From the NCBI GenBank assembly GCA_021324015.1, contig JAJPJX010000093.1, positions 62,001-126,000 of the forward strand: DNA of 64,000 nucleotides. Reading direction: 5' to 3'. Shown here piece by piece: positions 1 through 64,000 of the stretch (within the stretch, counting starts at the first letter, position 1; every line of letters begins with the position of its first letter). This stretch comes from Solibacteraceae bacterium (lineage in GTDB: Bacteria; Acidobacteriota; Terriglobia; Bryobacterales; Bryobacteraceae). The position numbers and the translations under genes are program-made. Under the pieces are notes generated by a model, which was not told the DNA's origin, searched no databases, and saw nothing but the letters and a program-made list of their open reading frames with translations.

Positions 1-115
1 TTGGGCCTACCAGGCTGGTGACACCCGTGGGGATGGACAGGTGCACGCGGTTCACGCCCAGCACATCGCCGTAGAACTTGGAAACGTCGTCCAGTTCAAT
101 AGCACCAGCGTTCAT
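1..115 (-). CDS. ABC transporter ATP-binding protein, N-terminal fragment cut by window edge
   Basis: Only the first 38 codons are inside the window. The start ATG at 115-113 overlaps the stop of the upstream permease as ATGA, so the two are translationally coupled. The fragment reads [20 protein letters not shown] and ends in SLVGP, just where a Walker A motif (GPNGAGKST in its neighbour) would follow, which is the standard opening of an ABC ATPase. It would be a second ATPase in an ABC-2 type exporter operon, after the ATPase at 998-1927 and the permease at 112-1011. Substrate unknown. Confidence 0.8.
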
Positions 116-1011
116 CGCACCACCTCCACACCGCGAATCTTGCGCCCCAGCAGGAAGAGACAGATCAGGCAGACGCCCAGGAGCGCGGCCCAGCAACACC
201 AGATGGGAATCTCTTCGCCGCGCGCCACGCGGAAAAAGACCGCGCCGGCGCCGCGCCGCATCGGCTCTTCGAACAGCGAGACCCACACGGAGCCGATCAG
301 GTGGCTGATATTGAGCAGGTTGCCCCACCGGGTCCGCAGGATCCCGTTGATCGCCCCGCCGAAGCCCGCCGCCACGAAAAAGACGCCGAACAGCAAACCG
401 CCCGCGGCGGGCCGCCACTTGACCCACGCCGAAAGGGCCAGCGCCAGCAGCGAAAGCACCAGGATCCAGATCCAGGCGCCGAAGAACAGGCCCGCGGCGA
501 TGCGCAGGTTCGCGGCCATCCAACTCGCGCCTTCCAGATACCCCTGCAAGGCAAACAGCAGCAAGCCGGGCACCCAGGTCATCAGCGAGAGCAGCGTCAC
601 CAGCACCAGCATTTTGCCCAGCACGTACTCGGAGCGCGAAAAGGGGCGCGCCAGGTACAGCGGCAGCGCGTTGTTGGCCAGGTCCGGCGACACCTGTCCC
701 GGGCCCACAAACGCGGCCAGGAAGAACGCGCCCATGCTCTGGATGCCCAGGTAGGTCAGAAAGAAGCCGGCGTCGATGCGGATCAGCTTGTCCGCGTCCA
801 GGTTCAGCAGCTTCAAGGCGCTGAGATTGTGGTGCAGGTAGATCACCAGCGCGCAGATGAGCGGCCAAATGAAACTGGCAAGGAAGAACAGGTTCAGGAA
901 GCGCGAGCGGCGCATTTCCTCGAAGGCGTAGCGCGGAATTACCAGAAACCGCTGCCGCTCCGGGGTAAGCGGGCCTTCGTAGCGCCGATAGGTTTTTTTA
1001 TAGACGGCCAT
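112..1011 (-). CDS. ABC-2 type transporter permease
   Basis: This 299-residue integral membrane protein begins [19 protein letters not shown] and has about six hydrophobic segments (around residues 35-58, 85-110, 130-160, 165-190, 200-225 and 270-290), as expected for the membrane subunit of an ABC-2 exporter. The start at 1011 is chosen because it lies inside the last codons of the ATPase gene (14-nt overlap); longer readings would run antisense-style through that gene. It sits between two ATPase genes with overlaps on both sides, a single operon. The substrate cannot be read from sequence; related operons handle drugs, lipids, copper or gliding machinery. Confidence 0.85.
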
Positions 1012-1927
1012 TGGCGGGCTCCATGGCTTTGAAGAAAATGTCTTCAAGCGAGTCGCGCTTGCAGTGGATGCGCCGGATCTGCACCTGCTGCTGCGCCGCC
1101 AGTTCGTACAACTGCCGGATTTCGACCCCGTCCGGCAGCACGAGCTTGATGCGCCCGCCCGCACCCGGGGCCGTCTGGCAGCCCAGTTTCGCGAGGGCCG
1201 CCGTGAAGGTGCCGTTGGCGCCGCGCGTCTCGAGTTCCAGGAACTTCCGATTGGCGCGCCGCTCTTCCTCCAGGTTGCAAAAGGCGGCGATCTGCCCATC
1301 CTTCAGGATCAGCACCTGGTCGCAGCATTCCTCTACGTCCCGCAGCAGGTGCGAGGAGAGAATTAGGTGCAGGTCGCCGTGGTCCCGGATCTCCTGGATA
1401 AGCTGGATCATGCGCTTTCGCGCCGGCGGGTCAAGCCCGTTGGTGGGCTCGTCCAGGAACAGCACCTTCGGGCCATGCACGATGGCTTGCGCCAGCTTGG
1501 TCATCTGTTTCATGCCCAGCGAGTAGGTGCCGATCTGCCGGTAGCGTACTTCGCCCAAGCCCACGTAAAAGAACGCCTCGTGCGCCCTCTCCAGGGCCTG
1601 CTCCTGCGGCAGCCCGGACAGTTCCGCCATCAGCCGCACAAAGCGCACGCCGCTCATGGAGGCAATGAAGGAGTCGTTTTCCGGCATATAGCCGGTCAGC
1701 CCGCGCACCTGCCGCGCCCGGGTTCGAATATCCAACCCGATCACCCGCGCCGTGCCGGCCGCGGGAGCATGAAACCCCAGCAAGGTGTTGATAAGCGTCG
1801 ATTTGCCGGCGCCGTTGGGACCCAGCAGCCCGATCGACCGGCCGGTGAGCGAAGCCGTCAGCTTGTTCAGCACGGTTCGCTCGCCGAGCCGGACCTCCAG
1901 GTTGTCCAGTTCAATGACAGGCTGCAT
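998..1927 (-). CDS. ABC transporter ATP-binding protein
   Basis: A 309-residue ATPase with all core motifs: Walker [10 protein letters not shown] near residue 36, Q-loop region GYMPEN, signature-like YSLGMKQ, Walker [14 protein letters not shown] and switch histidine in LSSHLLRD. The C-terminal 80 residues after the nucleotide-binding domain resemble the extension of exporter ATPases of the CcmA/NatA type. It energises the permease encoded next (14-nt overlap). The ATG at 1927 is followed by a normal domain start ([17 protein letters not shown]). Its start is 88 nt from the end of the enolase-family gene, so it may form a transcription unit with that gene or its own. Confidence 0.92.
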
Positions 1928-2015
1928 GGCGGATTATCGAGCCGCAACCGCCAGGGAGCGGTTCAAACCCTATCCTACTGCCTATACGCAGACTGGTTGT
2001 GCCTTGTTCCTGGCA

Positions 2016-3386
2016 TCAATAGGTGACGGCGTTGACGTATTTGCCGTCTTCGTCGAAATGCGGCCACGGACCCACGCGGCGGAACCCGGAAACGATGAAA
2101 TCGTCATACATTGGCGTGGGCTCGAAGTAGCCCGGATACCGCAGGTGCTCCTTGATCACTTCGGCGTTCAGTTCCACGCCCAGACCGGGCTTGTCGGGCA
2201 CGGGGATGTAGCCGTTCTGGATAATGGGCTTTGCGGGCCCGGTCACCAGGTCCTGCCACCAGGGCATGTCTACCGCGTGGTTTTCCATGACCACGAAATT
2301 CCGCAAGGTGCACGCCAGGTGCACGCTGGCCATGCAGCCCACCGGCGAGCCGGCGAAGTGCAGCACCGTGGGAATCCCGTGCATGTCCGCATAGTCAGCG
2401 ATGCGCTTGGTCTCCCGCAGCGCACCGGACGTTTCCGGGTCCGGCTGGATGAGGTCCACCGCCTGGTTGTCGATGAGGTTCTGGAACCCTTCTTCCAGTC
2501 CGAAGGCATCCTCGCCGGTGAGCGTGGGCGTGGTGGTGGCGTCGCTGATCTGCTTGAGACCGCGCCAGTCCCGGTAGTCGACGAAATCTTCCGCCCAGGC
2601 CAACTGGTAGGGTTCGAACGCGCGCGCGTAGCGGATGGCGTCGTTTACCGTCAGCCTGCCGAAGTGATCCGCCCCCAAGGGTTGATCCCAGCCGATGGCG
2701 TCGCGTACGGCGGCGATGTACTCGCACATGTACCCCAGGCCTTTCTCGGTGGCCACGCCGTTCACGTTCACGGCTCCCGGCCGGTCCTCCACCAGGCTGG
2801 TGTACAGATCCATCTTGAAAAACGTGAAGCCCATCTTCTTCCGGTCGGCCATGCGCTTGCCGTAGATCTTGGGATCCTTGTGCCCGGTGGTGTCGCAGTA
2901 GATCCGGATCTTGTCCCGCAGCTTGTTGCCGATCAGGCGCCAGGCCGGAACGCCATAGACCTTGCCGGCGATATCGTGCAGCGCCATGTCCACGGCGCTG
3001 TAGCCCCCGCCCATGCGTCCCTGGCCGGCGAAGGGCCGGATCTGTGACAGCCGGGCGTCGATCTGGAGAGGATTCTTGCCCAACAGGTGCGCCTTCAGGA
3101 TCAGGGCGATGCCCTTGACCCCGGCATCCCGCACCTCGCCCAGGCCGTAGACCCCCTGGTTGGTGTCAATGCGGATGATGGGATAGTCGTAATTCGCGGC
3201 GACCGTGCAGGCCCGCATGTCGGTGATCTTCAGATCACTCGGCGAAGAATTGGTGTTGACGCCCGCGGCGCTGCGGGACTGTGCGGCTGCCTCTGCCGGC
3301 CCAGAGGCGGCCCCCAACGCGGCCAGGCCGGCGGCGTGTTGCAACATGCTCCGGCGGCTCAAGCCCCGTATCGGCTGGGAATCCAT
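2016..3386 (-). CDS. Tat-exported mandelate racemase/enolase-superfamily enzyme (probable acid-sugar dehydratase)
   Basis: A 456-residue protein with a twin-arginine leader (SRRSMLQHAAGLAALGAAS) then an enolase-superfamily fold. Metal ligands are visible as D240 (ADHFG), E266 (WAEDF) and E292 (TGED), spaced 26 residues each exactly as D195/E221/E247 of mandelate racemase; D316 (QPDPE) and H343 (LHFAG) keep the Asp-His dyad spacing of 27. At the other face the KxK of the racemase is K191-x-D193, more like sugar-acid dehydratases. So I infer abstraction of an alpha proton from a carboxylate sugar, probably dehydration. Export is unusual, as characterised relatives act in the cytoplasm. Substrate unknown. 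Confidence 0.85.
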   Translation of the reverse strand: MDSQPIRGLSRRSMLQHAAGLAALGAASGPAEAAAQSRSAAGVNTNSSPSDLKITDMRACTVAANYDYPIIRIDTNQGVYGLGEVRDAGVKGIALILKAHLLGKNPLQIDARLSQIRPFAGQGRMGGGYSAVDMALHDIAGKVYGVPAWRLIGNKLRDKIRIYCDTTGHKDPKIYGKRMADRKKMGFTFFKMDLYTSLVEDRPGAVNVNGVATEKGLGYMCEYIAAVRDAIGWDQPLGADHFGRLTVNDAIRYARAFEPYQLAWAEDFVDYRDWRGLKQISDATTTPTLTGEDAFGLEEGFQNLIDNQAVDLIQPDPETSGALRETKRIADYADMHGIPTVLHFAGSPVGCMASVHLACTLRNFVVMENHAVDMPWWQDLVTGPAKPIIQNGYIPVPDKPGLGVELNAEVIKEHLRYPGYFEPTPMYDDFIVSGFRRVGPWPHFDEDGKYVNAVTY

Positions 3387-3437
3387 ACCGATTATGGTAG
3401 CAGGAGATCTGAAATGCCGATTTCCGGCGCGCTGCGC

Positions 3438-4238
3438 CTACCACAGGTGGTAATAGCCGTCCCGCTCGAGCACATCTACCGGCCCGCCGAACAGCGGAGA
3501 CAGCACTTCCTTGCGCAGCATCTCCGCCTTGGCGCCGTCGCCGAAGACGCGCCCCTGCTTGATGAGAATGACGCGCCCGATCTCCGGGATGATGTCCGGC
3601 AGGTGATGGGTCACCAGGATGATGCTGGTGCCCGCCTGCGCCAGCTTGCGGAAAATCTCGCGCAACTCCCGCTGCGCGTGGAAGTCCAGGCTGTTGGTGG
3701 GCTCATCCAGGATGAGCGCCTGCGGGTCGTGCACCAGCGCCCGCGCGATCAGCACGCGCCGCGCCTCCCCGGAAGAGAGTTCCGTCATCATCCGGCCGGC
3801 CAGGTGCGGAATCTCCAGCAGGTCCAGCACCTCCCCGGTCTTCCGCTGCATCTCCGCGGTTACCTCGTGCCAGGGGCACAGTTCCACGCTGCTGAAGAAG
3901 CCGGAGAGGATCAGCTCCCGGCCGGAGACGTCACGCGTGCAGGTCTGCATCAGGTCGTTGGTCACGATGCCTAGCAGCGTGCGCAGGTCCCAAACGTGCC
4001 AGCGGTCCCGCCCCAGCAGGCGCACCAGCGCGCCTTCGGGCGTGTAGCGCGGCCAGCATTCGCGGGTGATCGCTTTGATCAGCGAGGACTTCCCCGAGCC
4101 GTTCGGACCCAGGATGCCAACATGTTCGCCCACGGCGATGGAGAGCGTGAGCCGGTCCAGAGCCACGCGCTCGCCGCGGACCACGGTCACGTTCTGGAGT
4201 TCAATCAGGGGAGGAGCGGCGCTCCGTGGAGAGGACAA
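3438..4238 (-). CDS. Stand-alone ABC ATPase (ModF/YlmA-like)
   Basis: A 266-residue ABC ATPase: Walker A GPNGSGKSS, signature LSSGEARRVLIARAL, Walker B ALILDEPTNSLD, switch LVTHH. No ATG precedes the domain after the rhodanese stop; I choose the TTG at 4238 because GGAGA lies about 9 nt upstream and the protein then starts MSSPRSAAPPLIELQ directly before the first strand. The ATG-initiated longer form would read through the rhodanese gene in another frame. There is no permease or binding protein beside it, so it may work with unlinked subunits or in a non-transport role, as suggested for ModF/PhrA-type ATPases. Co-oriented with rhodanese and murA. Confidence 0.82.
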   Translation of the reverse strand: MSSPRSAAPPLIELQNVTVVRGERVALDRLTLSIAVGEHVGILGPNGSGKSSLIKAITRECWPRYTPEGALVRLLGRDRWHVWDLRTLLGIVTNDLMQTCTRDVSGRELILSGFFSSVELCPWHEVTAEMQRKTGEVLDLLEIPHLAGRMMTELSSGEARRVLIARALVHDPQALILDEPTNSLDFHAQRELREIFRKLAQAGTSIILVTHHLPDIIPEIGRVILIKQGRVFGDGAKAEMLRKEVLSPLFGGPVDVLERDGYYHLW

Positions 4239-4255
4239 TGCACTGGTTCTCCGGG

Positions 4256-4624
4256 CTATTTTTCGATCGGCAGTCCCGCCTGCTGCCAGGCGCGCCAGCC
4301 GCCGTCCAGGGAGATGGCGTTCGGATAGCCCATCTGCTGCAAGGCGTCGGCGGCCAGCGCGGAGCGGTATCCGCCGCCGCAGTACAGCACCAGGATCGTG
4401 TTCTTGTCCGGCACCTTCGCTTCGATATCGCGCTCGATAACGCCCTTGCCGATATGCATTGCGCCGGCGGCGTGAGCGGCGGCCCATTCGTTATCCTCGC
4501 GCACATCCACCAGCAGGTGTGTCTCGCCGTCCGTCCGCATCTTCTGATAGCCCTGAACGTCGATCCGCTTTACGCGCGCCTTGGCCTCGTCAACCAGCTT
4601 CAAAAACCCTGGACTGTGCACCAT
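4256..4624 (-). CDS. Rhodanese-like sulfurtransferase, single domain
   Basis: A 122-residue single rhodanese domain without signal peptide. Visible landmarks are the LLVDVREDNEW strand, the active-site loop LYCGGGYRSALAA with the catalytic cysteine and the CxxGxR pattern, and the closing GGWRAWQ. Such proteins move sulfane sulfur from donors such as thiosulfate or persulfides to acceptors. It lies 15 nt downstream of murA and 17 nt upstream of the ABC ATPase, so it is likely co-transcribed with them although no functional link is obvious. Confidence 0.9.
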   Translation of the reverse strand: MVHSPGFLKLVDEAKARVKRIDVQGYQKMRTDGETHLLVDVREDNEWAAAHAAGAMHIGKGVIERDIEAKVPDKNTILVLYCGGGYRSALAADALQQMGYPNAISLDGGWRAWQQAGLPIEK

Positions 4625-4639
4625 GCCCTGTTCGTGCTC

Positions 4640-5888
<1,249 letters not shown>

Positions 5889-5896
<8 letters not shown>

Positions 5897-6779
5897 GAAT
5901 TGCCTGTGAAACCCGTCCGCCCGCCGCGGCCAGGCGCCTCTCCGCGGCTTCCCGATCCGCTCCCGTTTTGGCCATCACGATGGCCGTGCGCACGCTGTCG
6001 CCCGCCTCCGCCAGCAGTTCGCCAGCGCGCTCGTAGCTAACCCCCGCGGCCCGCGCGATGATGCGCCGCGCCCGGTCCACCAGCTTACTGTTCTTCGGTT
6101 GCACATTCACCATCAGGTTACCGAAGACGTAGCCCAGGCGTATGAAAGTGGCCGTGGTCAGCATGTTCAGGACCAGCTTGGTGGCCGTGCCGGCTTTCAT
6201 GCGCGTGGAGCCGGCCAGCACCTCCGGACCGGTCACCGGGGTAATGGGAAAGCGCGCCAGCCTCGCCAACTCCGAATCCGGCGTGCAACTGATCCCGATG
6301 GTCGCCGCTCCCAGGCGGTTGGCCTCCGCGATAGCGCCCAGCACGTAAGGTGTGCGCCCGCTGGCCGCGATCCCCGCCAGCACATCCCGCGCCGTGAAGC
6401 CGCGCTCCCGCAGGTCGCGCACGCCGGTCTCCGGATCGTCCTCGGTGGCCTCGGTGGGATGCGCCAGCGCCGCTTCGCCGCCGGCCATGATACCCTGCAC
6501 CAGGCTGTGGTCCACGCTGAAGGTCGGCGGGCATTCGGAAGCGTCCAGCACCCCCAGCCGCCCGCTGGTTCCGGCCCCGATGTAGAAGAGCCGCCCGCCC
6601 TGTTCGAAAGCGGACGCGATGGCATCCACGGCTCGGGCGATGGCCGGAATCTCCCGCGCCACGGTCTCGGCCACCTTCCGGTCTTCCGCATTGATGATGC
6701 GCAGCACCTCTTCGGTGGGCAGCGTGTCGATGGCTTCCGAGGCAGGGTTCACCTGCTCCGTGATGAGGTGTTCCAGCAT
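5889..6779 (-). CDS. murQ: N-acetylmuramic acid 6-phosphate etherase
   Basis: A 296-residue SIS-domain protein that cleaves the D-lactyl ether of MurNAc-6-phosphate to GlcNAc-6-phosphate in cell-wall recycling. The signature GAGTSGRLGVLDASECPPTF is complete, as is TGPEVLAGSTRMKAGTATK later on. Length matches the family. It overlaps murA by 8 nt and follows a sugar isomerase/epimerase by 15 nt. No anhydro-MurNAc kinase (anmK) or PTS MurP partner is in the window, so the source of its substrate is encoded elsewhere. Confidence 0.95.
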
Positions 6780-6795
6780 GCGCGTGCTTGCGGCC

Positions 6796-7629
6796 CTACA
6801 GAACGCCCGCCTTCTGCATGACCTCGCGCGCGCTCGCCAACCCCAGCCGCGCGCCCTCCTCCGGCGGCATGTCCTTCAAGCCGCGTCCGAAGACCTCCAC
6901 GCTGACACCGTCCGCGTAGCCGATCTCTTTCAGCGCGCGGAAGAAGCCCGCCAGGTCGATCACACCTTCCCCGGGCAGAAGACGCTGGTTGTCGCGCACC
7001 TGCTCCGGCGGGAGCTTCGCCGAATCGTTCACCTGCACGTGCACGATCCCGGCGCGGCCCGCCTTGAGTATGTCTTCCGGGGTCGCTCCGGCATGGTACC
7101 AGTGCCAGGAATCCAGCAGCACCCCGCAGTTGGGTCCGCACTCCCGGGCGAAGGCCAGCATGTCGGGCATCCGCCAGATGAACTCGTGCGGCGCCATTTG
7201 GCGCAAGTGCAAGGGGCTGATGAATTCGAATCCCAGACGCACGTGGGAACGCGCCAGAATGTCCGCGCAAGCCCGGAACCGCTTCAGATACAGCGCCCGG
7301 AGCTCCGCTTTGGGTGTCTGGCTGGAGGGCATGATCCAGGTGGTCATGCGCGGGCAGCCGATGGCGGCGGCGAATTGCGCCGCCGGCTCGAGCTTGGCGA
7401 GGTCTTTTTCGAAGGCGGCGTCATCCTTACGAAACTCCACCGGCAACCCCACCACCGCGGGCTGCAGTTGCAGGTGTTCGAGGAGCGATTTGGTGGCGGG
7501 CACGCCCTCCGCGAAGGCCTTGGCCAGGTCTACATCGACCCCTCCGTAGCCGGTACGGGCGGCCAACCGGGCGAATTCCGGCCACGGGGCCCGGCCCGCA
7601 GTCAGCGTTCCGTTCAGTGCGATGTACAT
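6796..7629 (-). CDS. Sugar phosphate isomerase/epimerase (xylose isomerase-like TIM barrel)
   Basis: A 277-residue protein of the AP endonuclease 2/xylose isomerase-like barrel family. Seen in the sequence: GYGGVDVDL near residue 28, LGFEFISP with a probable metal-binding Glu, LLDSWHWYHAG with Asp and His ligands, IVHVQVNDS and YADGVSVEVFG with a late Glu, in the order these families place their divalent-metal ligands. No signal peptide. It heads the murQ-murA cluster, so a role in amino-sugar or wall-sugar turnover is possible but is inference from position only. Confidence 0.8.
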   Translation of the reverse strand: MYIALNGTLTAGRAPWPEFARLAARTGYGGVDVDLAKAFAEGVPATKSLLEHLQLQPAVVGLPVEFRKDDAAFEKDLAKLEPAAQFAAAIGCPRMTTWIMPSSQTPKAELRALYLKRFRACADILARSHVRLGFEFISPLHLRQMAPHEFIWRMPDMLAFARECGPNCGVLLDSWHWYHAGATPEDILKAGRAGIVHVQVNDSAKLPPEQVRDNQRLLPGEGVIDLAGFFRALKEIGYADGVSVEVFGRGLKDMPPEEGARLGLASAREVMQKAGVL

Positions 7630-7718
7630 GAACCTGTCCGGGAGGACCGCCTAGCCCGGTTTCGGGCGGCGCGCTCCCGCGAACTACCATGGTACGGCAG
7701 TTCCGGGAGCCCCGCACT

Positions 7719-7853
7719 TCACCACGGTACCGAGTAAAGCCGTCTGCAGGTGGCACAGCGATAGTGGCCGTGAATCGGCCACGTGGCCCCGCTGTGCATG
7801 ATCGCGCACCAAAGCGTGCTCAACTTGGACAGCCGCTTTTGCACCCTTTTCAT
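7719..7853 (-). CDS. Small Cys-x2-Cys protein, 44 residues
   Basis: A short frame MKRVQKRLSKLSTLWCAIMH followed by a tail GHYRCATCRRLYSVPW. It starts at the ATG at 7853 with a strong ribosome site (AAGGTGGGG, about 6 nt upstream). The basic amphipathic front and the tail with WP-x-HGHY, CxxC and a terminal VPW look like a small conserved acidobacterial protein family that I recall but cannot verify here; the CxxC could be half of a zinc or disulfide site. It lies alone, transcribed away from clpB. A longer frame upstream to 8048 would run into clpB antisense and has no comparable start signal. Confidence 0.55.
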   Translation of the reverse strand: MKRVQKRLSKLSTLWCAIMHSGATWPIHGHYRCATCRRLYSVPW

Positions 7854-7910
7854 TGCCACCCCACCTTTCACTCGGTATAGATGCGGGAGATCCCGCCCGC
7901 GTTGCGCCTC

Positions 7911-7983
7911 ACCACCGTGGTGGCCCAATCTTGCCTGCCGTGACACGGCGGTCCAAAAATAGGGACAGGAGCATCTAAAAAGC

Positions 7984-7984
<1 letters not shown>
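7911..7984 (+). promoter_or_regulatory. Putative clpB promoter with palindromic operator
   Basis: A perfect 13-nt inverted repeat GCCGTG-A-CACGGC lies at 7937-7949, about 35 nt before the clpB ATG. It falls in the gap between a possible -35 (TTGCCT, 7931-7936) and an AT-rich -10-like stretch (CAAAAATA, 7954-7961), where a repressor would block polymerase. A second small repeat CCACC-GT-GGTGG is just upstream (7911-7922). No CIRCE or HAIR element is recognisable, so if this is a heat-shock operator it is of another type. AGGAG at 7967-7971 serves as ribosome site. Confidence 0.4.
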
Positions 7985-10614
<2,630 letters not shown>

Positions 10615-10632
10615 GTTACACTAAGAGCGGGA

Positions 10633-11106
10633 ATGCACAAGTTCTTCACCCGGCCTGAGTTGGTCCGGCAGCGCGCCCTGTGGAAGCAGGCCGGCAGGAA
10701 GGTGGTTTTTACCAACGGTTGTTACGACCTGCTGCACCCAGGCCATGTCCGCCTGCTCGAAAAGGCCCGGTCCCTGGGGGATGTGCTCATCCTGGCTCTG
10801 AACTCGGACGACAGCGTGCGGCGGCTCAAGGGCCCCTCCCGGCCGCTGATTCCCGAAATGGAACGGGCCGCCGTCGCCGGCGCCCTGGAAGCCGTGGACG
10901 CAGTCACGCTGTTTGACGAGGACACCCCCCGCGAGCTGATCGCCGCCGTGCTGCCGGACGTGCTGGTCAAAGGTGCGGACTGGGCGCATTGGATCGCCGG
11001 CCGCGAGGAAGTGGAGGCTGCCGGAGGCCAGGTCATGGCTCTGGCCCTGGAACCAGGTTATTCCACTACCGGAATAGTAGAAAAACTCCTACTGCGCCAG
11101 CCTTGA
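10633..11106 (+). CDS. D-glycero-beta-D-manno-heptose 1-phosphate adenylyltransferase (HldE C-terminal type, RfaE2)
   Basis: A 157-residue cytidylyltransferase-like protein equal to the C-terminal half of bifunctional HldE. It has the nucleotidyltransferase signature [13 protein letters not shown] (HxGH), [13 protein letters not shown] and [10 protein letters not shown] typical of RfaE2, and the end motif [10 protein letters not shown]. It makes ADP-heptose for lipopolysaccharide core. The kinase half is absent, as in organisms with split HldA/HldC, so a separate kinase is expected elsewhere. Its TGA overlaps the TTG start of mfd. Confidence 0.9.
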
Positions 11107-14100
11107 CTCATCCCGCCATCCGTGACCTGTTTCTTGGCCTGGGCCGCCACCCGGTGTTTCAGGAACTTCTCAAGCGCCTTTCCGATCCCGGCCGGTATTC
11201 CCTGGCGGGCCTGACCACCACTGCCAAAGCGCTCTATATTGTATTGCTGTGGCAGCACTTCCAGCGGCCTCTGCTGGTCGTGGTGGACGGCAACAAAGAG
11301 GCTGAGGCGCTCTCCGAGGCGATCGATACGTTCTACGACCTGCTGGCGGCGCGCCGCGAGCGGGGCGGCCCCCAACTGCTCTCCGCCCTCGACGTCCTGC
11401 CCATGCAGGGAATGTCCCCGCACGCCGAAATCCTGGAGCGGCGGGCCATCGGACTTTGGCGCCTGGCCGAGGAGCGCGCTCCCATCACGGTATTGCCGGT
11501 CGCCGCCGCCCTGTTGCGCTTGCAGCCGGCGGATTTCTACCGCCAGCTTGCCCTGCACCTCCGCGCGGGCGACGAAGTGTTGCTGGATGAAGTGGTTGCG
11601 CACCTGGAGAGCATCGGCTACGAGCGCCGGGAACCGGTCGAGATGGTGGGTGAATATTCGGTCAGGGGCGGCATCCTGGATGTCTTCTCGCCGGAGAGCC
11701 CGAAGCCAGTCCGCTTGGACCTGTTCGGTGACCAGGTGGAAAGCATTCGCCGCTTTGACCCGGAGTCGCAGCGCTCGGTGCTGAAGATCGAGGAATGCAC
11801 CCTGTTGCCCCTGAGCGAGTACCCGCGCAACCGCGCGGTGCTGAGCGAACTGGGCGAACTACTACGCGAATCGGGAACGCCCGCCCGGGAACTGCCCAAC
11901 CCTGGTGAGCCGTTCCCTGGCTGGGAACTTCTGGTTCCCATGGTCCGCCCCAGGCAGGCATCCGTTTTCGCCCTTTCCCAGCGGCCCATGGTGGTCTGGG
12001 ACGAGCCCGCACAGATCCGCGGCGCCACCGAACGTTTTTGGAAACGCCTCGCGCAGGCAGAACCCTCCGCGGCCTTCGACCCCGCCCGCATCTTTATGAA
12101 CTGGGATGAGTTAGAGGCTGCCGCCGAGTCTCTGCCGCAGCTTGGCATGGAAGAGCTGGAACTGGGCGGACAGAGTTCGGCATTCTATGTCCCCACGCGC
12201 CCCTCGATGAGCTTTCGCGGCAACATGCAGGTGGCCATCGCGGAGGCACGCACGCTAGTAGAGTCCGGCCACCGGGTGGCTTTTTTTGCCGCGTCCACGG
12301 GAGAACTCGAGCGCGTCGCGGATATTTTCAACGAGTATGGCGTGGCCTATCAGCTCGGCCTCGAGCAGTCCGAAAGTACCCCGGAATATCTGGCCGAGCG
12401 GGCCTATATGGCCGGCTCGGTGGCTTCGATCTATCTGATTCGCGGTCAGATCGCGCACGGGGTGATTTTCCGGGACGCGCTCTTGGCGGTGTTCGGCTCC
12501 GAAGACCTCTTCGAAAGCTCGGAACTGGTGGCCCGCGCACCCGCTGCCAAGTCCCACCTGGCCACCTTCTCCGCCGACCTGATCGATCTCAAGCCAGGCG
12601 ACTACGTAGTTCACGTGGAACACGGGGTGGCCCAATACCTGGGGCTGCGCGAAATCGCCCAGGGGGAGGCCAAAGGGGACTACATGCTGCTCGAATACGC
12701 GGGCGGCAGCAAGCTATATGTCCCGCTCACCCGCATGGACCTGGTGCAGCGCTTCCGGGGCGCGGGCGATAGCCCGCCGGCCCTGGACCGCATGGGCGGC
12801 AGCACCTGGACCCGGACCAAAACGCGGGTCAAGGCCAAAATGCGCGACATGGCCGACGAGTTACTGAAACTCTACGCCCAGCGCCGCATGACGGAGGGTT
12901 TCGCCTTCTCCCCGGACAGCAACTGGCAGCGGGAGTTCGAGGATGCTTTCGAGTACACGGAGACAAGAGACCAGGTCACCGCTATTCAGGAGATCAAGCG
13001 GGACATGCAGAACCCGCAACCCATGGACCGGCTCTTATGCGGGGACGTGGGCTTCGGGAAGACCGAGGTGGTCATGCGGGCTGCGTTCAAGGCCCTGGGG
13101 GACGGCAAGCAGGTGGCGGTTCTGGCCCCCACCACGGTGCTTACCTTCCAGCATTTCGAAACCTTTAAGCGCCGCTTCCAGCCCTTCCCAGTACGCATCG
13201 AGATGTTCAGCCGCTTCCGCAGCCCCAAAGAACTTAAAGCTGCCCTCGCGGATCTCTCAGAAGGCAGGGTGGATATTGCCATCGGCACGCACCGGCTGCT
13301 CTCCCAGGACGTGGTCTTCCGAGACTTGGGCCTGGTGATCGTGGACGAAGAGCAGCGCTTTGGTGTGAAGCACAAGGAGCGCCTGAAGCAGCTCAAAAAG
13401 AGCGTGGACGTGGTGACCATGAGCGCCACCCCCATTCCCAGAACACTACATATGTCATTGCTGGGTCTGCGGGACATGTCGGTGATCGAAACTCCGCCCA
13501 AAGACCGCCTGGCGATTCACACCGTGGTGGCGCATTTCCATCCCGAGCTGGTGCGCTCCGCCGTCGAGCTAGAGCTGGGGCGAGGTGGGCAGGTCTATTT
13601 TCTCCACAACCGGGTGGATTCCATCTGGGCGAGGGCTGCCAGTATCCAGGAGTTGGTCCCACAGGCCCGTATAGGCGTGGGGCACGGGCAGATGGGCGAG
13701 GCCGAACTGGAACACACCATGCTCCGCTTCATGCGCCATGAGTATGACGTGTTCGTCTGTACTACCATAGTAGAAAATGGGCTGGACATTCCGCTGGCCA
13801 ACACCATCGTCATCGAGAATGCCGAGCGCTATGGCCTCTCGGAACTGTACCAGTTGCGGGGCAGGGTAGGCCGCTCCAACCGCCGGGCCTACGCCTACCT
13901 GCTGGTTCCGCCGGATAGCGAACTCACCGAGGTGGCCCGCAAACGCCTGGCGGCGCTGAAGGAGTTTAGCGACCTGGGCGCGGGCTTCAAAATCGCGGCG
14001 TTGGACCTGGAGCTACGGGGGGCCGGCAACCTGCTTGGCGGCGAGCAGCATGGCCACATCAACGCCGTGGGCTTCGACATGTACGTCCGCATGCTGGAGG

Positions 14101-14579
14101 AGACCGTGCGGGAGTTGAAAGGGGAAGAAGTCCTGCCGGAGGTGCATTCCAGTCTGAATCTTGGTTTGGACATCCGCATTCCCTCGGACTACATCTCGGA
14201 CGAGAACCAGCGCCTGCGGGCCTACCGCCAGATCGCCAACGCGGGCGATGCAGCCTCGCGCGAGCGGGTGGAAAAAGACCTGGAAGACCGGTACGGGCCC
14301 GCGCCCGACGAGGTTCGCCACCTGCTGGACTATTCCGAGCTCAAGACTACGGCAGAGAAACTGGGGATCGAGGTGATCGACCGCCGGCACGGCTTGCTGA
14401 ACGTCAAGTTTCATGCCCAGACGCGGGTGGACCCGGCCCGGCTGATGCACCTGGTGCGCCGCAACCGGGGAGCGCAGTTCACTCCCGCCGGCATGCTGCT
14501 GCTGCCACTCGACGGCGTGTCCGCGCCCAGGGAAATTCTGGACTTTCTGCGGGAGCGCCTGGCCGAATTACACGCGTAG
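11103..14579 (+). CDS. mfd: Transcription-repair coupling factor
   Basis: An 1158-residue protein close to the usual Mfd length (1148). It displaces RNA polymerase stalled at lesions and recruits UvrA. N-terminal UvrB-like module (residues 1-340), CarD-like polymerase-binding domain starting [17 protein letters not shown] (about 495), RecG-like helicase with Walker A GDVGFGKT at 647-654 and DEEQ at 748-751, and a C-terminal TRCF domain. I place the start at TTG 11103, overlapping the upstream stop as TTGA, since the frame before it lies wholly inside the heptose adenylyltransferase gene and no ATG follows soon enough to keep the N-terminal module. Confidence 0.95.
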
Positions 14580-14598
14580 GAACGCCGGCGCCCAATGG

Positions 14599-14614
14599 TA
14601 AAATAGGTTCGCTA
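14599..14614 (+). promoter_or_regulatory. -10-like TAAAAT directly before the SurA-like gene
   Basis: TAAAAT at 14599-14604 lies 9 nt before the ATG at 14614, so a transcript starting there would have almost no leader. No good -35 is seen at 17 nt. The gene can also be read from mfd, whose stop is 34 nt upstream. Confidence 0.3.
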
Positions 14615-15819
14615 TGCATGTGCGGTCTTTGGGGCTACTGATAGTGTCGCTGGCGACGGCTTCGGCGGCGGACGTGCGGGTGGTCGAGGAGATTGTCGCC
14701 AAAGTCAACGGCGACATCATTACGCGCACCGAACTCGAACATACGCGGCAGAGCATCGAAGCGGAGCTGCGCCAGCAGGGTCTCTCGGGGCAAAAACTGC
14801 GCGAGGCCGCCGATCAGCGGGCAAAGGACGCGCTGCGGGATCAGATCGACCAGTTGCTGCTGGTGCAGAAGGGCAAAGACCTGAACATCAACGTGGACCC
14901 GGATGTTACCAGGCGCATCGCCGAGATCCAGTTGCAGAGCAAGATTGTGGATCCCGACAAGTTCCACGAGTGGCTTCACGAGCAGACCGGGATGTCCTTC
15001 GAGGACTTCAAGTCGCAGATGAAAAATCAGCTCCTGACGCAACGCGTGGTCGGGCAAGAGATCGGCTCGCGGATCAACATCCCGGACGCGGAGAAGCGCA
15101 AGTATTACGAGGACCACAAGAAGGACTTCATCCGGCAGGAAGAGGTCTTTCTGCGGCAGATCCTGATTTCGACCGAAGGCAAGACGCCGGAGCAGGTGGC
15201 GGCCGCCGAGAAAAAGGCCAAGGACCTGGTGGCCCGCGCCCGGAAAGGGGAGAAATTTGCCGACCTGGCGCGCGACAATTCGGATGATCCGGAGACCGCG
15301 CGCAACGGCGGCGAGCTGCCACCCTACGGGCGGGGCCAGTTGATCAAACAGATCGAAGACGTGGTCTTCAAGGCCAACCGGGGTTACGTCACCGACCCGA
15401 TCAAGGTGCGCAACGGATTCCTGGTCCTGAAGGTCGAGGAGCGTTACGAAGCCGGCCAGGCCAGCTACGAAGAAGTGGAAAACCAGATCGATGAGCAGCT
15501 CAGGATGCCGCTGATGCAGCCCAAGGTGCGTACGTACCTGACTAAGCTGCGGGAAGACGCGTTTCTGGAGATTCGCGGCGGCTACGTGGACAGCGGCGCG
15601 GCGCCCGGCAAAGACACCGCCTGGAAAGACCCGGCGCAATTGAAGCCCGAGACCGTCACCAAGGAGGAAGTGGCCTCGCGGCGCAAGCGCAAGCTGCTGT
15701 GGGTCATTCCGGCGGGACACAAGAAGGTGAAGCCGGAAGAGGCGCCGTCTGCGGCCGCGCAGCCTCCGGCAACTGCCGCCCCGGCGTCGGCGGCCTCCGC
15801 ACCCACTCCGGCCAAGTAA
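14614..15819 (+). CDS. SurA-like periplasmic peptidyl-prolyl isomerase
   Basis: A 401-residue exported protein with a signal peptide (MHVRSLGLLIVSLATASAAD) and the SurA layout: N-terminal chaperone region beginning VAKVNGDIITRTELEH and rich in helices, then one parvulin domain (about 178-275) with FLRQILIS, KFADLARDNSDDP and GGELPPYGRGQL, and a long Ala/Pro tail. It should help fold outer-membrane proteins and isomerise prolyl bonds. Only one parvulin repeat is seen versus two in E. coli SurA, so PrsA/PpiD-type naming would also fit. The ATG is preceded by a near -10 sequence, see the separate entry. Confidence 0.88.
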   Translation: MHVRSLGLLIVSLATASAADVRVVEEIVAKVNGDIITRTELEHTRQSIEAELRQQGLSGQKLREAADQRAKDALRDQIDQLLLVQKGKDLNINVDPDVTRRIAEIQLQSKIVDPDKFHEWLHEQTGMSFEDFKSQMKNQLLTQRVVGQEIGSRINIPDAEKRKYYEDHKKDFIRQEEVFLRQILISTEGKTPEQVAAAEKKAKDLVARARKGEKFADLARDNSDDPETARNGGELPPYGRGQLIKQIEDVVFKANRGYVTDPIKVRNGFLVLKVEERYEAGQASYEEVENQIDEQLRMPLMQPKVRTYLTKLREDAFLEIRGGYVDSGAAPGKDTAWKDPAQLKPETVTKEEVASRRKRKLLWVIPAGHKKVKPEEAPSAAAQPPATAAPASAASAPTPAK

Positions 15820-15835
15820 CGGCGTTGCCGACAGA

Positions 15836-16969
15836 ATGAAATCTCCTTACGTCAGCGAGCTCGAACCCAATCGAGTCATCACCAGCAATTTCCTGGTGCA
15901 TTCCAAGGAAATTCGCCAGAAAAAGAGCGGCGAACTCTATCTTTCCCTCCTGCTGGGCGACCGGACTGGGGAACTGGACGCCAAGATGTGGGACAACGTG
16001 GGGGAGGTGGTGGAAGCCTTCGAACGGGACGATTTTGTCCGGGTGAAGGGCCTCATCCAGATTTTCCACAACCGGCCGCAGCTCACCATCCACAAGATGC
16101 GTCGCCTGGACGACAGCGAGGTGGACTTCGCCGATTACTTCCCGGCGTCGCAGCGCGACCCGGAGGAGATGTGGAAGGAGCTCCGCGGCGTCATCGACCG
16201 CATCCAGAATCCGCACCTGCGGGCGCTGCTGAACGCCCTGATGGACGACGAAGAGATCGGGCGCCGGTACCGCGCCGCGCCGGCGGCCAAGCAGATTCAC
16301 CACGCTTTTCTGGGCGGCCTGATCGAACACGTGCTCTCGGTGTGCGTGCTGGCGGGCATGGCCGCGAAGCACTACCGGAGCATCGACGGCGACCTGCTGC
16401 TCGCCGGCGTGATCCTGCACGACATCGGAAAGATCTACGAGCTGAGCTATGACCGCGGCTTCGGCTACACGGCCGAGGGTCAACTGCTGGGACACATGAT
16501 GATCGCCCTGCGCCTGGTGGGAGAGAAACTGCGCGGCCTGCCGGACTTCCCGCCGCAGTTGCGGACGCTGGTGGAACACATGATCATCAGCCACCACGGG
16601 CAACTGGAGTTCGGCTCGCCCAAGGTGCCGCTGTTTCCAGAGGCCCTGCTGCTGCACTACCTGGACGATCTGGACTCCAAGATGGAGTGCATGCGGGCCC
16701 TCGTCGAGAACGACCGCCAGGTGGAAGGTTTGTTTACGGGCTTCAGTTCCTCGCTGGAGCGCGCCGTGCTGAAGAAGGCGAAGTACCTTGCGGGCGAGGC
16801 CGGGCCGGTTCGGCCTGCCCGTCCCCCGGCGGCAACGCCGGCAGCCCCGGGACCAACTCCGCCGCCGGCCACCCATCCGCTGTTTACCGCCCCGGCGACG
16901 AACAATTCGCTGTTCGCGGACAAACTCAAGCAGGCCTTGGGCGGCCCCAATCCGGAGCAGGAGGGCTGA
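15836..16969 (+). CDS. 3'-5' exonuclease/phosphohydrolase YhaM-like (OB fold plus HD domain)
   Basis: A 377-residue cytosolic protein. Residues 1-100 form an OB nucleic-acid-binding fold (KKSGELYLSLLLGDRTGELD, then FVRVKGLIQIFHNRPQLT), and residues 150-300 form an HD domain with HHAFLGGLIEHVLSV and LLAGVILHDIGK, the H...HD metal site. This is the YhaM arrangement, a Mn-dependent 3'-5' exoribonuclease in Firmicutes. The last 60 residues are a Pro/Ala-rich linker ending in a short basic stretch. Its stop is 1 nt before the ATG of a BlaI-like repressor whose ribosome site lies in its last codons. Confidence 0.88.
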   Translation: MKSPYVSELEPNRVITSNFLVHSKEIRQKKSGELYLSLLLGDRTGELDAKMWDNVGEVVEAFERDDFVRVKGLIQIFHNRPQLTIHKMRRLDDSEVDFADYFPASQRDPEEMWKELRGVIDRIQNPHLRALLNALMDDEEIGRRYRAAPAAKQIHHAFLGGLIEHVLSVCVLAGMAAKHYRSIDGDLLLAGVILHDIGKIYELSYDRGFGYTAEGQLLGHMMIALRLVGEKLRGLPDFPPQLRTLVEHMIISHHGQLEFGSPKVPLFPEALLLHYLDDLDSKMECMRALVENDRQVEGLFTGFSSSLERAVLKKAKYLAGEAGPVRPARPPAATPAAPGPTPPPATHPLFTAPATNNSLFADKLKQALGGPNPEQEG

Positions 16970-16970
16970 A

Positions 16971-17357
16971 ATGCGGCACGCCGGAGCGGCTCGCGAGGTT
17001 CCTCCGCCGTTGGAGATGCTGTGCCTGCGCGCGCTTTGGACGCTCGGGGAAGGGAACGTCAAGGCCGTGCAGGAGGCCGTGGCGGGCACGCGGACCCTGG
17101 CGTACACGACGGTGATGACGGTGCTGGACCGGCTGGCGCGCCGGGGAGTGATCTCCCGGCGGAAAGTCGGCCGCGCGTTCCTCTACACTCCGCTCCTCAC
17201 GCGCAACTCGGTGCAGCGGCGCGCGCTTAAAGAGTTCCTGGAGGGTTACTTCGACGGCTCCGCGGAACAGCTTCTGGAACTGTTGCGCCACCCGGAGCCC
17301 GGCGCATCCGCCGAGCCCGCCCGCGCCGAGGCCCGCCTGGATACGGCCCTGTTGTAG
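16971..17357 (+). CDS. BlaI/MecI-type transcriptional repressor
   Basis: A 128-residue winged-helix protein. LEMLCLRALWTLGEGNVKAV and TTVMTVLDRLARRGVISRRK match the BlaI/MecI DNA-binding domain, and the C-terminal part with the dimer helix is short. Start chosen at ATG 16971, which follows AGGAGG in the end of the YhaM-like gene by 7-8 nt; longer readings pass through that gene. The usual partner, a BlaR1-type membrane metalloprotease sensor, is not adjacent: carA follows instead. Its target and inducer are therefore unknown. Confidence 0.85.
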   Translation: MRHAGAAREVPPPLEMLCLRALWTLGEGNVKAVQEAVAGTRTLAYTTVMTVLDRLARRGVISRRKVGRAFLYTPLLTRNSVQRRALKEFLEGYFDGSAEQLLELLRHPEPGASAEPARAEARLDTALL

Positions 17358-17395
17358 GCGGCGCGCGGCGTTTTCAACGGTCCGCAGGGGTGCGC

Positions 17396-17436
17396 TAAAA
17401 TAAGACTTATCCATTCCTAGGAGGGACACCGGATTG
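17396..17436 (+). promoter_or_regulatory. Putative carA -10 element and ribosome site deciding a TTG start
   Basis: TAAAAT at 17396-17401 could be a -10; the only -35-like hexamer at the right distance (TTCAAC, 17373-17378) is weak. AGGAGG at 17419-17424 then sits about 9 nt before TTG 17434, which gives carA its normal N-terminus [11 protein letters not shown]. No ATG competes. Confidence 0.45.
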
Positions 17437-18561
17437 AGTTCAGCGTTCCTGGCCCTGGAAGACGGTACGGTCTTCCAAGGCAGGAGTTTTGGTGCGCCTG
17501 CCGAACGGTCGGGAGAGGTGGTCTTCAATACGGCCCTGACCGGCTACCAGGAGGTATTCACCGATCCCTCCTATGCCGGGCAGATTGTCATTCTCACTAA
17601 TCCGCAAATCGGCAACTACGGAACCACCCCCGAAGACAGCGAGGCAACCCGCCCGTACATCGAAGGCCTCGCGGTGCGCGAGTTCTCTCCGATCACCAGC
17701 AACTGGCGGTCCGACGAGGACGCCCGGCGGTTTCTGGCCAAACATGACATTCCGATCATTTCGGAGCTCGATACCCGCGCCCTGGTGCGCCACCTGCGCG
17801 CCCAGGGAGTGATGCGGGGCGTGCTTTCCGCCATCGAGAGCGACGCGCGGAAACTGGTGGAGAAGGCCCGCCGGATCCCGCGCATGGCGGGGCTCGATCT
17901 GGCCAGCAGGGTTTCGACGACGGCGACCTATTCCTGGAACGAGCCCGTGGAGGCCTGCTCGCCCTCCGAGCACATCCCGCCGGCGCCCGAGCCGCGCTTC
18001 CACGTGGTGGCCTACGATTTCGGAATCAAACACAATATTCTGCGCCGGTTGGTGCAGGCTGGCTGCCGCGTCACCGTGGTGCCGGCGCTGACCGCGGCGG
18101 AAGACGTGCTGGAGTTAGCGCCCGACGGAATTTTTCTATCGAACGGGCCTGGCGATCCCGAGCCGCTCGAAACCCAGGTGTCGAACGTCCGCAAGCTGAT
18201 CGGCAAGAAACCGGTGTTCGGCATCTGCCTGGGACACCAGATTCTGGGCCTGGCGGTGGGCGGCCGCACCTACAAGTTGAAATTCGGGCACCGCGGCGCC
18301 AACCACCCGGTCATCAACCGGCTCACCGAACGGGTGGAGATCACTTCGCACAACCACGGTTTCGCCGTGGATCCGGATTCGCTGAATCTCAACGAGGTCG
18401 AGATCACGCACGTCAACCTGAACGACCAGACGCTGGAGGGCTTCCGCCACCGCCACCATCCGGTCTTCTGCGTGCAGTATCACCCCGAAGCCGCTCCCGG
18501 ACCGCACGATTCGCACTACCTGTTTGACGATTTCGTGAAACTGATGGAAAACGAGCAGTAA
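17434..18561 (+). CDS. carA: Carbamoyl-phosphate synthase small (glutaminase) subunit
   Basis: A 375-residue subunit that hydrolyses glutamine and passes ammonia to CarB for carbamoyl phosphate, feeding pyrimidine and arginine synthesis. N-terminal small-chain domain starts [16 protein letters not shown], and the class I glutaminase domain has nucleophile C265 in GICLGHQ and H350/E352 in QYHPEA. Start is TTG at 17434 with AGGAGG upstream. carB follows after 4 nt, so both are one operon. Confidence 0.97.
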
Positions 18562-18565
18562 GCGG

Positions 18566-21500
18566 ATGCCCCGACGCAACGATATCCACCGAATCCTGAT
18601 CATCGGCTCCGGTCCGATCGTGATCGGCCAGGCCTGTGAATTCGATTACTCCGGCACGCAGGCGGCCAAGGCGCTGCGGGCGGACGGCTTTGAAGTGGTC
18701 CTGGTCAACTCCAACCCGGCCACCATCATGACCGACCCCGAGCTGGCCGATCGCACCTACGTGGAGCCGCTCAGCCGGCGATATGTGGAGGAGATCATCC
18801 GCAAGGAGCGTCCCGACGCGCTGCTCTCCACCGTCGGCGGCCAGACCGGCTTGAACCTTTCGGTGGAACTGGCCGAAGCAGGCATTCTCGAAAAGTACGG
18901 GGTGGAGCTGATCGGCGCCAAGATTGAGGCCATTAAGAAGGCCGAGGACCGGCTGCTGTTCAAGGATGCCATGCGGGCCATCGGCCTCGAGACGCCGCAG
19001 TCCCGCCTGGTCAAGAACGTGGCCGCCGGGCTGGAGTTTGCCGAGCAGACCGGCTACCCCTGCATCCTGCGCCCGAGCTTCACGCTGGGTGGCACCGGGG
19101 GCGGCATCGCCTACAACCGCGAGGAACTGGCCGAGATTCTGGAGCGCGGCCTGGATCTTTCTCCGGTGCACGAAGTGCTCATCGAAGAAAGCGTCCTGGG
19201 ATGGAAGGAATTCGAGCTGGAGGTGATGCGCGACCTGGCGGACAACTGCATCATTGTCTGCTCGATCGAAAATTTCGATCCCATGGGCGTGCACACGGGA
19301 GATTCCATCACGGTGGCTCCCGCGCAGACGCTCACCGACCGCGAATACCAGATGATGCGCGACGGCGCCATCCGCTGTTTGCGCGAAATCGGGGTGGACA
19401 CGGGCGGCTCCAACGTGCAGTTCGCCATTGATCCCGGCAGCGGGCGGATGGTGATCATCGAGATGAATCCGCGCGTCTCGCGCAGTTCGGCGCTGGCGTC
19501 CAAGGCGACCGGCTTCCCCATCGCCAAGATCGCCGCCAAGCTGGCTGTGGGCTACCGCCTGGACGAGATCCGCAACGACATCACGCGCAAGACCCCGGCC
19601 TGTTTCGAGCCGACCATCGACTACGTCGTGGCGAAGATTCCCAAGTGGCAGTTCGAAAAGTTCCCGGGCGCGGAAGCGGCTCTGGGCACGCAGATGAAGT
19701 CCGTCGGCGAGGTCATGGCCATCGGACGCACCTTCAAGCAGGCATTGTGGAAAGGCATGCGCAGCCTGGAGACGGGCAAGGCGTTCGGTTCGGAGAAGCT
19801 GGAAAAGAGCCTGATCAGCCAGAGGCTCATCACCCCCACCCCGGACCGCCTGAACTACATCCGCTTCGCATTTCAGAACGGCTACAGCGTGGAGCAGGTG
19901 CGGGAGCTGACTTCCATCGACCCGTGGTTTCTGGAACAGGTCAAGGAAGTGGTGGATCTCGAGGGAGAGTTGAATCGGCTCGCGGTCGAGACGGTGTCCC
20001 GGGAAGTGCTGGCGCAGGCGAAGCGCTACGGCATTTCCGACGCGCAACTGGCGCGCGGCTGGAACACGGACGAACTCGCCGTGCGCGAACGGCGCAAAGC
20101 GCTGGGAGTGCGCGCGGTGTTCAACCGGGTGGACACTTGCGCCGCGGAGTTCGAAAGCTTCACCCCCTACCTCTATTCCAGCTACGAAAGCGCCTGCGAG
20201 GCGGACCCCTCGGACCGCAAAAAGGTCATGATCCTGGGCAGCGGACCGAACCGCATCGGCCAGGGGATCGAGTTCGATTACTGCTGCTGCCATGCCTCCT
20301 TCGCGCTCCAGGATGAAGGCATCGAGTCCATCATGGTCAACTGCAACCCGGAGACGGTTTCCACCGACTACGACACCAGTGACCGGCTGTACTTCGAGCC
20401 TCTGACGCTGGAGCACGTGCTGAACATCTACGACACGGAGAAGCCCGACGGCGTGATTGTGCAGTTCGGCGGGCAGACGCCGCTGACCCTGGCGCTGCCG
20501 CTCGAGCGGCTCGGCGTGCCGATCATCGGCACGGACCCCAAGAACATCGATCTGGCCGAGGACCGCAAGCTGTTCGGCAAGCTGCTGGACGACCTGGGCG
20601 TCCCCGCGCCCGAGAACGGCACGGCTACCAGTGTGGAGGAAGCCTGCGCGGTGGCGGGACGCATCGGCTACCCGGTGCTGGTGCGCCCCAGCTACGTGCT
20701 GGGCGGCCGGGCGATGGTGATCGCCTACGACGAGGAGATGGTGCGCCAGTACATGCGCGAGGCCGTCACTTTCTCGCAGGATCGTCCGGTGCTGATCGAC
20801 CGCTTCCTGGAGGACGCCACGGAGATCGACGTGGATGCGCTCTCTGACAGTGAGGACGTGCTCATCGCGGGCATCATGGAGCACATCGAGGAGGCGGGCG
20901 TGCACTCCGGCGACAGCTCCTGCGTGCTGCCGGCCAAGACCCTCACGCCGCAGCAGTTGGGCACTATCGAGGACTACACCGTGCGGCTGGCGAAGGCCCT
21001 GCACGTGATCGGGCTGATGAACGTGCAGTACGCCATCCGCAACGGCAAGGTGTACGTGCTGGAAGTGAACCCGCGGGCTTCGCGCACGGTTCCCTACGTA
21101 AGCAAGGCCACCGGCGTGCCGCTGCCCAAGATTGCGGTAGGACTGATGCTCGGCCGCAAGCTCCGGGAGTTCTCGTCTCTCACCGGCGGGCGGACCGATG
21201 GGGTGTTGACTGTGCCGCAGGACTTCGTGAAATCGCCGGTGTTCCCCTTCAACAAGTTTCCCGGAGTGGATCCCGCCTTAGGACCGGAGATGCGCTCCAC
21301 CGGAGAGGTGATGGGCGTGGGCGAGAATTTCGGCGAAGCCTTCGCCAAGGCGCAGCTCAGCGCCGGCACGCCGCTGCCCGAGAAGGGCACGGTGTTCGTC
21401 AGTGTGAACGACCATCACAAAGCGGAGGCGGTGGAAGTCGCGCGCCGGTTCGCCGCGCTGGGCTTCCAACTGGTTGCCACGCGGGGCACCGCCGCTGCGC

Positions 21501-21796
21501 TTCAGGCCGCCGGCCTGCACTCGAAGACGGTTTTCAAAGTCAATGAAGGCCGGCCCAACGCCGTGGACCTACTGAAAGCGGGAGCCATCCAACTGGCCAT
21601 CTACACCACCACGGGCGCGCCGGCGTTCTTCGACGAGAAGGCCATCCGCCGCAGCGCGGTGATGTATCGCGTGCCATGCATCACCACCATGAGCGGAGCA
21701 CGCGCCGCGGCCGACGCGGTGGAAGCCCGCCGCCGCGATCCCATCCGCGTGTGGAGCCTGCAACAGATCCACGAGCAGAAACAAACGGCCGTGTGA
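18566..21796 (+). CDS. carB: Carbamoyl-phosphate synthase large subunit
   Basis: A 1076-residue protein, normal for CarB. Two homologous ATP-grasp halves are seen, each opening with a phosphate-binding strand ([19 protein letters not shown] near residue 12 and [17 protein letters not shown] near 556). The first half activates bicarbonate and the second phosphorylates carbamate. The C-terminal MGS-like allosteric domain (about 935-1076) includes [13 protein letters not shown] and [11 protein letters not shown]. Convergent with the arylsulfotransferase-like gene, with a hairpin between them. Confidence 0.98.
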
Positions 21797-21822
21797 AGCC
21801 GCTCCGCTCCGTAACGGGCAGG

Positions 21823-21848
21823 GATCGAGTTCAACATGAACCTCGATC
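21823..21848. terminator. Hairpin between convergent carB and arylsulfotransferase genes
   Basis: Arms GATCGAGTTCA (21823-21833) and TGAA-c-CTCGATC (21837-21848) pair over 11 bp with one bulged C and a 3-nt loop. It lies in the 89-nt gap between two convergent genes, where a shared terminator is expected, but no U-run follows on either strand, so it could also be a processing or pausing hairpin. Confidence 0.4.
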
Positions 21849-21885
21849 TGCGTGATCACGCGGACCGGTTTGCCAGCCGGCGCTG

Positions 21886-23733
21886 TCATTGCAGGTATGT
21901 GCGGCACTCCCAGTCGAGCGGTCGCTGTCCGGGACGGCAGCGTTGCACGGAGTCCACTCCTGGCGCAGGAGCTTCGGCAGTATACAGGTCGGGCATCCAA
22001 AATGTCCGCACCTCGGGGGCGTGCACATGCGCCTGGTACAACAGGTTCCCGGACCGGTCGAACTCAAACAGATTGCAGCTATCGTCCGGCAGCCAGCCAC
22101 CACCGAAAAACGTGTTGCCGTTCGGAAGCGGCTCCGCGTTTCCCATGGCAAAGGAAAACCCTCCCACGTCGGCATTGACCAGCAGGGTGGCCGTCATGTT
22201 CTTCTGGTCCAACTGCAGGACCTGGGCGCGGCTGTGGGCATTGGCATCGACGGCCTGGCGCAGGTTGCCGTCGTCGAACACCCCGAGAATCGAATCGCTG
22301 CCGGGGGCGAAATACGGGCCGTGCTGATGGGAAAACCAGGGGTTCGGATCGCTCGAGTTCATCTGAAAATCGCCATCCTTGCCCAGCCGCCAGATGACAT
22401 CGCCGGAACCGGCCCCGTTGGCGAAATCGATCTTGATGATCCAGTCCTGGTGCCGGGCGGAAAACAAGATGTTGCCGTCAGACGTCAGTTGCAGAGCGTT
22501 ACCGTGCAGCCAATCCTGGGCCGTCGAGGCAAGGTACAGCGGCGGGCAGCCCGAGACCCCCTTGCTGCACGTCTCGCCGAGCGTGGCGGCCCGGTGCGGG
22601 TCCAAGTGATCGAAAGCATCCCAGGTCCACACCACTTGCAGGTCCGGGTCCAACGCTAGGATCATGTCTCCAAGCACATCCACGGCGCCGGGCCCTTGTA
22701 CGTCTGTCAGGATCCGCTCCGTGGTAGCCAGTACGAGCACTTTTCCGTCCTGCAGCCCGAGGGCTTCATGAGAAAAGGTGCCTATGGAGTGCAGGCCCAG
22801 CGCGGCCAGTTGCTCGTTGATGCGGGCGACGTTGGTTTCCCGCACGGTGTTGCCGGCCAGATCGAACTCCCGCATCAGCGACGCCGACTGATTGGCATTA
22901 CCCAGCAGAGAGTAAAAGTACCCGCCGTCCTGAACTCTCGTTACAGCGTTCAGTTTGCCAGTGTAATACCACAACAGATTGCCTGCCAGGTCCGTGGCAA
23001 ACGGCGGATTCCCCTGCCGGCTGTGCAGCAGGATGCCCCCGAAGGGCGCCGGTTGCAGTATGTCAATGGCGGGCAGATGCAGGGACACGGTGGGTGTGGT
23101 CACGGCCAATGCGGGGCCGTCTTCCAGCGCAGATGCAGTCTCGACGGTATGGTGCACCCGGTAGGTGGTGTCCGGCCGCATGCCGGCCAGATAGAAATTC
23201 ATGCTCCGGCCGGAGACACAGGGCTGAAACGGCGTAGATTGGACGGGTTCGTCGTTGACCTGGAACTGCACTCGCATACGGCTTCCCACGTCGCACGGCG
23301 GTGCACTGTAAAGGAACACGAGCGGATTGGCAGTCGGAGTGACGGCCGGCACGCCGCCCGCCACCAGGCTGGTCATCACGAATTCAGCCGTCATGGCGGC
23401 GCTCTCCCCGGTGGACGTGTCGCGGGCGGTCACCTCGATCTCGTATGGGCCGTCATGGTTCGTGGCGGTCCAGTCCAGGGTCGCGGAAGGTCCGTAGTCC
23501 TGGATGACCCGGAGGTCCGTGCCGGCCGGGGCAGCACGGAAGCGATACCACAGCGGGCCGGGACCGTCGCCGAAAGCGGCTGCACTCCAAGTCACCACTG
23601 TGCCAAGCGGCGCCGGAGACGGCACCGAGGGAGTCAACGACACCGAGACCGCGGCCTGCAGTCCTGCCGTTACGGAGGCCAGCGCAACCAGACAGGCCCC
23701 TGCCGGCGAGAGAGATAGAAAGCGCGTCTTCAT
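21886..23733 (-). CDS. Secreted arylsulfotransferase (ASST)-like protein
   Basis: A 615-residue protein with a signal peptide (cleavage near residue 27, ATAGLQAA) and a beta-rich body. Residues 28-220 look like Ig/fibronectin-type modules; from about 230 the sequence follows the six-bladed ASST propeller with HSRQGNPPFATDLAG, DWLHGNALQ, ILFSARHQDWIIKID and SHQHGPYF. In E. coli ASST histidines and an arginine in such blades form the sulfo-transfer site; H and R in WLHGN and SARHQD are the likely equivalents. It would move sulfate between phenols in the periplasm, or be a related non-enzymatic propeller. Five to six scattered Cys suggest disulfides. Confidence 0.75.
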   Translation of the reverse strand: MKTRFLSLSPAGACLVALASVTAGLQAAVSVSLTPSVPSPAPLGTVVTWSAAAFGDGPGPLWYRFRAAPAGTDLRVIQDYGPSATLDWTATNHDGPYEIEVTARDTSTGESAAMTAEFVMTSLVAGGVPAVTPTANPLVFLYSAPPCDVGSRMRVQFQVNDEPVQSTPFQPCVSGRSMNFYLAGMRPDTTYRVHHTVETASALEDGPALAVTTPTVSLHLPAIDILQPAPFGGILLHSRQGNPPFATDLAGNLLWYYTGKLNAVTRVQDGGYFYSLLGNANQSASLMREFDLAGNTVRETNVARINEQLAALGLHSIGTFSHEALGLQDGKVLVLATTERILTDVQGPGAVDVLGDMILALDPDLQVVWTWDAFDHLDPHRAATLGETCSKGVSGCPPLYLASTAQDWLHGNALQLTSDGNILFSARHQDWIIKIDFANGAGSGDVIWRLGKDGDFQMNSSDPNPWFSHQHGPYFAPGSDSILGVFDDGNLRQAVDANAHSRAQVLQLDQKNMTATLLVNADVGGFSFAMGNAEPLPNGNTFFGGGWLPDDSCNLFEFDRSGNLLYQAHVHAPEVRTFWMPDLYTAEAPAPGVDSVQRCRPGQRPLDWECRTYLQ

Positions 23734-23945
23734 TCGCTACATCCAGCGCGAGAAGGCGGGCTGCACCCGTTCCGACGTTCTGTTCGAATTCTATCGCTGC
23801 GGGTGGCGCCGGCCCATACTATCGCCAGGGTATTCCCCAGCGTTCGACACCGTAGAACACACGGCCACCGGCCTTGCGGAGAAGTTGCGCGAGTTTTCCT
23901 GGTGGCGGGACGGCTATATGATGGCGTTTAGAGAGGGTTGGAGGT

Positions 23946-24923
23946 ATGTCCGAAGTTTCTTTTGCCGACCTCGCGCAGATCATGCGCGGTTTTCAGGAAA
24001 GCCGCGTGCTGTTGACCGCCGTGGAATTGGATCTGTTCACGGCCGTCGGGCAAGGAGCGACGGCGTCGGAGGCGGCGCGAAGATGCGGAACGGATCCGCG
24101 GGCCACCGAGGCACTACTGCACGCCGTGGCGGCGCTGGGGGCGCTGGTGAAGAAGGATGGAATCTTCTACAACACCGCGGAAACCGCGCGCTACCTGGTG
24201 GCGGATTCGCCGGATTCGGCGCGCGCGGCGATGATGCACACGGTGCACCTGTGGCGCAGGTGGGACGCGCTGACCGGCTGCGTGCGCTCGGGCGCCCCGG
24301 CGCCCCGAGCCGAAGGGGGCGCGGGGGACGCGGAGTGGACCCGCAGCTTCATTGCCGCCATGCACCGGAACGCGGAGATGCATGCACCCGCGATGGTGCG
24401 AGCCGTGGGCAGCGCGGGCGTGCGCCGGCTGCTGGATATCGGCGGCGGTTCGGGCGCCTACTCGATCGCATTCGCCAAGTCCGCGCCGGAATTGTACGCG
24501 GAGGTTTTCGACCTGGCGCCCGTGGTGGAGATCGCGCGCGGGCATATCGCCCAGGCGGCACTGGCGGACCGGGTGACGGCGCGCACGGGCGATCTGCGCA
24601 CCGATAAGTTCGGCAGTGATTACGACCTGATCCTGCTTTCAGCCATCTGCCATATGCTGGGGCCGGAGGAGAACCAGGACCTGTTCCGCCGCTGCTATCG
24701 CGCGCTGGGCGCCGGGGGCCGCCTGGTGGTCCGCGACTTCATCCTGGAGCCGGACAAGACCGCCCCGAAGTTCGCGGCGCTGTTCGCCATCAACATGCTG
24801 GTGGGTACGCGCAACGGCTCCACCTACACGGAAGCTGAATACCGAAGCTGGCTGGCCGCTGCGGGCTTCGCGGAATGTGTACGCCCGGACCCGGCCGGCG
24901 ACCTGCTGATCGCGCGGCGTTAG
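23946..24923 (+). CDS. SAM-dependent O-methyltransferase (plant/ASMT-like two-domain type)
   Basis: A 325-residue enzyme with an N-terminal winged-helix dimerisation domain (residues 1-100, FQESRVLLTAVELDLFTAVG) and a Rossmann methyltransferase domain with motif I LLDIGGGSGAYSIAFAK near 161, followed by VVRDFILEPDKTAPKF, the order seen in acetylserotonin/hydroxyneurosporene-type O-methyltransferases. AGAGGG upstream serves as ribosome site. Its stop abuts the stop of the convergent SelA-like gene with no gap. Acceptor substrate unknown, probably a small phenol or polyketide hydroxyl. Confidence 0.85.
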   Translation: MSEVSFADLAQIMRGFQESRVLLTAVELDLFTAVGQGATASEAARRCGTDPRATEALLHAVAALGALVKKDGIFYNTAETARYLVADSPDSARAAMMHTVHLWRRWDALTGCVRSGAPAPRAEGGAGDAEWTRSFIAAMHRNAEMHAPAMVRAVGSAGVRRLLDIGGGSGAYSIAFAKSAPELYAEVFDLAPVVEIARGHIAQAALADRVTARTGDLRTDKFGSDYDLILLSAICHMLGPEENQDLFRRCYRALGAGGRLVVRDFILEPDKTAPKFAALFAINMLVGTRNGSTYTEAEYRSWLAAAGFAECVRPDPAGDLLIARR

Positions 24924-26306
24924 TCAGTCGGACGGATACTGGCGCACCAAGCCGTCGCCGCGCGGATCCCACTCGTCGATGGGGTTATCCATGCCGAAGC
25001 CGGCGGCGAGTTCGGCGGCGGTGCGCGGCGGCCGGAGGTGCGCCGAGCGGCGTGCTTTTTCGAGCACTTCCTTAAGGCACTGTGCCACGATGCGCTCCTC
25101 GCCCGGCGCCATCATCCAGGTGACGATGGTGACCCCCAGCGGCGTGCGCAAGGCCACGATGCTGGGCTCGCCCTCCTGGAGCGCTTTGAAGCACTCTTCG
25201 CGCGAGAAGTTGAACGCCCTTTCTTCCCATTTCACATACAGCCGGGGGACGTGATTGGTGACTTCTTTGGGCACGTAGCCGGTTTCGACCCCGGGCACCG
25301 CGTCCACCACACTCTTGACGTGGTCCACCTGGGACTTCCAGAAATTCCACTCGGCGGCGTGGTCCACCTTGACGTAGCGCTCGACGGCGGCCAGCATGCC
25401 GATCATGGTTTCCTTGGCAACTTTGAGATCGCGGCCCAGGCCGCTGTAGGGGCTCTGGTAAAGGGTGGCCATCTCCACGAGGTCTTTGCGGCCCACGAGC
25501 AGGCCCGCGTTCTGGGGACCGCGCAGACCCTTGCCTCCGCTGAACGCCACCAGGTCCACGCCCTGCCGGGTGTATGCGGAAAGGTTCTCCGGTGGCGGCA
25601 ACTCGGCGGCGGCATCCACCAGGAGAGGAACCCGCGCCGCCTTGGCGAGGGCCACGCATTCCTCGAGCGAGACTTTGCCGCCGGGCGCATCCAGGCGGTC
25701 GCGGTACTGCCCGAAGTGCTTGTCGGCGACGAGGAAATAGATCATGGCGGTGTGCCCGGTGATGGCCCGCTCCATCTGGTCTTTGTATTCCACCTCCACC
25801 ATGCGCGCGCCGGCGGCTTCGCACTGCCGGATCCAGCCGGTGCTGTGCAGTTTCTGCACCACCACTTCATTGCGCATGCCTTCTGTGAAGGGCAGGCGCT
25901 TCATCTTCTCGGGATCATTGCCCCCGATGCAGGCGCAGGTGCCCACGAAGATGGCTCCGGCGGCGCCGGTGGTGACCAGGGCGGCTTCGTTGCCCGTGAG
26001 TTGGGCGATGCGCTCGCCCACGGCCTTGGTGAGGTCGCGGATGGGCACGTAATGCTGCGCCGCGTCGTTCATGGCGTCGATCACCTCGGGAGGCATTAGC
26101 GATCCGCCCAGATGCGTGTAGGTGCCGGACGCGTTGATGATGGGACGCAGCCCGAGGTTGGTATAGACCTTGGCCGAATCGGTGCCGGACTTGGCGGCCA
26201 GCGCGGCAGCCAGTCGCTGCCCGCCGGGCATCGCTCCCAACGCGGAGATCGCGCCGGAGCGCAGAAAGAAATTGCGCCGATTGAGGCGCAGCGAGAAATA
26301 TTTCAT
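24924..26306 (-). CDS. Tat-tagged SelA-like PLP enzyme (paralogue 1)
   Basis: A 460-residue fold-type I PLP protein of the SelA/glucosaminate-6-phosphate ammonia-lyase branch. The N-terminus LNRRNFFLRSGAISALGAM is a twin-arginine leader. The body shows GLRPIINASGTYTHLGGS, VTTGAAGAIFVGT, LLVDAAAELPP with the PLP-ring Asp, and FSGGKGLRGP with the PLP lysine at 259. Real SelA makes selenocysteyl-tRNA in the cytoplasm, which an exported protein cannot do; an amino-sugar or amino-acid eliminase is more likely. A second member is at 52134-53315. Substrate and true location unknown. Confidence 0.82.
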   Translation of the reverse strand: MKYFSLRLNRRNFFLRSGAISALGAMPGGQRLAAALAAKSGTDSAKVYTNLGLRPIINASGTYTHLGGSLMPPEVIDAMNDAAQHYVPIRDLTKAVGERIAQLTGNEAALVTTGAAGAIFVGTCACIGGNDPEKMKRLPFTEGMRNEVVVQKLHSTGWIRQCEAAGARMVEVEYKDQMERAITGHTAMIYFLVADKHFGQYRDRLDAPGGKVSLEECVALAKAARVPLLVDAAAELPPPENLSAYTRQGVDLVAFSGGKGLRGPQNAGLLVGRKDLVEMATLYQSPYSGLGRDLKVAKETMIGMLAAVERYVKVDHAAEWNFWKSQVDHVKSVVDAVPGVETGYVPKEVTNHVPRLYVKWEERAFNFSREECFKALQEGEPSIVALRTPLGVTIVTWMMAPGEERIVAQCLKEVLEKARRSAHLRPPRTAAELAAGFGMDNPIDEWDPRGDGLVRQYPSD

Positions 26307-26379
26307 GGCGAACCTGCTTTCCCAGGGGAAGGGATATCAGATTGGGAAGTCGAGAGCAAGCCGGGATCATTTTGAGGGA

Positions 26380-26408
26380 TTGCTCGTGGGGGTCCGAACT
26401 GCTATAGT
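26380..26408 (+). promoter_or_regulatory. Putative icd promoter
   Basis: TTGCTC (26380-26385), 17 nt, then TATAGT (26403-26408). It would give a leader of about 130 nt that contains a GC-rich hairpin (26453-26469) before the icd ribosome site AGGAGGT. Matching is only moderate at -35. Confidence 0.4.
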
Positions 26409-26452
26409 TGAGGCCGAAAACATAGTATGAGGTCTGATTAGCTACTAACCGG

Positions 26453-26469
26453 CCGGCGGTGGCCGCCGG
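26453..26469 (+). repeat. GC hairpin in the icd leader
   Basis: Perfect 7-bp inverted repeat CCGGCGG-TGG-CCGCCGG about 80 nt before icd. It may pause polymerase or stabilise the mRNA; no riboswitch fold is recognised around it. Confidence 0.45.
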
Positions 26470-26548
26470 TTGCCTCGCCTCGGTGGCCAGGCTCCTTGAC
26501 AAATCAGGATCTTCGACTCCTGCCCGCCGGTCTGGCTCAGGAGGTGCT

Positions 26549-27802
26549 ATGGAGTTTTACAACGATCACCCCGTCCCCAGGAATGGCCAAGCCATCCAAT
26601 TTCAAGAAAACAAGTTGATTATCCCCGATTGCCCAATCCTTCCCTTCATTGAGGGGGATGGCACCGGGCCCGACATCTGGAAGGCTGCGCGCACAGTCTT
26701 CGACGCTGCGGTCGGGCAGGCCTACGGGGGCAGGCGCCGCGTTGCCTGGTACGAAGTTTTTGCCGGCGAAAAGGCCTACCGGCAGTTCAACGATTGGCTG
26801 CCGCAAGGCACCCTCGACGCCATCCGGCAGTTCCACGTCGCCATCAAGGGTCCGCTGACCACCCCGATCGGGGGCGGCATTCGCAGCTTAAACGTTGCTT
26901 TGCGGCAATTGTTGGACCTGTACGTGTGCCTGCGGCCCGTCCGTTACTATCCCGGTGTCCCCTCGCCCATGAAACGGCCCGAGTTGCTGGACGTAGTGAT
27001 CTTCCGGGAAAACACGGAGGATGTCTATGCCGGCATCGAGTGGCGGCAGGGAACGCCCGAGGCCCTGAAGTTGATCGAGTTCCTGGAGCGCGAGCTGGGC
27101 AAGAAGGTTCGCTCGGATTCCGGCATCGGCATCAAGCCGATCAGCGTGACCGCCACGAAAAGGCTGGTCCGGCGCGCCATTCAGTACGCCCGGGAAAACG
27201 GCCGCCGCAGCGTGACGCTGGTCCACAAAGGCAACATCATGAAATTCACCGAGGGCGCCTTTCGGGACTGGGGCTATGAACTGGTCAAGGAGGAGTTCCC
27301 GGATATTTGCGTCACGGAAGCGGAGGCCGGCCTCGCGGCGCCCCCGGGAAGAATCCTGGTCAAGGACCGCATCGCCGACTCCATGTTCCAACAGGTGCTC
27401 CTGCGGCCCGAGGAGTACGACGTGATCGCCACCCCAAACCTGAATGGCGACTACCTCTCCGACGCCTGCGCAGCACAGGTCGGCGGCCTGGGGATGGCCC
27501 CCAGCGCCAATATCGGCGATCAGCACGCGGTCTTCGAAGCGACGCATGGCACCGCGCCGAAATATGCCGGTCAGGACGTGGTCAATCCTTCCAGCGTCAT
27601 CCTTTGCGGCTCGATGATGTTCCACTACATGGGCTGGAAGGAGGTCTCGCATCTGATCGAAGTGGGCATCACCGAGACCATCCGGCGCAAGCAGGTTACC
27701 TACGATCTGCATCGCCAGATGGAGGGCGCGGTGAAACTGAAAACCAGTGAATTTGCTGCGGCCATTGTCGGCAACATGAAGGCGGCAATGGTGGCCGCTT
27801 GA
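26549..27802 (+). CDS. icd: NADP-dependent isocitrate dehydrogenase
   Basis: A 417-residue enzyme for isocitrate to 2-oxoglutarate plus CO2, reversible in reductive TCA users. Starts at ATG 26549 behind AGGAGGT; upstream in-frame sequence is non-coding in character. Motifs: [24 protein letters not shown] with the serine that AceK phosphorylates in E. coli, [13 protein letters not shown], and [13 protein letters not shown] with metal-binding Asp residues. The C-terminal region GTAPKYAGQ fits an NADP enzyme (Lys/Tyr cofactor pocket). mdh follows 11 nt later and korB after that, a TCA operon. Confidence 0.95.
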
Positions 27803-27813
27803 GGAAAGCCCCG

Positions 27814-28776
27814 ATGCGGAAAAAAGTCACCGTGGTAGGGTCCGGAAATGTCGGCGCGAGCTGCGCGGTCCGTCTGGCCGGCAAAGGCATCGCCGATGTT
27901 GTCGTGGTGGATGTTCTCGAAGGCATTCCGCAGGGCAAAGCGCTGGACATTCTCCAGGCGGGCCCTGTCGAGGGAGTCGATATCCAGATTGCCGGCGGCA
28001 ATGACTACGAGCCGACGGCTCACTCCGACATCGTAGTTCTCACCGCCGGTTTTCCGCGCAAGCCCGGAATGAGCCGCGACGACCTGTTATGGGCCAACTA
28101 TGACATCGTCAAGGCTACCGTGGAACAGGCGGCGAAGCATTCTCCGAACGCCATCCTGGTAGTGGTCACCAACCCGCTCGACGCCATGTGCCACGTCGCG
28201 CATCGCGTCAGCGGCTTCCCCAAACACCGCGTGGTGGGAATGGCCGGCATCCTGGATACGGCGCGCTTCCGGACTTTCGTGTCACAGGCGCTGAAGGTCT
28301 CGGCGTCGGATGTGGTGGCCGTGGTGCTCGGCGGCCACGGCGATACCATGGTGCCCCTGGTGCGGTACAGCAGCGTGGCGGGCATTCCTCTCACGGACCT
28401 GCTGGATGCCGATACCCTCCAGCAGATTGTGAAACGCACGCGCGACGGAGGCGCCGAAATCGTGAGATATCTCAAAAGCGGCAGCGCCTATTATGCGCCG
28501 TCGGCCGCGGTCGTGGAAATGGTGGAAGCCATTCTCCTGGACCGCAAACGGGTCCTCCCCTGCTCCGCCTATCTGGAAGGCGAGTACGGCATTGACAAGC
28601 TGTTTGTCGGAGTGCCGGTAAAACTCGGCGCGGAAGGCATCGAGAAGATTTTCGAGCTTCGCCTGGCCGAGGATGAGCTCGCGGCGCTGCACAAGAGCGC
28701 CGCCGCTGTGAAAGAGCTGGTGAACGTGATGGCGCCCAAGCTCGGCATGCCCGAAGCCGCCGGCGTCACCGCCTGA
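27814..28776 (+). CDS. mdh: Malate dehydrogenase (LDH-like type)
   Basis: A 320-residue enzyme interconverting malate and oxaloacetate with NAD. It has the Rossmann motif [16 protein letters not shown], substrate-loop arginine in [35 protein letters not shown] and the active-site histidine in [12 protein letters not shown] choose ATG 27814 (MRKKVTVVG) with GAGGAAA 5 nt upstream over the in-frame TTG at 27799 overlapping the icd stop. Sits between icd and korB. Confidence 0.95.
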
Positions 28777-28826
28777 CACCGCTGCCCGCGAGTCGCCCTC
28801 CCGGGATGCGGTCGTGGAGGCGGGCC

Positions 28827-29645
28827 ATGAGTGAAGTTACGCTCGATGTGCCGGTGGATGTTTCGGAGACCGCGCGGAACCTGGTAGAGCCTTTTTTACG
28901 CATGGACCGCATGCCGCACATCTGGTGTCCCGGCTGCGGCATCGGCACCACGGTCAATTGCTTCGCCCGCGCCCTGCTGAATTCCAAAGTGGATCTGGAC
29001 AAGGTGGCGGTGGTCTCCGGCATCGGCTGCGCCGGCCGCGTGGCCGGGTACGTGCGCCTGGATTCCTTTCACACCACCCACGGGCGGGCCATTCCCTTCG
29101 CCACCGGGCTGAAGCTGGCAAATCCGGAGTTGCACGTGGTGGTCTATTCCGGTGACGGCGACCTTTTCGCCATCGGCGGCAACCACTTCATCCACGCGGC
29201 GCGCCGCAACCTGGACATCAAGATCATTTGCCTGAACAACATGATCTACGCCATGACCGGCGGCCAGACGGCTCCGACCACGCCCTTGGGGGCAATCACT
29301 TCCACGGCTCCCACCGGCGTGTCCGAGCCGGCCTTCAACCTGGTGTCCCTGGCCGAAGCCGCGGGGGCCGTCTACGTGGCGCGCTGGACCACGTATCACG
29401 TCACCCAACTCAGCCGGGCTATGGAAGAAGTGCTTCATAAGAAGGGCTTCTGCTTCATCGAAGTGCTTTCTCCCTGCCCGACGCTCTACCAGGGCCGTAA
29501 CCGCATGGGCGACGGCCTGGAGACCATGAAGTACTACAAGGCGGCCAGCAAAATCCGCCACGGCGCGGCTACCGCCGAATGCACTCTCTCGAAGACCGGC
29601 GAGATTATCGTCGGCAAGTTGGTGGACCGTGACCGCGCCAGTTGA
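28827..29645 (+). CDS. korB: 2-oxoacid:ferredoxin oxidoreductase beta subunit (2-oxoglutarate type, KorB)
   Basis: A 272-residue TPP-binding subunit. WCPGCGIGTTVN at residue ~38 supplies part of a cluster/TPP environment, and SGDGDLFAIGGNHFIH followed by LNNMIYAMTGGQ is the TPP-Mg motif of KorB/OorB/PorB proteins. With an alpha subunit it oxidises 2-oxoglutarate to succinyl-CoA with reduction of ferredoxin, or fixes CO2 in reverse. The alpha subunit, normally just upstream, is missing from this window: mdh is upstream and a convergent antiporter-like gene begins 3 nt downstream. ATG 28827 follows GGAGG. Confidence 0.88.
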   Translation: MSEVTLDVPVDVSETARNLVEPFLRMDRMPHIWCPGCGIGTTVNCFARALLNSKVDLDKVAVVSGIGCAGRVAGYVRLDSFHTTHGRAIPFATGLKLANPELHVVVYSGDGDLFAIGGNHFIHAARRNLDIKIICLNNMIYAMTGGQTAPTTPLGAITSTAPTGVSEPAFNLVSLAEAAGAVYVARWTTYHVTQLSRAMEEVLHKKGFCFIEVLSPCPTLYQGRNRMGDGLETMKYYKAASKIRHGAATAECTLSKTGEIIVGKLVDRDRAS

Positions 29646-29648
29646 TGA

Positions 29649-31073
29649 CTAGTCGCTCCGCCTGCAAATGCGCGAGGCATTCAGGGCCGGGCGGCTCATG
29701 TCGCCCTTGGAACGGATAGAATGGGTCACTCGCATGGCCTGCTCGACCGTTTCCGCCTGCGCCGACTGGAGGGCGATAATGGCCGTCGGGAACAATCCTC
29801 CCAGCACGACGAACAACACGCCTGTAGCCAGAATCAGACTCTCGCGTGGAAGGGCATCCGCCATCACTGTGAAACCGGTGCGGCGCTTGCCCAGGAACAG
29901 CCGCGTGAACAGACGGAAAATGCTGACCGCGTTCATCGCGGTGGCCATTGGCAGCAACAGCCCCGTCAACGGGTGCGACGCCAGCGTTCCGTGAATCAGC
30001 AGATCTTGAGAACAGAAACTCAGTGTGCCCGGCAAGCCAACCAGCGCGAGCCCGAATACGACGAAAAACACCGCCAGCCGCGGCGCGTGCTCGGCGAGGC
30101 CGAGATGCCGGCCAGCGTTCAGATTCTCGCCGAAGCGGACTTCCAGCAGCCGCAGAATCCCAAACAGACCCATGGTGGATACCGTTACCACGACCAGGTG
30201 GACCAGAGCACCGGTAATGCCCTCAGTGGTCCGGCTCTCCAATCCGGCCAGTATGCATGCGGATTGACTCAGAGCGATGAAGGCCAGCAGCCGGCGAGGC
30301 GAATTCTCCGTGAGGGCCCGTATGGCCACGTAAAGCGCAGTGGCGAGGGCGAAATAGGAAAGCACCGGAAACAGATCGCGCGCCGCGTAAGGAAACAGGG
30401 GCACAACCAATTTGGCTACCAGCAAGGCCCCGAAGTGGCCGTTCAACAGAAGAGCGGTAGGAATTGCGGGGCCGCCATGCGCGGCATCCGCTACCCATGC
30501 ATGCGCAGGGCAAATTCCTTTCCGGAAGACCACCGCGGCCACCAGGAGAGCAAGAACAGCCATCCCGCCGGGACTTTGGCCCCTCAAGGTGCTGATCGAC
30601 ATTCCGTGGCCGCTTGCCGCGATCAAGCCGATGGCTAGCGCGAGCGTGAGGCCCGATAGCAGCAGGCCCGCACGCGGACGCCACGTGCGCGCGGCGAACC
30701 ACTGCGGCAGGCAGAAGGGAATCGCCGTCAAAAACCAAGCGGCGAGCAGGACTAGCAGGTTCTCGGCCGAATAGCCCAGCAATGTGGACCCAAGCACAAA
30801 GAGCATCCCTGCGATGGTCCCGGAAGTACAATCCCGGCGTGGAACCATCAGCATCGCCCCTAGTGTGAGGCACGAGAACAGCACCATCAGCGCTTCGTCC
30901 AATGACTCCCTGGGCGGTGCGGCGCTCAGCAGAAGTGCGCTGGCCAGCGCGGAAACCAGCGCGGCGGTGAAACCGATTACCCTGATCTGCCGGCGGCCGA
31001 CGCTTGTCAAAATCGCCGCGAGCCAGGGAACCGAGATCGCCACCACGCTCCACGTCAAGCCGAAGCCGGTCAT
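29649..31073 (-). CDS. Third DAB-operon subunit, NuoM/NuoN-like antiporter-type membrane protein
   Basis: A 474-residue highly hydrophobic protein with roughly 13-14 transmembrane segments, in the proton-translocating Complex I/Mrp antiporter family. FRKGICPAHAWVADAAHGGP matches the central conserved stretch with a membrane lysine, and SPRRLLAFIALSQSACI the later charged one. In TM5 the usual W-E pair of NuoL/M reads AAWFLTAIP here, so the proton-channel glutamate appears lost. Start ATG at 31073 shares one base with the stop of dabB (TGATG), so it is translated with it. It may complete the DAB complex or act as a modified proton channel. Confidence 0.8.
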   Translation of the reverse strand: MTGFGLTWSVVAISVPWLAAILTSVGRRQIRVIGFTAALVSALASALLLSAAPPRESLDEALMVLFSCLTLGAMLMVPRRDCTSGTIAGMLFVLGSTLLGYSAENLLVLLAAWFLTAIPFCLPQWFAARTWRPRAGLLLSGLTLALAIGLIAASGHGMSISTLRGQSPGGMAVLALLVAAVVFRKGICPAHAWVADAAHGGPAIPTALLLNGHFGALLVAKLVVPLFPYAARDLFPVLSYFALATALYVAIRALTENSPRRLLAFIALSQSACILAGLESRTTEGITGALVHLVVVTVSTMGLFGILRLLEVRFGENLNAGRHLGLAEHAPRLAVFFVVFGLALVGLPGTLSFCSQDLLIHGTLASHPLTGLLLPMATAMNAVSIFRLFTRLFLGKRRTGFTVMADALPRESLILATGVLFVVLGGLFPTAIIALQSAQAETVEQAMRVTHSIRSKGDMSRPALNASRICRRSD

Positions 31074-32416
31074 CAATCGCCCCCCACCCCCGCAGAACTC
31101 CTCCCGGAAATCGCCGCCTCCCGTTGCCGGGGCATCGGCTGGCCCAATCCGATGTGATCCAGTGTTGCGAAAGCCCGGGACAGCCGCACCAGAGGATGAA
31201 CCACCAGGCGATCCAGAATCGTGTCCAGATGGCCGCGGTCTAGCGCCCAGCGGAACAGCCACAACTGCATTCCTTTCGGAAAGAGATCCTCCAGGTGCTT
31301 GCCGGTCGGAGACAATTCGCCTCCGGAAGCGGAGCGCATCATGTGATAGTCGTGAAGCATCGAGGGTGCCCGCAGAAACTGCAGCGTGCGAACCATGGCG
31401 TGTCCCAGGACATGGACTATAGCGATCGATTTCCAACCGATGCCAATCTCCACAAGGACCACGCCCACCTGTGTCAGCGACGCGTACGCGAGAGACGTCT
31501 TCGCATCGGCGCTGGCACGCCCAACGATGGTGCCGTGGATTGCCGTGATCACGCCGGTCGCGATCACCAGGCCGGAAACGAGTGCGGACTGCGCAATCAT
31601 CGGTTGAACCCGCAGCAGGAGATAAGCTCCGGCGTGAATCGAGATCGCGCCGTAAAAAATCGCGCTCGAGGGCGTGGGGCCCTCCATGGCTCGGGGAAGC
31701 CATTCCGAGAAGGGAACCTGGGCGGCCTTTCCGGCAGCCGCCAGCAGGAGAAGCAGGCAGGCGATCACCGTCTGGCCCCCGGTCAGCTTGGGAAGGCCCG
31801 CGGCAAACGAAGCCGTCCCGGCCCAATGATGCATCGCGAAAACCGCCACCAGCAACCCGATGTCGCAAGCACGATATACCACGAAGACGCGAAGACCGTT
31901 TTCGACCGGCGCGGTGCGCTGCTGGAAGAAGGCGATCAGCAGCACGGACGTGATGCCCACCAACTCCCATCCGCCCACCAGCAGGTCAAACGATCCGGCC
32001 GCGAACGCGACGAGCGAGCCGAACGCGAACAGATGCAGCAGCAGGAAGAACCGAAGAAAACCGCGCTCCCGGTGCAGGTATGTCGCAGAGAATTGTCCGA
32101 TGAGTCCGGAGAGCACCACGGTCATGCCCAGGAAGGGAAGGGAAAGGCGGTCTGCCATCAGCACGAGCGGGAAGTGATAGTTGTGCACCGCGAACCAGTT
32201 GCCGAAGGCCACCTCGACAGAGGGAGTTCTTGTCCACAGTAGCTTCCCGACAATGGCGGCGAGCCCGAAAACGGAGGAGGAAAATGTCGCTCCCGTGACC
32301 CGGGAGAGCACTCGTTCGGATGGAACCCAGCCCGTCAACCACAGCAACCCGAAGACCGCGAAGACCACCCCGGGCGCCAGCACCACAACGACGAGCGTGG
32401 CTTGCAAAAGGTCCAT
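31073..32416 (-). CDS. dabB: Inorganic-carbon transporter membrane subunit DabB (NuoL-like)
   Basis: A 447-residue NuoL/MrpA-family protein with about 13 membrane segments. It keeps the proton-path residues: Glu in GGWELVGITSVLL, Lys in AAGKAAQVPFSEWLPRAMEG and Lys in DAKTSLAYASLTQVG. In characterised DAB systems the NuoL-like DabB couples proton-motive force to the carbonic-anhydrase-like DabA so that CO2 becomes trapped as cytosolic bicarbonate. Start ATG 32416 lies 2 nt after the dabA stop; longer frames run through dabA. The subunit downstream overlaps by 1 nt. Confidence 0.9.
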   Translation of the reverse strand: MDLLQATLVVVVLAPGVVFAVFGLLWLTGWVPSERVLSRVTGATFSSSVFGLAAIVGKLLWTRTPSVEVAFGNWFAVHNYHFPLVLMADRLSLPFLGMTVVLSGLIGQFSATYLHRERGFLRFFLLLHLFAFGSLVAFAAGSFDLLVGGWELVGITSVLLIAFFQQRTAPVENGLRVFVVYRACDIGLLVAVFAMHHWAGTASFAAGLPKLTGGQTVIACLLLLLAAAGKAAQVPFSEWLPRAMEGPTPSSAIFYGAISIHAGAYLLLRVQPMIAQSALVSGLVIATGVITAIHGTIVGRASADAKTSLAYASLTQVGVVLVEIGIGWKSIAIVHVLGHAMVRTLQFLRAPSMLHDYHMMRSASGGELSPTGKHLEDLFPKGMQLWLFRWALDRGHLDTILDRLVVHPLVRLSRAFATLDHIGLGQPMPRQREAAISGRSSAGVGGD

Positions 32417-32418
32417 AC

Positions 32419-35313
32419 CTATTGCCCCCCTGCCCTCCCCTCCCGGGTGCTCCCGGCGGTGTAAGCCTTTGATTCCCCATGGGTTTCGTCCGCGGACGCT
32501 GACCCACGGCGAACACCTTGCCCCTGAATCCAGGCCATGGTCAGATGCTGGAGCTTGCCGGCATACCATTCCGTGGAAGTTAGTGCGACCGGCAGCCGCT
32601 CCACAGGCTCGTCAAATTCCTCAAAGCCGCCATCCCGGCGGACATGCACGCGGCCTGTTGCCGGGTCGATCGTGGCTATACGAATCCAGCGATGGTCCGT
32701 CAGGCGCTTTAGCGAGGCATTCGCGTTGACTACCGGCATCAGCCGTTCTGGCGTCGTTTCGATCACGAAGAGCATGCGCACCGGCTCATGGATTTCGACC
32801 ATTTGCCAGGGCAGTCCCGTTCGCAGATCGCTGGCGTGACCATCCATCACGCCGACCAGGCCAGTCACATTGTGGGGGAGCTTCGTCCCGCAGCCGTAGC
32901 GATCGTTGTCCACAAAGGAAAAATAGTATTCCAGGCTGATCCCCGCGCAGACGGGAACAACCGCCGCCAGCAGTTCCGCGAGGCTCCGGTCATCGGGGTC
33001 CTGGCCGGCGTCGTAGGAGACCAGGAAAGCCCGCCGGTCCAGGAACAGTCCGCGGGTCAGGCTGCGGCGTCCAACCACACACACCGCGTTGGTGCAGTGA
33101 CCGTATTCAGGCCGTGGTTGGGCCAGATGTTCACTCCGTTCCTCGACGTGGCGAAGAGCAACCTCCGGCGACACGGGCACCTTCGAACCCTCGAATCGCC
33201 GGGCGCGTTCGTGAGCGTTCAGCGCCCTGGCCTTGTCCAGCGACTCGCGAAGCCGGTCCAGATCGGCTTGATGCGCGGGGGGGACTTCCGTGAGATCGTA
33301 AAGCTCCACGTCGTCACTACAAGTATCGTGATAACCGCCCACAAACCAAGTGTCATGCGGGATGTCGATACCTCGCTGGCGCAAGGCGGCGCGCACGTCG
33401 GGACGGTTTGCCATGGCCGCGAAAAGCCGTGCGTTCGGCCCCCCGCGGCGTCCCCCGCACGCTCCGCAATCGTGGGCTGATTCATGCGGGTTGTTCAGAC
33501 TTGAGGATCCGTGGCCGAGGATCAGCACGACGCGGGCGAAACCTCGCGCTAAGCCCGCGGGGCGCAATACGCTGGCCACTGCTTCTGTTTTTTCCGCGGC
33601 TGAGAATCCCACCAGCAGGCCCCTCACCGCCTCCTGCGATTGCGCGCTGTTCCGCATCAGGGTCAGCTCCGTGCGGGGCTCGGGAAGGAACTCCCGGTTC
33701 ATCCACTCACGCAACCGGGCATAGCGCCGCGGCGCCAGGAGGTGGCCGATCAAGGGGACCGCGGAAAGCAACCCGAGGGCGGTGGTCGAAAGCCAGCCGC
33801 GCATCAGCGTTCTGGATGATACGAACGAATTCCGCATCAGCCGTCCCAGTATCCGCCGGCGGAGACGGCGGCTCTCCAGCAGCGCGCTGTCTTCCGCTTT
33901 CGGCTGTTCGAGCACGGCGTGACGCGGCTTCACCACCACCGGGCAAAACGCCGCGCCATGCGGGTCGTCGATGCCTTTGTAGTCCACCACGACGCCAAAA
34001 TACCCGGCCGAACCGAACGTCTCGATTTGCGGGTTGACCTCTTCGAGCGCCCGCCGCATGGATTCTTCACGCTCGTCGATGCAGAAGAACACCTGGGCTG
34101 CCGGCCGGTCTGTGCGATCGGAGCAGCACCGGTACCTCCGGTGGCTTGCCAGCCCTTGCAGGATCTCGCGTTCATGCCGGCGCTCATAGGCGAGGTGCAG
34201 GATCCGGCGCCGCTCCAGTCCGTTGCATGCTCCCACTTCGCTGACGAACGCCTGCCACTCGGCGCCGGAAAGCCGGATTATTTCATCGGCGGAAAGGGAC
34301 ACCACACGCGCCGCGTCATAGAGGCGCGCCGCGCGGCTCAGGCGTCGCCTTTCCTGAGTCTTGAGCGGGGGCTCCTCGGAGCCGGCCTCGGCCGCGCCCA
34401 TGCGGGAAGCCACACGGGTCATCGTCAGCCGCACCGCAAGAAAATCCATCAAGGAGCAGGGCACCGGTTCATGCGGAGCCAGCGCCGGGTCTTCTTCGAG
34501 CCGCCGCATCAACCCCGCCCAGCCGGGTAATGCCAGTAGTTCGGACTGAAGCACGCCGCCCCACTCAGCCTCCGCCAGATCCTGGCTGTCCAAGTAGTCC
34601 AACACGGCATCGGCGGCCGAGAAGGAGTGGCTCTCCTGGCGCCGGAACTCGTCATCCAAACCTGTGAGGTATCGAGGGAAGACGCCGCCCCGCCGGGCCA
34701 GGAGCGTTCGGACGCTCTCATAGAAGCCTCTCTCCCGGTTGGGCATCGGCCAATAGGCCATGCCCTGATCCAGGAATACCGAGCAAAGCCGGATTAGCCA
34801 GGGGTGGATCGCCTCGTCCACCGGACGCGGCGGTGCTGCGTCTTCCTCATGCGCCACCGCACGATCGAAACAGGCCTCGAACAACGCTCGCAGGGCCGGC
34901 TGGTGGAAGTCCCGGGACAGGTCGCCTTGCTCGGTCCGCCAAAGGATTGTGGCGGCGTCAAACTCCCGCACGCCCGGCGTCATCATGGCGCGCCGAAGCG
35001 AGTGCCGGCTGAGCCGCGGAAACACCATCGCGTCCGGCTCGCTGTCCAGGACAGCGTCAATATCTTCCAGGCGAATGCGGCCGCGAGCGAGCTCGGCGCG
35101 ATAGGCTGCTTCGCTCATGTAAGGTTCGGCGCCGAACAGATGCGCGGCCCGGATCACGGCCTGCTCGAAGGTCAAGTCCTCGAAGGCGTGCAGTGTGTTG
35201 TGGTGAACGAAGACTCCGATCGGGCCCTGTTTCGGAAGCAGATGCACCGCCTCCTCAACCGCCCGGAGCAGCCGGTCCTGGCGCGACCCGGCCCGGTGTT
35301 CGGCCTGGCTCAA
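32419..35313 (-). CDS. dabA: Inorganic-carbon transporter subunit DabA (former DUF2309)
   Basis: A 964-residue cytoplasm-facing protein with a beta-carbonic-anhydrase-like zinc site. Putative ligands C411 and D413 in FFCIDEREE, H601 in LGHGSSS and C616 in DCGACGG correspond to C351, D353, H524 and C539 of Halothiobacillus DabA, with the same spacing of 15 for the last two. The N-terminal GVFVHHNTLHAFEDL is also typical. No ATG is available near the front; TTG 35313 is the only start after an upstream in-frame stop, and the ribosome site is weak. First gene of the operon with dabB and a third antiporter-like gene. Confidence 0.92.
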   Translation of the reverse strand: MSQAEHRAGSRQDRLLRAVEEAVHLLPKQGPIGVFVHHNTLHAFEDLTFEQAVIRAAHLFGAEPYMSEAAYRAELARGRIRLEDIDAVLDSEPDAMVFPRLSRHSLRRAMMTPGVREFDAATILWRTEQGDLSRDFHQPALRALFEACFDRAVAHEEDAAPPRPVDEAIHPWLIRLCSVFLDQGMAYWPMPNRERGFYESVRTLLARRGGVFPRYLTGLDDEFRRQESHSFSAADAVLDYLDSQDLAEAEWGGVLQSELLALPGWAGLMRRLEEDPALAPHEPVPCSLMDFLAVRLTMTRVASRMGAAEAGSEEPPLKTQERRRLSRAARLYDAARVVSLSADEIIRLSGAEWQAFVSEVGACNGLERRRILHLAYERRHEREILQGLASHRRYRCCSDRTDRPAAQVFFCIDEREESMRRALEEVNPQIETFGSAGYFGVVVDYKGIDDPHGAAFCPVVVKPRHAVLEQPKAEDSALLESRRLRRRILGRLMRNSFVSSRTLMRGWLSTTALGLLSAVPLIGHLLAPRRYARLREWMNREFLPEPRTELTLMRNSAQSQEAVRGLLVGFSAAEKTEAVASVLRPAGLARGFARVVLILGHGSSSLNNPHESAHDCGACGGRRGGPNARLFAAMANRPDVRAALRQRGIDIPHDTWFVGGYHDTCSDDVELYDLTEVPPAHQADLDRLRESLDKARALNAHERARRFEGSKVPVSPEVALRHVEERSEHLAQPRPEYGHCTNAVCVVGRRSLTRGLFLDRRAFLVSYDAGQDPDDRSLAELLAAVVPVCAGISLEYYFSFVDNDRYGCGTKLPHNVTGLVGVMDGHASDLRTGLPWQMVEIHEPVRMLFVIETTPERLMPVVNANASLKRLTDHRWIRIATIDPATGRVHVRRDGGFEEFDEPVERLPVALTSTEWYAGKLQHLTMAWIQGQGVRRGSASADETHGESKAYTAGSTREGRAGGQ

Positions 35314-35600
35314 GCCGCTACCGCCGGGCGTCTTCTGCGCACGAGTTCGTGTTGGAACATCAGTTCAACGAGATCCACTGGTATGTATCCACAGCCAGTC
35401 AGCGTTACGGCTACGAACACCAGAGACTCCGCAGAGCCGGCTTCGGGGCACGCGCCAAGTCTTCTGTGGAACGAGGATACCTTCAGTATATCAATCTCGC
35501 GCCGACTGAACCTGAACGGACGCCTCCAAGCGCCGTCCGTCCTGCTTGCCGGGTATTTGCCCCTCAGCCCGCTTGTGAGCGCCGCCGCCGTCGAGTTGAA

Positions 35601-36407
35601 ATGAAGACAATGCCAGAGATCGCGCGCTACACCTGCTACCGGGCCGCCGGCCCGATCATCGTCGATGGCGGACTCGACGAGCCTTCCTGGCGCCTGGCGC
35701 CGAAATCCACCCCCTTCGTGGACATCGTGACGGGCGAACCCGCTTGGTATGACACCCACGTGCAATTGCTGTGGGATGACGCCTGCCTCTACTTCGGCTT
35801 CACCGCCGAAGAGCCCGATGTCTGGGCCACGCTCACCGAGCGCGACTCCAAGATCTATGAGGACAACGACGTGGAGGTCTTCATCGCCGCCCCGGACGCC
35901 TACTACGAGTTCGAGATCAACGCCTTCAACACCATCTACGAGGTGTTCTGGATCTGGAAAGACGCCCTGGCGCCCGGCAGCCCTTACTCCGGCAGGCACG
36001 AGTGGGACCCGCGGGCGCACCCGGTGATGACCCTCTCCGGCATCGGCGGCCATATCCATCCGCGCGGCGAGCGCTGGGGATTTCTGGACTGGGATTTCCC
36101 GGGCCTGCGCCATGCTGTCCACATCGACGGTACGCTCAACCGGCATGACGACGTGGACCGTGGCTGGACCGTGGAACTGGCCTTCCCCTGGAAGGGCTTT
36201 TACGGCCTGGCTGCCGGGCGCTCCCTGCCGCCGCGGGACGGCGACGTATGGCGCATCGACTGCTCCCGCTTCGAACAGAAAGACCGCCGTGGAAAGGCCC
36301 TCGCGCGGAGCGCCGGCTGGACCTGGAACCAGCACGGGCACTACGATTCCCACATACCCGAGGTCTTCCCTTACGTCACCTTCTCGACCCGCGTGGTGGG
36401 CGCATGA
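35601..36407 (+). CDS. CBM9-like carbohydrate-binding domain protein
   Basis: A 268-residue protein without signal peptide made of one jelly-roll similar to family 9 carbohydrate-binding modules: an opening VDGGLDEPSWRLAPKS, LLWDDACLYFGFTAEEPD, NDVEVFIAAPDAYYEFEIN, and a closing WTVELAFPWKGFYGLA and RIDCSRFEQ. Such domains stand alone in Acidobacteria and Planctomycetes and probably bind plant or amino sugars. Start ATG 35601 is preferred; the frame upstream is antisense to dabA and its promoter region. It overlaps or nearly touches the nitrilase gene, so the two likely act together. Confidence 0.8.
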   Translation: MKTMPEIARYTCYRAAGPIIVDGGLDEPSWRLAPKSTPFVDIVTGEPAWYDTHVQLLWDDACLYFGFTAEEPDVWATLTERDSKIYEDNDVEVFIAAPDAYYEFEINAFNTIYEVFWIWKDALAPGSPYSGRHEWDPRAHPVMTLSGIGGHIHPRGERWGFLDWDFPGLRHAVHIDGTLNRHDDVDRGWTVELAFPWKGFYGLAAGRSLPPRDGDVWRIDCSRFEQKDRRGKALARSAGWTWNQHGHYDSHIPEVFPYVTFSTRVVGA

Positions 36408-36427
36408 CTGCTATACTCAGAGAGCCT

Positions 36428-37705
36428 ATGAGACCGGGCTTTTGGCTGCTCCTTCTGGCGGCGGCCGCCGCAGCCGCACCGTTGCACGTGCGTCCGGATC
36501 CGGCCGCCTGGACTACGTGGGCGCCGAGGGCCGAAATCATGCCCCGCACCTTCGTGGACCGCATTCACGCGCGCACGCCCGCCGGTGCGCTGGCCATCTC
36601 CGGTAACAGCAATCCGGGTGAGTATGGCGGCTGGGTCTCGACCGTTGCGGGAATCGAAGCGGGCCGATGGTATCGCTTCTCGGCTTTCTACCGCGCCCAG
36701 GGGGCGTCTTACGAACGCGGGCAGGTGCTCGCGCGCCTGGACTGGAAGAGCACCTCCGGCCATCGCGCCGGTAAGCCGGACTATGTCTACGCCGCCGAGC
36801 GGCAGGGAGAATGGACCCGGGTAAGCCTGGAGACCCCCGCGCCGGAAGGCGCTGCCGGCGTCCAGATCCAGCTTTACCTCGTCAACGCGCCTGCCGCCAC
36901 CGTCTGGTGGGACGAGGTGGTATTGGACCAGATTCCCGCGCCGCCGCCTCGCCAGGTCGTCGTCCAGGCCATCAACTACCGGCCCGAGCACGCCGCCTCC
37001 GCGGAAGACAGCGTAAGCCAGTTCCTGGCTCAGGTGGACCGCCTGGTCACGCGCGCCGATGTCATCCTTCTGCCGGAGGGCATCACCGTGGTGAGCACGG
37101 GCAAGACCTATGCCGAAGTGGCCGAGCCTGTCCCCGGCCCTACCACCGCGCGCCTGGGCGAGATGGCCCGCCGCAAGCGCGCCTACCTGGTGGCGGGCAT
37201 CTACGAACGCGAGGGCACGACACTCTATAACACTTCCGTGCTCCTGGACCGCCAGGGCCGCCTGCTGGGCAAATACCGCAAAGTCTACATCCCGCGCGAG
37301 GAGATGGACGGCGGCCTGACCCCTGGTTCGGACTACCCGGTCTTTCAAACCGATTTCGGCAAAGTCGGCATGATGATCTGTTGGGATCTGCAATACGCCG
37401 ATCCGGCGCGCAACCTCGCCCTGCGCGGCGCCGATCTCATCCTCATGCCCATCTGGGGAGGCAACGAAGCGCTGGGCAAGGCTCGCGCCATTGAAAACCA
37501 GGTCTTTCTGGCCTCCTCAGGCTACGATTACCCGACCTACATCCTGGACCCCAACGGAGAAGTGCTCTCCCTCGCCCGCGAGCGCGGCACCGCCGCCACC
37601 GCCACTATCGACCTCAGCCGCCGCTATGTGGACGGCTGGCTCGGCGACATGCGGGAGCGCTTCCACAAAGAAATCCGCCTGGACCTCAATACCCTGGTGC
37701 GTTGA
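36428..37705 (+). CDS. Exported carbon-nitrogen hydrolase with N-terminal sugar-binding-like domain
   Basis: A 425-residue protein with a signal peptide (MRPGFWLLLLAAAAAAAP). Residues 25-180 form a beta-rich jelly-roll-like region with GRWYRFSAFYRAQG and VWWDEVVLDQIP, similar to carbohydrate-binding modules. Residues 185-425 are a nitrilase-fold hydrolase with the triad E217 (LLPEGI), K285 (KYRKVYIP) and C318 (MMICWDLQY). It cleaves an amide or nitrile outside the cytoplasm. ATG 36428 gives a proper signal peptide; the ATG at 36404 overlapping the previous stop would add eight residues. TATACT lies 10 nt before the start. Confidence 0.85.
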   Translation: MRPGFWLLLLAAAAAAAPLHVRPDPAAWTTWAPRAEIMPRTFVDRIHARTPAGALAISGNSNPGEYGGWVSTVAGIEAGRWYRFSAFYRAQGASYERGQVLARLDWKSTSGHRAGKPDYVYAAERQGEWTRVSLETPAPEGAAGVQIQLYLVNAPAATVWWDEVVLDQIPAPPPRQVVVQAINYRPEHAASAEDSVSQFLAQVDRLVTRADVILLPEGITVVSTGKTYAEVAEPVPGPTTARLGEMARRKRAYLVAGIYEREGTTLYNTSVLLDRQGRLLGKYRKVYIPREEMDGGLTPGSDYPVFQTDFGKVGMMICWDLQYADPARNLALRGADLILMPIWGGNEALGKARAIENQVFLASSGYDYPTYILDPNGEVLSLARERGTAATATIDLSRRYVDGWLGDMRERFHKEIRLDLNTLVR

Positions 37706-37851
37706 CCGCCAGTCCACCCTCCCGCTCTGACTGGTATACTGTTCCCGGCTCGCGCCCGGTTAGGAGCAATTTCCTGTCGCGGGACGCGAGGACTGGGTAT
37801 AGCCGGGCTCGTTCAAACTGGGGATCTAAATCACCGTAACGGGAGAATCCT

Positions 37852-39228
37852 ATGCCTGCACTGTCTGTGGAGCAGTTGAGAAGTTCTTTCCGCGGCGAGC
37901 TGATCCAGCCTGCGGATGCCGCCTACGAATCTGCGCGCAAAGTTTACAACGGCATGATCGACAAACGCCCGCATCTGATTGCGCGCTGTGCGGACGTTGC
38001 CGACGTCATCGCCGCCGTGGAATTTGGCAGAGAGAACAACCTGCTCACTGCAATTCGCGGTGGCGGCCACAATGGCGCCGGACTCGGCACCTGTGACGAC
38101 GGACTGGTCATCGACCTCTCGCGCATGAGGGGTATCCGGGTGAACCCAGCCGCCCGGGCCGTCCGCGTGGAGGCCGGGTGCGTCTGGGGCGACGTGGACC
38201 ATGCGACGCACGCCTTCGGCATGGCCACGCCCTGCGGCTTCATTTCCACCACTGGAGTAGCTGGGCTCACTCTGGGCGGCGGCATCGGTTACCTCACCCG
38301 CCGCTTCGGCCTCACCATCGACAATCTGCTCGCCGTCGACATGGTCCTGGCCGACAGCCGCTTCGTGACGGCGAGCACCGAGGAAAATGCCGATCTGTTC
38401 TGGGCCGTGCGCGGCGGCGGCGGGAATTTCGGCGTGGTCACTTCCTTCGAATTCCGGCTGCATTCGGTCAACACGGTCCACTTCGGCCCGACCTTCTGGC
38501 CGCTCGACGAGGCCGCCACTGTGCTTCGCGCTTGGCGGGACTTTATCCGAGAAGCTCCTGAGGAAATCAACGGCTTTTTTGCGTTTCTCGTCATCCCGCC
38601 GGCCCCTATGTTTCCCGAGGCTCTCCACATGAAGAAGGTGTGCGGTGTGGTCTGGTGTTGCACCGGCTCCGCCGAGCAGGCCGAAGAATGCCTGAGGCCC
38701 ATGCGCACCTTGGGCCACCCGGTCTTCGACCACGTCGGGCCGGCTCCGTTTCCGGTTGTGCAGAGCCTGTTCGACCCGCTGTTTGTTCCCGGCCTGCAAT
38801 GGTATTGGCGCGCGGACAACTTCACGGACCTGAGCGAGGAAGCCATTGCCCGCCACGTCGAACACGGCTCCCGCTTGCCGACCATGCTGTCTACCATGCA
38901 CCTCTACCCGGTCAACGGCGCCGCGCAGCGGGTAGGCCGAAATGACACCGCCTACAGTTTCCGCGAGGCGCTGTTCGCCGAGGTGATCGTGGGAGTGGAC
39001 CCGGACCCCGCCAACCGCGAAACGATCACGGCCTGGTGCAAAGACTACTGGGACGCCCTGCATCCCTATTCCGCCGGCGGCGCCTATGTGAACTTCATGA
39101 TGGAAGAAGGCCAGGACCGGGTGCGGGCCACCTATCGGGACAACTACGATCGCCTGGCCGCCATCAAGAAGAAGTACGATCCCAACAACTACTTCCGCGT
39201 AAACCAGAACATCCGGCCGGCGGAGTAA
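37852..39228 (+). CDS. FAD-dependent oxidoreductase, berberine-bridge (BBE) type
   Basis: A 458-residue flavoprotein of the VAO/PCMH fold. The FAD domain has IRGGGHNGAGLGT with the histidine used for 8-alpha covalent flavin attachment and GVAGLTLGGGIGYLTRRFGL; the BBE tail has GGAYVNFM and YDPNNYFRVNQNI. No signal peptide. Relatives oxidise sugars such as lactose or chito-oligosaccharides, or secondary alcohols in natural products. ATG 37852 follows GGGAGA by 6 nt. A TATACT at 37735 could be a promoter but no -35 is found. Confidence 0.9.
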   Translation: MPALSVEQLRSSFRGELIQPADAAYESARKVYNGMIDKRPHLIARCADVADVIAAVEFGRENNLLTAIRGGGHNGAGLGTCDDGLVIDLSRMRGIRVNPAARAVRVEAGCVWGDVDHATHAFGMATPCGFISTTGVAGLTLGGGIGYLTRRFGLTIDNLLAVDMVLADSRFVTASTEENADLFWAVRGGGGNFGVVTSFEFRLHSVNTVHFGPTFWPLDEAATVLRAWRDFIREAPEEINGFFAFLVIPPAPMFPEALHMKKVCGVVWCCTGSAEQAEECLRPMRTLGHPVFDHVGPAPFPVVQSLFDPLFVPGLQWYWRADNFTDLSEEAIARHVEHGSRLPTMLSTMHLYPVNGAAQRVGRNDTAYSFREALFAEVIVGVDPDPANRETITAWCKDYWDALHPYSAGGAYVNFMMEEGQDRVRATYRDNYDRLAAIKKKYDPNNYFRVNQNIRPAE

Positions 39229-39240
39229 GCGGCCAGTTCG

Positions 39241-39924
39241 CTACTGCAACGGCGGGTTTTGCCGCAATGCCTCGAGTTGCGCAAGCCACCCGCGGAAATG
39301 AGGGCACTCTCGCCGCATGGCGTCGATGCTGACACCGCGGGCGGCTATCGTTCCGTGCAGCACCTTGTTGTAGGAACGGAAGACCCGGAGAACGCATTTG
39401 GACGGTGCTGTTGCAGGATTATCGTTGATGTCTTCGGGCGTTGGGAAACCGTCGCGCACATCCTGGAACGTCTGCGCAAGTTGAGGCTGCGCGAGGGCCC
39501 TGGCGAAAGCAGGCGGGTCGCTGAAAAGCAACCCTTCGTACTCGTGTAATTGAAGATAGGGCAGCAATCTGACGTCGGGCCGGAAATCGGGGATCAGTTT
39601 ACATATCTCGGCCTTGATCGCTTCTTCGATGCGGGTCACCTTGGCAATGTTCGGCAAGCCGGGAGGGAGCGGCATGCCCGGAAAGCCTTCGCCCAGCCCA
39701 TAAAAGTCGAGCATCGTGGAGCAATACGCGGTGCGGTCCTGCTTCAGATGGAGAAGCAGATCCTTCTTCACACGGGCGTAGTTGGCCGCTCCGCCCTTAT
39801 GCCCAGGAACGCCCAGCACAATCGGAGTCAACGATACCCCGGATGGCCACAAAGCTTCCGCCAACACGCTCCGGACGAAGGCTTCCTCGGTTGGGCCTTC
39901 CACCACCACCTTCACCCGCGTCAC
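39241..39924 (-). CDS. DUF4276 family TOPRIM-like protein
   Basis: A 227-residue protein: VVVEGPTEEAFVRSVLAEAL opens like the conserved acidic first strand of TOPRIM folds, and LDFYGLG and LQLHEYEGLLFSDP supply later acidic residues, as in DUF4276 proteins. These are always found beside AAA/SMC-like ATPases. Here the start overlaps the ATPase stop by 4 nt (ATGA). By analogy with OLD, GajA and PARIS systems, it is probably the nuclease or effector half of a defence pair. No characterised orthologue is known to me. Confidence 0.75.
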   Translation of the reverse strand: MTRVKVVVEGPTEEAFVRSVLAEALWPSGVSLTPIVLGVPGHKGGAANYARVKKDLLLHLKQDRTAYCSTMLDFYGLGEGFPGMPLPPGLPNIAKVTRIEEAIKAEICKLIPDFRPDVRLLPYLQLHEYEGLLFSDPPAFARALAQPQLAQTFQDVRDGFPTPEDINDNPATAPSKCVLRVFRSYNKVLHGTIAARGVSIDAMRRECPHFRGWLAQLEALRQNPPLQ

Positions 39925-41072
39925 GAGTTTTCGTTTCCATCCGGCACAAGCTGCGGCGCATTTTCCGGCCCAGGCCTGCCGCCGAGCACGTTCTTCTGCC
40001 AGAGTTCACCCAGCGTGTATTCCTCCAGCCATGCGGATAGTTCCGTGGAGTCAAGGCGCCGGAACACGGACTCTCCCTGGTGGCGTTCGACGACCACAAT
40101 ATCTTCCGGTGCAAACTCGTTCAATAAGGGTGCGGATTGTGTCGAGATGATAACTTGCCGTTGGTTCGCCGCTTGCTTGAACAGATTGCCAAGCAACGTC
40201 AAGGCGTAGGGATGCAAGCCCAGTTCCGGTTCGTCGAAGAGCATCGTGGGAGGACTGAGGGGCTGAAGCAAAGCCGTCGTGTAGCAGATAAAGCGCAGGG
40301 TCCCGTCTGAAAGCTGATTGGAGAGAAATGGGTAGTCGGAATCTTTTTGCCGCCACTCGAGCTGGATCAGATCGGGGTTTGTCGGCATGGGACGGAGGTG
40401 AAAGTCATCGAAAAAAGGAGCGGCCAGCCGCACCACGTCACGAATCTGATTGTATCTTCCGCGGGAGGTCTGGAGAATGCGATACAGAAACGCCGCTAGA
40501 TTTTCTGCGTCCTGGCGGAGCCCGGCATTGTCGCTGATCGGCCTCGGGCGGCGGACACCGGCGGAAAGACTTGTATCGTGGAAGTGATAAACTACCCAGC
40601 GGGAAACCGCCTCATACACGTAATGCGGCACGCCATACTTGCCGCGCTGGCCGGGGTCATCTTTCCGGTCTTTGAGCTTCGCCTCGGCATGCCCGGAACC
40701 AAGACGTTGGCGGTCTAGGCCCGAGTCTCCTTCGAACACCGTTGTTTCCGCCTCGAAAACCAGTCGGTTATCCGGCGTAGGCACAAGGGCGAACTCATAA
40801 CCGTTTCTTCCGAAGGATAGTTTGGCGGCGAAGCGCTTGGTGACCTTTGGACCCATGAACAGGCAGGCATCCGCGCCGCCCTCCAAGGTTTGAAGCGCAA
40901 CCTGGAGCCGCTGCTCGATCAGTTCCCGCAGCAACCGGAAGAACCCGACGAAATTGCTCTTTCCCGCTCCGTTTGCGCCGATCAACACGGTCAACGCGCC
41001 GGGTTCAAAGTCCTCCAGTTTCCGAATAGACTTGAAACCCTCGATAGTCAGTTTCCGAATCGTATCGGCCAT
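39921..41072 (-). CDS. AAA family ATPase of the OLD/RloA type
   Basis: A 383-residue ATPase starting with KLTIEGFKSIRKLEDFEPG and Walker A IGANGAGKSNF near residue 34; LSDGTLRFI is the ABC-like signature, LFDEPELGLHPYALTLL the Walker B with catalytic Glu, and VIISTQSAPLLNEF the H-loop-like strand. SMC/RecF-type ATPases of this form sense DNA or protein and drive an associated effector. Paired by a 4-nt overlap with the DUF4276 gene. The region looks less GC-rich than its neighbours, which suggests transfer. Confidence 0.85.
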   Translation of the reverse strand: MADTIRKLTIEGFKSIRKLEDFEPGALTVLIGANGAGKSNFVGFFRLLRELIEQRLQVALQTLEGGADACLFMGPKVTKRFAAKLSFGRNGYEFALVPTPDNRLVFEAETTVFEGDSGLDRQRLGSGHAEAKLKDRKDDPGQRGKYGVPHYVYEAVSRWVVYHFHDTSLSAGVRRPRPISDNAGLRQDAENLAAFLYRILQTSRGRYNQIRDVVRLAAPFFDDFHLRPMPTNPDLIQLEWRQKDSDYPFLSNQLSDGTLRFICYTTALLQPLSPPTMLFDEPELGLHPYALTLLGNLFKQAANQRQVIISTQSAPLLNEFAPEDIVVVERHQGESVFRRLDSTELSAWLEEYTLGELWQKNVLGGRPGPENAPQLVPDGNENS

Positions 41073-41132
41073 AGATCACGGATTCCCGCGGGTCTGCTCT
41101 ACCTTATACCATCGTCAGTTCGGCGCAGCGCC

Positions 41133-41879
41133 CTACGCCCGTGCCTCGTCCCCCGTCTGGGCCCCGGCCACCAGCCGTTGATAAACTTCCCGGGCGGCTT
41201 TTTGCGCGGCGCTCTTCTTGGTGAAGCCGTCCGCCTGCCCGACCCATTCGCGGCCTACGCGCACTTCGATGGTGAAGGTTTTGGAGTGCTCGGGCCCGCG
41301 CTCTCGCACGATGGAATAGCGCGGCTGCGGCAGCTTGCGCGCCTGGGCCAGTTCCTGCAGCGCGCTCTTGAAATCCATCACGCTCTGCGGCAGTGGCTCC
41401 TGGAGCATGGCGTGGTCGTCGCCCGCCGGACCCAGCACGAAGTGGGTGACGAACTCCCGCGTGCGCTCCAGTCCCCCGTCCAGGTACATGGCGGCGATCA
41501 GGGCCTCCAGCGCGTCTACCAGCAGGGTCTTCTTACTCCGGCCCCCGTTCATCTCCTCGCCGCGCCCCAGTTGCAGGTACTGGCCCAGGCCGATCTCCCG
41601 CGCCACCTCGTGCAGATGCGCGGCGCTCACCAAGTGTGCCTTGATTTTGGAAAGCCGCCCTTCGGACTCGCCCGGCAGCCGCCGGATCAGCGCCTCGCTG
41701 ATCAGGAAGCCCAGCACCGAGTCGCCCAGAAATTCCAGTTGCTCGTTGTCGCCGCCCGCCACCGCCGCGGGAGTGTTTTCGTGGACGTGGGAACTGTGAG
41801 TAAGCGCGCGGACCAGGATTTCCCGGTTCTCGAAACGGAATCCGATCGTCTCCTCCAGACCCTCTAGGTCCGCGCGCAT
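41133..41879 (-). CDS. rnc: Ribonuclease III
   Basis: A 248-residue double-strand RNA endonuclease for rRNA and mRNA processing. The signature NEQLEFLGDSVLG (metal-binding Glu and Asp) lies near residue 45, and LLVDALEALIAAMYLDGG carries the second metal cluster. The C-terminal dsRNA-binding domain runs from about 165 (DFKSALQELAQ) to KSAAQKAAREVYQRL. It ends 60 nt before the defence-like ATPase and begins 9 nt after an exported TPR gene, so it shares a unit with that upstream gene. Confidence 0.96.
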   Translation of the reverse strand: MRADLEGLEETIGFRFENREILVRALTHSSHVHENTPAAVAGGDNEQLEFLGDSVLGFLISEALIRRLPGESEGRLSKIKAHLVSAAHLHEVAREIGLGQYLQLGRGEEMNGGRSKKTLLVDALEALIAAMYLDGGLERTREFVTHFVLGPAGDDHAMLQEPLPQSVMDFKSALQELAQARKLPQPRYSIVRERGPEHSKTFTIEVRVGREWVGQADGFTKKSAAQKAAREVYQRLVAGAQTGDEARA

Positions 41880-41888
41880 GGTCCGGGA

Positions 41889-42689
41889 TCAGGGCTTCTT
41901 GATGTCCACCTGTGGAGGCGCGGGCGGCGCGGCCGGCTTGGCGCCGCCCTTAGCCTGGAGGGCGCGCACCCGTTCCGCCTGAGCGAACTGCCGGATGGCC
42001 GGGTTCAGGTTCGGCATGGCCATCACCTTGTCCAGCACCGCCACGGCTTCGTCGTGCTTGCCCGCCAGGTTTTCGGCCGCCCCCAGACGCACCATGGTGG
42101 CCGGGTCCGGCGTCGTGGAATTGTCCACCGCGAACTGGAATTCGTTTGCTGCCACGTCGTATTTCTTCCGCGCCATAGCCGCCAGACCCAGGGCTTCGTG
42201 AGCCTGCGCTGTGAAATCCTTCTTGGCTCCGTTCCACTGGTCGTCGGTCAGTTGCGGATTCGGCTTGGCCGCGTCTTTGAGCGTGTCCATGGCGTTCTTG
42301 GAGTACTTCTCCACCTTGGCCAGCTTCTCTTCCCGGTCCAGGTCGTTCTCGCGTGTGTGCGCCGCGATGTTGCGCGCCAGCATCAGCATGGCCTGGTAGT
42401 TCTTGGGATCCGCTTCCAGGGCGCGTTCGCCGTAGATCACTACCTTGTCGTAGTCCCCCTTCTGCTCGTAAGAGGCGGCTTCGAAAAACAACGCAATGCC
42501 CTTGAACTCGGTGTCGGCGAACTTGGTCAGCAGGTCCTCCGCGGCCTTTATCCGGGTGTCCGGATCCTGGGCGTTGAACATGGCCTGCAAAGCCTCTACC
42601 TCTTTCTGCGACTTCGGCCGGGGCTGCGCCCACAGGCCGCTTGCGCCGGCGGCCAGCGCCAGGATACCGGACAGAATCATTCGTTTCAT
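41889..42689 (-). CDS. Exported tetratricopeptide-repeat protein
   Basis: A 266-residue protein with a signal peptide (MKRMILSGILALAAGASGLW-AQ). At least three TPR-like helical pairs are visible: DKVVIYGERALEADPKNYQA, ALGLAAMARKKYDVAANEFQ and AVAVLDKVMAMPNLNP. Rich in Lys/Asp between helices, with a short Pro/Ala tail. Such periplasmic TPR proteins act as scaffolds in envelope complexes. A second TPR gene lies 31 nt upstream and rnc 9 nt downstream. No specific function is recognised. Confidence 0.8.
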   Translation of the reverse strand: MKRMILSGILALAAGASGLWAQPRPKSQKEVEALQAMFNAQDPDTRIKAAEDLLTKFADTEFKGIALFFEAASYEQKGDYDKVVIYGERALEADPKNYQAMLMLARNIAAHTRENDLDREEKLAKVEKYSKNAMDTLKDAAKPNPQLTDDQWNGAKKDFTAQAHEALGLAAMARKKYDVAANEFQFAVDNSTTPDPATMVRLGAAENLAGKHDEAVAVLDKVMAMPNLNPAIRQFAQAERVRALQAKGGAKPAAPPAPPQVDIKKP

Positions 42690-42720
42690 GAAAAACTCCT
42701 TCGTATTTGTGCTGTACTGC

Positions 42721-44196
42721 TCACTTCTGGAAGCTCCGCGTAACGCCCTGCTCGGCGGCGTTGCGAGCCGCGGCCGATGCCCCGGCGACGGCCAGGGCGT
42801 CCTGAAAATGCTTCACCGCTTGCGCCCGGTCGCCCGCCGCGTCTGAAAGCCTGCCCAGATACACCAGCGCCCAAGCCTTTACCGGCGGCGCGGGCGACGA
42901 TTCCAGCGTCTTCCGAAACAGTTGCTCGGCCGTCTCGGGATCCCGCTGCAGTACGGCGATGCGCGCCAGCCCATAATAGGCCTGGGCGTGCATTGGCTGG
43001 TCCCCGCTTTCCTGCAAAACATGCAGATAAGCCGCTTTGGCCTGGTCCAGGTTGCGGTTGCGGTAAAGCTGCTCGGCTTCATCCAGGGCCTTCGCCGCCC
43101 CGCTCAATGGCGGCGGGGGCGCGGCCGCGGCTTGCGGCAAGGGGGCCTTCCGCGCCGGCAGCTCCTTGGCAAATTCCACCGGCATCAGGCGGGCGTCTTC
43201 TTTCTTCAAATCAATCGCCTTTACCATCTCCGGGAAAGAGAAACGCATCGAGATCTGATCTTTTTCGTACCCTGCCAGCGCTTCGGAAAAGTAAGGCGCC
43301 AGGATAAAGCCCTCTTTCAGCGCCAGGTCTACCAGGGCCGGCTTGTGGTCCATGCGGGCTTCCACCGCCTTGATCAGCGATTCCGTGGTCAGCAGCAGGA
43401 AATCTTCCTTGTATTGCTCGGCCAGCGCCGGCGCCCGCTGCGCGTGGTCCGCCAACCCCCGCTTGCGCAGAATGATTTCCGCGTTCCGCGTGGCCAGGGG
43501 GTCCAACTGAAAGTGCAGGTAGGCGTGCCGGATCTCGTCGGTCTGCAGTTCCGCGGCGGGAGTCACCACCACGTAATAATCGTTCCCGTAGCTGCGCGTC
43601 TGCACCTGGCTGGGCGGGGCCAGCAGGCACACGAAGATCTGAAAATGGCGGCCCAGCGACGGTGCGTTCGTGACGTTCCGCAGGTAGGCGTTCACTTGCA
43701 GCACCAGGTCGGTGATCGGACCATGGTAGCGTTCCAGGACCTGCTCGAAGGCCGGCTGCGAGCGCTTCCAGAGGTCTTCGATGTGCGCCTCCTCGTAGAA
43801 GCGGGTAAGTAGCGGCCCCAGTCCCTGCAACTGCGCCGCATCCGGCGGGATCTCCACATCCCGGCCCTTTACTTCGAAGGTGGGCGGATCGCCGTACGAA
43901 AGAGCCCAGGAAATATATTGGTTGAGTTCGGCGGTGTTGTCCCGCTTACGGTGTTCGGCGAAGAACTCCTTGAGCGCCGGCAGGCACGCGAGGCTTTTGC
44001 CGGCCAGTTCTTTACGGACCGACGCTCGCAAGGGGTGATTGTTCGGCGAGTCCAGGTCGGCGTCAAACCCGGCGGCGTTGAGGGCTGCCATGACCGTAAA
44101 AAGCGTCGGACTGGCATCCAGTTGGCCGTGCTCGGAGGGACCGGCCCTCGCTGTCAGGGCCGCCGCCAGAATGGCGGGAAGTACAAAACGCCTCAA
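42721..44196 (-). CDS. Exported TPR protein with unknown N-terminal domain
   Basis: A 491-residue protein with a signal peptide (MRRFVLPAILAAALTARAG). Residues 25-345 form an all-helical domain of unknown type with a mid-section DYYVVVTPAAELQTDEIRHA and HAYLHFQLDPLA that recalls degenerate metallopeptidase-like sequences. After a Pro/Ala linker (about 350-365), residues 366-490 hold three or more TPR units (ALDEAEQLYRNRNLDQAKAA, YYGLARIAVLQRDPETAEQL, AGDRAQAVKHFQDAL). Same direction as the next TPR gene. Confidence 0.8.
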   Translation of the reverse strand: MRRFVLPAILAAALTARAGPSEHGQLDASPTLFTVMAALNAAGFDADLDSPNNHPLRASVRKELAGKSLACLPALKEFFAEHRKRDNTAELNQYISWALSYGDPPTFEVKGRDVEIPPDAAQLQGLGPLLTRFYEEAHIEDLWKRSQPAFEQVLERYHGPITDLVLQVNAYLRNVTNAPSLGRHFQIFVCLLAPPSQVQTRSYGNDYYVVVTPAAELQTDEIRHAYLHFQLDPLATRNAEIILRKRGLADHAQRAPALAEQYKEDFLLLTTESLIKAVEARMDHKPALVDLALKEGFILAPYFSEALAGYEKDQISMRFSFPEMVKAIDLKKEDARLMPVEFAKELPARKAPLPQAAAAPPPPLSGAAKALDEAEQLYRNRNLDQAKAAYLHVLQESGDQPMHAQAYYGLARIAVLQRDPETAEQLFRKTLESSPAPPVKAWALVYLGRLSDAAGDRAQAVKHFQDALAVAGASAAARNAAEQGVTRSFQK

Positions 44197-44301
44197 GTAA
44201 AGATTCCTGCCTCGAACACGTCCAGTGTACCCTACTTCCCGGCAGCGGCGAAATTTCCCGCGATCCCCGGGGTCGAGACAGGAATGCTGCCCGCTGTCGT
44301 G

Positions 44302-45312
44302 CTATCGATGCCAACCCCGGTAAAATCCGTGGCCGTAGTAAAAGCCGGGTCCCCAATACCGCGGTCCCCACATAAAGGCGAAACTCGGTCCCCAGTAATA
44401 CGGATAGTAACCCGGCCCGTAGCCGTAGTAGTAGGGCGGCGGAGGCGGCGCGCAGCCGTAACACGCAGGAGGCGGAGCCGCTTGGCGCGCCTGCATCTCT
44501 GCCGGTTGCTCGTAGTCGCCCGGCCGTACGAAACGGAAGGCTTGCGGCGCGCGTTCGGTCGAGAAACTCACGGGCGCCAGCACGCGGAACGTCAGTACGC
44601 TCTCCGGATAAATCACGGTCGGCCGGCCGCGGGTTAGCAGCACCCCAATGGTCGAGGCCATGGCTCCGGCGGCCGCCCCTATGCCGGCGCCCATGCCCCC
44701 TTCGACCGCTCCTCCGATCGCCGCTCCCAATGCCGTTGTGCCTCCGATGGCGGCTGCGTCTCGCCCCATCGAGGTCCCTCCCGCGTGCTGCACCAATTGC
44801 GTCTGGACCGGCAACTGCTGGCCATCCACCAGAGGCAGATCCGTTAACTGAATGCCCAGCCGCGAAACGCCTTCCACCCGTCCGGCTTTCCTGGTTTCGG
44901 CCACCCGCCCGCCCAGGGTTTGCCCGCGCTGCGCCACCACGACGCCATCTACGATGATCGGCCGCACCAGCGTGGCCGTGAACCCGTCACCTGGCTGGTT
45001 TACGTCCGAGGACAGCGCCTGGTTCAGCCGCACCGTCAAATAGGTGCCGGGCTGGATTGTCAGCCTCGGAGGCAGCACGTACGGGCCCTCGTTCGATGGC
45101 GGGGGTACTTGGTTCTGTGGGTCGTTCGTCTCTGCGGGGACTCCCTGATCGGGTGCTGCCGCCTGGTTCTGCGGCGGATCTCCTATCCGCCGCCACCCGC
45201 CCGGCGACGCCGGGCCCGGCGAGTTCTGCGCGAAACTCAGCGCGGAAAGTGCCGCCAAACCGAGGATCAGGTGGGAAGCACCGGAAATCGAATAACGGCC
45301 AAAGCTCTTCAT
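44302..45312 (-). CDS. Secreted Gly/Pro/Tyr-rich protein of unknown function
   Basis: A 336-residue protein with a signal peptide (cleavage near ALSALSFA-QN). Residues 75-170 are beta-rich (LTIQPGTYLTVRLNQALSSD, IIVDGVVVAQRGQTLGG), then a Gly/Ala-rich stretch (about 185-225) that could be a glycine-zipper membrane segment, then a tail rich in Pro, Tyr, Gly and Trp with repeating YYxGYGPGYY/ YYWGP units. It resembles TrbI-like beta segments followed by a disordered surface tail. Function not recognised; an envelope or adhesin role is only a guess. Confidence 0.75.
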   Translation of the reverse strand: MKSFGRYSISGASHLILGLAALSALSFAQNSPGPASPGGWRRIGDPPQNQAAAPDQGVPAETNDPQNQVPPPSNEGPYVLPPRLTIQPGTYLTVRLNQALSSDVNQPGDGFTATLVRPIIVDGVVVAQRGQTLGGRVAETRKAGRVEGVSRLGIQLTDLPLVDGQQLPVQTQLVQHAGGTSMGRDAAAIGGTTALGAAIGGAVEGGMGAGIGAAAGAMASTIGVLLTRGRPTVIYPESVLTFRVLAPVSFSTERAPQAFRFVRPGDYEQPAEMQARQAAPPPACYGCAPPPPPYYYGYGPGYYPYYWGPSFAFMWGPRYWGPGFYYGHGFYRGWHR

Positions 45313-45619
45313 AATCGACTGCCTCTACAGTCTCGATGCATCTCGCTATGCATCTGTTTCGCCAATCTCGCCAGCCGTGCGCGGGAGCGATCTGCCAACC
45401 TGTTTACAGGGACTTAGCGGCACGTCTCCGCCCCCCGCACCCCGCTATACCATGGCCGGAAAACACCGCCGGTGGTGGTTTTCAGCCATGCTGTCCGGTG
45501 GCACTCGAGTGTGAAGGAACGCACCCGCAACAGTACCCTCCGCGCCGGGCCGCTGTCCCCGGGCGCCTACAATAAAAGGTAATCGGCTTTGGTCGTCTCG
45601 GCCCCGGACGCGGCGCATC
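45313..45619. other. Intergenic region between divergent genes with an inverted repeat
   Basis: This 307-nt gap separates the Gly-rich protein gene (leftward) from a GT39-like gene (rightward). It contains the long inverted repeat 45451-45490 and TACAAT at 45568-45573, a possible -10 for the rightward gene, without a clear -35. Two copies of ATGCATCT occur at 45336-45343 and 45349-45356 near the left gene. No open frame with a convincing start was seen. Confidence 0.6.
45451..45490. repeat. 40-nt imperfect inverted repeat
   Basis: Outer arms CATGGC (45451-45456) and GCCATG (45485-45490) are exact; inner arms GAAAACACC and GGTGGTTTTC pair with one bulged base, around a short GCCG-type loop. 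It may be an operator, a small transcript terminator or a remnant of a mobile repeat. Confidence 0.5.
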
Positions 45620-47272
45620 ATGAAGGGCCTCACTCTCCGGATTGCGTGCCTGTTTGGGATTGTCCTCGTGCTGTTGGGCTTTGGCCTCGGCAAGGCGGGC
45701 CTGGCGAGCGCTTTTATCGATCCGGTAAGCGGTTTTCGCGCGCAGGACGAAACCACCTACGCCAGCGGTGCGCTTGGTTTGGCCAGTCATGGCGGCTGGC
45801 TTACCCCTAAAGTCCTGGGCCGCTACCTGCTGGTGAAGCCCCCTCTGCTCATCTGGCTGGCCGGCCTCTCGCTCCGGCTACTCGGCGAATCGACGCTCGC
45901 ATTGCGCCTGCCGGTTCTGCTCGCGGGAACCCTCGCCACCGTTCTACTCATTCTCTGGGCCGCCCGCGCCCGCTCGCCCTGGGCAGGAGCGCTCGCCGGG
46001 CTGCTGCTCCTGGCGGATCCGCTGTGGCACATGCTCGCGCGTCTCTGCTACACGGACATGTTGCTGGCCCTGGCCCTCGCCGGAGCTTCGTTTGTCCTCC
46101 TCCGGGACCCCTGTCTGGAGCGCCGCCGCAGCCTGCTGCTCTTCGCGCTTTCTACCGCCCTGGGGATCATGGCCAAGAATGCCGCCGGCCTGCTGCCCCT
46201 CCTGATCCTGGGGGTGTTTTGCCTGCTTGCTCCCCCCGGCAGCCGCCCTGCGTTCGCGCGCGTGGCGCGAGCGGTTGCTTTGGTGATCCTGTTCGCCGCC
46301 CCCTGGCACCTCTATCAGGGAGTCGTCCACCCGCGCTGGTTCTGGACTGATTACGTCGGTATCCAGCTTCTGAAGTTCGGTCTCCGCCCCCCCGTCCAAC
46401 CTACGCCCGAAAGCGCCGCGGCGTTCTACGCCCAGCGCCTGTTCCGCATGGATCCGCTGCTCCTTCTCCTGGCGCTCGCGGCGATGCCCATGTTGGTGCG
46501 CGCTGCGCGGCGTAAACAAATCGAGGCCCTGCTGCTGGTTTCCTGGCTGCTGGTGTGTGCCGCCGCCCTGCTGGCCTTCCGTTATCACAACCTGCCGTAT
46601 CTTCTCTACTTGATCCCACCGCTGTGCCTCGCCGCCGCCGGCTACGCCCCCCTGGCTGCCTCCAAACGGCAGCGGCTTGCCTGCGCCGCGCTGGTGGGTG
46701 CCCTCTGCGTCAAGGCGGCCTTTCCCCACCAGGTTTGGGGCCTCTCTTATGGCGGTGGCGCGCCGCTCCCGGCGGCCCGCGCCCTCGACTGGTATGCGGG
46801 CCTGGGACGCCCCAATGAACTCATTGCCGTAAACCCTGACGACGAGTTCTACGCCTCCGTGCTGGCCCTCCCCAAGGTACGCTATTGCTACGTCGACCCG
46901 GCCGGAGTAGGTCTCCGCTATGCCCCACACTATGTCTATCTGGGCATCGTCATCCGCGCGGAACAGTTCGACGACCTGGAAAGCTGGCAGCCACGATTCC
47001 TCGAGCGCCTGCGCGCCTGGGGACTGGACTCGGCCGAACCCGTGGGCACCACCATCGTGGCAGCTTCAAAAGCCGAGGTCCTGCACATGATGACCACTCA
47101 TCCCTTCAGCGATTTCTATTTGCCCGCCGGTCTGCGCTCCACCGTCGAGCCGCTGGCGGGTTCCGGCCGCCGCCTCGCGGCGCCTACGCCCGGCCGTTTC
47201 TTTCTCCTAGGCGCCGAACTGCCCGCCAACTCCTTCGCGCGGGCGCGTCCCCGCCCGCCGCAATCCTGGTGA
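45620..47272 (+). CDS. ArnT/GT39-family glycosyltransferase, polytopic
   Basis: A 550-residue membrane protein with about 11-12 hydrophobic segments in the first 380 residues and a soluble C-terminal part. The first loop carries FRAQDETTYASGALGLASHG, the acidic D-E motif of GT-C enzymes that use polyprenyl-phosphate sugars, and VKPPLLIWLAGLSLRLLG continues the ArnT pattern. It would glycosylate a lipid or protein on the periplasmic side. No strong ribosome site precedes ATG 45620. Convergent by 6 nt with the next glycosyltransferase. Confidence 0.82.
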   Translation: MKGLTLRIACLFGIVLVLLGFGLGKAGLASAFIDPVSGFRAQDETTYASGALGLASHGGWLTPKVLGRYLLVKPPLLIWLAGLSLRLLGESTLALRLPVLLAGTLATVLLILWAARARSPWAGALAGLLLLADPLWHMLARLCYTDMLLALALAGASFVLLRDPCLERRRSLLLFALSTALGIMAKNAAGLLPLLILGVFCLLAPPGSRPAFARVARAVALVILFAAPWHLYQGVVHPRWFWTDYVGIQLLKFGLRPPVQPTPESAAAFYAQRLFRMDPLLLLLALAAMPMLVRAARRKQIEALLLVSWLLVCAAALLAFRYHNLPYLLYLIPPLCLAAAGYAPLAASKRQRLACAALVGALCVKAAFPHQVWGLSYGGGAPLPAARALDWYAGLGRPNELIAVNPDDEFYASVLALPKVRYCYVDPAGVGLRYAPHYVYLGIVIRAEQFDDLESWQPRFLERLRAWGLDSAEPVGTTIVAASKAEVLHMMTTHPFSDFYLPAGLRSTVEPLAGSGRRLAAPTPGRFFLLGAELPANSFARARPRPPQSW

Positions 47273-47278
47273 GTGGCT

Positions 47279-49885
47279 CTATTCCACCGGCAAACTGCTG
47301 CGATTGCCGAACACGCTCCGGCCCTCCACCACCGCGGCGATCGCCAGCGGTACGGCCCGCCCCGGGGGCGCATCCCGCGGCACTTCGAAGCGGATCTCCT
47401 CCACGCCGGTCAGCCCGGGTGCGCCCGCGGCTGAAATCAGCCGGGCGCCGTGATGGTGCACGCCGACAATTACGCCGTAGACCGGCGGATCTTGCGGTCC
47501 CAGCCCCGTAGCGAACAGGCGCAGCTCTTCCCCCCGCCGCGCGGGCCGCTCCTCCGTCACCAAGCTTCCATCGGCGTGCAGCAGGACCGCCTGCAAGCCC
47601 CCGCCCGCGGCGCGCATCTGGAAAATGCCGGGTGCCGCGGGCAGTACCTGCACCTCCCTCACCACCAGGGCTTCTCCGGCGCGCAGCCTGACCTTCACAC
47701 GGCCAGGCGCGAGGCGGGCGGGAACCAGCACCGTGACGGCTTCTTGCAAGCCGAAACGGCACAGCGCCAGAATGCGGGCCGCCCTGTCGCCGAACCACAC
47801 CGAGACGCCATGCAGCGCAAGCGGCAGTTGTTCCGGAGGATCCGCCGCGGTGCCCGCGCGCGGCGAGAAAACGTCTCCGTACGTTGCGGAAACCTCCGCC
47901 AGTTCCACCGGCAGGCGGCCCAGCACAGCCCCCGCGGGAACCGCTCCTTTGAGACCGCTGGCGAAGCCGCCCCCCACAATGGTGACGATCCCCCCCGGAC
48001 TGACGCCCTGCCGCACATCGTCGCGCCACCCGCCTCCGCCCGTGATCGCCTCGATGTAGGGCTTGCCTGGGTAGGGCGTCAGCTTCACCGGCTCTTCGTC
48101 CGGATTGAATAGCCAGAAGTCCCGCGTCGGGAAGTAGCGGACAAGTTCCGCGTCTGCCGCCGCTCCCAGATCGCGTGCCCACACCACTGGCGAAGCGTCG
48201 ATGTTCGCGTCGTTGTAGACCACGCCGTAGTGAAAGGAATGCGCGGGGCCGTAGCGCACCAGCACGACGTGCTCTCCTCCGCGTTCCCGCAACTGCCGCA
48301 GCGCCTCGGCCCGCGGCGTGAACGTGGCCGAGACCGTCCACGGGAGCAGCAGTCCACTGAGGATGGTCACGCCCGCGCTCGCGAACACCAGCGCCACCGC
48401 ATACCGGGAAATCACCCGGCCCGCCCGCCATGTGCGCATCACGCGCAGGCCTTCCAGCACCGCCAGCAGTAGCAGTCCCGCGAGGGGCGCGTCGTAATGC
48501 GGGAAGAAAAACGGGTACAAGGTGTTCCCCGCCAGCACGACTCCGGCCGCCAGCAGCGGAACACGCAGCCGGCGCCGCTTCCAGGCCAGTGGGAGGAACA
48601 GCAGCGGCAGCGTGAACAGCGGTTGCAGGTAGAAACGCCAGAAGGCCTTCAGCCGCTCCGCTTGCAGGCCCCACCGGAATTGCGAGCGGTAGGCGTCCAA
48701 CTGCCAGTGAAAGACATCGGCCAGGTCTTTGTGGCGGTGAATGCCCGGCGCGTCTGTAATAGGAGCCTGCCAGAAGAACGACTGCGGCGTGCCGTAGATC
48801 CGCTGGTGCAGGCTGTAAGGCATCCACAGCGCATGCCCGGTGACCCGCCAGTTGTAGTACGCCGTGCCTGCCGCCAGCACCGCTGCCGCGGCGGTCAACG
48901 GCAGCGCCACCCGCGTCACCCGCAGGTGCTTCGGCGTACCTTTCGCGCGCACCAGCCACACTCCCACCCAGAGCGCTAGCGGCAGGCTCAGCAGCAAACC
49001 TTCGTACGGACGGCTGTTTGCCAGGATAGCCAGCCCCAGGCCGAACAGGAGGCTGTCGCGGACTTTGGGCCCGCGCGGAATGCGCGCCCAGGCGCCCAGG
49101 GCCAGCGCGCCACCGGCGGCCGCCATCGCGCCTCCCCAGTAGGTGTTCATCCAGGGACTCGTGATGCCGAACCGGCACGCCGCCAGCAGGCCTCCCAGGA
49201 AGGCCCACTTGGGGGGCAGCCAGGCCTGAAGCATCCAGCAGATCAGCGCGCACATCAGCCCGGCGGTCAACCAGACGCCCAACCACGGCGCGAGGCCGAG
49301 CGCTTTGGCCGCCGCCATGGGCACCGCCGGCGCCACCGGATAAATCGAGGTGTAGGTCGGCTGGTGAAACACGTAAATGGTTTCGAAGTGCTTCCACAGC
49401 GGGTGGGTCGGATTGGTCAGCCGTCCGGAAGCGAACGTGTCCGCCAGCAGCAGGTAGCCGAATTCGTCGGCCACCAGCGGCTGTGGTGTGTGCAGCACCG
49501 GATCGAGCGCCAGGCGCACGAGCATCGGCAGCAGGCCCACGCAGATCATCGCCCGCGTCTTGTGACCGGCAAAAGCCGCCACGGCCCGCTCGGCCGCCGC
49601 CAGGCGCTTGCTACCCAGCCGCAGGCCGAAGAATCCCAACCCGCAGGCCACGAGCGCCGCCACCGTCTCCGCGATGTCCTGCCAGGTTTTGTCCGCGAGC
49701 GCGTGGCCCAGGTGAATCGAGGCGATGCGGAACGCGGCGTCTCGCGTGGCCCAAGCCAGCGCCGCTGCCATGCCAAACATCGCAGCCAGCGCCAAAAGAG
49801 CCGTCAGGGGCAGCCAGGCACGCTTGCGAAACGAGGGCGGCGCTTCCCCGGAGGCCCGGGCCAATTCGGGAGTAGAGGTGGCCAT
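47279..49885 (-). CDS. Polytopic glycosyltransferase with C-terminal Solibacter-type (TIGR03437-like) domain
   Basis: An 868-residue protein. Residues 1-480 are a GT-C membrane region with VADEFGYLLLAD in the first periplasmic loop and about 11 membrane segments. Residues 480-620 form an outer soluble stretch. From about 625 to 868 the sequence shows SPGGIVTIVGGGF, PAAPGIFQMRAAGGGLQAVL, EERPARRGEELRLFATGLGP and DPPVYGV, which I recognise as the ~215-residue C-terminal domain family first noted in Solibacter. Fusion of it to a membrane glycosyltransferase is unusual. Divergent from a second domain-fused glycosyltransferase with 172 nt between. Confidence 0.82.
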   Translation of the reverse strand: MATSTPELARASGEAPPSFRKRAWLPLTALLALAAMFGMAAALAWATRDAAFRIASIHLGHALADKTWQDIAETVAALVACGLGFFGLRLGSKRLAAAERAVAAFAGHKTRAMICVGLLPMLVRLALDPVLHTPQPLVADEFGYLLLADTFASGRLTNPTHPLWKHFETIYVFHQPTYTSIYPVAPAVPMAAAKALGLAPWLGVWLTAGLMCALICWMLQAWLPPKWAFLGGLLAACRFGITSPWMNTYWGGAMAAAGGALALGAWARIPRGPKVRDSLLFGLGLAILANSRPYEGLLLSLPLALWVGVWLVRAKGTPKHLRVTRVALPLTAAAAVLAAGTAYYNWRVTGHALWMPYSLHQRIYGTPQSFFWQAPITDAPGIHRHKDLADVFHWQLDAYRSQFRWGLQAERLKAFWRFYLQPLFTLPLLFLPLAWKRRRLRVPLLAAGVVLAGNTLYPFFFPHYDAPLAGLLLLAVLEGLRVMRTWRAGRVISRYAVALVFASAGVTILSGLLLPWTVSATFTPRAEALRQLRERGGEHVVLVRYGPAHSFHYGVVYNDANIDASPVVWARDLGAAADAELVRYFPTRDFWLFNPDEEPVKLTPYPGKPYIEAITGGGGWRDDVRQGVSPGGIVTIVGGGFASGLKGAVPAGAVLGRLPVELAEVSATYGDVFSPRAGTAADPPEQLPLALHGVSVWFGDRAARILALCRFGLQEAVTVLVPARLAPGRVKVRLRAGEALVVREVQVLPAAPGIFQMRAAGGGLQAVLLHADGSLVTEERPARRGEELRLFATGLGPQDPPVYGVIVGVHHHGARLISAAGAPGLTGVEEIRFEVPRDAPPGRAVPLAIAAVVEGRSVFGNRSSLPVE

Positions 49886-50057
49886 GATGCCCTTGCCGGG
49901 CCGCGGCCGCTTTCCATATCGTGCCGGCGGCCTGATTTCGCATGGTAGAATCCGTGCGGATTCGCGTCAATGCGGCCATGTGCGATTTCACTCATCGCGG
50001 CAGGCCTCGCGGGCGCGATACCCTGAGACGGTCAGGCTCGCCCGCGAGCCCTCCCGC

Positions 50058-52073
50058 ATGCGAAAGTATCGTTCGGCCGGCATCCTCTCGCTCCTGCTGC
50101 TCGCCGCCTTCTCCTTGGTGCTCTACGCGCAAGTCTTTGTTTACAATACCTTCGGACCTGAATTTCCGTTGTATTACTTCTACAGCGACGGCCAGGACCT
50201 GCACCAGATGCTGCGCAGCTACACCTATGTCAACCTGCTGTGGTATCGGCCGACTTCTTCGGCGCCGTTCTATTGGATCGGCGCCAAATTTCTCGCCTGG
50301 CACGACCTGCTCGGGTGGAAGCTGTTCCATTTCACCACGGTGCTGGCCGCCGCGTACGCCCTCTGCTGGCTCGTCGTACGGCGCCTCGGCGGCAGCCGCC
50401 TGGCTGCTTTCCTGGCCGCCATCTACTTCCTCGCGCAGCCGGGGCTCTACGTCGCTGTCATGGAGGTTTCACCTTTCGATTTCGTGCATATCCTGCTCGC
50501 CATCCTCTGTGCCGGCTTTTATTTCCAGGCCTTGCGGCTTCCCCCCGCCCGCTCCGTGCTGCCCACCGCGCTGGCCTGGCTGCTATTCGTGATCGCTCTC
50601 ACCGCCAAAGAGATGGCCCTTGCCATCCCCTTCTACCTGGCGCTGGCGAGCCTCCTGTACCTTGCCCTGGACCGCGGTGGTGAGCCCGCCGTCCGGCGCC
50701 TGCTGCGTGAGGCGTTGCGACTGCTGCCATTTTTGGCCGTGCTGCCGCTCTATTATTTCTTCCACCTGGCTCGGATCCCCCATGACGTCTTCACCGGCAG
50801 CGGTCCCTATCGGGCGGTCGCCCAGTGGTCCGTGATCCTGGGAAATCTGCGGCGCCTCCCGCTCTGGATCCTGCGCATCTATGCGTTTACCGGAGAAACA
50901 ATTCACGCCCGCATGTACCAGTCCACGCCATGGAACAATGCTGTGGGCCTCGGCGCACTCGTGCTCGTGGCCGTCGCCTGGACCCGGCGGGCGCGCCGGG
51001 ACCCCGCCTGCCGCCTCGCGCTGGGGTGGATGCTGGGCTGGATCGCCGCGTTCCTGGTGATGCCGGTTTATGCGGGCGGCTTTCTGTGGCACATCAATCT
51101 GCCCGTGGTGGGCTATTGCGTGCTGTTCGGGATGGCGCTCGCCTGGGCGCTCGAACAAATTCGCTCGCCCGCGTGGCGCCGCGCATCCGTGGCGATCTTC
51201 CTGGCCGGCGCCCTGCTCCTGGGGCGCGCCGACCTCGCCGTCGAACTCGATCGCGGCATGCACGCCACCGCCTTCCGCATCGACCACTCCTTGCTCGACC
51301 ATCCTCCCGTGCCGCTGGCGCGCCTCGGCGCCGCCCCCCTCTTCTATGTCGAGGACCGCCTGGGACTCGGCCCATGGTGGTACGGCTGCTTCGGCAGGCT
51401 CTTCAATTATGTCTATCTGCGCCACGATATCGAGGAAGTGATCGTTCCTCCGCTCGACCAGGTCCCAGAAGATCTCCGCCGGCGATGGCTGGCGCGGCCG
51501 AACGCCTTTTTCGTGCGCTATGACACGCAGTTCAACTGGCACGATGCCAGCGCGGCGTTCCGCGCCCGCGCTCTGGATGCCGCGGGTAGCCTCACCTCCG
51601 GAAACTGTGCCGCACCCGGCGAGCGCGCACCCATCCGCATCGTGTCGGGCGGCGAGGAACTCACCGACGCTGCTGGCCGTCTCTGGCAGGCGGACCGCAA
51701 CTATCGCGGCGGCAAAACTTACACTACCGGCCGGGCCATCGACGGAACGGATACGCCTGCTCTGTATCAGAGCGAACGGTTCGAGAACGGCCCGTTGGCC
51801 TATCGCTTCTGCGTGCCGGACGGCAGCTATCGCGTGACCCTCAAGTTCGCCGAGATCTGGTTCACCCGGCCCGGCGAGCGCGTCTTTGACATCCGCTTGA
51901 ACGGCTCGCCCGTGCTGCTCCGCTTCGATCCGCTGGCCGCGGCCGGCGGCCCCTACCGCGCCGTGGACCGGCAGTTTTCGGTACGCGCGGCCGGTGGCGG
52001 CATCCTCATCGAGTTCCTGCCCGTCGTCAGCAATCCCAAGATCAGCGCCATCGAGATCCTTCCGGAGCCCTAG
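50058..52073 (+). CDS. Polytopic glycosyltransferase-like protein with C-terminal malectin domain
   Basis: A 671-residue protein. Residues 1-390 contain about 11 membrane segments in a GT-C-like layout; the first loop after TM1 has FYSDGQDLHQMLRSY. Residues 500-671 are a malectin-like beta sandwich: IRIVSGGEELTDAAGRLWQA, YRFCVPDGSYRVTLKFAEIW, ERVFDIRLNGSPVL and FLPVVSNPKISAIEI. Malectin binds glucose oligomers, so the fused domain may hold the acceptor glycan. Start ATG 50058 precedes a clear first TM; the longer frame overlaps the divergent gene. TAGAAT at 49946 is a possible -10. Confidence 0.82.
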   Translation: MRKYRSAGILSLLLLAAFSLVLYAQVFVYNTFGPEFPLYYFYSDGQDLHQMLRSYTYVNLLWYRPTSSAPFYWIGAKFLAWHDLLGWKLFHFTTVLAAAYALCWLVVRRLGGSRLAAFLAAIYFLAQPGLYVAVMEVSPFDFVHILLAILCAGFYFQALRLPPARSVLPTALAWLLFVIALTAKEMALAIPFYLALASLLYLALDRGGEPAVRRLLREALRLLPFLAVLPLYYFFHLARIPHDVFTGSGPYRAVAQWSVILGNLRRLPLWILRIYAFTGETIHARMYQSTPWNNAVGLGALVLVAVAWTRRARRDPACRLALGWMLGWIAAFLVMPVYAGGFLWHINLPVVGYCVLFGMALAWALEQIRSPAWRRASVAIFLAGALLLGRADLAVELDRGMHATAFRIDHSLLDHPPVPLARLGAAPLFYVEDRLGLGPWWYGCFGRLFNYVYLRHDIEEVIVPPLDQVPEDLRRRWLARPNAFFVRYDTQFNWHDASAAFRARALDAAGSLTSGNCAAPGERAPIRIVSGGEELTDAAGRLWQADRNYRGGKTYTTGRAIDGTDTPALYQSERFENGPLAYRFCVPDGSYRVTLKFAEIWFTRPGERVFDIRLNGSPVLLRFDPLAAAGGPYRAVDRQFSVRAAGGGILIEFLPVVSNPKISAIEILPEP

Positions 52074-52133
52074 CGCGGGGCCGGTGAGTTTCGACTGCGA
52101 TAGAATGAAAGCCGCAACAGGAGTGATGATCCC

Positions 52134-53315
52134 ATGTCAAACCGTCGCAACTTCCTCCAAAGCTTGAGCACGCTGCCGCTGTTCGGCAAGGTGGGCTTGA
52201 GCGCGCCCGTAAAACGTGACTATTTCAAGGAACTGGGTATCCGGCCATTTATCAACGCCGCCGGTACCTACACCACCCTGACCGCGTCGTTAATGCGTCC
52301 GGAAGTGATGCAGGCCATCGACTACGCCTCCAAATCTTTCGTGCATCTCATGGAAGTGCACGAGGCCTGTGGCCGCCGCATCGCCGAACTGATCGGCTGC
52401 GAAGCCGCCCTGGTTACCTCCGGCGCCGCCGGCGCACTCACCCTCGGCACCGCTGCCTGCATGACCGGCAAGAACATGGACTTCGTCCGCCGGCTCCCTG
52501 ACACCACGGGCATGAAGACCGAAGTCATCATCCAGAAATCCCACCGGTACGGCTATGACCATGCCGTGCGCAATTGCGGCATCAAGTACGTGGAGGTGGA
52601 ATCCGCGGATGACCTCGAGCGCGCCATCAATCCCAATACGGTGATGATGCACTTTTTCAACGCCGGCGAACCCAACGGCCAGATCAAAGCCGCCGAGTTT
52701 GTGGCTCTTGGGAAGAAGCACAACATCCCCACCATGAACGACGCCGCCGCCGATACCCCGCCTGTCGAGAACATTTCCAAGTACCTCAAGATGGGCTTCG
52801 ATCTGGTGATCTTCTCCGGCGGCAAAGGCATCCGCGGACCGCAGAGCGCCGGCCTCCTGCTCGGGCGTAAAGACCTCATCGAGGCCGCCAAACTGAACAA
52901 TTCTCCGAACAGCGACTCCATCGGGCGCGGCATGAAGGTCAATAAGGAAGAGATCCTGGGCATGATGGTGGCCGTGGAAACCTTCATCAAGCTCGATCAC
53001 CAGGCGGAATGGCGGGAGTGGGAGCGCCGCGTCAAGACGGTGGCCGACAGCGTCGGGCCGCTGCACTCCGTCAAGACCGAGACCTTCGTCCCGGAAATCG
53101 CCAACGCGGTGCCGCACCTGCGCATTTCCTGGGATTCCTCGGTGCTGAAAATCACGCCCCAAGAGGCCGTCAAAAAACTCCGCGAGGGAGAACCCTCCAT
53201 TGAACTGCGGCCCGGAGCTAAGGACTGCCTGGAGGTGGCCGTTTGGATGCTCCAGCCCGGCGAGGCCCAAGTCGTCGCCCGCCGCATCCGCGAGGTGCTC
53301 AGAACGGCGGCCTGA
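52134..53315 (+). CDS. Tat-tagged SelA-like PLP enzyme (paralogue 2)
   Basis: A 393-residue PLP protein of the SelA/glucosaminate-6-phosphate ammonia-lyase branch, beginning MSNRRNFLQSLSTLPLFG, a short twin-arginine-like leader. It shows GIRPFINAAGTYTTLTAS, VTSGAAGALTLGTAAC, MNDAAADTPP and FSGGKGIRGPQ with the PLP lysine at 231. It is clearly related to the protein at 24924-26306 but shorter, lacking the C-terminal extension of that one. AGGAG lies about 10 nt before ATG 52134, and TAGAAT at 52101 may be its -10. Reaction unknown, probably a beta-elimination or amine transfer on an amino sugar or amino acid. Confidence 0.82.
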   Translation: MSNRRNFLQSLSTLPLFGKVGLSAPVKRDYFKELGIRPFINAAGTYTTLTASLMRPEVMQAIDYASKSFVHLMEVHEACGRRIAELIGCEAALVTSGAAGALTLGTAACMTGKNMDFVRRLPDTTGMKTEVIIQKSHRYGYDHAVRNCGIKYVEVESADDLERAINPNTVMMHFFNAGEPNGQIKAAEFVALGKKHNIPTMNDAAADTPPVENISKYLKMGFDLVIFSGGKGIRGPQSAGLLLGRKDLIEAAKLNNSPNSDSIGRGMKVNKEEILGMMVAVETFIKLDHQAEWREWERRVKTVADSVGPLHSVKTETFVPEIANAVPHLRISWDSSVLKITPQEAVKKLREGEPSIELRPGAKDCLEVAVWMLQPGEAQVVARRIREVLRTAA

Positions 53316-53387
53316 TCCGGGCGGCAGGCATCGGCAAAGCGCTGGAGGAAGAGACAGGATAAGGACCACGAGGGAACATCGCGATGA

Positions 53388-53426
53388 GGCCAGGCGGGCA
53401 GCGCCGTGCACTGACCCGCCTGGGCC
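53388..53426 (+). terminator. Hairpin after the second SelA-like gene
   Basis: Arms GGCCAGGCGGG (53388-53398) and CCCGCCTGG-g-CC (53415-53426) form an 11-bp stem with one bulge and a 16-nt loop, 72 nt after the SelA-like stop and 160 nt before the ECF sigma gene. No U-run follows, so it is a possible terminator or barrier. The rest of this 271-nt gap shows TTATTATAAAA at 53563-53573 as the only promoter-like stretch before the sigma factor. Confidence 0.4.
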
Positions 53427-53586
53427 GCGTCGAACAGATTTGACCCTGTACTGATTACTTCTTGGTCCCCTTCGCATCGGGGCTCCCCTCAGCGTAGCAC
53501 GGCGGCGGCAGCCGGTGAAGATCCAACTCCTCAATTCCCACCCCGGCCATCCGGCCAGCCTGTTATTATAAAACGCTCAGGTTTTT

Positions 53587-54165
53587 TTGGTCTGTAACGG
53601 CTTGATCTTCCAATCCTTCGACGCAGATTATATCCGGCGCCTGACCGAGGGGGACTCGGCCACCGAGGAGCACTTCGCTGCCTATTTCGGCGAACTCCTG
53701 CTGCTGAAACTGCGTTCCCGCCTGCGCTCGCCGCAGGCCGCCGAAGACGTTCGTCAGGAAACCTTGCTGCGCGTCCTCCAGAATCTGCGCCGCAAGGGCG
53801 GTGTGGAGTACCCCGAGCGTTTCGGGGCCTATGTGAACGCCGTCTGCAACAACGTGTTGCTCGAGTTTCGCCGTTCGCAGAGCCGCACCGAGGCCATCGG
53901 CGACAACGATGCCGAGCCGGCCGATCCCAGCGTCGACCACGACCGCCCGCTCATCAACGCCGAACGCCGCCTCACGGTCCAGCGCATTCTCGGCGAACTG
54001 GCCCCCAAGGACCGTGATCTGCTCCGCGCGGTGTTCCTCGAAGAGCAAGATAAAGCCGCGGTTTGCACCAGGTTCCAGGTGGATGCCGACTACCTCCGCG
54101 TCCTCCTGCATCGTGCGAAATCGCGCTTTCGAAAGGCCTATACCCAGGGAGCGGCAGGGGCATAA
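53587..54165 (+). CDS. ECF RNA polymerase sigma factor
   Basis: A 192-residue group IV sigma factor. Region 2 includes AAEDVRQETLLRVLQNL and FGAYVNAVCNNVLLEFRR; region 4 includes ILGELAPKDRDLLRAVFLEE and VLLHRAKSRFRKAY. It should redirect polymerase to a small regulon, likely including its own operon. Start is uncertain: TTG 53587 with a weak AGG upstream is the most 5' choice, TTG 53602 is an alternative five codons later. An anti-sigma factor gene follows after 70 nt, the usual partner order. Confidence 0.88.
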   Translation: MVCNGLIFQSFDADYIRRLTEGDSATEEHFAAYFGELLLLKLRSRLRSPQAAEDVRQETLLRVLQNLRRKGGVEYPERFGAYVNAVCNNVLLEFRRSQSRTEAIGDNDAEPADPSVDHDRPLINAERRLTVQRILGELAPKDRDLLRAVFLEEQDKAAVCTRFQVDADYLRVLLHRAKSRFRKAYTQGAAGA

Positions 54166-54235
54166 GCGAAAGTTCATGCGGGCTTTCTGCAACGGAACCC
54201 GAATCCGTTACACGATTGAAGTGAGGCTGTAGGTG

Positions 54236-54937
54236 ATGGACCACGAAACAGCGATTCGACTCCAGGCCGCGGAACGATACGTGGCCCGTGCTTTATCCGA
54301 GTCGGAGCGGGACGAGTTTGAGGAGCACTTCTTCGAGTGCGCGGAGTGCGCCGAGGAAGTGCGTTGGGAACAGATCTTTGTGGCCAACGCCAGGGAGGTC
54401 TTCCGGGAGCAGACCCAACGCCCCCCGCGCCCGGCCGCCGCCCCCGAGCCGGTCGCTGAGCCGCGCCGGGCCGGCGGCTGGTTTTCGTTCGGCTGGCTGC
54501 GGCCGGCGTTTGCCCTCTCCGCCTTTGCCAATGTGGCGCTGCTGCTCGTGGGGGGCTACGAGTTCCTGGAAGTGATGCCCCGGCTGCGCGCCCAGCTTGA
54601 GACCCTCCAAACCCCTCAACTCACCGCCGCTATTTCCGTGCCTACCATCGTCCGCGCCGAGCCCAAACTCATTCAGGTACCGTCGTCCATGCGTCTTATT
54701 CCCCTTTCTTTCGCCTTACCGCACCGGTTCCCGAAGTATCAGTACGAGGTCGCCAGGGAAGACGGGATGGGCAGGTTCGGCGGCTCAGTTCCCTCGCCGG
54801 CGGCTACCGACGAGGAATTGTTGCTTTCCGTCCCAGCCGCGCGCCTCACCGGCGGCGCCTGGCGTGTCAGCCTGCGCGGCATCGAGGGCTCCAGTTCCGT
54901 GGAGATAGGCAGTTGCCGGCTGCAAGTCGGGCGCTGA
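54236..54937 (+). CDS. Membrane anti-sigma factor with zinc-binding (ZAS) domain
   Basis: A 233-residue protein. The cytoplasmic N-terminus has H31, C35 and C38 in EEHFFECAEC, the HX3CX2C core of zinc-associated anti-sigma factors. A Pro-rich linker (63-78) leads to one transmembrane helix (about 90-108), and the last 120 residues face the periplasm as a beta-rich domain ending SSSVEIGSCRLQVGR. It should bind the ECF sigma factor upstream and release it on an envelope signal. ATG 54236 is chosen over the adjacent in-frame GTG. Confidence 0.88.
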   Translation: MDHETAIRLQAAERYVARALSESERDEFEEHFFECAECAEEVRWEQIFVANAREVFREQTQRPPRPAAAPEPVAEPRRAGGWFSFGWLRPAFALSAFANVALLLVGGYEFLEVMPRLRAQLETLQTPQLTAAISVPTIVRAEPKLIQVPSSMRLIPLSFALPHRFPKYQYEVAREDGMGRFGGSVPSPAATDEELLLSVPAARLTGGAWRVSLRGIEGSSSVEIGSCRLQVGR

Positions 54938-54954
54938 CCTCGGAGGAATCTGCC

Positions 54955-55650
54955 ATGGCTTCCAAGTATAACTATCACGCCAAAGCCGTCGCTGTGGCCG
55001 GCGCGCTCACCCGGCCCCTGGCTATCGACCTGGGAGAGATGGCCAAAACCGAACTTATCCAGACCGAGGGCGGCTATCATTCCTCGCGCCTGGAAAATCA
55101 CCGCGTGCATGAGCTCTTCTCGATCGGCGCGGCCTACACCCAGGTGGTTGCTTCCGAGGGCCCGGAGGGTCACTTCAACACCCTGGCCATCGCCACTATC
55201 GAGAATCTCAACGTCCTGGACCTGGTCAAAATCGAGCGCCTCACCGCCCGCCTGGTCGGCCACCACCGCGCCGTGGATTTTGAGACCTGCGAGCACCCCT
55301 GGGTGATTCCGATGGGCAGCACCATCGAGAACCTGCGCATCGCCGGCCGCGCTGTCCAAATCACCCCGGACGGGGGCTTCACACTGGACTTCGACCAGCC
55401 CCACAGCTACGACGAGTGGAAGAAGACCCAGCACCACTACGCCACTCCCGGCCATGCCTTTCAAGTGCCTGGGTTTGGCTCCATCACTTGCCGCAAGCTG
55501 GAGGTGCTGCCTATCCCCGGCCGCAGCCCGGAAAAGCCCCACCGACTGCACCGGCTCGCTATGCTTAGCCTGGATCTAGGCAGCCCGGTGCACGGCCACA
55601 TCCGCTTCGCCATGATCGACGAGAACGGCAGCCCGCCCAAAGGGCTCTGA
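54955..55650 (+). CDS. Unrecognised 231-residue protein in the sigma/CHAT cassette
   Basis: No family recognised. The protein begins MASKYNYHAKAVAVAGALTR after GGAGGAA 8 nt upstream, has no signal peptide or membrane segment, and is predicted mostly beta from alternating hydrophobic residues (LNVLDLVKIERLTARLVG, GFTLDFDQ). It is rich in His, 17 by eye. Positioned 17 nt after the anti-sigma gene and 66 nt before the CHAT lipoprotein gene, it is very likely co-transcribed. It could be a substrate, a scaffold or a sensor for the CHAT protease; none is shown by sequence. Confidence 0.75.
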   Translation: MASKYNYHAKAVAVAGALTRPLAIDLGEMAKTELIQTEGGYHSSRLENHRVHELFSIGAAYTQVVASEGPEGHFNTLAIATIENLNVLDLVKIERLTARLVGHHRAVDFETCEHPWVIPMGSTIENLRIAGRAVQITPDGGFTLDFDQPHSYDEWKKTQHHYATPGHAFQVPGFGSITCRKLEVLPIPGRSPEKPHRLHRLAMLSLDLGSPVHGHIRFAMIDENGSPPKGL

Positions 55651-55700
55651 GGCGGAATCCACCGATTCCATTGATCCTCCCAGCCGTGTGCGAGAAGATT

Positions 55701-55716
55701 GGGATGGTCCCATCCC
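55701..55716 (+). repeat. Perfect inverted repeat directly before the CHAT start codon
   Basis: GGGATGG-TC-CCATCCC, 7-bp arms, ends 1 nt before ATG 55717 and would bury the initiation region in a hairpin, or serve as operator. The ribosome site is otherwise weak (GAGAAG at 55692-55697). Confidence 0.45.
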
Positions 55717-58173
55717 ATGCGCGCGGCGCGATTTGTGTTTGCTCTGCTGGCGTTGGCCGGTTGCTCCGCGCACCGGGCGCCCCCCGATTCGCTCTACCGG
55801 GATGCCGACCAGTTGCGCCGCGGCGGCCGCCTCGAAGAGGCGCTGGCGGAAGCCAGCCGGGGCCTGCGGCAATCTCCCGGCAAGACTTCCGCCTGGCACT
55901 GGCGCTTCCGCCTGCTGAGCGCCGAAATCCTCCTCGACCGCGGGGATAGCCGCCAGGCCCTGGATCTGCTCCAGGATGCCGCTGAGCCTCCCGATGGCGA
56001 CCTCCAGGCCCGCCGCGCCATGGACCTGGGCGACGCCTGGTTCTGGCTGTCGCGGCGCACCGAGGCTCGCCGCTACCTGGAACAGGCTGCCGCCGAGGCC
56101 GCGCGCTCGCCCGATGCCGCCCTCCGCGCCGAAGTGGAGCTAAGCTGCGCCAAGCTCCCGGAAACCTTCGAACAGACCGAGGCCGGGTACCGGCGGGCGC
56201 TGCAATTCGCCTCCCGCGCCCAGGACCTTTACCTCATTGCCATGGCATATGGAGGCCTCGGCTACAACCGAGTGCGCTACGGACGTTACGACGAGGCCCT
56301 CCCCTGGCTGGAAGCCGCGCGGGTCTCCGCCGAGGAGGCCGGCGCCCAAAGATTCCTCGGCAGCACCCTGGGCAATCTCGGCTGGGCCTACGCCCGCCTG
56401 GGAGACTTCGACCGTGCCTTGAAGCTTCTGGAGCGCGCCGCCGCCATCGCCGCCCAGATCCAGGACAAACGCAACCAGCAGGTCTGGCTCTATGACATGG
56501 GTAATCTCTACCAGCGGCGTGGAGATTTTTCCAACGCCATCTCCTGCCTGCGCCGTGCCTGGGTCCTCGCCGAGGACCGCGACGACCAGGACTGGCTCTC
56601 CACGGTCCTCAACCGCCTCGCCGAGGTTTACCTGGACGCTGGCGACCTTTCGGCCGCCCGCGAATTCAGCCGGCGCTCGCTCGACCTTCGCCGCCGCCTC
56701 GCCGATCCCCGCCTGCTGGTCTACTCCGAACTCACTTCCGCCCGTATAGAGAGCCTCGGGCTGCCGTTTCCCCAGGCCGAAGCTTCCCTGCGCCGCGTCA
56801 TCAGCTCCGCGGAACAGCAGGAGGAACCCCGCGTGGCCTGGGAAGGGCATTCCGCGCTGGCCGCCCTCTACCGTGACCACGGCCGCTGGCCGGAAGCTGG
56901 CGCCGAGTACCGCCGCGCCACCGCGATCATCGATGCGGAGTGGTCCGGGCTGCGCCGGGACGAGTCCAAGATCACCTTCCTCACCAACTTCATCCGCTTC
57001 TACCAGCAGTACGTGGATTTCCTGGTCCGGCAGGGTCGTCCCGCCGAAGCCCTGCGCGTGGCCGAATCCGCGCGCTCCCGCGTGCTCCAAGAGCGGCTGG
57101 GGCTGGGCCACTCTGCCGGAACCTCCTTGCAGGTTGCCGAGCTTCAGAAACAGCTGGCGGGCTCCCGCACCGCGCTGCTGGCCTACTGGCTCGGCCCGGA
57201 GCACTCCTTCCTGTGGCTCATCACCGCGGATGCGTTTGTCCAGCGCCCCTTGGCGTCCGAGGCCGATCTGACTCACATGGTGGAGGAGTACAACGCTCTC
57301 CTGCTCAACCGCCGCGACCCACTCGAGCGTGCCTACGCCGTGCGCTCGCGGTTGTATCGCACGCTGCTGGCGCCCATCCGCTCCCGCGTCAAGCCCGGAT
57401 CCACGGTGGTGATCGTGCCCGACGGCGCGCTGCACAACCTCAATTTCGAAACCCTGGTGGTCGAGGAGCCGCGCCCGCATTACTGGATCGAGGATGTCAC
57501 TATTTCGGTGGCCCCCTCCATCGAGATTCTGGGCTTCGCCTCGCCGCCCGCCCGGCGCCGCCCCCGCCTGCTCCTCATCGGCGACCCCATTCCGCCAGGC
57601 CGCCAGTACCCCCCCCTGCCCCACCTGAAGGACGAGTTGGCCATCCTGGAGCGCTGCTTTCCGCCCGGTGCCCGCCGGGTTTACGCCCGCGCGGAGGCCA
57701 CGCCCGCGGCCTATCGCCAAGCGCAGCCCGCGCGCTACGACGTCATTCACTTCGCCGCGCACGCCACGCCCAATCCGGAGAGCCCGCTAAACTCCGCCGT
57801 GGTGCTCTCGCCGCAAGGCGAGACCTACAAACTGTACGCCAAAGATGTGCTTGACCTCCCCATCGGCGCCCGCCTGGTAACCGTCTCGGCCTGCAGCAGC
57901 GCCGGCCCGCGGTCCTACTTCGGCGAGGGACTGATGGGCTTCAGTTGGGCCTTCCTCGAAGCCGGCGCGCAGCACGTGGTGGCGGGCCTCTGGGACGTGG
58001 ACGACGCCGCGGCCTCGCGTCTCATGGGGGACTTCTATCAAAGGATCGCCCGTGGCGCCGCGCCCGACCAAGCCCTGCGTCTCGCCAAGCTCCACCTGCT
58101 CCACTCCGATACCCTCTACCGCAAGCCTTTCTTTTGGGCCCCGTTCGAGATGTTCACCCGCTACATCTTCTGA
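55717..58173 (+). CDS. TPR-CHAT lipoprotein (caspase-like protease)
   Basis: An 818-residue protein. The front MRAARFVFALLALAGCSAHR has a lipobox LAGC, so it is a lipoprotein. Residues 30-420 hold about 9-10 tetratricopeptide repeats (AYGGLGYNRVRYGRYDEAL, TLGNLGWAYARLGDFDRAL and others), and residues 520-818 form a CHAT peptidase domain with H682 in HFAAHATP and C726 in VSACSSAGP, the caspase-type dyad, plus GLWDVDDAAA near the end. CHAT proteases cut partner proteins after activation via their TPRs. Placed behind an ECF sigma and anti-sigma gene, it may be the output of an envelope stress switch. Confidence 0.88.
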   Translation: MRAARFVFALLALAGCSAHRAPPDSLYRDADQLRRGGRLEEALAEASRGLRQSPGKTSAWHWRFRLLSAEILLDRGDSRQALDLLQDAAEPPDGDLQARRAMDLGDAWFWLSRRTEARRYLEQAAAEAARSPDAALRAEVELSCAKLPETFEQTEAGYRRALQFASRAQDLYLIAMAYGGLGYNRVRYGRYDEALPWLEAARVSAEEAGAQRFLGSTLGNLGWAYARLGDFDRALKLLERAAAIAAQIQDKRNQQVWLYDMGNLYQRRGDFSNAISCLRRAWVLAEDRDDQDWLSTVLNRLAEVYLDAGDLSAAREFSRRSLDLRRRLADPRLLVYSELTSARIESLGLPFPQAEASLRRVISSAEQQEEPRVAWEGHSALAALYRDHGRWPEAGAEYRRATAIIDAEWSGLRRDESKITFLTNFIRFYQQYVDFLVRQGRPAEALRVAESARSRVLQERLGLGHSAGTSLQVAELQKQLAGSRTALLAYWLGPEHSFLWLITADAFVQRPLASEADLTHMVEEYNALLLNRRDPLERAYAVRSRLYRTLLAPIRSRVKPGSTVVIVPDGALHNLNFETLVVEEPRPHYWIEDVTISVAPSIEILGFASPPARRRPRLLLIGDPIPPGRQYPPLPHLKDELAILERCFPPGARRVYARAEATPAAYRQAQPARYDVIHFAAHATPNPESPLNSAVVLSPQGETYKLYAKDVLDLPIGARLVTVSACSSAGPRSYFGEGLMGFSWAFLEAGAQHVVAGLWDVDDAAASRLMGDFYQRIARGAAPDQALRLAKLHLLHSDTLYRKPFFWAPFEMFTRYIF

Positions 58174-58189
58174 CGTTGCCCCGCCGTCA

Positions 58190-59122
58190 TCATGCCCGGA
58201 AGACCGGCTCCAGCGCGGAGACCCTGATCTTCAGGCTCGACAGCTCTGCCGCGCTCAACCGGGGCAGCGGGGCGGCCGCCAGTTCCAGCGCCAGGTCAAA
58301 AATCCGCTCGTCGCCGGGTGGCACGGCGGCGGTGATCTCCTGGTTCAGGGTGAATCGCAGCGCCAGGCGAGCCATCTCGCGGTCGTCGATCGGCTGATAC
58401 CAGCACTTCGGATACTTGCGATCAGACGGTTTCAGGTCCGCCGGCCACTTACCGAACGCCAGGGCCTTCAACGCCATGCGGGCCATGCGCCTGGATTTCG
58501 CTTTGGCCAGAATCTGCGGCCCAAAGCCGGCGTTCTCCCAGGCGTTGACGTTGAGCGGAAACAGCACGCTGTCCAGTTCGAGCGCGTCCATCAGGCGCAG
58601 AGCGGCCGGCGCATCATGGGCGGAGAAGCCCAGGTACCGGACCTTGCCCGCCTTCCGGGCCGCCGCAAATGCCTCCGCCGCTCCACCCGGCGCGAGAATC
58701 TTGTCCACGTCCTCCGTCGAACCCACGGCGTGAAACTGGTAGAGATCCACATGATCGGTGTGGAAGCGCCCCAGGGTGCGCTCCAATTCCTCGCGCGCCC
58801 CCTTTGCGTCGCGGCGCGTGGTCTTTTCCGCCAGGAAGACCTTGTTGCGATAGGGCCGCAGCGCCTCCCCCAGCTTGATTTCCGCTTCCCCGTCGAAGTA
58901 CGACGGGGCGCAGTCGAAATAGTTCACACCCCGGTCGTACGCTGCCGCAACGCGCCGCGAGCCCTCCTCCTGCGAAAGGCCGCAAACCACGATGCCGCCG
59001 AAAGCGATGATGGAGAGGTCGATTCCGTCCTTGTAGGTCCGCCTGGGTAGAGGCCCTGCCGCACCGTATGCCGAGGCGGTGCTGGCAGCAGCCGCCGTGC
59101 CGAGAAACTTGCGACGATCCAT
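58190..59122 (-). CDS. Tat-tagged aldo/keto reductase
   Basis: A 310-residue aldo/keto reductase with a twin-arginine leader MDRRKFLGTAAAASTASAYG. The catalytic tetrad is visible: Asp and Tyr in NYFDCAPSYFDGEAE, Lys in KVFLAEKTT, His in DLYQFHAVG. Substrate side chains vary. AGAGGA before ATG 59122 supports this start over the ATG at 59143. Members of this Tat-tagged group are frequent in Acidobacteria and Planctomycetes; an NADPH-requiring reductase outside the cytoplasm is odd, unless it folds with cofactor before export. Convergent with the CHAT gene. Confidence 0.88.
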   Translation of the reverse strand: MDRRKFLGTAAAASTASAYGAAGPLPRRTYKDGIDLSIIAFGGIVVCGLSQEEGSRRVAAAYDRGVNYFDCAPSYFDGEAEIKLGEALRPYRNKVFLAEKTTRRDAKGAREELERTLGRFHTDHVDLYQFHAVGSTEDVDKILAPGGAAEAFAAARKAGKVRYLGFSAHDAPAALRLMDALELDSVLFPLNVNAWENAGFGPQILAKAKSRRMARMALKALAFGKWPADLKPSDRKYPKCWYQPIDDREMARLALRFTLNQEITAAVPPGDERIFDLALELAAAPLPRLSAAELSSLKIRVSALEPVFRA

Positions 59123-59161
59123 TGGCCGTGATCCTCTGTCCATTGTAATGCCGCCGCTCTG

Positions 59162-59201
59162 TGGACAATCTACGGGCCCGCAGGTAGAATGCCTCCGGCT
59201 A
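59162..59201 (+). promoter_or_regulatory. ADOP gene promoter
   Basis: TGGACA (59162-59167), exactly 17 nt, TAGAAT (59185-59190), a near-consensus housekeeping promoter. Start of transcription is expected near 59197, only a few nt before ATG 59201. The ATG at 59189 lies inside the -10 element, so it cannot start a transcript from this promoter. Confidence 0.6.
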
Positions 59202-61696
59202 TGACCAGGCGATCCATTTCGGTTCCTGGGAGGTACTTCGGTGGCCGCCTCTGGCCGGACGTCCGGTATGCCTTTCGCGGCATGCGTCGCAGCCCCGCGT
59301 TTACCGCGGTGGCCGTGCTCTCGCTGGCGCTCGGCATAGGCGCCAATACCGCCATCTTCAGCCTCATCCACACCTTGATGTTCCGCCGCATGCCCGTGCG
59401 GGCCCCGGCACAGTTGGTGGAACTCATCATCCAATACCCCGGTGAGCCGCCGGGAAGCTTCTTCTCCCTGGCAAGCTACGAGTACTACCGGGATCACAAT
59501 CACGTTTTGTCGGCGCTTTCCGGAGTTCACCGGTGCCGCTTCCATGTCGGTGGCGGCGGGCTCGAAGCGGAAGTCGTGGATGGAGAATGCGTGACGGGGA
59601 ACTTCTTCGGGATGTTGGGGGTGCGGCCCGCTCTCGGGCGGCTGGTAGAACCAGAGGACGACCGCGTGGGACAGGCCGATTCCGCCGTGGCCGTGCTGAG
59701 CTGGTCTTATTGGAAGAACCGCTTCAACCTGGATCCGGCCGTTCTGGGCAAAAGCATCGTTGTGGAAGGCGTGCCCGTGACGATTATCGGCGTGGCGCCG
59801 CGCGACTTTTTCGGACTGCGGGTCGGAGCTCGCACGGACATCTGGGTGCCTTTGGCGGTGCAGCGGCTGATCGATCCTGGCAAGGGGATCGGCGGCCTGG
59901 CCCTGGTCGGGCGGCTGAAGCCCGGTGTGTCCATCGGGCAGGCGCGCGCGGAACTGGCGGTTCTGTTCCGGTTCACCCTCGAGGAGAGGGCCAAAGCCAG
60001 CCCGGACCCCCTGCTCCGACGGCTCAAGTTCACGCTGGAACCCGCCGGCGCCGGTCTGTACACGGAACTGCGCGACCGGTTCGCCGGGCCGCTGGCAGCG
60101 CTGATGGCCGCCGTCGCCCTGCTACTGCTGATCGCCTGCGCCAACGTGGCCGGTATGCTGCTGGCGCGCGGCGCGGCGCGCCGCCGGGAAATGGCATTGC
60201 GCGTGGCTCTGGGCGCCGGCCGGTCCCGCCTGCTGCGCCAGCTATTGACGGAATCTCTGCTGCTCTCCGCAGCCGGCGGCCTGCTGGGTGTCTTCCTGGC
60301 CTATTTCGGCGCGAGCGTCTTGGTGCGGATCATGGCGTCCGGGCGGTTCATCGGCGGGCCGCCTCACATCCCAGTGAGAATTCTCCCCGATGCGCAGGTT
60401 CTGCTCTTCACTGCCGGAATCGCACTGCTGACGGCCGTGCTGTTCGGGCTGGTTCCCGCCTGGAGCGCCTTTGCTTCCCACCCGGCGTGCTCCCTGCGTG
60501 ACGCTGGAAGGGCGGGCGAGACGAGGTCACGCCGCCGCCTCGGCAAAGGCCTGGTGGTGGCGCAAGTGGCCTTATCGGTGGGGCTGTTGAGCGCCGCGGG
60601 CCTGTTCCTCCGCAACTTGTCGAATCTGGAGCGCGCCGATCTGGGCTTCCGCCGCGGCGACATTCTGTTGATGACCCTGGATCCGGCGCGCAGCGGATCA
60701 AGCGGGGAGCAGTTGTCTTTCGCCTATCAGGACGTGCTCGGGCGCCTCGAGACGATTCCGGGCGTGGAGTCAGCCACGATCTGCGCGCCAACGCCGCTCT
60801 CGGGCGCGGGCGCCAGCCGGTTCGTGAGCGTGGCCGGGCACCCGGAAAGGCCCGAAGATCGCCGTTATGTGTCCGTGAGCTGGATCGCGCCAAAATACTT
60901 CGAGACCCTGGGCACGCCGCTCCTGGCCGGCCGCGATTTCAGCTTCGCGGACCGCGCAAGGCCGCGCGTGGCCATCATCAACGATCGGATGGTGCGGTAC
61001 TATTTCCCCGGCCGCAATCCCATCGGCGAGTATGTGGCCTTCGACGGCGATCCCAAGCCTTATCAGATTGTGGGAGTGGCGGGTGATGCCAGGTATTACG
61101 AGATTCGCGAAGCCGCCCAGCGCATCATCTACCTCAACACGTTCCAATCCTCCCGCCCGGCATCCACGTTTGCGCTGCGCACCAGCGGCGACCCCCTGGC
61201 CGTAGCTCCCACGGTTCGCCGCAGCGTGCGCGAATGGATGAAGGATGTGCCGGTGGTGCGCCTTGCCACTCTCTCCGAACAGGTGGATGCCACCATCGTT
61301 CCGGAGCGGCTCATCGCCATGCTCTCCGGGGTCTTCGGCGCTCTGGGCGCTCTGCTCGCGGCGATAGGCATTTACGGGTTGCTGGCGTACACGGTGGCGC
61401 GCCGGGCGGGCGAGATCGGTGTCCGCATCGCGCTGGGCGCCACACGGACTGCCATCTCCCGGATGGTGCTGCGAGAGGCGCTCGGGATCACCTGTGCCGG
61501 CCTGCTCCTCGGAGTGCCCCTGGCATACTGGGGCCGGAGCCTGGCGACGGGCCTGGTCCACGACCCGCCGGTGACGGGTGCATTCCCCATCGCCTTGGGT
61601 GCCGTGGGGATGGTGACGATCGCGCTCGCCGCGGCGTACACCCCGGCCCGCCGGGCCGCGCGCGTGGACCCCATCGAAGCTCTGCGCTGCGAATGA
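59201..61696 (+). CDS. ADOP-type (FtsX/MacB-like) permease
   Basis: An 831-residue membrane protein with two tandem MacB-type halves: N-terminal TM (TAVAVLSLALGIGANTAIFS), a large periplasmic domain (about 65-280), FtsX core with three TM segments (LLLIACANVAGMLLARG, LLSAAGGLLGVFLAYFG), then a second copy from about 430. This repeat with no adjacent ATPase is the acidobacterial duplicated orphan permease family. The substrate is unknown, and an ATPase must be supplied from elsewhere. ATG 59201 fits a promoter that puts the first transcribed bases right at this codon. Confidence 0.88.
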   Translation: MTRRSISVPGRYFGGRLWPDVRYAFRGMRRSPAFTAVAVLSLALGIGANTAIFSLIHTLMFRRMPVRAPAQLVELIIQYPGEPPGSFFSLASYEYYRDHNHVLSALSGVHRCRFHVGGGGLEAEVVDGECVTGNFFGMLGVRPALGRLVEPEDDRVGQADSAVAVLSWSYWKNRFNLDPAVLGKSIVVEGVPVTIIGVAPRDFFGLRVGARTDIWVPLAVQRLIDPGKGIGGLALVGRLKPGVSIGQARAELAVLFRFTLEERAKASPDPLLRRLKFTLEPAGAGLYTELRDRFAGPLAALMAAVALLLLIACANVAGMLLARGAARRREMALRVALGAGRSRLLRQLLTESLLLSAAGGLLGVFLAYFGASVLVRIMASGRFIGGPPHIPVRILPDAQVLLFTAGIALLTAVLFGLVPAWSAFASHPACSLRDAGRAGETRSRRRLGKGLVVAQVALSVGLLSAAGLFLRNLSNLERADLGFRRGDILLMTLDPARSGSSGEQLSFAYQDVLGRLETIPGVESATICAPTPLSGAGASRFVSVAGHPERPEDRRYVSVSWIAPKYFETLGTPLLAGRDFSFADRARPRVAIINDRMVRYYFPGRNPIGEYVAFDGDPKPYQIVGVAGDARYYEIREAAQRIIYLNTFQSSRPASTFALRTSGDPLAVAPTVRRSVREWMKDVPVVRLATLSEQVDATIVPERLIAMLSGVFGALGALLAAIGIYGLLAYTVARRAGEIGVRIALGATRTAISRMVLREALGITCAGLLLGVPLAYWGRSLATGLVHDPPVTGAFPIALGAVGMVTIALAAAYTPARRAARVDPIEALRCE

Positions 61697-61721
61697 GTCC
61701 GGCGTGCCGGGCCGCGGCCCG

Positions 61722-62462
61722 TCAGCGCGCGCTCACCGCCTGTAGCAGCAGAACCATTCCGACGGCAATGAGACCCGCATGCACATACAGCAGAAACCGG
61801 TGAGCGCTCAGGCGGCGGTTGATCGCCCGCCCCAGGAACGTCGCCACGATCACAAAGGGCAACGACAGCAAGTAGAACCGGTTGACCGCCGGAGTCCACA
61901 ATCCCGCCAGCCGGTACCCCCACAAGCCCGCCAGGCTCGCCGGCAGGAAATATCCCTGCAACGTCGCCCGAAACTGCTGCGGCGGCCACCTGCGCAGCGA
62001 GCCATAAATCACTAGCGGCGGACCGTTCATGCCGTAGGCGCCGCCCAAGACCCCCGCGCCGAATCCGAACAGCCAGGCAAGCTTGTCGCTTTTCAACTCC
62101 CGATGGTTGCCGCTGACCAATGCATGCGCGGAGAAGGCGATGATCACGGCGGCCAAAATCCCTTTGACCACCGGCTCGGCCGCGGCTCGCAGGAGCAGCA
62201 GGCCCAGCGGAATCCCCAGCATGGTCGCCAGCACCAGCCGGCCCGCGCTGTACACGTGAACCTGCCGCCAGTCCTGCACCACCACCAGGAGCGCCACGCT
62301 GACCGAGACCAGCACAGCCACCGGAGCGGCCACCTCCACCGGCATGAGGAGCGCCAGCAGCGGCACGGCCACCAATGCCTCGCCAAATCCAAACGCCGAG
62401 CGAATCAGAGTCGCCAGAAACACAACCCCCGGGATCAGAATCGCAACTCGCTCCGTCGGCAT
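61722..62462 (-). CDS. TauE/SafE family membrane exporter
   Basis: A 246-residue protein with about 8 transmembrane helices and the internal repeat of the TauE/SafE fold (LIRSAFGFGEALVAVPLLAL in the first half, FGAGVLGGAYGMNGPPLVIY in the second), the two GxG regions of the family. Such proteins export small anions such as sulfite, sulfoacetate or organic acids. It is convergent with the ADOP gene (25 nt) and divergent from padR with 73 nt between. Confidence 0.88.
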   Translation of the reverse strand: MPTERVAILIPGVVFLATLIRSAFGFGEALVAVPLLALLMPVEVAAPVAVLVSVSVALLVVVQDWRQVHVYSAGRLVLATMLGIPLGLLLLRAAAEPVVKGILAAVIIAFSAHALVSGNHRELKSDKLAWLFGFGAGVLGGAYGMNGPPLVIYGSLRRWPPQQFRATLQGYFLPASLAGLWGYRLAGLWTPAVNRFYLLSLPFVIVATFLGRAINRRLSAHRFLLYVHAGLIAVGMVLLLQAVSAR

Positions 62463-62498
62463 GCCTTTCCAGCGTAGCGCGCAGCCGCGTCAAGTCGG

Positions 62499-62540
62499 TT
62501 GACATATAGATCATCTTCATATAGAATTCCTCCATATGGA
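62499..62540 (+). promoter_or_regulatory. padR promoter with three 15-bp-spaced operator-like repeats
   Basis: TTGACA (62499-62504), 17 nt, TAGAAT (62522-62527): near-perfect promoter. The octamer CATATAGA occurs at 62503-62510 and 62518-62525, and CATATGGA at 62533-62540, all 15 bp apart; the last covers the padR ATG (62536). Transcription should start at about 62533-62536, leaving no leader and no ribosome site. The repeats are the natural candidate for PadR autoregulation. Confidence 0.6.
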
Positions 62541-62868
62541 CCTGTTGCAAGGCACGCTCGACATGCTCGTGCTCCGCACGCTGCTGGCCGGACCCCTGCA
62601 CGGATACGGCATCGCCAAAGCCATTCGCGGCGCCTCCCATGAGGCGCTCCAGATTGAGTTCGGTTCGCTGTATCCCGCGCTGAAGCGGTTGGAGGCCAAG
62701 GGCTGGGTGGCCTCCGCGTGGGAGACCTCCGAGCACCATCGCCGCGCGCGGTACTACCGGCTCACCGCGGCGGGCCGGAAGCAGTTGGTGCGGGAGCACT
62801 CCAAGTGGGCGGACTTCGTGAGCGCGGTCGGACGGGTGATGGGCCCGGTGCCGGAGGCCAAAGCATGA
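62536..62868 (+). CDS. PadR-family transcriptional regulator
   Basis: A 110-residue winged-helix protein: MDLLQGTLDMLVLRTLLAGP, HGYGIAKAIRGAS and FGSLYPALKRLEAKGWV are the PadR DNA-binding helices, and RYYRLTAAGRKQL the wing, with a short C-terminal dimer helix. It overlaps the following ADOP permease start by 4 nt (ATGA), the usual PadR-ADOP pair in Acidobacteria, and so likely controls that permease. A leaderless start is suggested by the promoter position. Confidence 0.93.
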   Translation: MDLLQGTLDMLVLRTLLAGPLHGYGIAKAIRGASHEALQIEFGSLYPALKRLEAKGWVASAWETSEHHRRARYYRLTAAGRKQLVREHSKWADFVSAVGRVMGPVPEAKA

Positions 62869-64000
62869 GCCTCCCCAACCGGCTGAAGTCCCTGTGGCCG
62901 GCGTGGCGCCGCCGCGAAGAGCGCGAGATGCGCGAGGAATTCGAATCCCTCACCGCCATCGCCGGCGGCAAAGAACTCGGCAACCTTACGCTGGCCATGG
63001 AGAACGTCCGCGCAACCTGGGGTTGGACGTGGCTTGAAAGCATGGCGGCGGATTTCCGCTATTCGCTCCGCGCGCTGCGTGCCCAGCCGACCTTTGTCGC
63101 GGTGGCCGTGCTCTCCCTGGCCCTGGCCATCGGCGCAAACAGCGCCATCTTCAGCTTTGCGGACGCCCTGCTCCTGCGGCCTCTGTCCGTGCCGGACCCT
63201 TCCGGGTTGTACGACGTCACCAACACCACCCCCGACGACCCCCTGGAGGGCATGTCGTTCCCCGATTACCGGGACCTGAGTGAGAACAGCTGCTCCTTCG
63301 CCGGCCTGGCTGCCTATCGCCTCACCACGCTGGCCGCCGCCACCGATCCCGCGGCTCCGGCGCAGATCCGGTTCGCCGTGCTCGCGAGCGGCAACTTCTT
63401 TCCGGTCGCCGGAGTCGCGCCGGCGCGGGGACGCTCCTTTGTGCCCCGCGAAGCAGATGCGCCGGGCCAGGCCGTGGCCGTCATCAGTCACGACTTCTGG
63501 CGGCAGCAATACGGGGGCGACCTGGCGGTGCTGGGCCGGACCCTGCGGCTCAACGGGATCGTCTTCACCATCATCGGCGTCGCCCCGGAATCCTTCACCG
63601 GTCTGGACCGCTTCGTTCACCCCAGCCTCTACGTTCCGTTGGGCATGTCCCAGCGCCTGGCCGCCGCCCCGGCGGATCCGCTCGAGGATCGCGGACGCCA
63701 TGAATGGGTGGTCAAAGGCAGGCTGCGCGCAGGCTCGTCCCGGGAATCGGCCGTGGCTGAACTGCGGGCCCTCGGCGCGACCCTCGAGCGCGAATATCCC
63801 AAGACCAATCAAAACCGGCGCCCGGCGGTCCGCACGGAACTCGCGCGCCGCATCCAGCAGACGCCCCAACTGCTTGCCCTCATCAAAATGCTGATGGGCC
63901 TGGTAGGGCTGATCCTGATCATCGCCTGCTCGAACATCGGAAACCTGCTGCTCGCCCGGGGGCGCGCCCGCGGCCGGGAAATCGCCATCCGGCTGTCCAT
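62865..64000 (+). CDS. ADOP-type permease, N-terminal part cut by window edge
   Basis: The first 378 codons of a second acidobacterial duplicated orphan permease. It begins MSLPNRLKSLWPAWRRREER, has a cytosolic lead-in with the helical EEFESLTAIAGGKELGNLT, then a first TM (FVAVAVLSLALAIGANSAIF) at about 82, the MacB-like periplasmic domain (about 105-320) and the next TM at LMGLVGLILIIACSNIGNLL. Unlike the first ADOP gene it is coupled to padR by a 4-nt overlap. The rest lies beyond 64000. Confidence 0.88.
   Translation, partial: MSLPNRLKSLWPAWRRREEREMREEFESLTAIAGGKELGNLTLAMENVRATWGWTWLESMAADFRYSLRALRAQPTFVAVAVLSLALAIGANSAIFSFADALLLRPLSVPDPSGLYDVTNTTPDDPLEGMSFPDYRDLSENSCSFAGLAAYRLTTLAAATDPAAPAQIRFAVLASGNFFPVAGVAPARGRSFVPREADAPGQAVAVISHDFWRQQYGGDLAVLGRTLRLNGIVFTIIGVAPESFTGLDRFVHPSLYVPLGMSQRLAAAPADPLEDRGRHEWVVKGRLRAGSSRESAVAELRALGATLEREYPKTNQNRRPAVRTELARRIQQTPQLLALIKMLMGLVGLILIIACSNIGNLLLARGRARGREIAIRLS

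Follow-up and report, generated by a model that had tools for sequence, protein, structure and literature searches.

A set of four genes, encoding an ECF-type sigma factor, a zinc anti-sigma factor, a protein here termed ORF3, and a TPR-CHAT lipoprotein with a predicted lipobox and an intact putative catalytic dyad, is shown by comparison of loci across relatives to be kept together as a unit. The copy described here lies in the window, a 64,000-nucleotide stretch of a contig (JAJPJX010000093.1) from a Solibacteraceae bacterium (Table 1). The best explanation of this cassette, which is put forward tentatively and at somewhat less than an even chance, is that it constitutes a conserved envelope-signalling operon of the Acidobacteriota in which the exported CHAT protein would start release of the sigma factor by way of the anti-sigma factor, with ORF3 as a cytosolic accessory.

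The initial annotation of this DNA had described four same-strand genes, and all were found on the plus strand, with profile matches for the sigma factor, the anti-sigma factor, and CHAT; the lengths of ORF3 (231 residues) and CHAT (818 residues) agree with those given, and H31/C35/C38 of the anti-sigma factor and H682/C726 of CHAT lie exactly where they had been placed. The sigma gene product is assigned to the ECF sigma factors by profile cut-off (TIGR02937, 47.7 bits against a cut-off of 42.9; Pfam Sigma70_r2, 27 against 24), while Sigma70_r4_2 stays below its threshold (14.4 against 25.7); its reading frame offers an alternative TTG start at 53602. The anti-sigma factor is classed by its sequence as a zinc anti-sigma (ZAS) factor, combining a zf-HC2 match of 25.5 bits (cut-off 22.2) with the Hx3Cx2C motif. 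This motif is present in 89 of 93 anti-sigma relatives, and 80 of the 93 carry an additional His about 28 residues ahead of it. Inhibition of the neighbouring sigma factor is putative, from adjacency of the genes.

Table 1. Genes and sites of the cassette, in window coordinates
Feature	Position	Strand	Basis or remark
Candidate -10 element TATTAT/TATAAA, 5' of sigma gene	53564..53572	+	Sequence reading; enrichment across loci
ECF-type sigma factor	53587..54165	+	TIGR02937 and Sigma70_r2 over cut-off; start codon uncertain
Zinc anti-sigma factor	54236..54937	+	zf-HC2; predicted membrane helix; C-terminal predicted outer domain
H31-x3-C35-x2-C38 zinc motif of anti-sigma	54326..54349	+	Sequence reading
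ORF3, all-beta protein of 231 aa without a signal peptide	54955..55650	+	Distant choice-of-anchor P relative
TPR-CHAT lipoprotein, 818 aa	55717..58173	+	PF12770 (6.8e-59) and TPR families
Lipobox LAGC, CHAT residues 13-16	55753..55764	+	Sequence reading
CHAT peptidase domain	57346..58152	+	Pfam match
Catalytic His682 codon of CHAT	57760..57762	+	Dyad position; relatives compared
Catalytic Cys726 codon of CHAT	57892..57894	+	Dyad position; relatives compared

Conservation of the cassette

The order sigma, zinc anti-sigma, ORF3, lipoprotein TPR-CHAT recurs in 76 of 108 loci examined, and one further locus carries the same cassette with a doubled ORF3. As the loci were mostly collected via ORF3, this count is inflated, and one led by CHAT is fairer: by coordinates in genomes of the order, ORF3 lies directly 5' of a window-like CHAT at 77 of 88 places, and a contig end interrupts the locus at 8 of the remaining 11. 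The co-occurrence that had been proposed for relatives is thus borne out, and the named contrary result, ORF3 or such CHATs lying mostly in unrelated contexts, did not appear. An anti-sigma gene adjoins ORF3 in 94 of 102 ORF3 rows (71+13+7+2+1), as in the window, and in 38 of 40 loci the gap between the stop of the anti-sigma gene and the ORF3 start is 45 nt or less, with a median of 12 nt. Outside the cassettes, 60 fetched stretches totalling 771 kb held only 2 sigma and 2 anti-sigma matches; given this rarity and the recurrence of the gene set in many genomes, the association is far above chance.

The unit has exceptions. Three intact cassettes (L209, L210, L211) lack ORF3, ruling it out as an obligatory partner of CHAT. 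In ten loci with upstream room, anti-sigma, ORF3, and CHAT are present and both strands of the fetched stretch are free of sigma matches; at L102, sigma and anti-sigma are both missing. Two loci, L105 and L131, were excluded from the cassette counts; the C-terminal ends of both are much like ORF3.

ORF3 profile matches occur in 84 of 200 genomes of the order. Such patchiness would suit a TPR-CHAT-type defence or conflict system against phage, as would the CHAT proteases and caspase-like proteins described from CRISPR-linked and conflict systems (PMC10028731, PMC8195603). However, flanking genes are not conserved (the best cluster reaches 6 of 98 loci, and no extra cassette gene emerged), PADLOC gave CHAT a generic TPR model plus a weak BovA match and gave the other three proteins none, a search of 20 kb around the cassette (44000-64000) gave no short direct-repeat array, and export is predicted for the protease; a defence role is accordingly rated highly improbable.

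The CHAT lipoprotein, its anti-sigma partner, and transcription signals

CHAT in the window is a predicted protease, matching PF12770 at 200.1 bits (cut-off 24) and bearing the His/Cys dyad. The dyad is intact in all 88 testable cassette CHATs, from a sample of 91 drawn from L036-L145 and the window in which 3 were truncated or gapped at these positions. The protein is also a predicted exported bacterial lipoprotein, with a hydrophobic N-terminus and a lipobox Cys. Among cassette CHATs, a lipobox was found in 68 of 90 by a strict rule and in 82 of 90 by a relaxed one, which was written after misses of the strict rule and searches deeper into the protein; scored by one and the same relaxed rule, only 3 of 41 CHATs from outside the cassette have a lipobox. 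A simple hydrophobic-N-terminus rule picks out only 62 of the 90 cassette CHATs, a shortfall due in part to uncertain start codons, along with 33 of the 41 other CHATs and 216 of 579 neighbouring frames. The lipobox and dyad counts agree with the proposal in the initial annotation of an envelope-tethered caspase-like protease, as a prediction from sequence.

CHAT beside sigma and anti-sigma genes is a theme wider than the cassette. In a non-random set of 41 other CHATs (drawn from the leading Pfam matches, from the genome of the window, and from genomes without ORF3), 25 have sigma and anti-sigma genes alongside, in two gene orders, of which CHAT-sigma-anti-sigma accounts for 12; the background of sigma and anti-sigma matches given above is low by comparison. 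Within the cassette, distance matrices from 71 copies correlate most strongly for CHAT and anti-sigma (0.78), with other pairs at 0.45-0.66, including CHAT and sigma at 0.66; the best of 500 permutations gave 0.20 or less, and the correlations are confounded by common descent.

The operon had been proposed to lie under its own sigma factor, a view to which the upstream regions lend no support. No common ECF-type dyad was seen 5' of the sigma gene (top dyad in 8 of 77 loci, against 7 for the best shuffled set), and on these figures autoregulation through an ECF promoter was not favoured. Enriched instead is a sigma-70-type -10 motif, a candidate element: in the final 85 nt, near where the sigma profile match begins, TATNNT occurs in 43 of the 77 loci versus 14.4 in mononucleotide shuffles, the patterns having been picked after inspection of the sequences. 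A scan of the window with the sigma-70 consensus found no promoter. A terminator splitting sigma and anti-sigma from CHAT, which the initial annotation had named as evidence against itself, did not emerge; the 5 terminator-like sites, four inside the anti-sigma gene or at the CHAT start and one past CHAT, stand against 3.8 expected from shuffles in a weak test, and a terminator between cassette genes was rejected.

These observations bear on the alternative that CHAT and ORF3 are effectors switched on by an envelope-stress-sensing sigma/anti-sigma pair and acting at the envelope, for example in turning over proteins or in proteolysis that leads to cell death. Such an output role would fit the position of CHAT downstream in the same operon and the occurrence of sigma-linked CHATs in the order CHAT-sigma-anti-sigma, but it is judged unlikely, as no common ECF-type promoter pattern precedes the sigma gene, the region searched, and distances of CHAT track the anti-sigma factor more closely than the sigma factor.

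ORF3 as a distant relative of choice-of-anchor P proteins

The initial annotation placed ORF3 in no recognised family and called it His-rich. The first statement no longer stands: the NCBIfam choice-of-anchor P profile NF040603 matches 33 of 41 ORF3 proteins at E<=1, its alignment spanning about two thirds of the profile in the best cases, and the window copy scores 24 bits, under the 27-bit cut-off. In 61 genomes of the order, 3 of 9 matches to this profile reach 27 bits. Pfam gave weak matches of single members only. The second statement holds for the window copy, whose His content of 6.9% exceeds that of every other protein in the family, and fails as a family trait (median 2.6%, n=92).

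By its name, the choice-of-anchor P family is normally anchored. Two weak ORF3 matches, L103 and L104, are genuine members with a hydrophobic leader and were removed from the ORF3 family. ORF3, by contrast, lacks such a leader: no signal peptide was seen in the alignment of 41, none was evident on upstream in-frame extensions, by which a missed one was rejected, and a hydrophobic N-terminal stretch occurs in only 3 of 92 proteins within the first 35 residues and 7 of 92 within 70, which counts for a cytosolic ORF3. By another measure, the N-terminus of the window ORF3 is the most hydrophobic of 41. Sequence comparison accordingly makes ORF3 a remote relative of the exported choice-of-anchor P family, one that has no signal peptide.

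An AF2 model of the window ORF3 reached pLDDT 83.3 and pTM 0.84. No fold match was convincing in the PDB or among viral models: Foldseek searches of the PDB with two ORF3 models gave nothing at E 0.001, and the best VIA match had Z 5.3 over 116 residues at rmsd 4.0. A lone sequence match to a solved structure, TOC75-3 (E 0.0039), was taken as chance.

ORF3 had been suggested as a CHAT substrate or sensor. As a substrate it would resemble a gasdermin or Csx30, its variable middle being cut to release an active or inactive fragment; it is nearly always encoded directly 5' of CHAT, low-confidence residues (143-149 and 161-165) lie between two conserved beta parts of the window model, and partners encoded alongside CHAT proteases are cut by them (PMC10028731). 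However, neither role, substrate or sensor, finds support in the predicted compartments: with ORF3 lacking a signal peptide and CHAT bearing a lipobox, the two would not be expected to meet. The cassettes devoid of ORF3 also argue against a substrate, as do the model of a relative, in which no stretch falls below pLDDT 50, and the lack of any clear structural match, since RCD-1, a gasdermin-like pore, scored Z 3.6 amid unrelated rows of equal Z. The substrate role is therefore considered quite improbable.

Nearest known systems and a proposed mechanism

A literature search, with most subscription journals outside its coverage, found no description of the cassette; the nearest described systems are ECF54-CHAT, CASP/craspase, and CalpL-CalpT-CalpS. 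DegS is a trypsin-like PDZ protease. In the DegS-RseA-RpoE pathway an envelope protease likewise begins destruction of a membrane anti-sigma factor (PMC10028731), whereas the candidate here is a lipoprotein CHAT with TPRs, accompanied by ORF3. ECF54 sigma factors share with the cassette a conserved context that includes CHAT proteins, or else carboxypeptidase or subtilase proteins (PMC8999054). In that study, ECF54 is discussed as anti-sigma-free regulation; the window cassette has its anti-sigma gene adjacent and is set apart by this gene context. The CASP/craspase system of type III-E CRISPR (Csx29 TPR-CHAT, Csx30, CASP-sigma) similarly joins a TPR-CHAT with an ECF sigma factor and inhibitor. 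There, Csx29 cleaves Csx30, the inhibitor, which relieves the sigma factor, and a CRISPR effector and RNA drive the protease (PMC10028731); the window CHAT, by contrast, has a lipobox, and the putative inhibitor encoded with it is a zinc anti-sigma factor with a predicted membrane helix. CalpL-CalpT-CalpS also unites protease, anti-sigma, and ECF sigma factor, in one complex, and cleavage of the anti-sigma is believed to release the sigma factor, but its protease is of the SAVED-Lon type with a cyclic oligoadenylate trigger, and no exported protease takes part (PMC11417357).

In the proposed mechanism, CHAT would be held at the outward-facing side of a membrane, where its TPR part would meet an envelope signal; CHAT would then cleave the outer domain of the anti-sigma factor, or a partner guarding it, and further proteolysis would free the sigma factor. 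CHAT would thereby take the part that DegS plays as a site-1 protease, though its fold is of the caspase type. ORF3 would remain in the cytosol, tuning the anti-sigma/sigma end by holding, stabilising, or sensing, and it is regarded as an accessory because some cassettes are devoid of it. Counting for CHAT acting on the anti-sigma factor are the correlation of their distances, the lipobox, the dyad, co-inheritance, and the recurrence of CHAT beside sigma and anti-sigma genes, with the Csx29 cleavage of Csx30 as precedent. Counting against it are the ten sigma-less loci, L102, and the lack of any sign of autoregulation; the incomplete tally of hydrophobic CHAT N-termini; and the conservation of ORF3, which an anti-sigma factor as lone CHAT target would leave without explanation.

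A wider reading, possible but doubtful, holds that exported CHATs of Acidobacteriota are site-1 proteases of zinc anti-sigma factors, forming a several-times-rearranged class of envelope-signalling switches in which sigma release would be started by a caspase-type protease rather than by one of DegS or Prc type. The lipoprotein/ORF3 cassette would be one subtype, and ORF3, possibly a new beta fold, would derive from an exported surface domain that was domesticated for use in the cytosol.

In the literature searched, caspase-like CHAT proteases are described mostly from intracellular defence. With a conserved, exported CHAT linked to sigma/anti-sigma switches, their range would come to include envelope signalling. 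The outer domain of the anti-sigma factor is a directly testable candidate substrate, and work on ORF3 can now start from its family, from a confident model, and from a C-terminal tail that is conserved. The cassette may be a way to turn on genes by protein cleavage at the cell surface.

Gene order and co-inheritance of the cassette

Four genes on one strand of the window encode an ECF-type sigma factor, a zinc anti-sigma factor, ORF3 (a protein of 231 residues) and a TPR-CHAT protein of 818 residues, in a genome (8.2 Mb, 214 contigs, 98.8% complete) that holds five CHAT matches. ORF3 was detected in 49 of the 200 genomes searched from the order with a single sequence and in 84 of the 200 with a profile; across the phylum Acidobacteriota, the profile was positive in 20 of 297 genomes, two of which (loci L103 and L104) hold other proteins. 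A scan of a species-genome collection, with patterns taken from one subgroup only, returned named relatives of ORF3 at 14 loci, all of them Acidobacteriota (two titled Bryobacterales, one Bryobacteraceae).

For gene order, 100 loci were fetched and scanned with profiles of all four proteins, which together with the window makes 101 loci and, since L139 carries two ORF3 copies, 102 ORF3 rows. The arrangement sigma-antisigma-ORF3-CHAT is found in 71 of these rows, the others showing a doubled ORF3 (2), no sigma match (13), no CHAT match (7, all with a contig edge at most 1.2 kb behind ORF3), ORF3-CHAT (4), a rearrangement (1) or a solitary ORF3 (4). Seven further ORF3 places came from the profile search: five have all four genes, one of them with its CHAT gene cut by a contig end, and two lack the sigma gene, with little or no room upstream. 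Overall, the co-occurrence of ORF3 with sigma, anti-sigma and CHAT genes to which the initial annotation had looked is conserved in relatives, the four genes standing in order at 76 of 108 loci. At 10 of the 13 sigma-less loci there is upstream sequence, yet no sigma factor was matched on either strand at E 0.1, and the sigma gene is therefore not always local. Anti-sigma-ORF3-CHAT with no sigma detected in the fetched stretch is the arrangement at L044, L049, L056, L058, L061, L067, L071, L123, L127 and L130; at L102, where ORF3 and CHAT are present, neither sigma nor anti-sigma was found.

A count independent of ORF3, with the window CHAT as query (E 1e-60, 200 genomes of the order), gave 88 places in 83 genomes. 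ORF3 lies directly before CHAT in 77 of the 88; the remaining 11 comprise eight cut by a contig end and three intact sigma-antisigma-CHAT cassettes without ORF3 (L209, L210 and L211). Counted in reverse, a close CHAT gene lies directly behind 77 of 88 merged ORF3 places, the other 11 being the orphan L131 and 10 that reach a contig end, several of them showing a CHAT stub. At 38 of 40 loci ORF3 starts no more than 45 nt behind the anti-sigma stop, the median distance being 12 nt. Among flanking genes no family is common to more than 6 of 98 loci, and the four genes therefore form a unit.

Features of the cassette and of related loci
Feature	Sequence	Coordinates	Remark
Candidate -10, sigma-70-type	window	53564-53572	upstream of sigma gene; enriched upstream of relatives' sigma genes
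Whole cassette	window	53587-58173	one strand
Sigma factor	window	53587-54165	+ strand
Anti-sigma factor	window	54236-54937	+ strand
ORF3	window	54955-55650	+ strand
ORF3 extreme C-terminus	window	55588-55647	relatives often end in WP; window copy deviates
TPR-CHAT	window	55717-58173	+ strand
Tandem ORF3 matches	L139	6897-8472	two, between anti-sigma and CHAT
Orphan ORF3	L131	7078-8001	similar C-terminal end; genome (G073) also has full cassette
Clade CHAT adjoining anti-sigma	L105	2939-8261	ORF3-like gene upstream, not between them
Frame in ORF3 position of ORF3-less cassette	L211	2569-2913	114 aa, PTPGSSPPP repeated

Predicted topology of the CHAT, anti-sigma and ORF3 proteins

A tree was built from 128 CHAT domains (4 of 132 were left out for insufficient length); within this set, to which clade membership refers, the 87 cassette CHATs all group in a single clade with support 1.0. 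Only one of the 41 CHATs sampled outside cassettes falls inside it, that of L105, which has an adjoining anti-sigma gene and, nearby and inverted, a diverged ORF3-like gene. The dyad that the initial annotation placed at H682 and C726 is there in the window copy, and it is kept in 88/88 cassette-locus CHATs having both columns (3 of 91 are truncated or gapped there) as well as in 41/41 other CHATs. Under a strict rule, 68 of 90 cassette CHATs carry a lipobox; under a relaxed rule the count is 82 of 90, compared with 3 of 41 other CHATs. A cruder test, for a hydrophobic stretch within the first 70 residues, scored 62/90 cassette CHATs, 33/41 other CHATs, 7/79 sigma factors and 216/579 neighbouring frames. 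From these features the cassette CHAT is predicted to be tethered to a membrane, facing outwards, and presumably active as a protease, in line with the envelope-tethered caspase-like protease first proposed.

H31, C35 and C38 of the window's anti-sigma factor likewise stand at the positions named; the zinc motif is present in 89 of 93 anti-sigmas, and 80 of 93 have an extra His about 28 residues ahead of it. By a simple hydropathy rule, 85 of 94 contain a helix-like stretch, followed by a conserved C-terminal domain. If the zinc part faces inwards, this domain has to be on the outer side.

ORF3 had been described as belonging to no recognised family. Pfam returned single weak matches only. Of 41 ORF3 sequences, 33 match the NCBIfam family choice-of-anchor P with E<=1, the lowest value being 2.2e-10; that of the window stays below threshold (24 bits, cut-off 27). 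In 61 genomes of the order all nine matches of this family at E 0.001 are cassette ORF3 genes. The true choice-of-anchor P proteins from other parts of the phylum (L103, L104) have a hydrophobic leader, whereas ORF3 as a rule has none, by alignment and a check of N-terminal hydrophobicity. AlphaFold2 models are all-beta with long strands, both for the window copy (pLDDT 83.3, pTM 0.84) and for that of L041 (pLDDT 95.4, pTM 0.91), which also has a few helices. At E 0.001, neither model found anything in the PDB, nor did the L041 model among viral models; with a best VIA Z of 5.3 across 116 residues, these searches neither prove nor exclude a new fold. The description as His-rich suits the window copy, whose His content is exceptionally high among ORF3 proteins, and is not a family trait. 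The C-terminal tail is conserved in the pattern N-G-x-x-x-P (Gly 96%, Pro 87%). TPR domains bind C-terminal peptides. The proline-rich frame at L211 may be a product of chance.

Regulation and a favoured mechanism

Before the sigma gene, TATNNT occurs at 43 of 77 loci against 14.4 in mononucleotide shuffles, a pattern chosen after looking; for TATNCT, 13 of the 26 occurrences stand 21-30 nt ahead of the point where the sigma profile match begins, a hint of very short leaders. No ECF dyad common to the regions before sigma genes was found. With an enriched housekeeping-type -10 and no shared ECF dyad, control of the operon by its own sigma factor, as first suggested, is therefore unproven.

CHAT genes occur in 182 of the 200 genomes of the order. 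In the non-random sample of 41 other CHATs, 25 have a same-strand sigma and/or anti-sigma match within 1.1 kb (12 CHAT-sigma-antisigma, 8 sigma-antisigma-CHAT, 5 other forms) and 16 do not. As background, with the threshold unchanged, 60 fetched stretches (771 kb) contain only two sigma and two anti-sigma matches that are not part of a cassette, among them the anti-sigma beside the L105 CHAT. At the sampled CHAT loci (L160-L199), many of the ORF3-negative genomes have the CHAT-sigma-antisigma set. Because the association recurs, and in two gene orders, a working link between CHAT proteins and sigma switches is more likely than chance neighbourhood.

The literature searched contains no account of the cassette; this sigma group and its gene neighbours may be listed in the main ECF classification, which lay outside that search. 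Published work reports CHAT proteins alongside ECF54, discussed as regulated without an anti-sigma factor (PMC8999054), and caspase systems with ECF sigma factors and TPR proteins of another kind (PMC8195603). Precedents for a CHAT-led anti-sigma mechanism are Csx29-Csx30-CASP-sigma (PMC10028731) and CalpL-T-S (PMC11417357).

That ORF3 is the substrate of CHAT, as the initial annotation had considered, meets a conflict of predicted compartments, ORF3 having no leader and CHAT a lipobox. Distances correlate most tightly for CHAT and anti-sigma (0.78, confounded by descent). The occasional absence of a nearby sigma gene counts against a CHAT-led anti-sigma mechanism, as do the housekeeping-type -10 and the lack of a common ECF dyad ahead of the sigma gene. 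Predicted topology, co-inheritance, the distance correlation and the precedents nonetheless favour a reading in which CHAT would initiate the breakdown of the anti-sigma factor from outside, with ORF3 as a putative cytosolic accessory.
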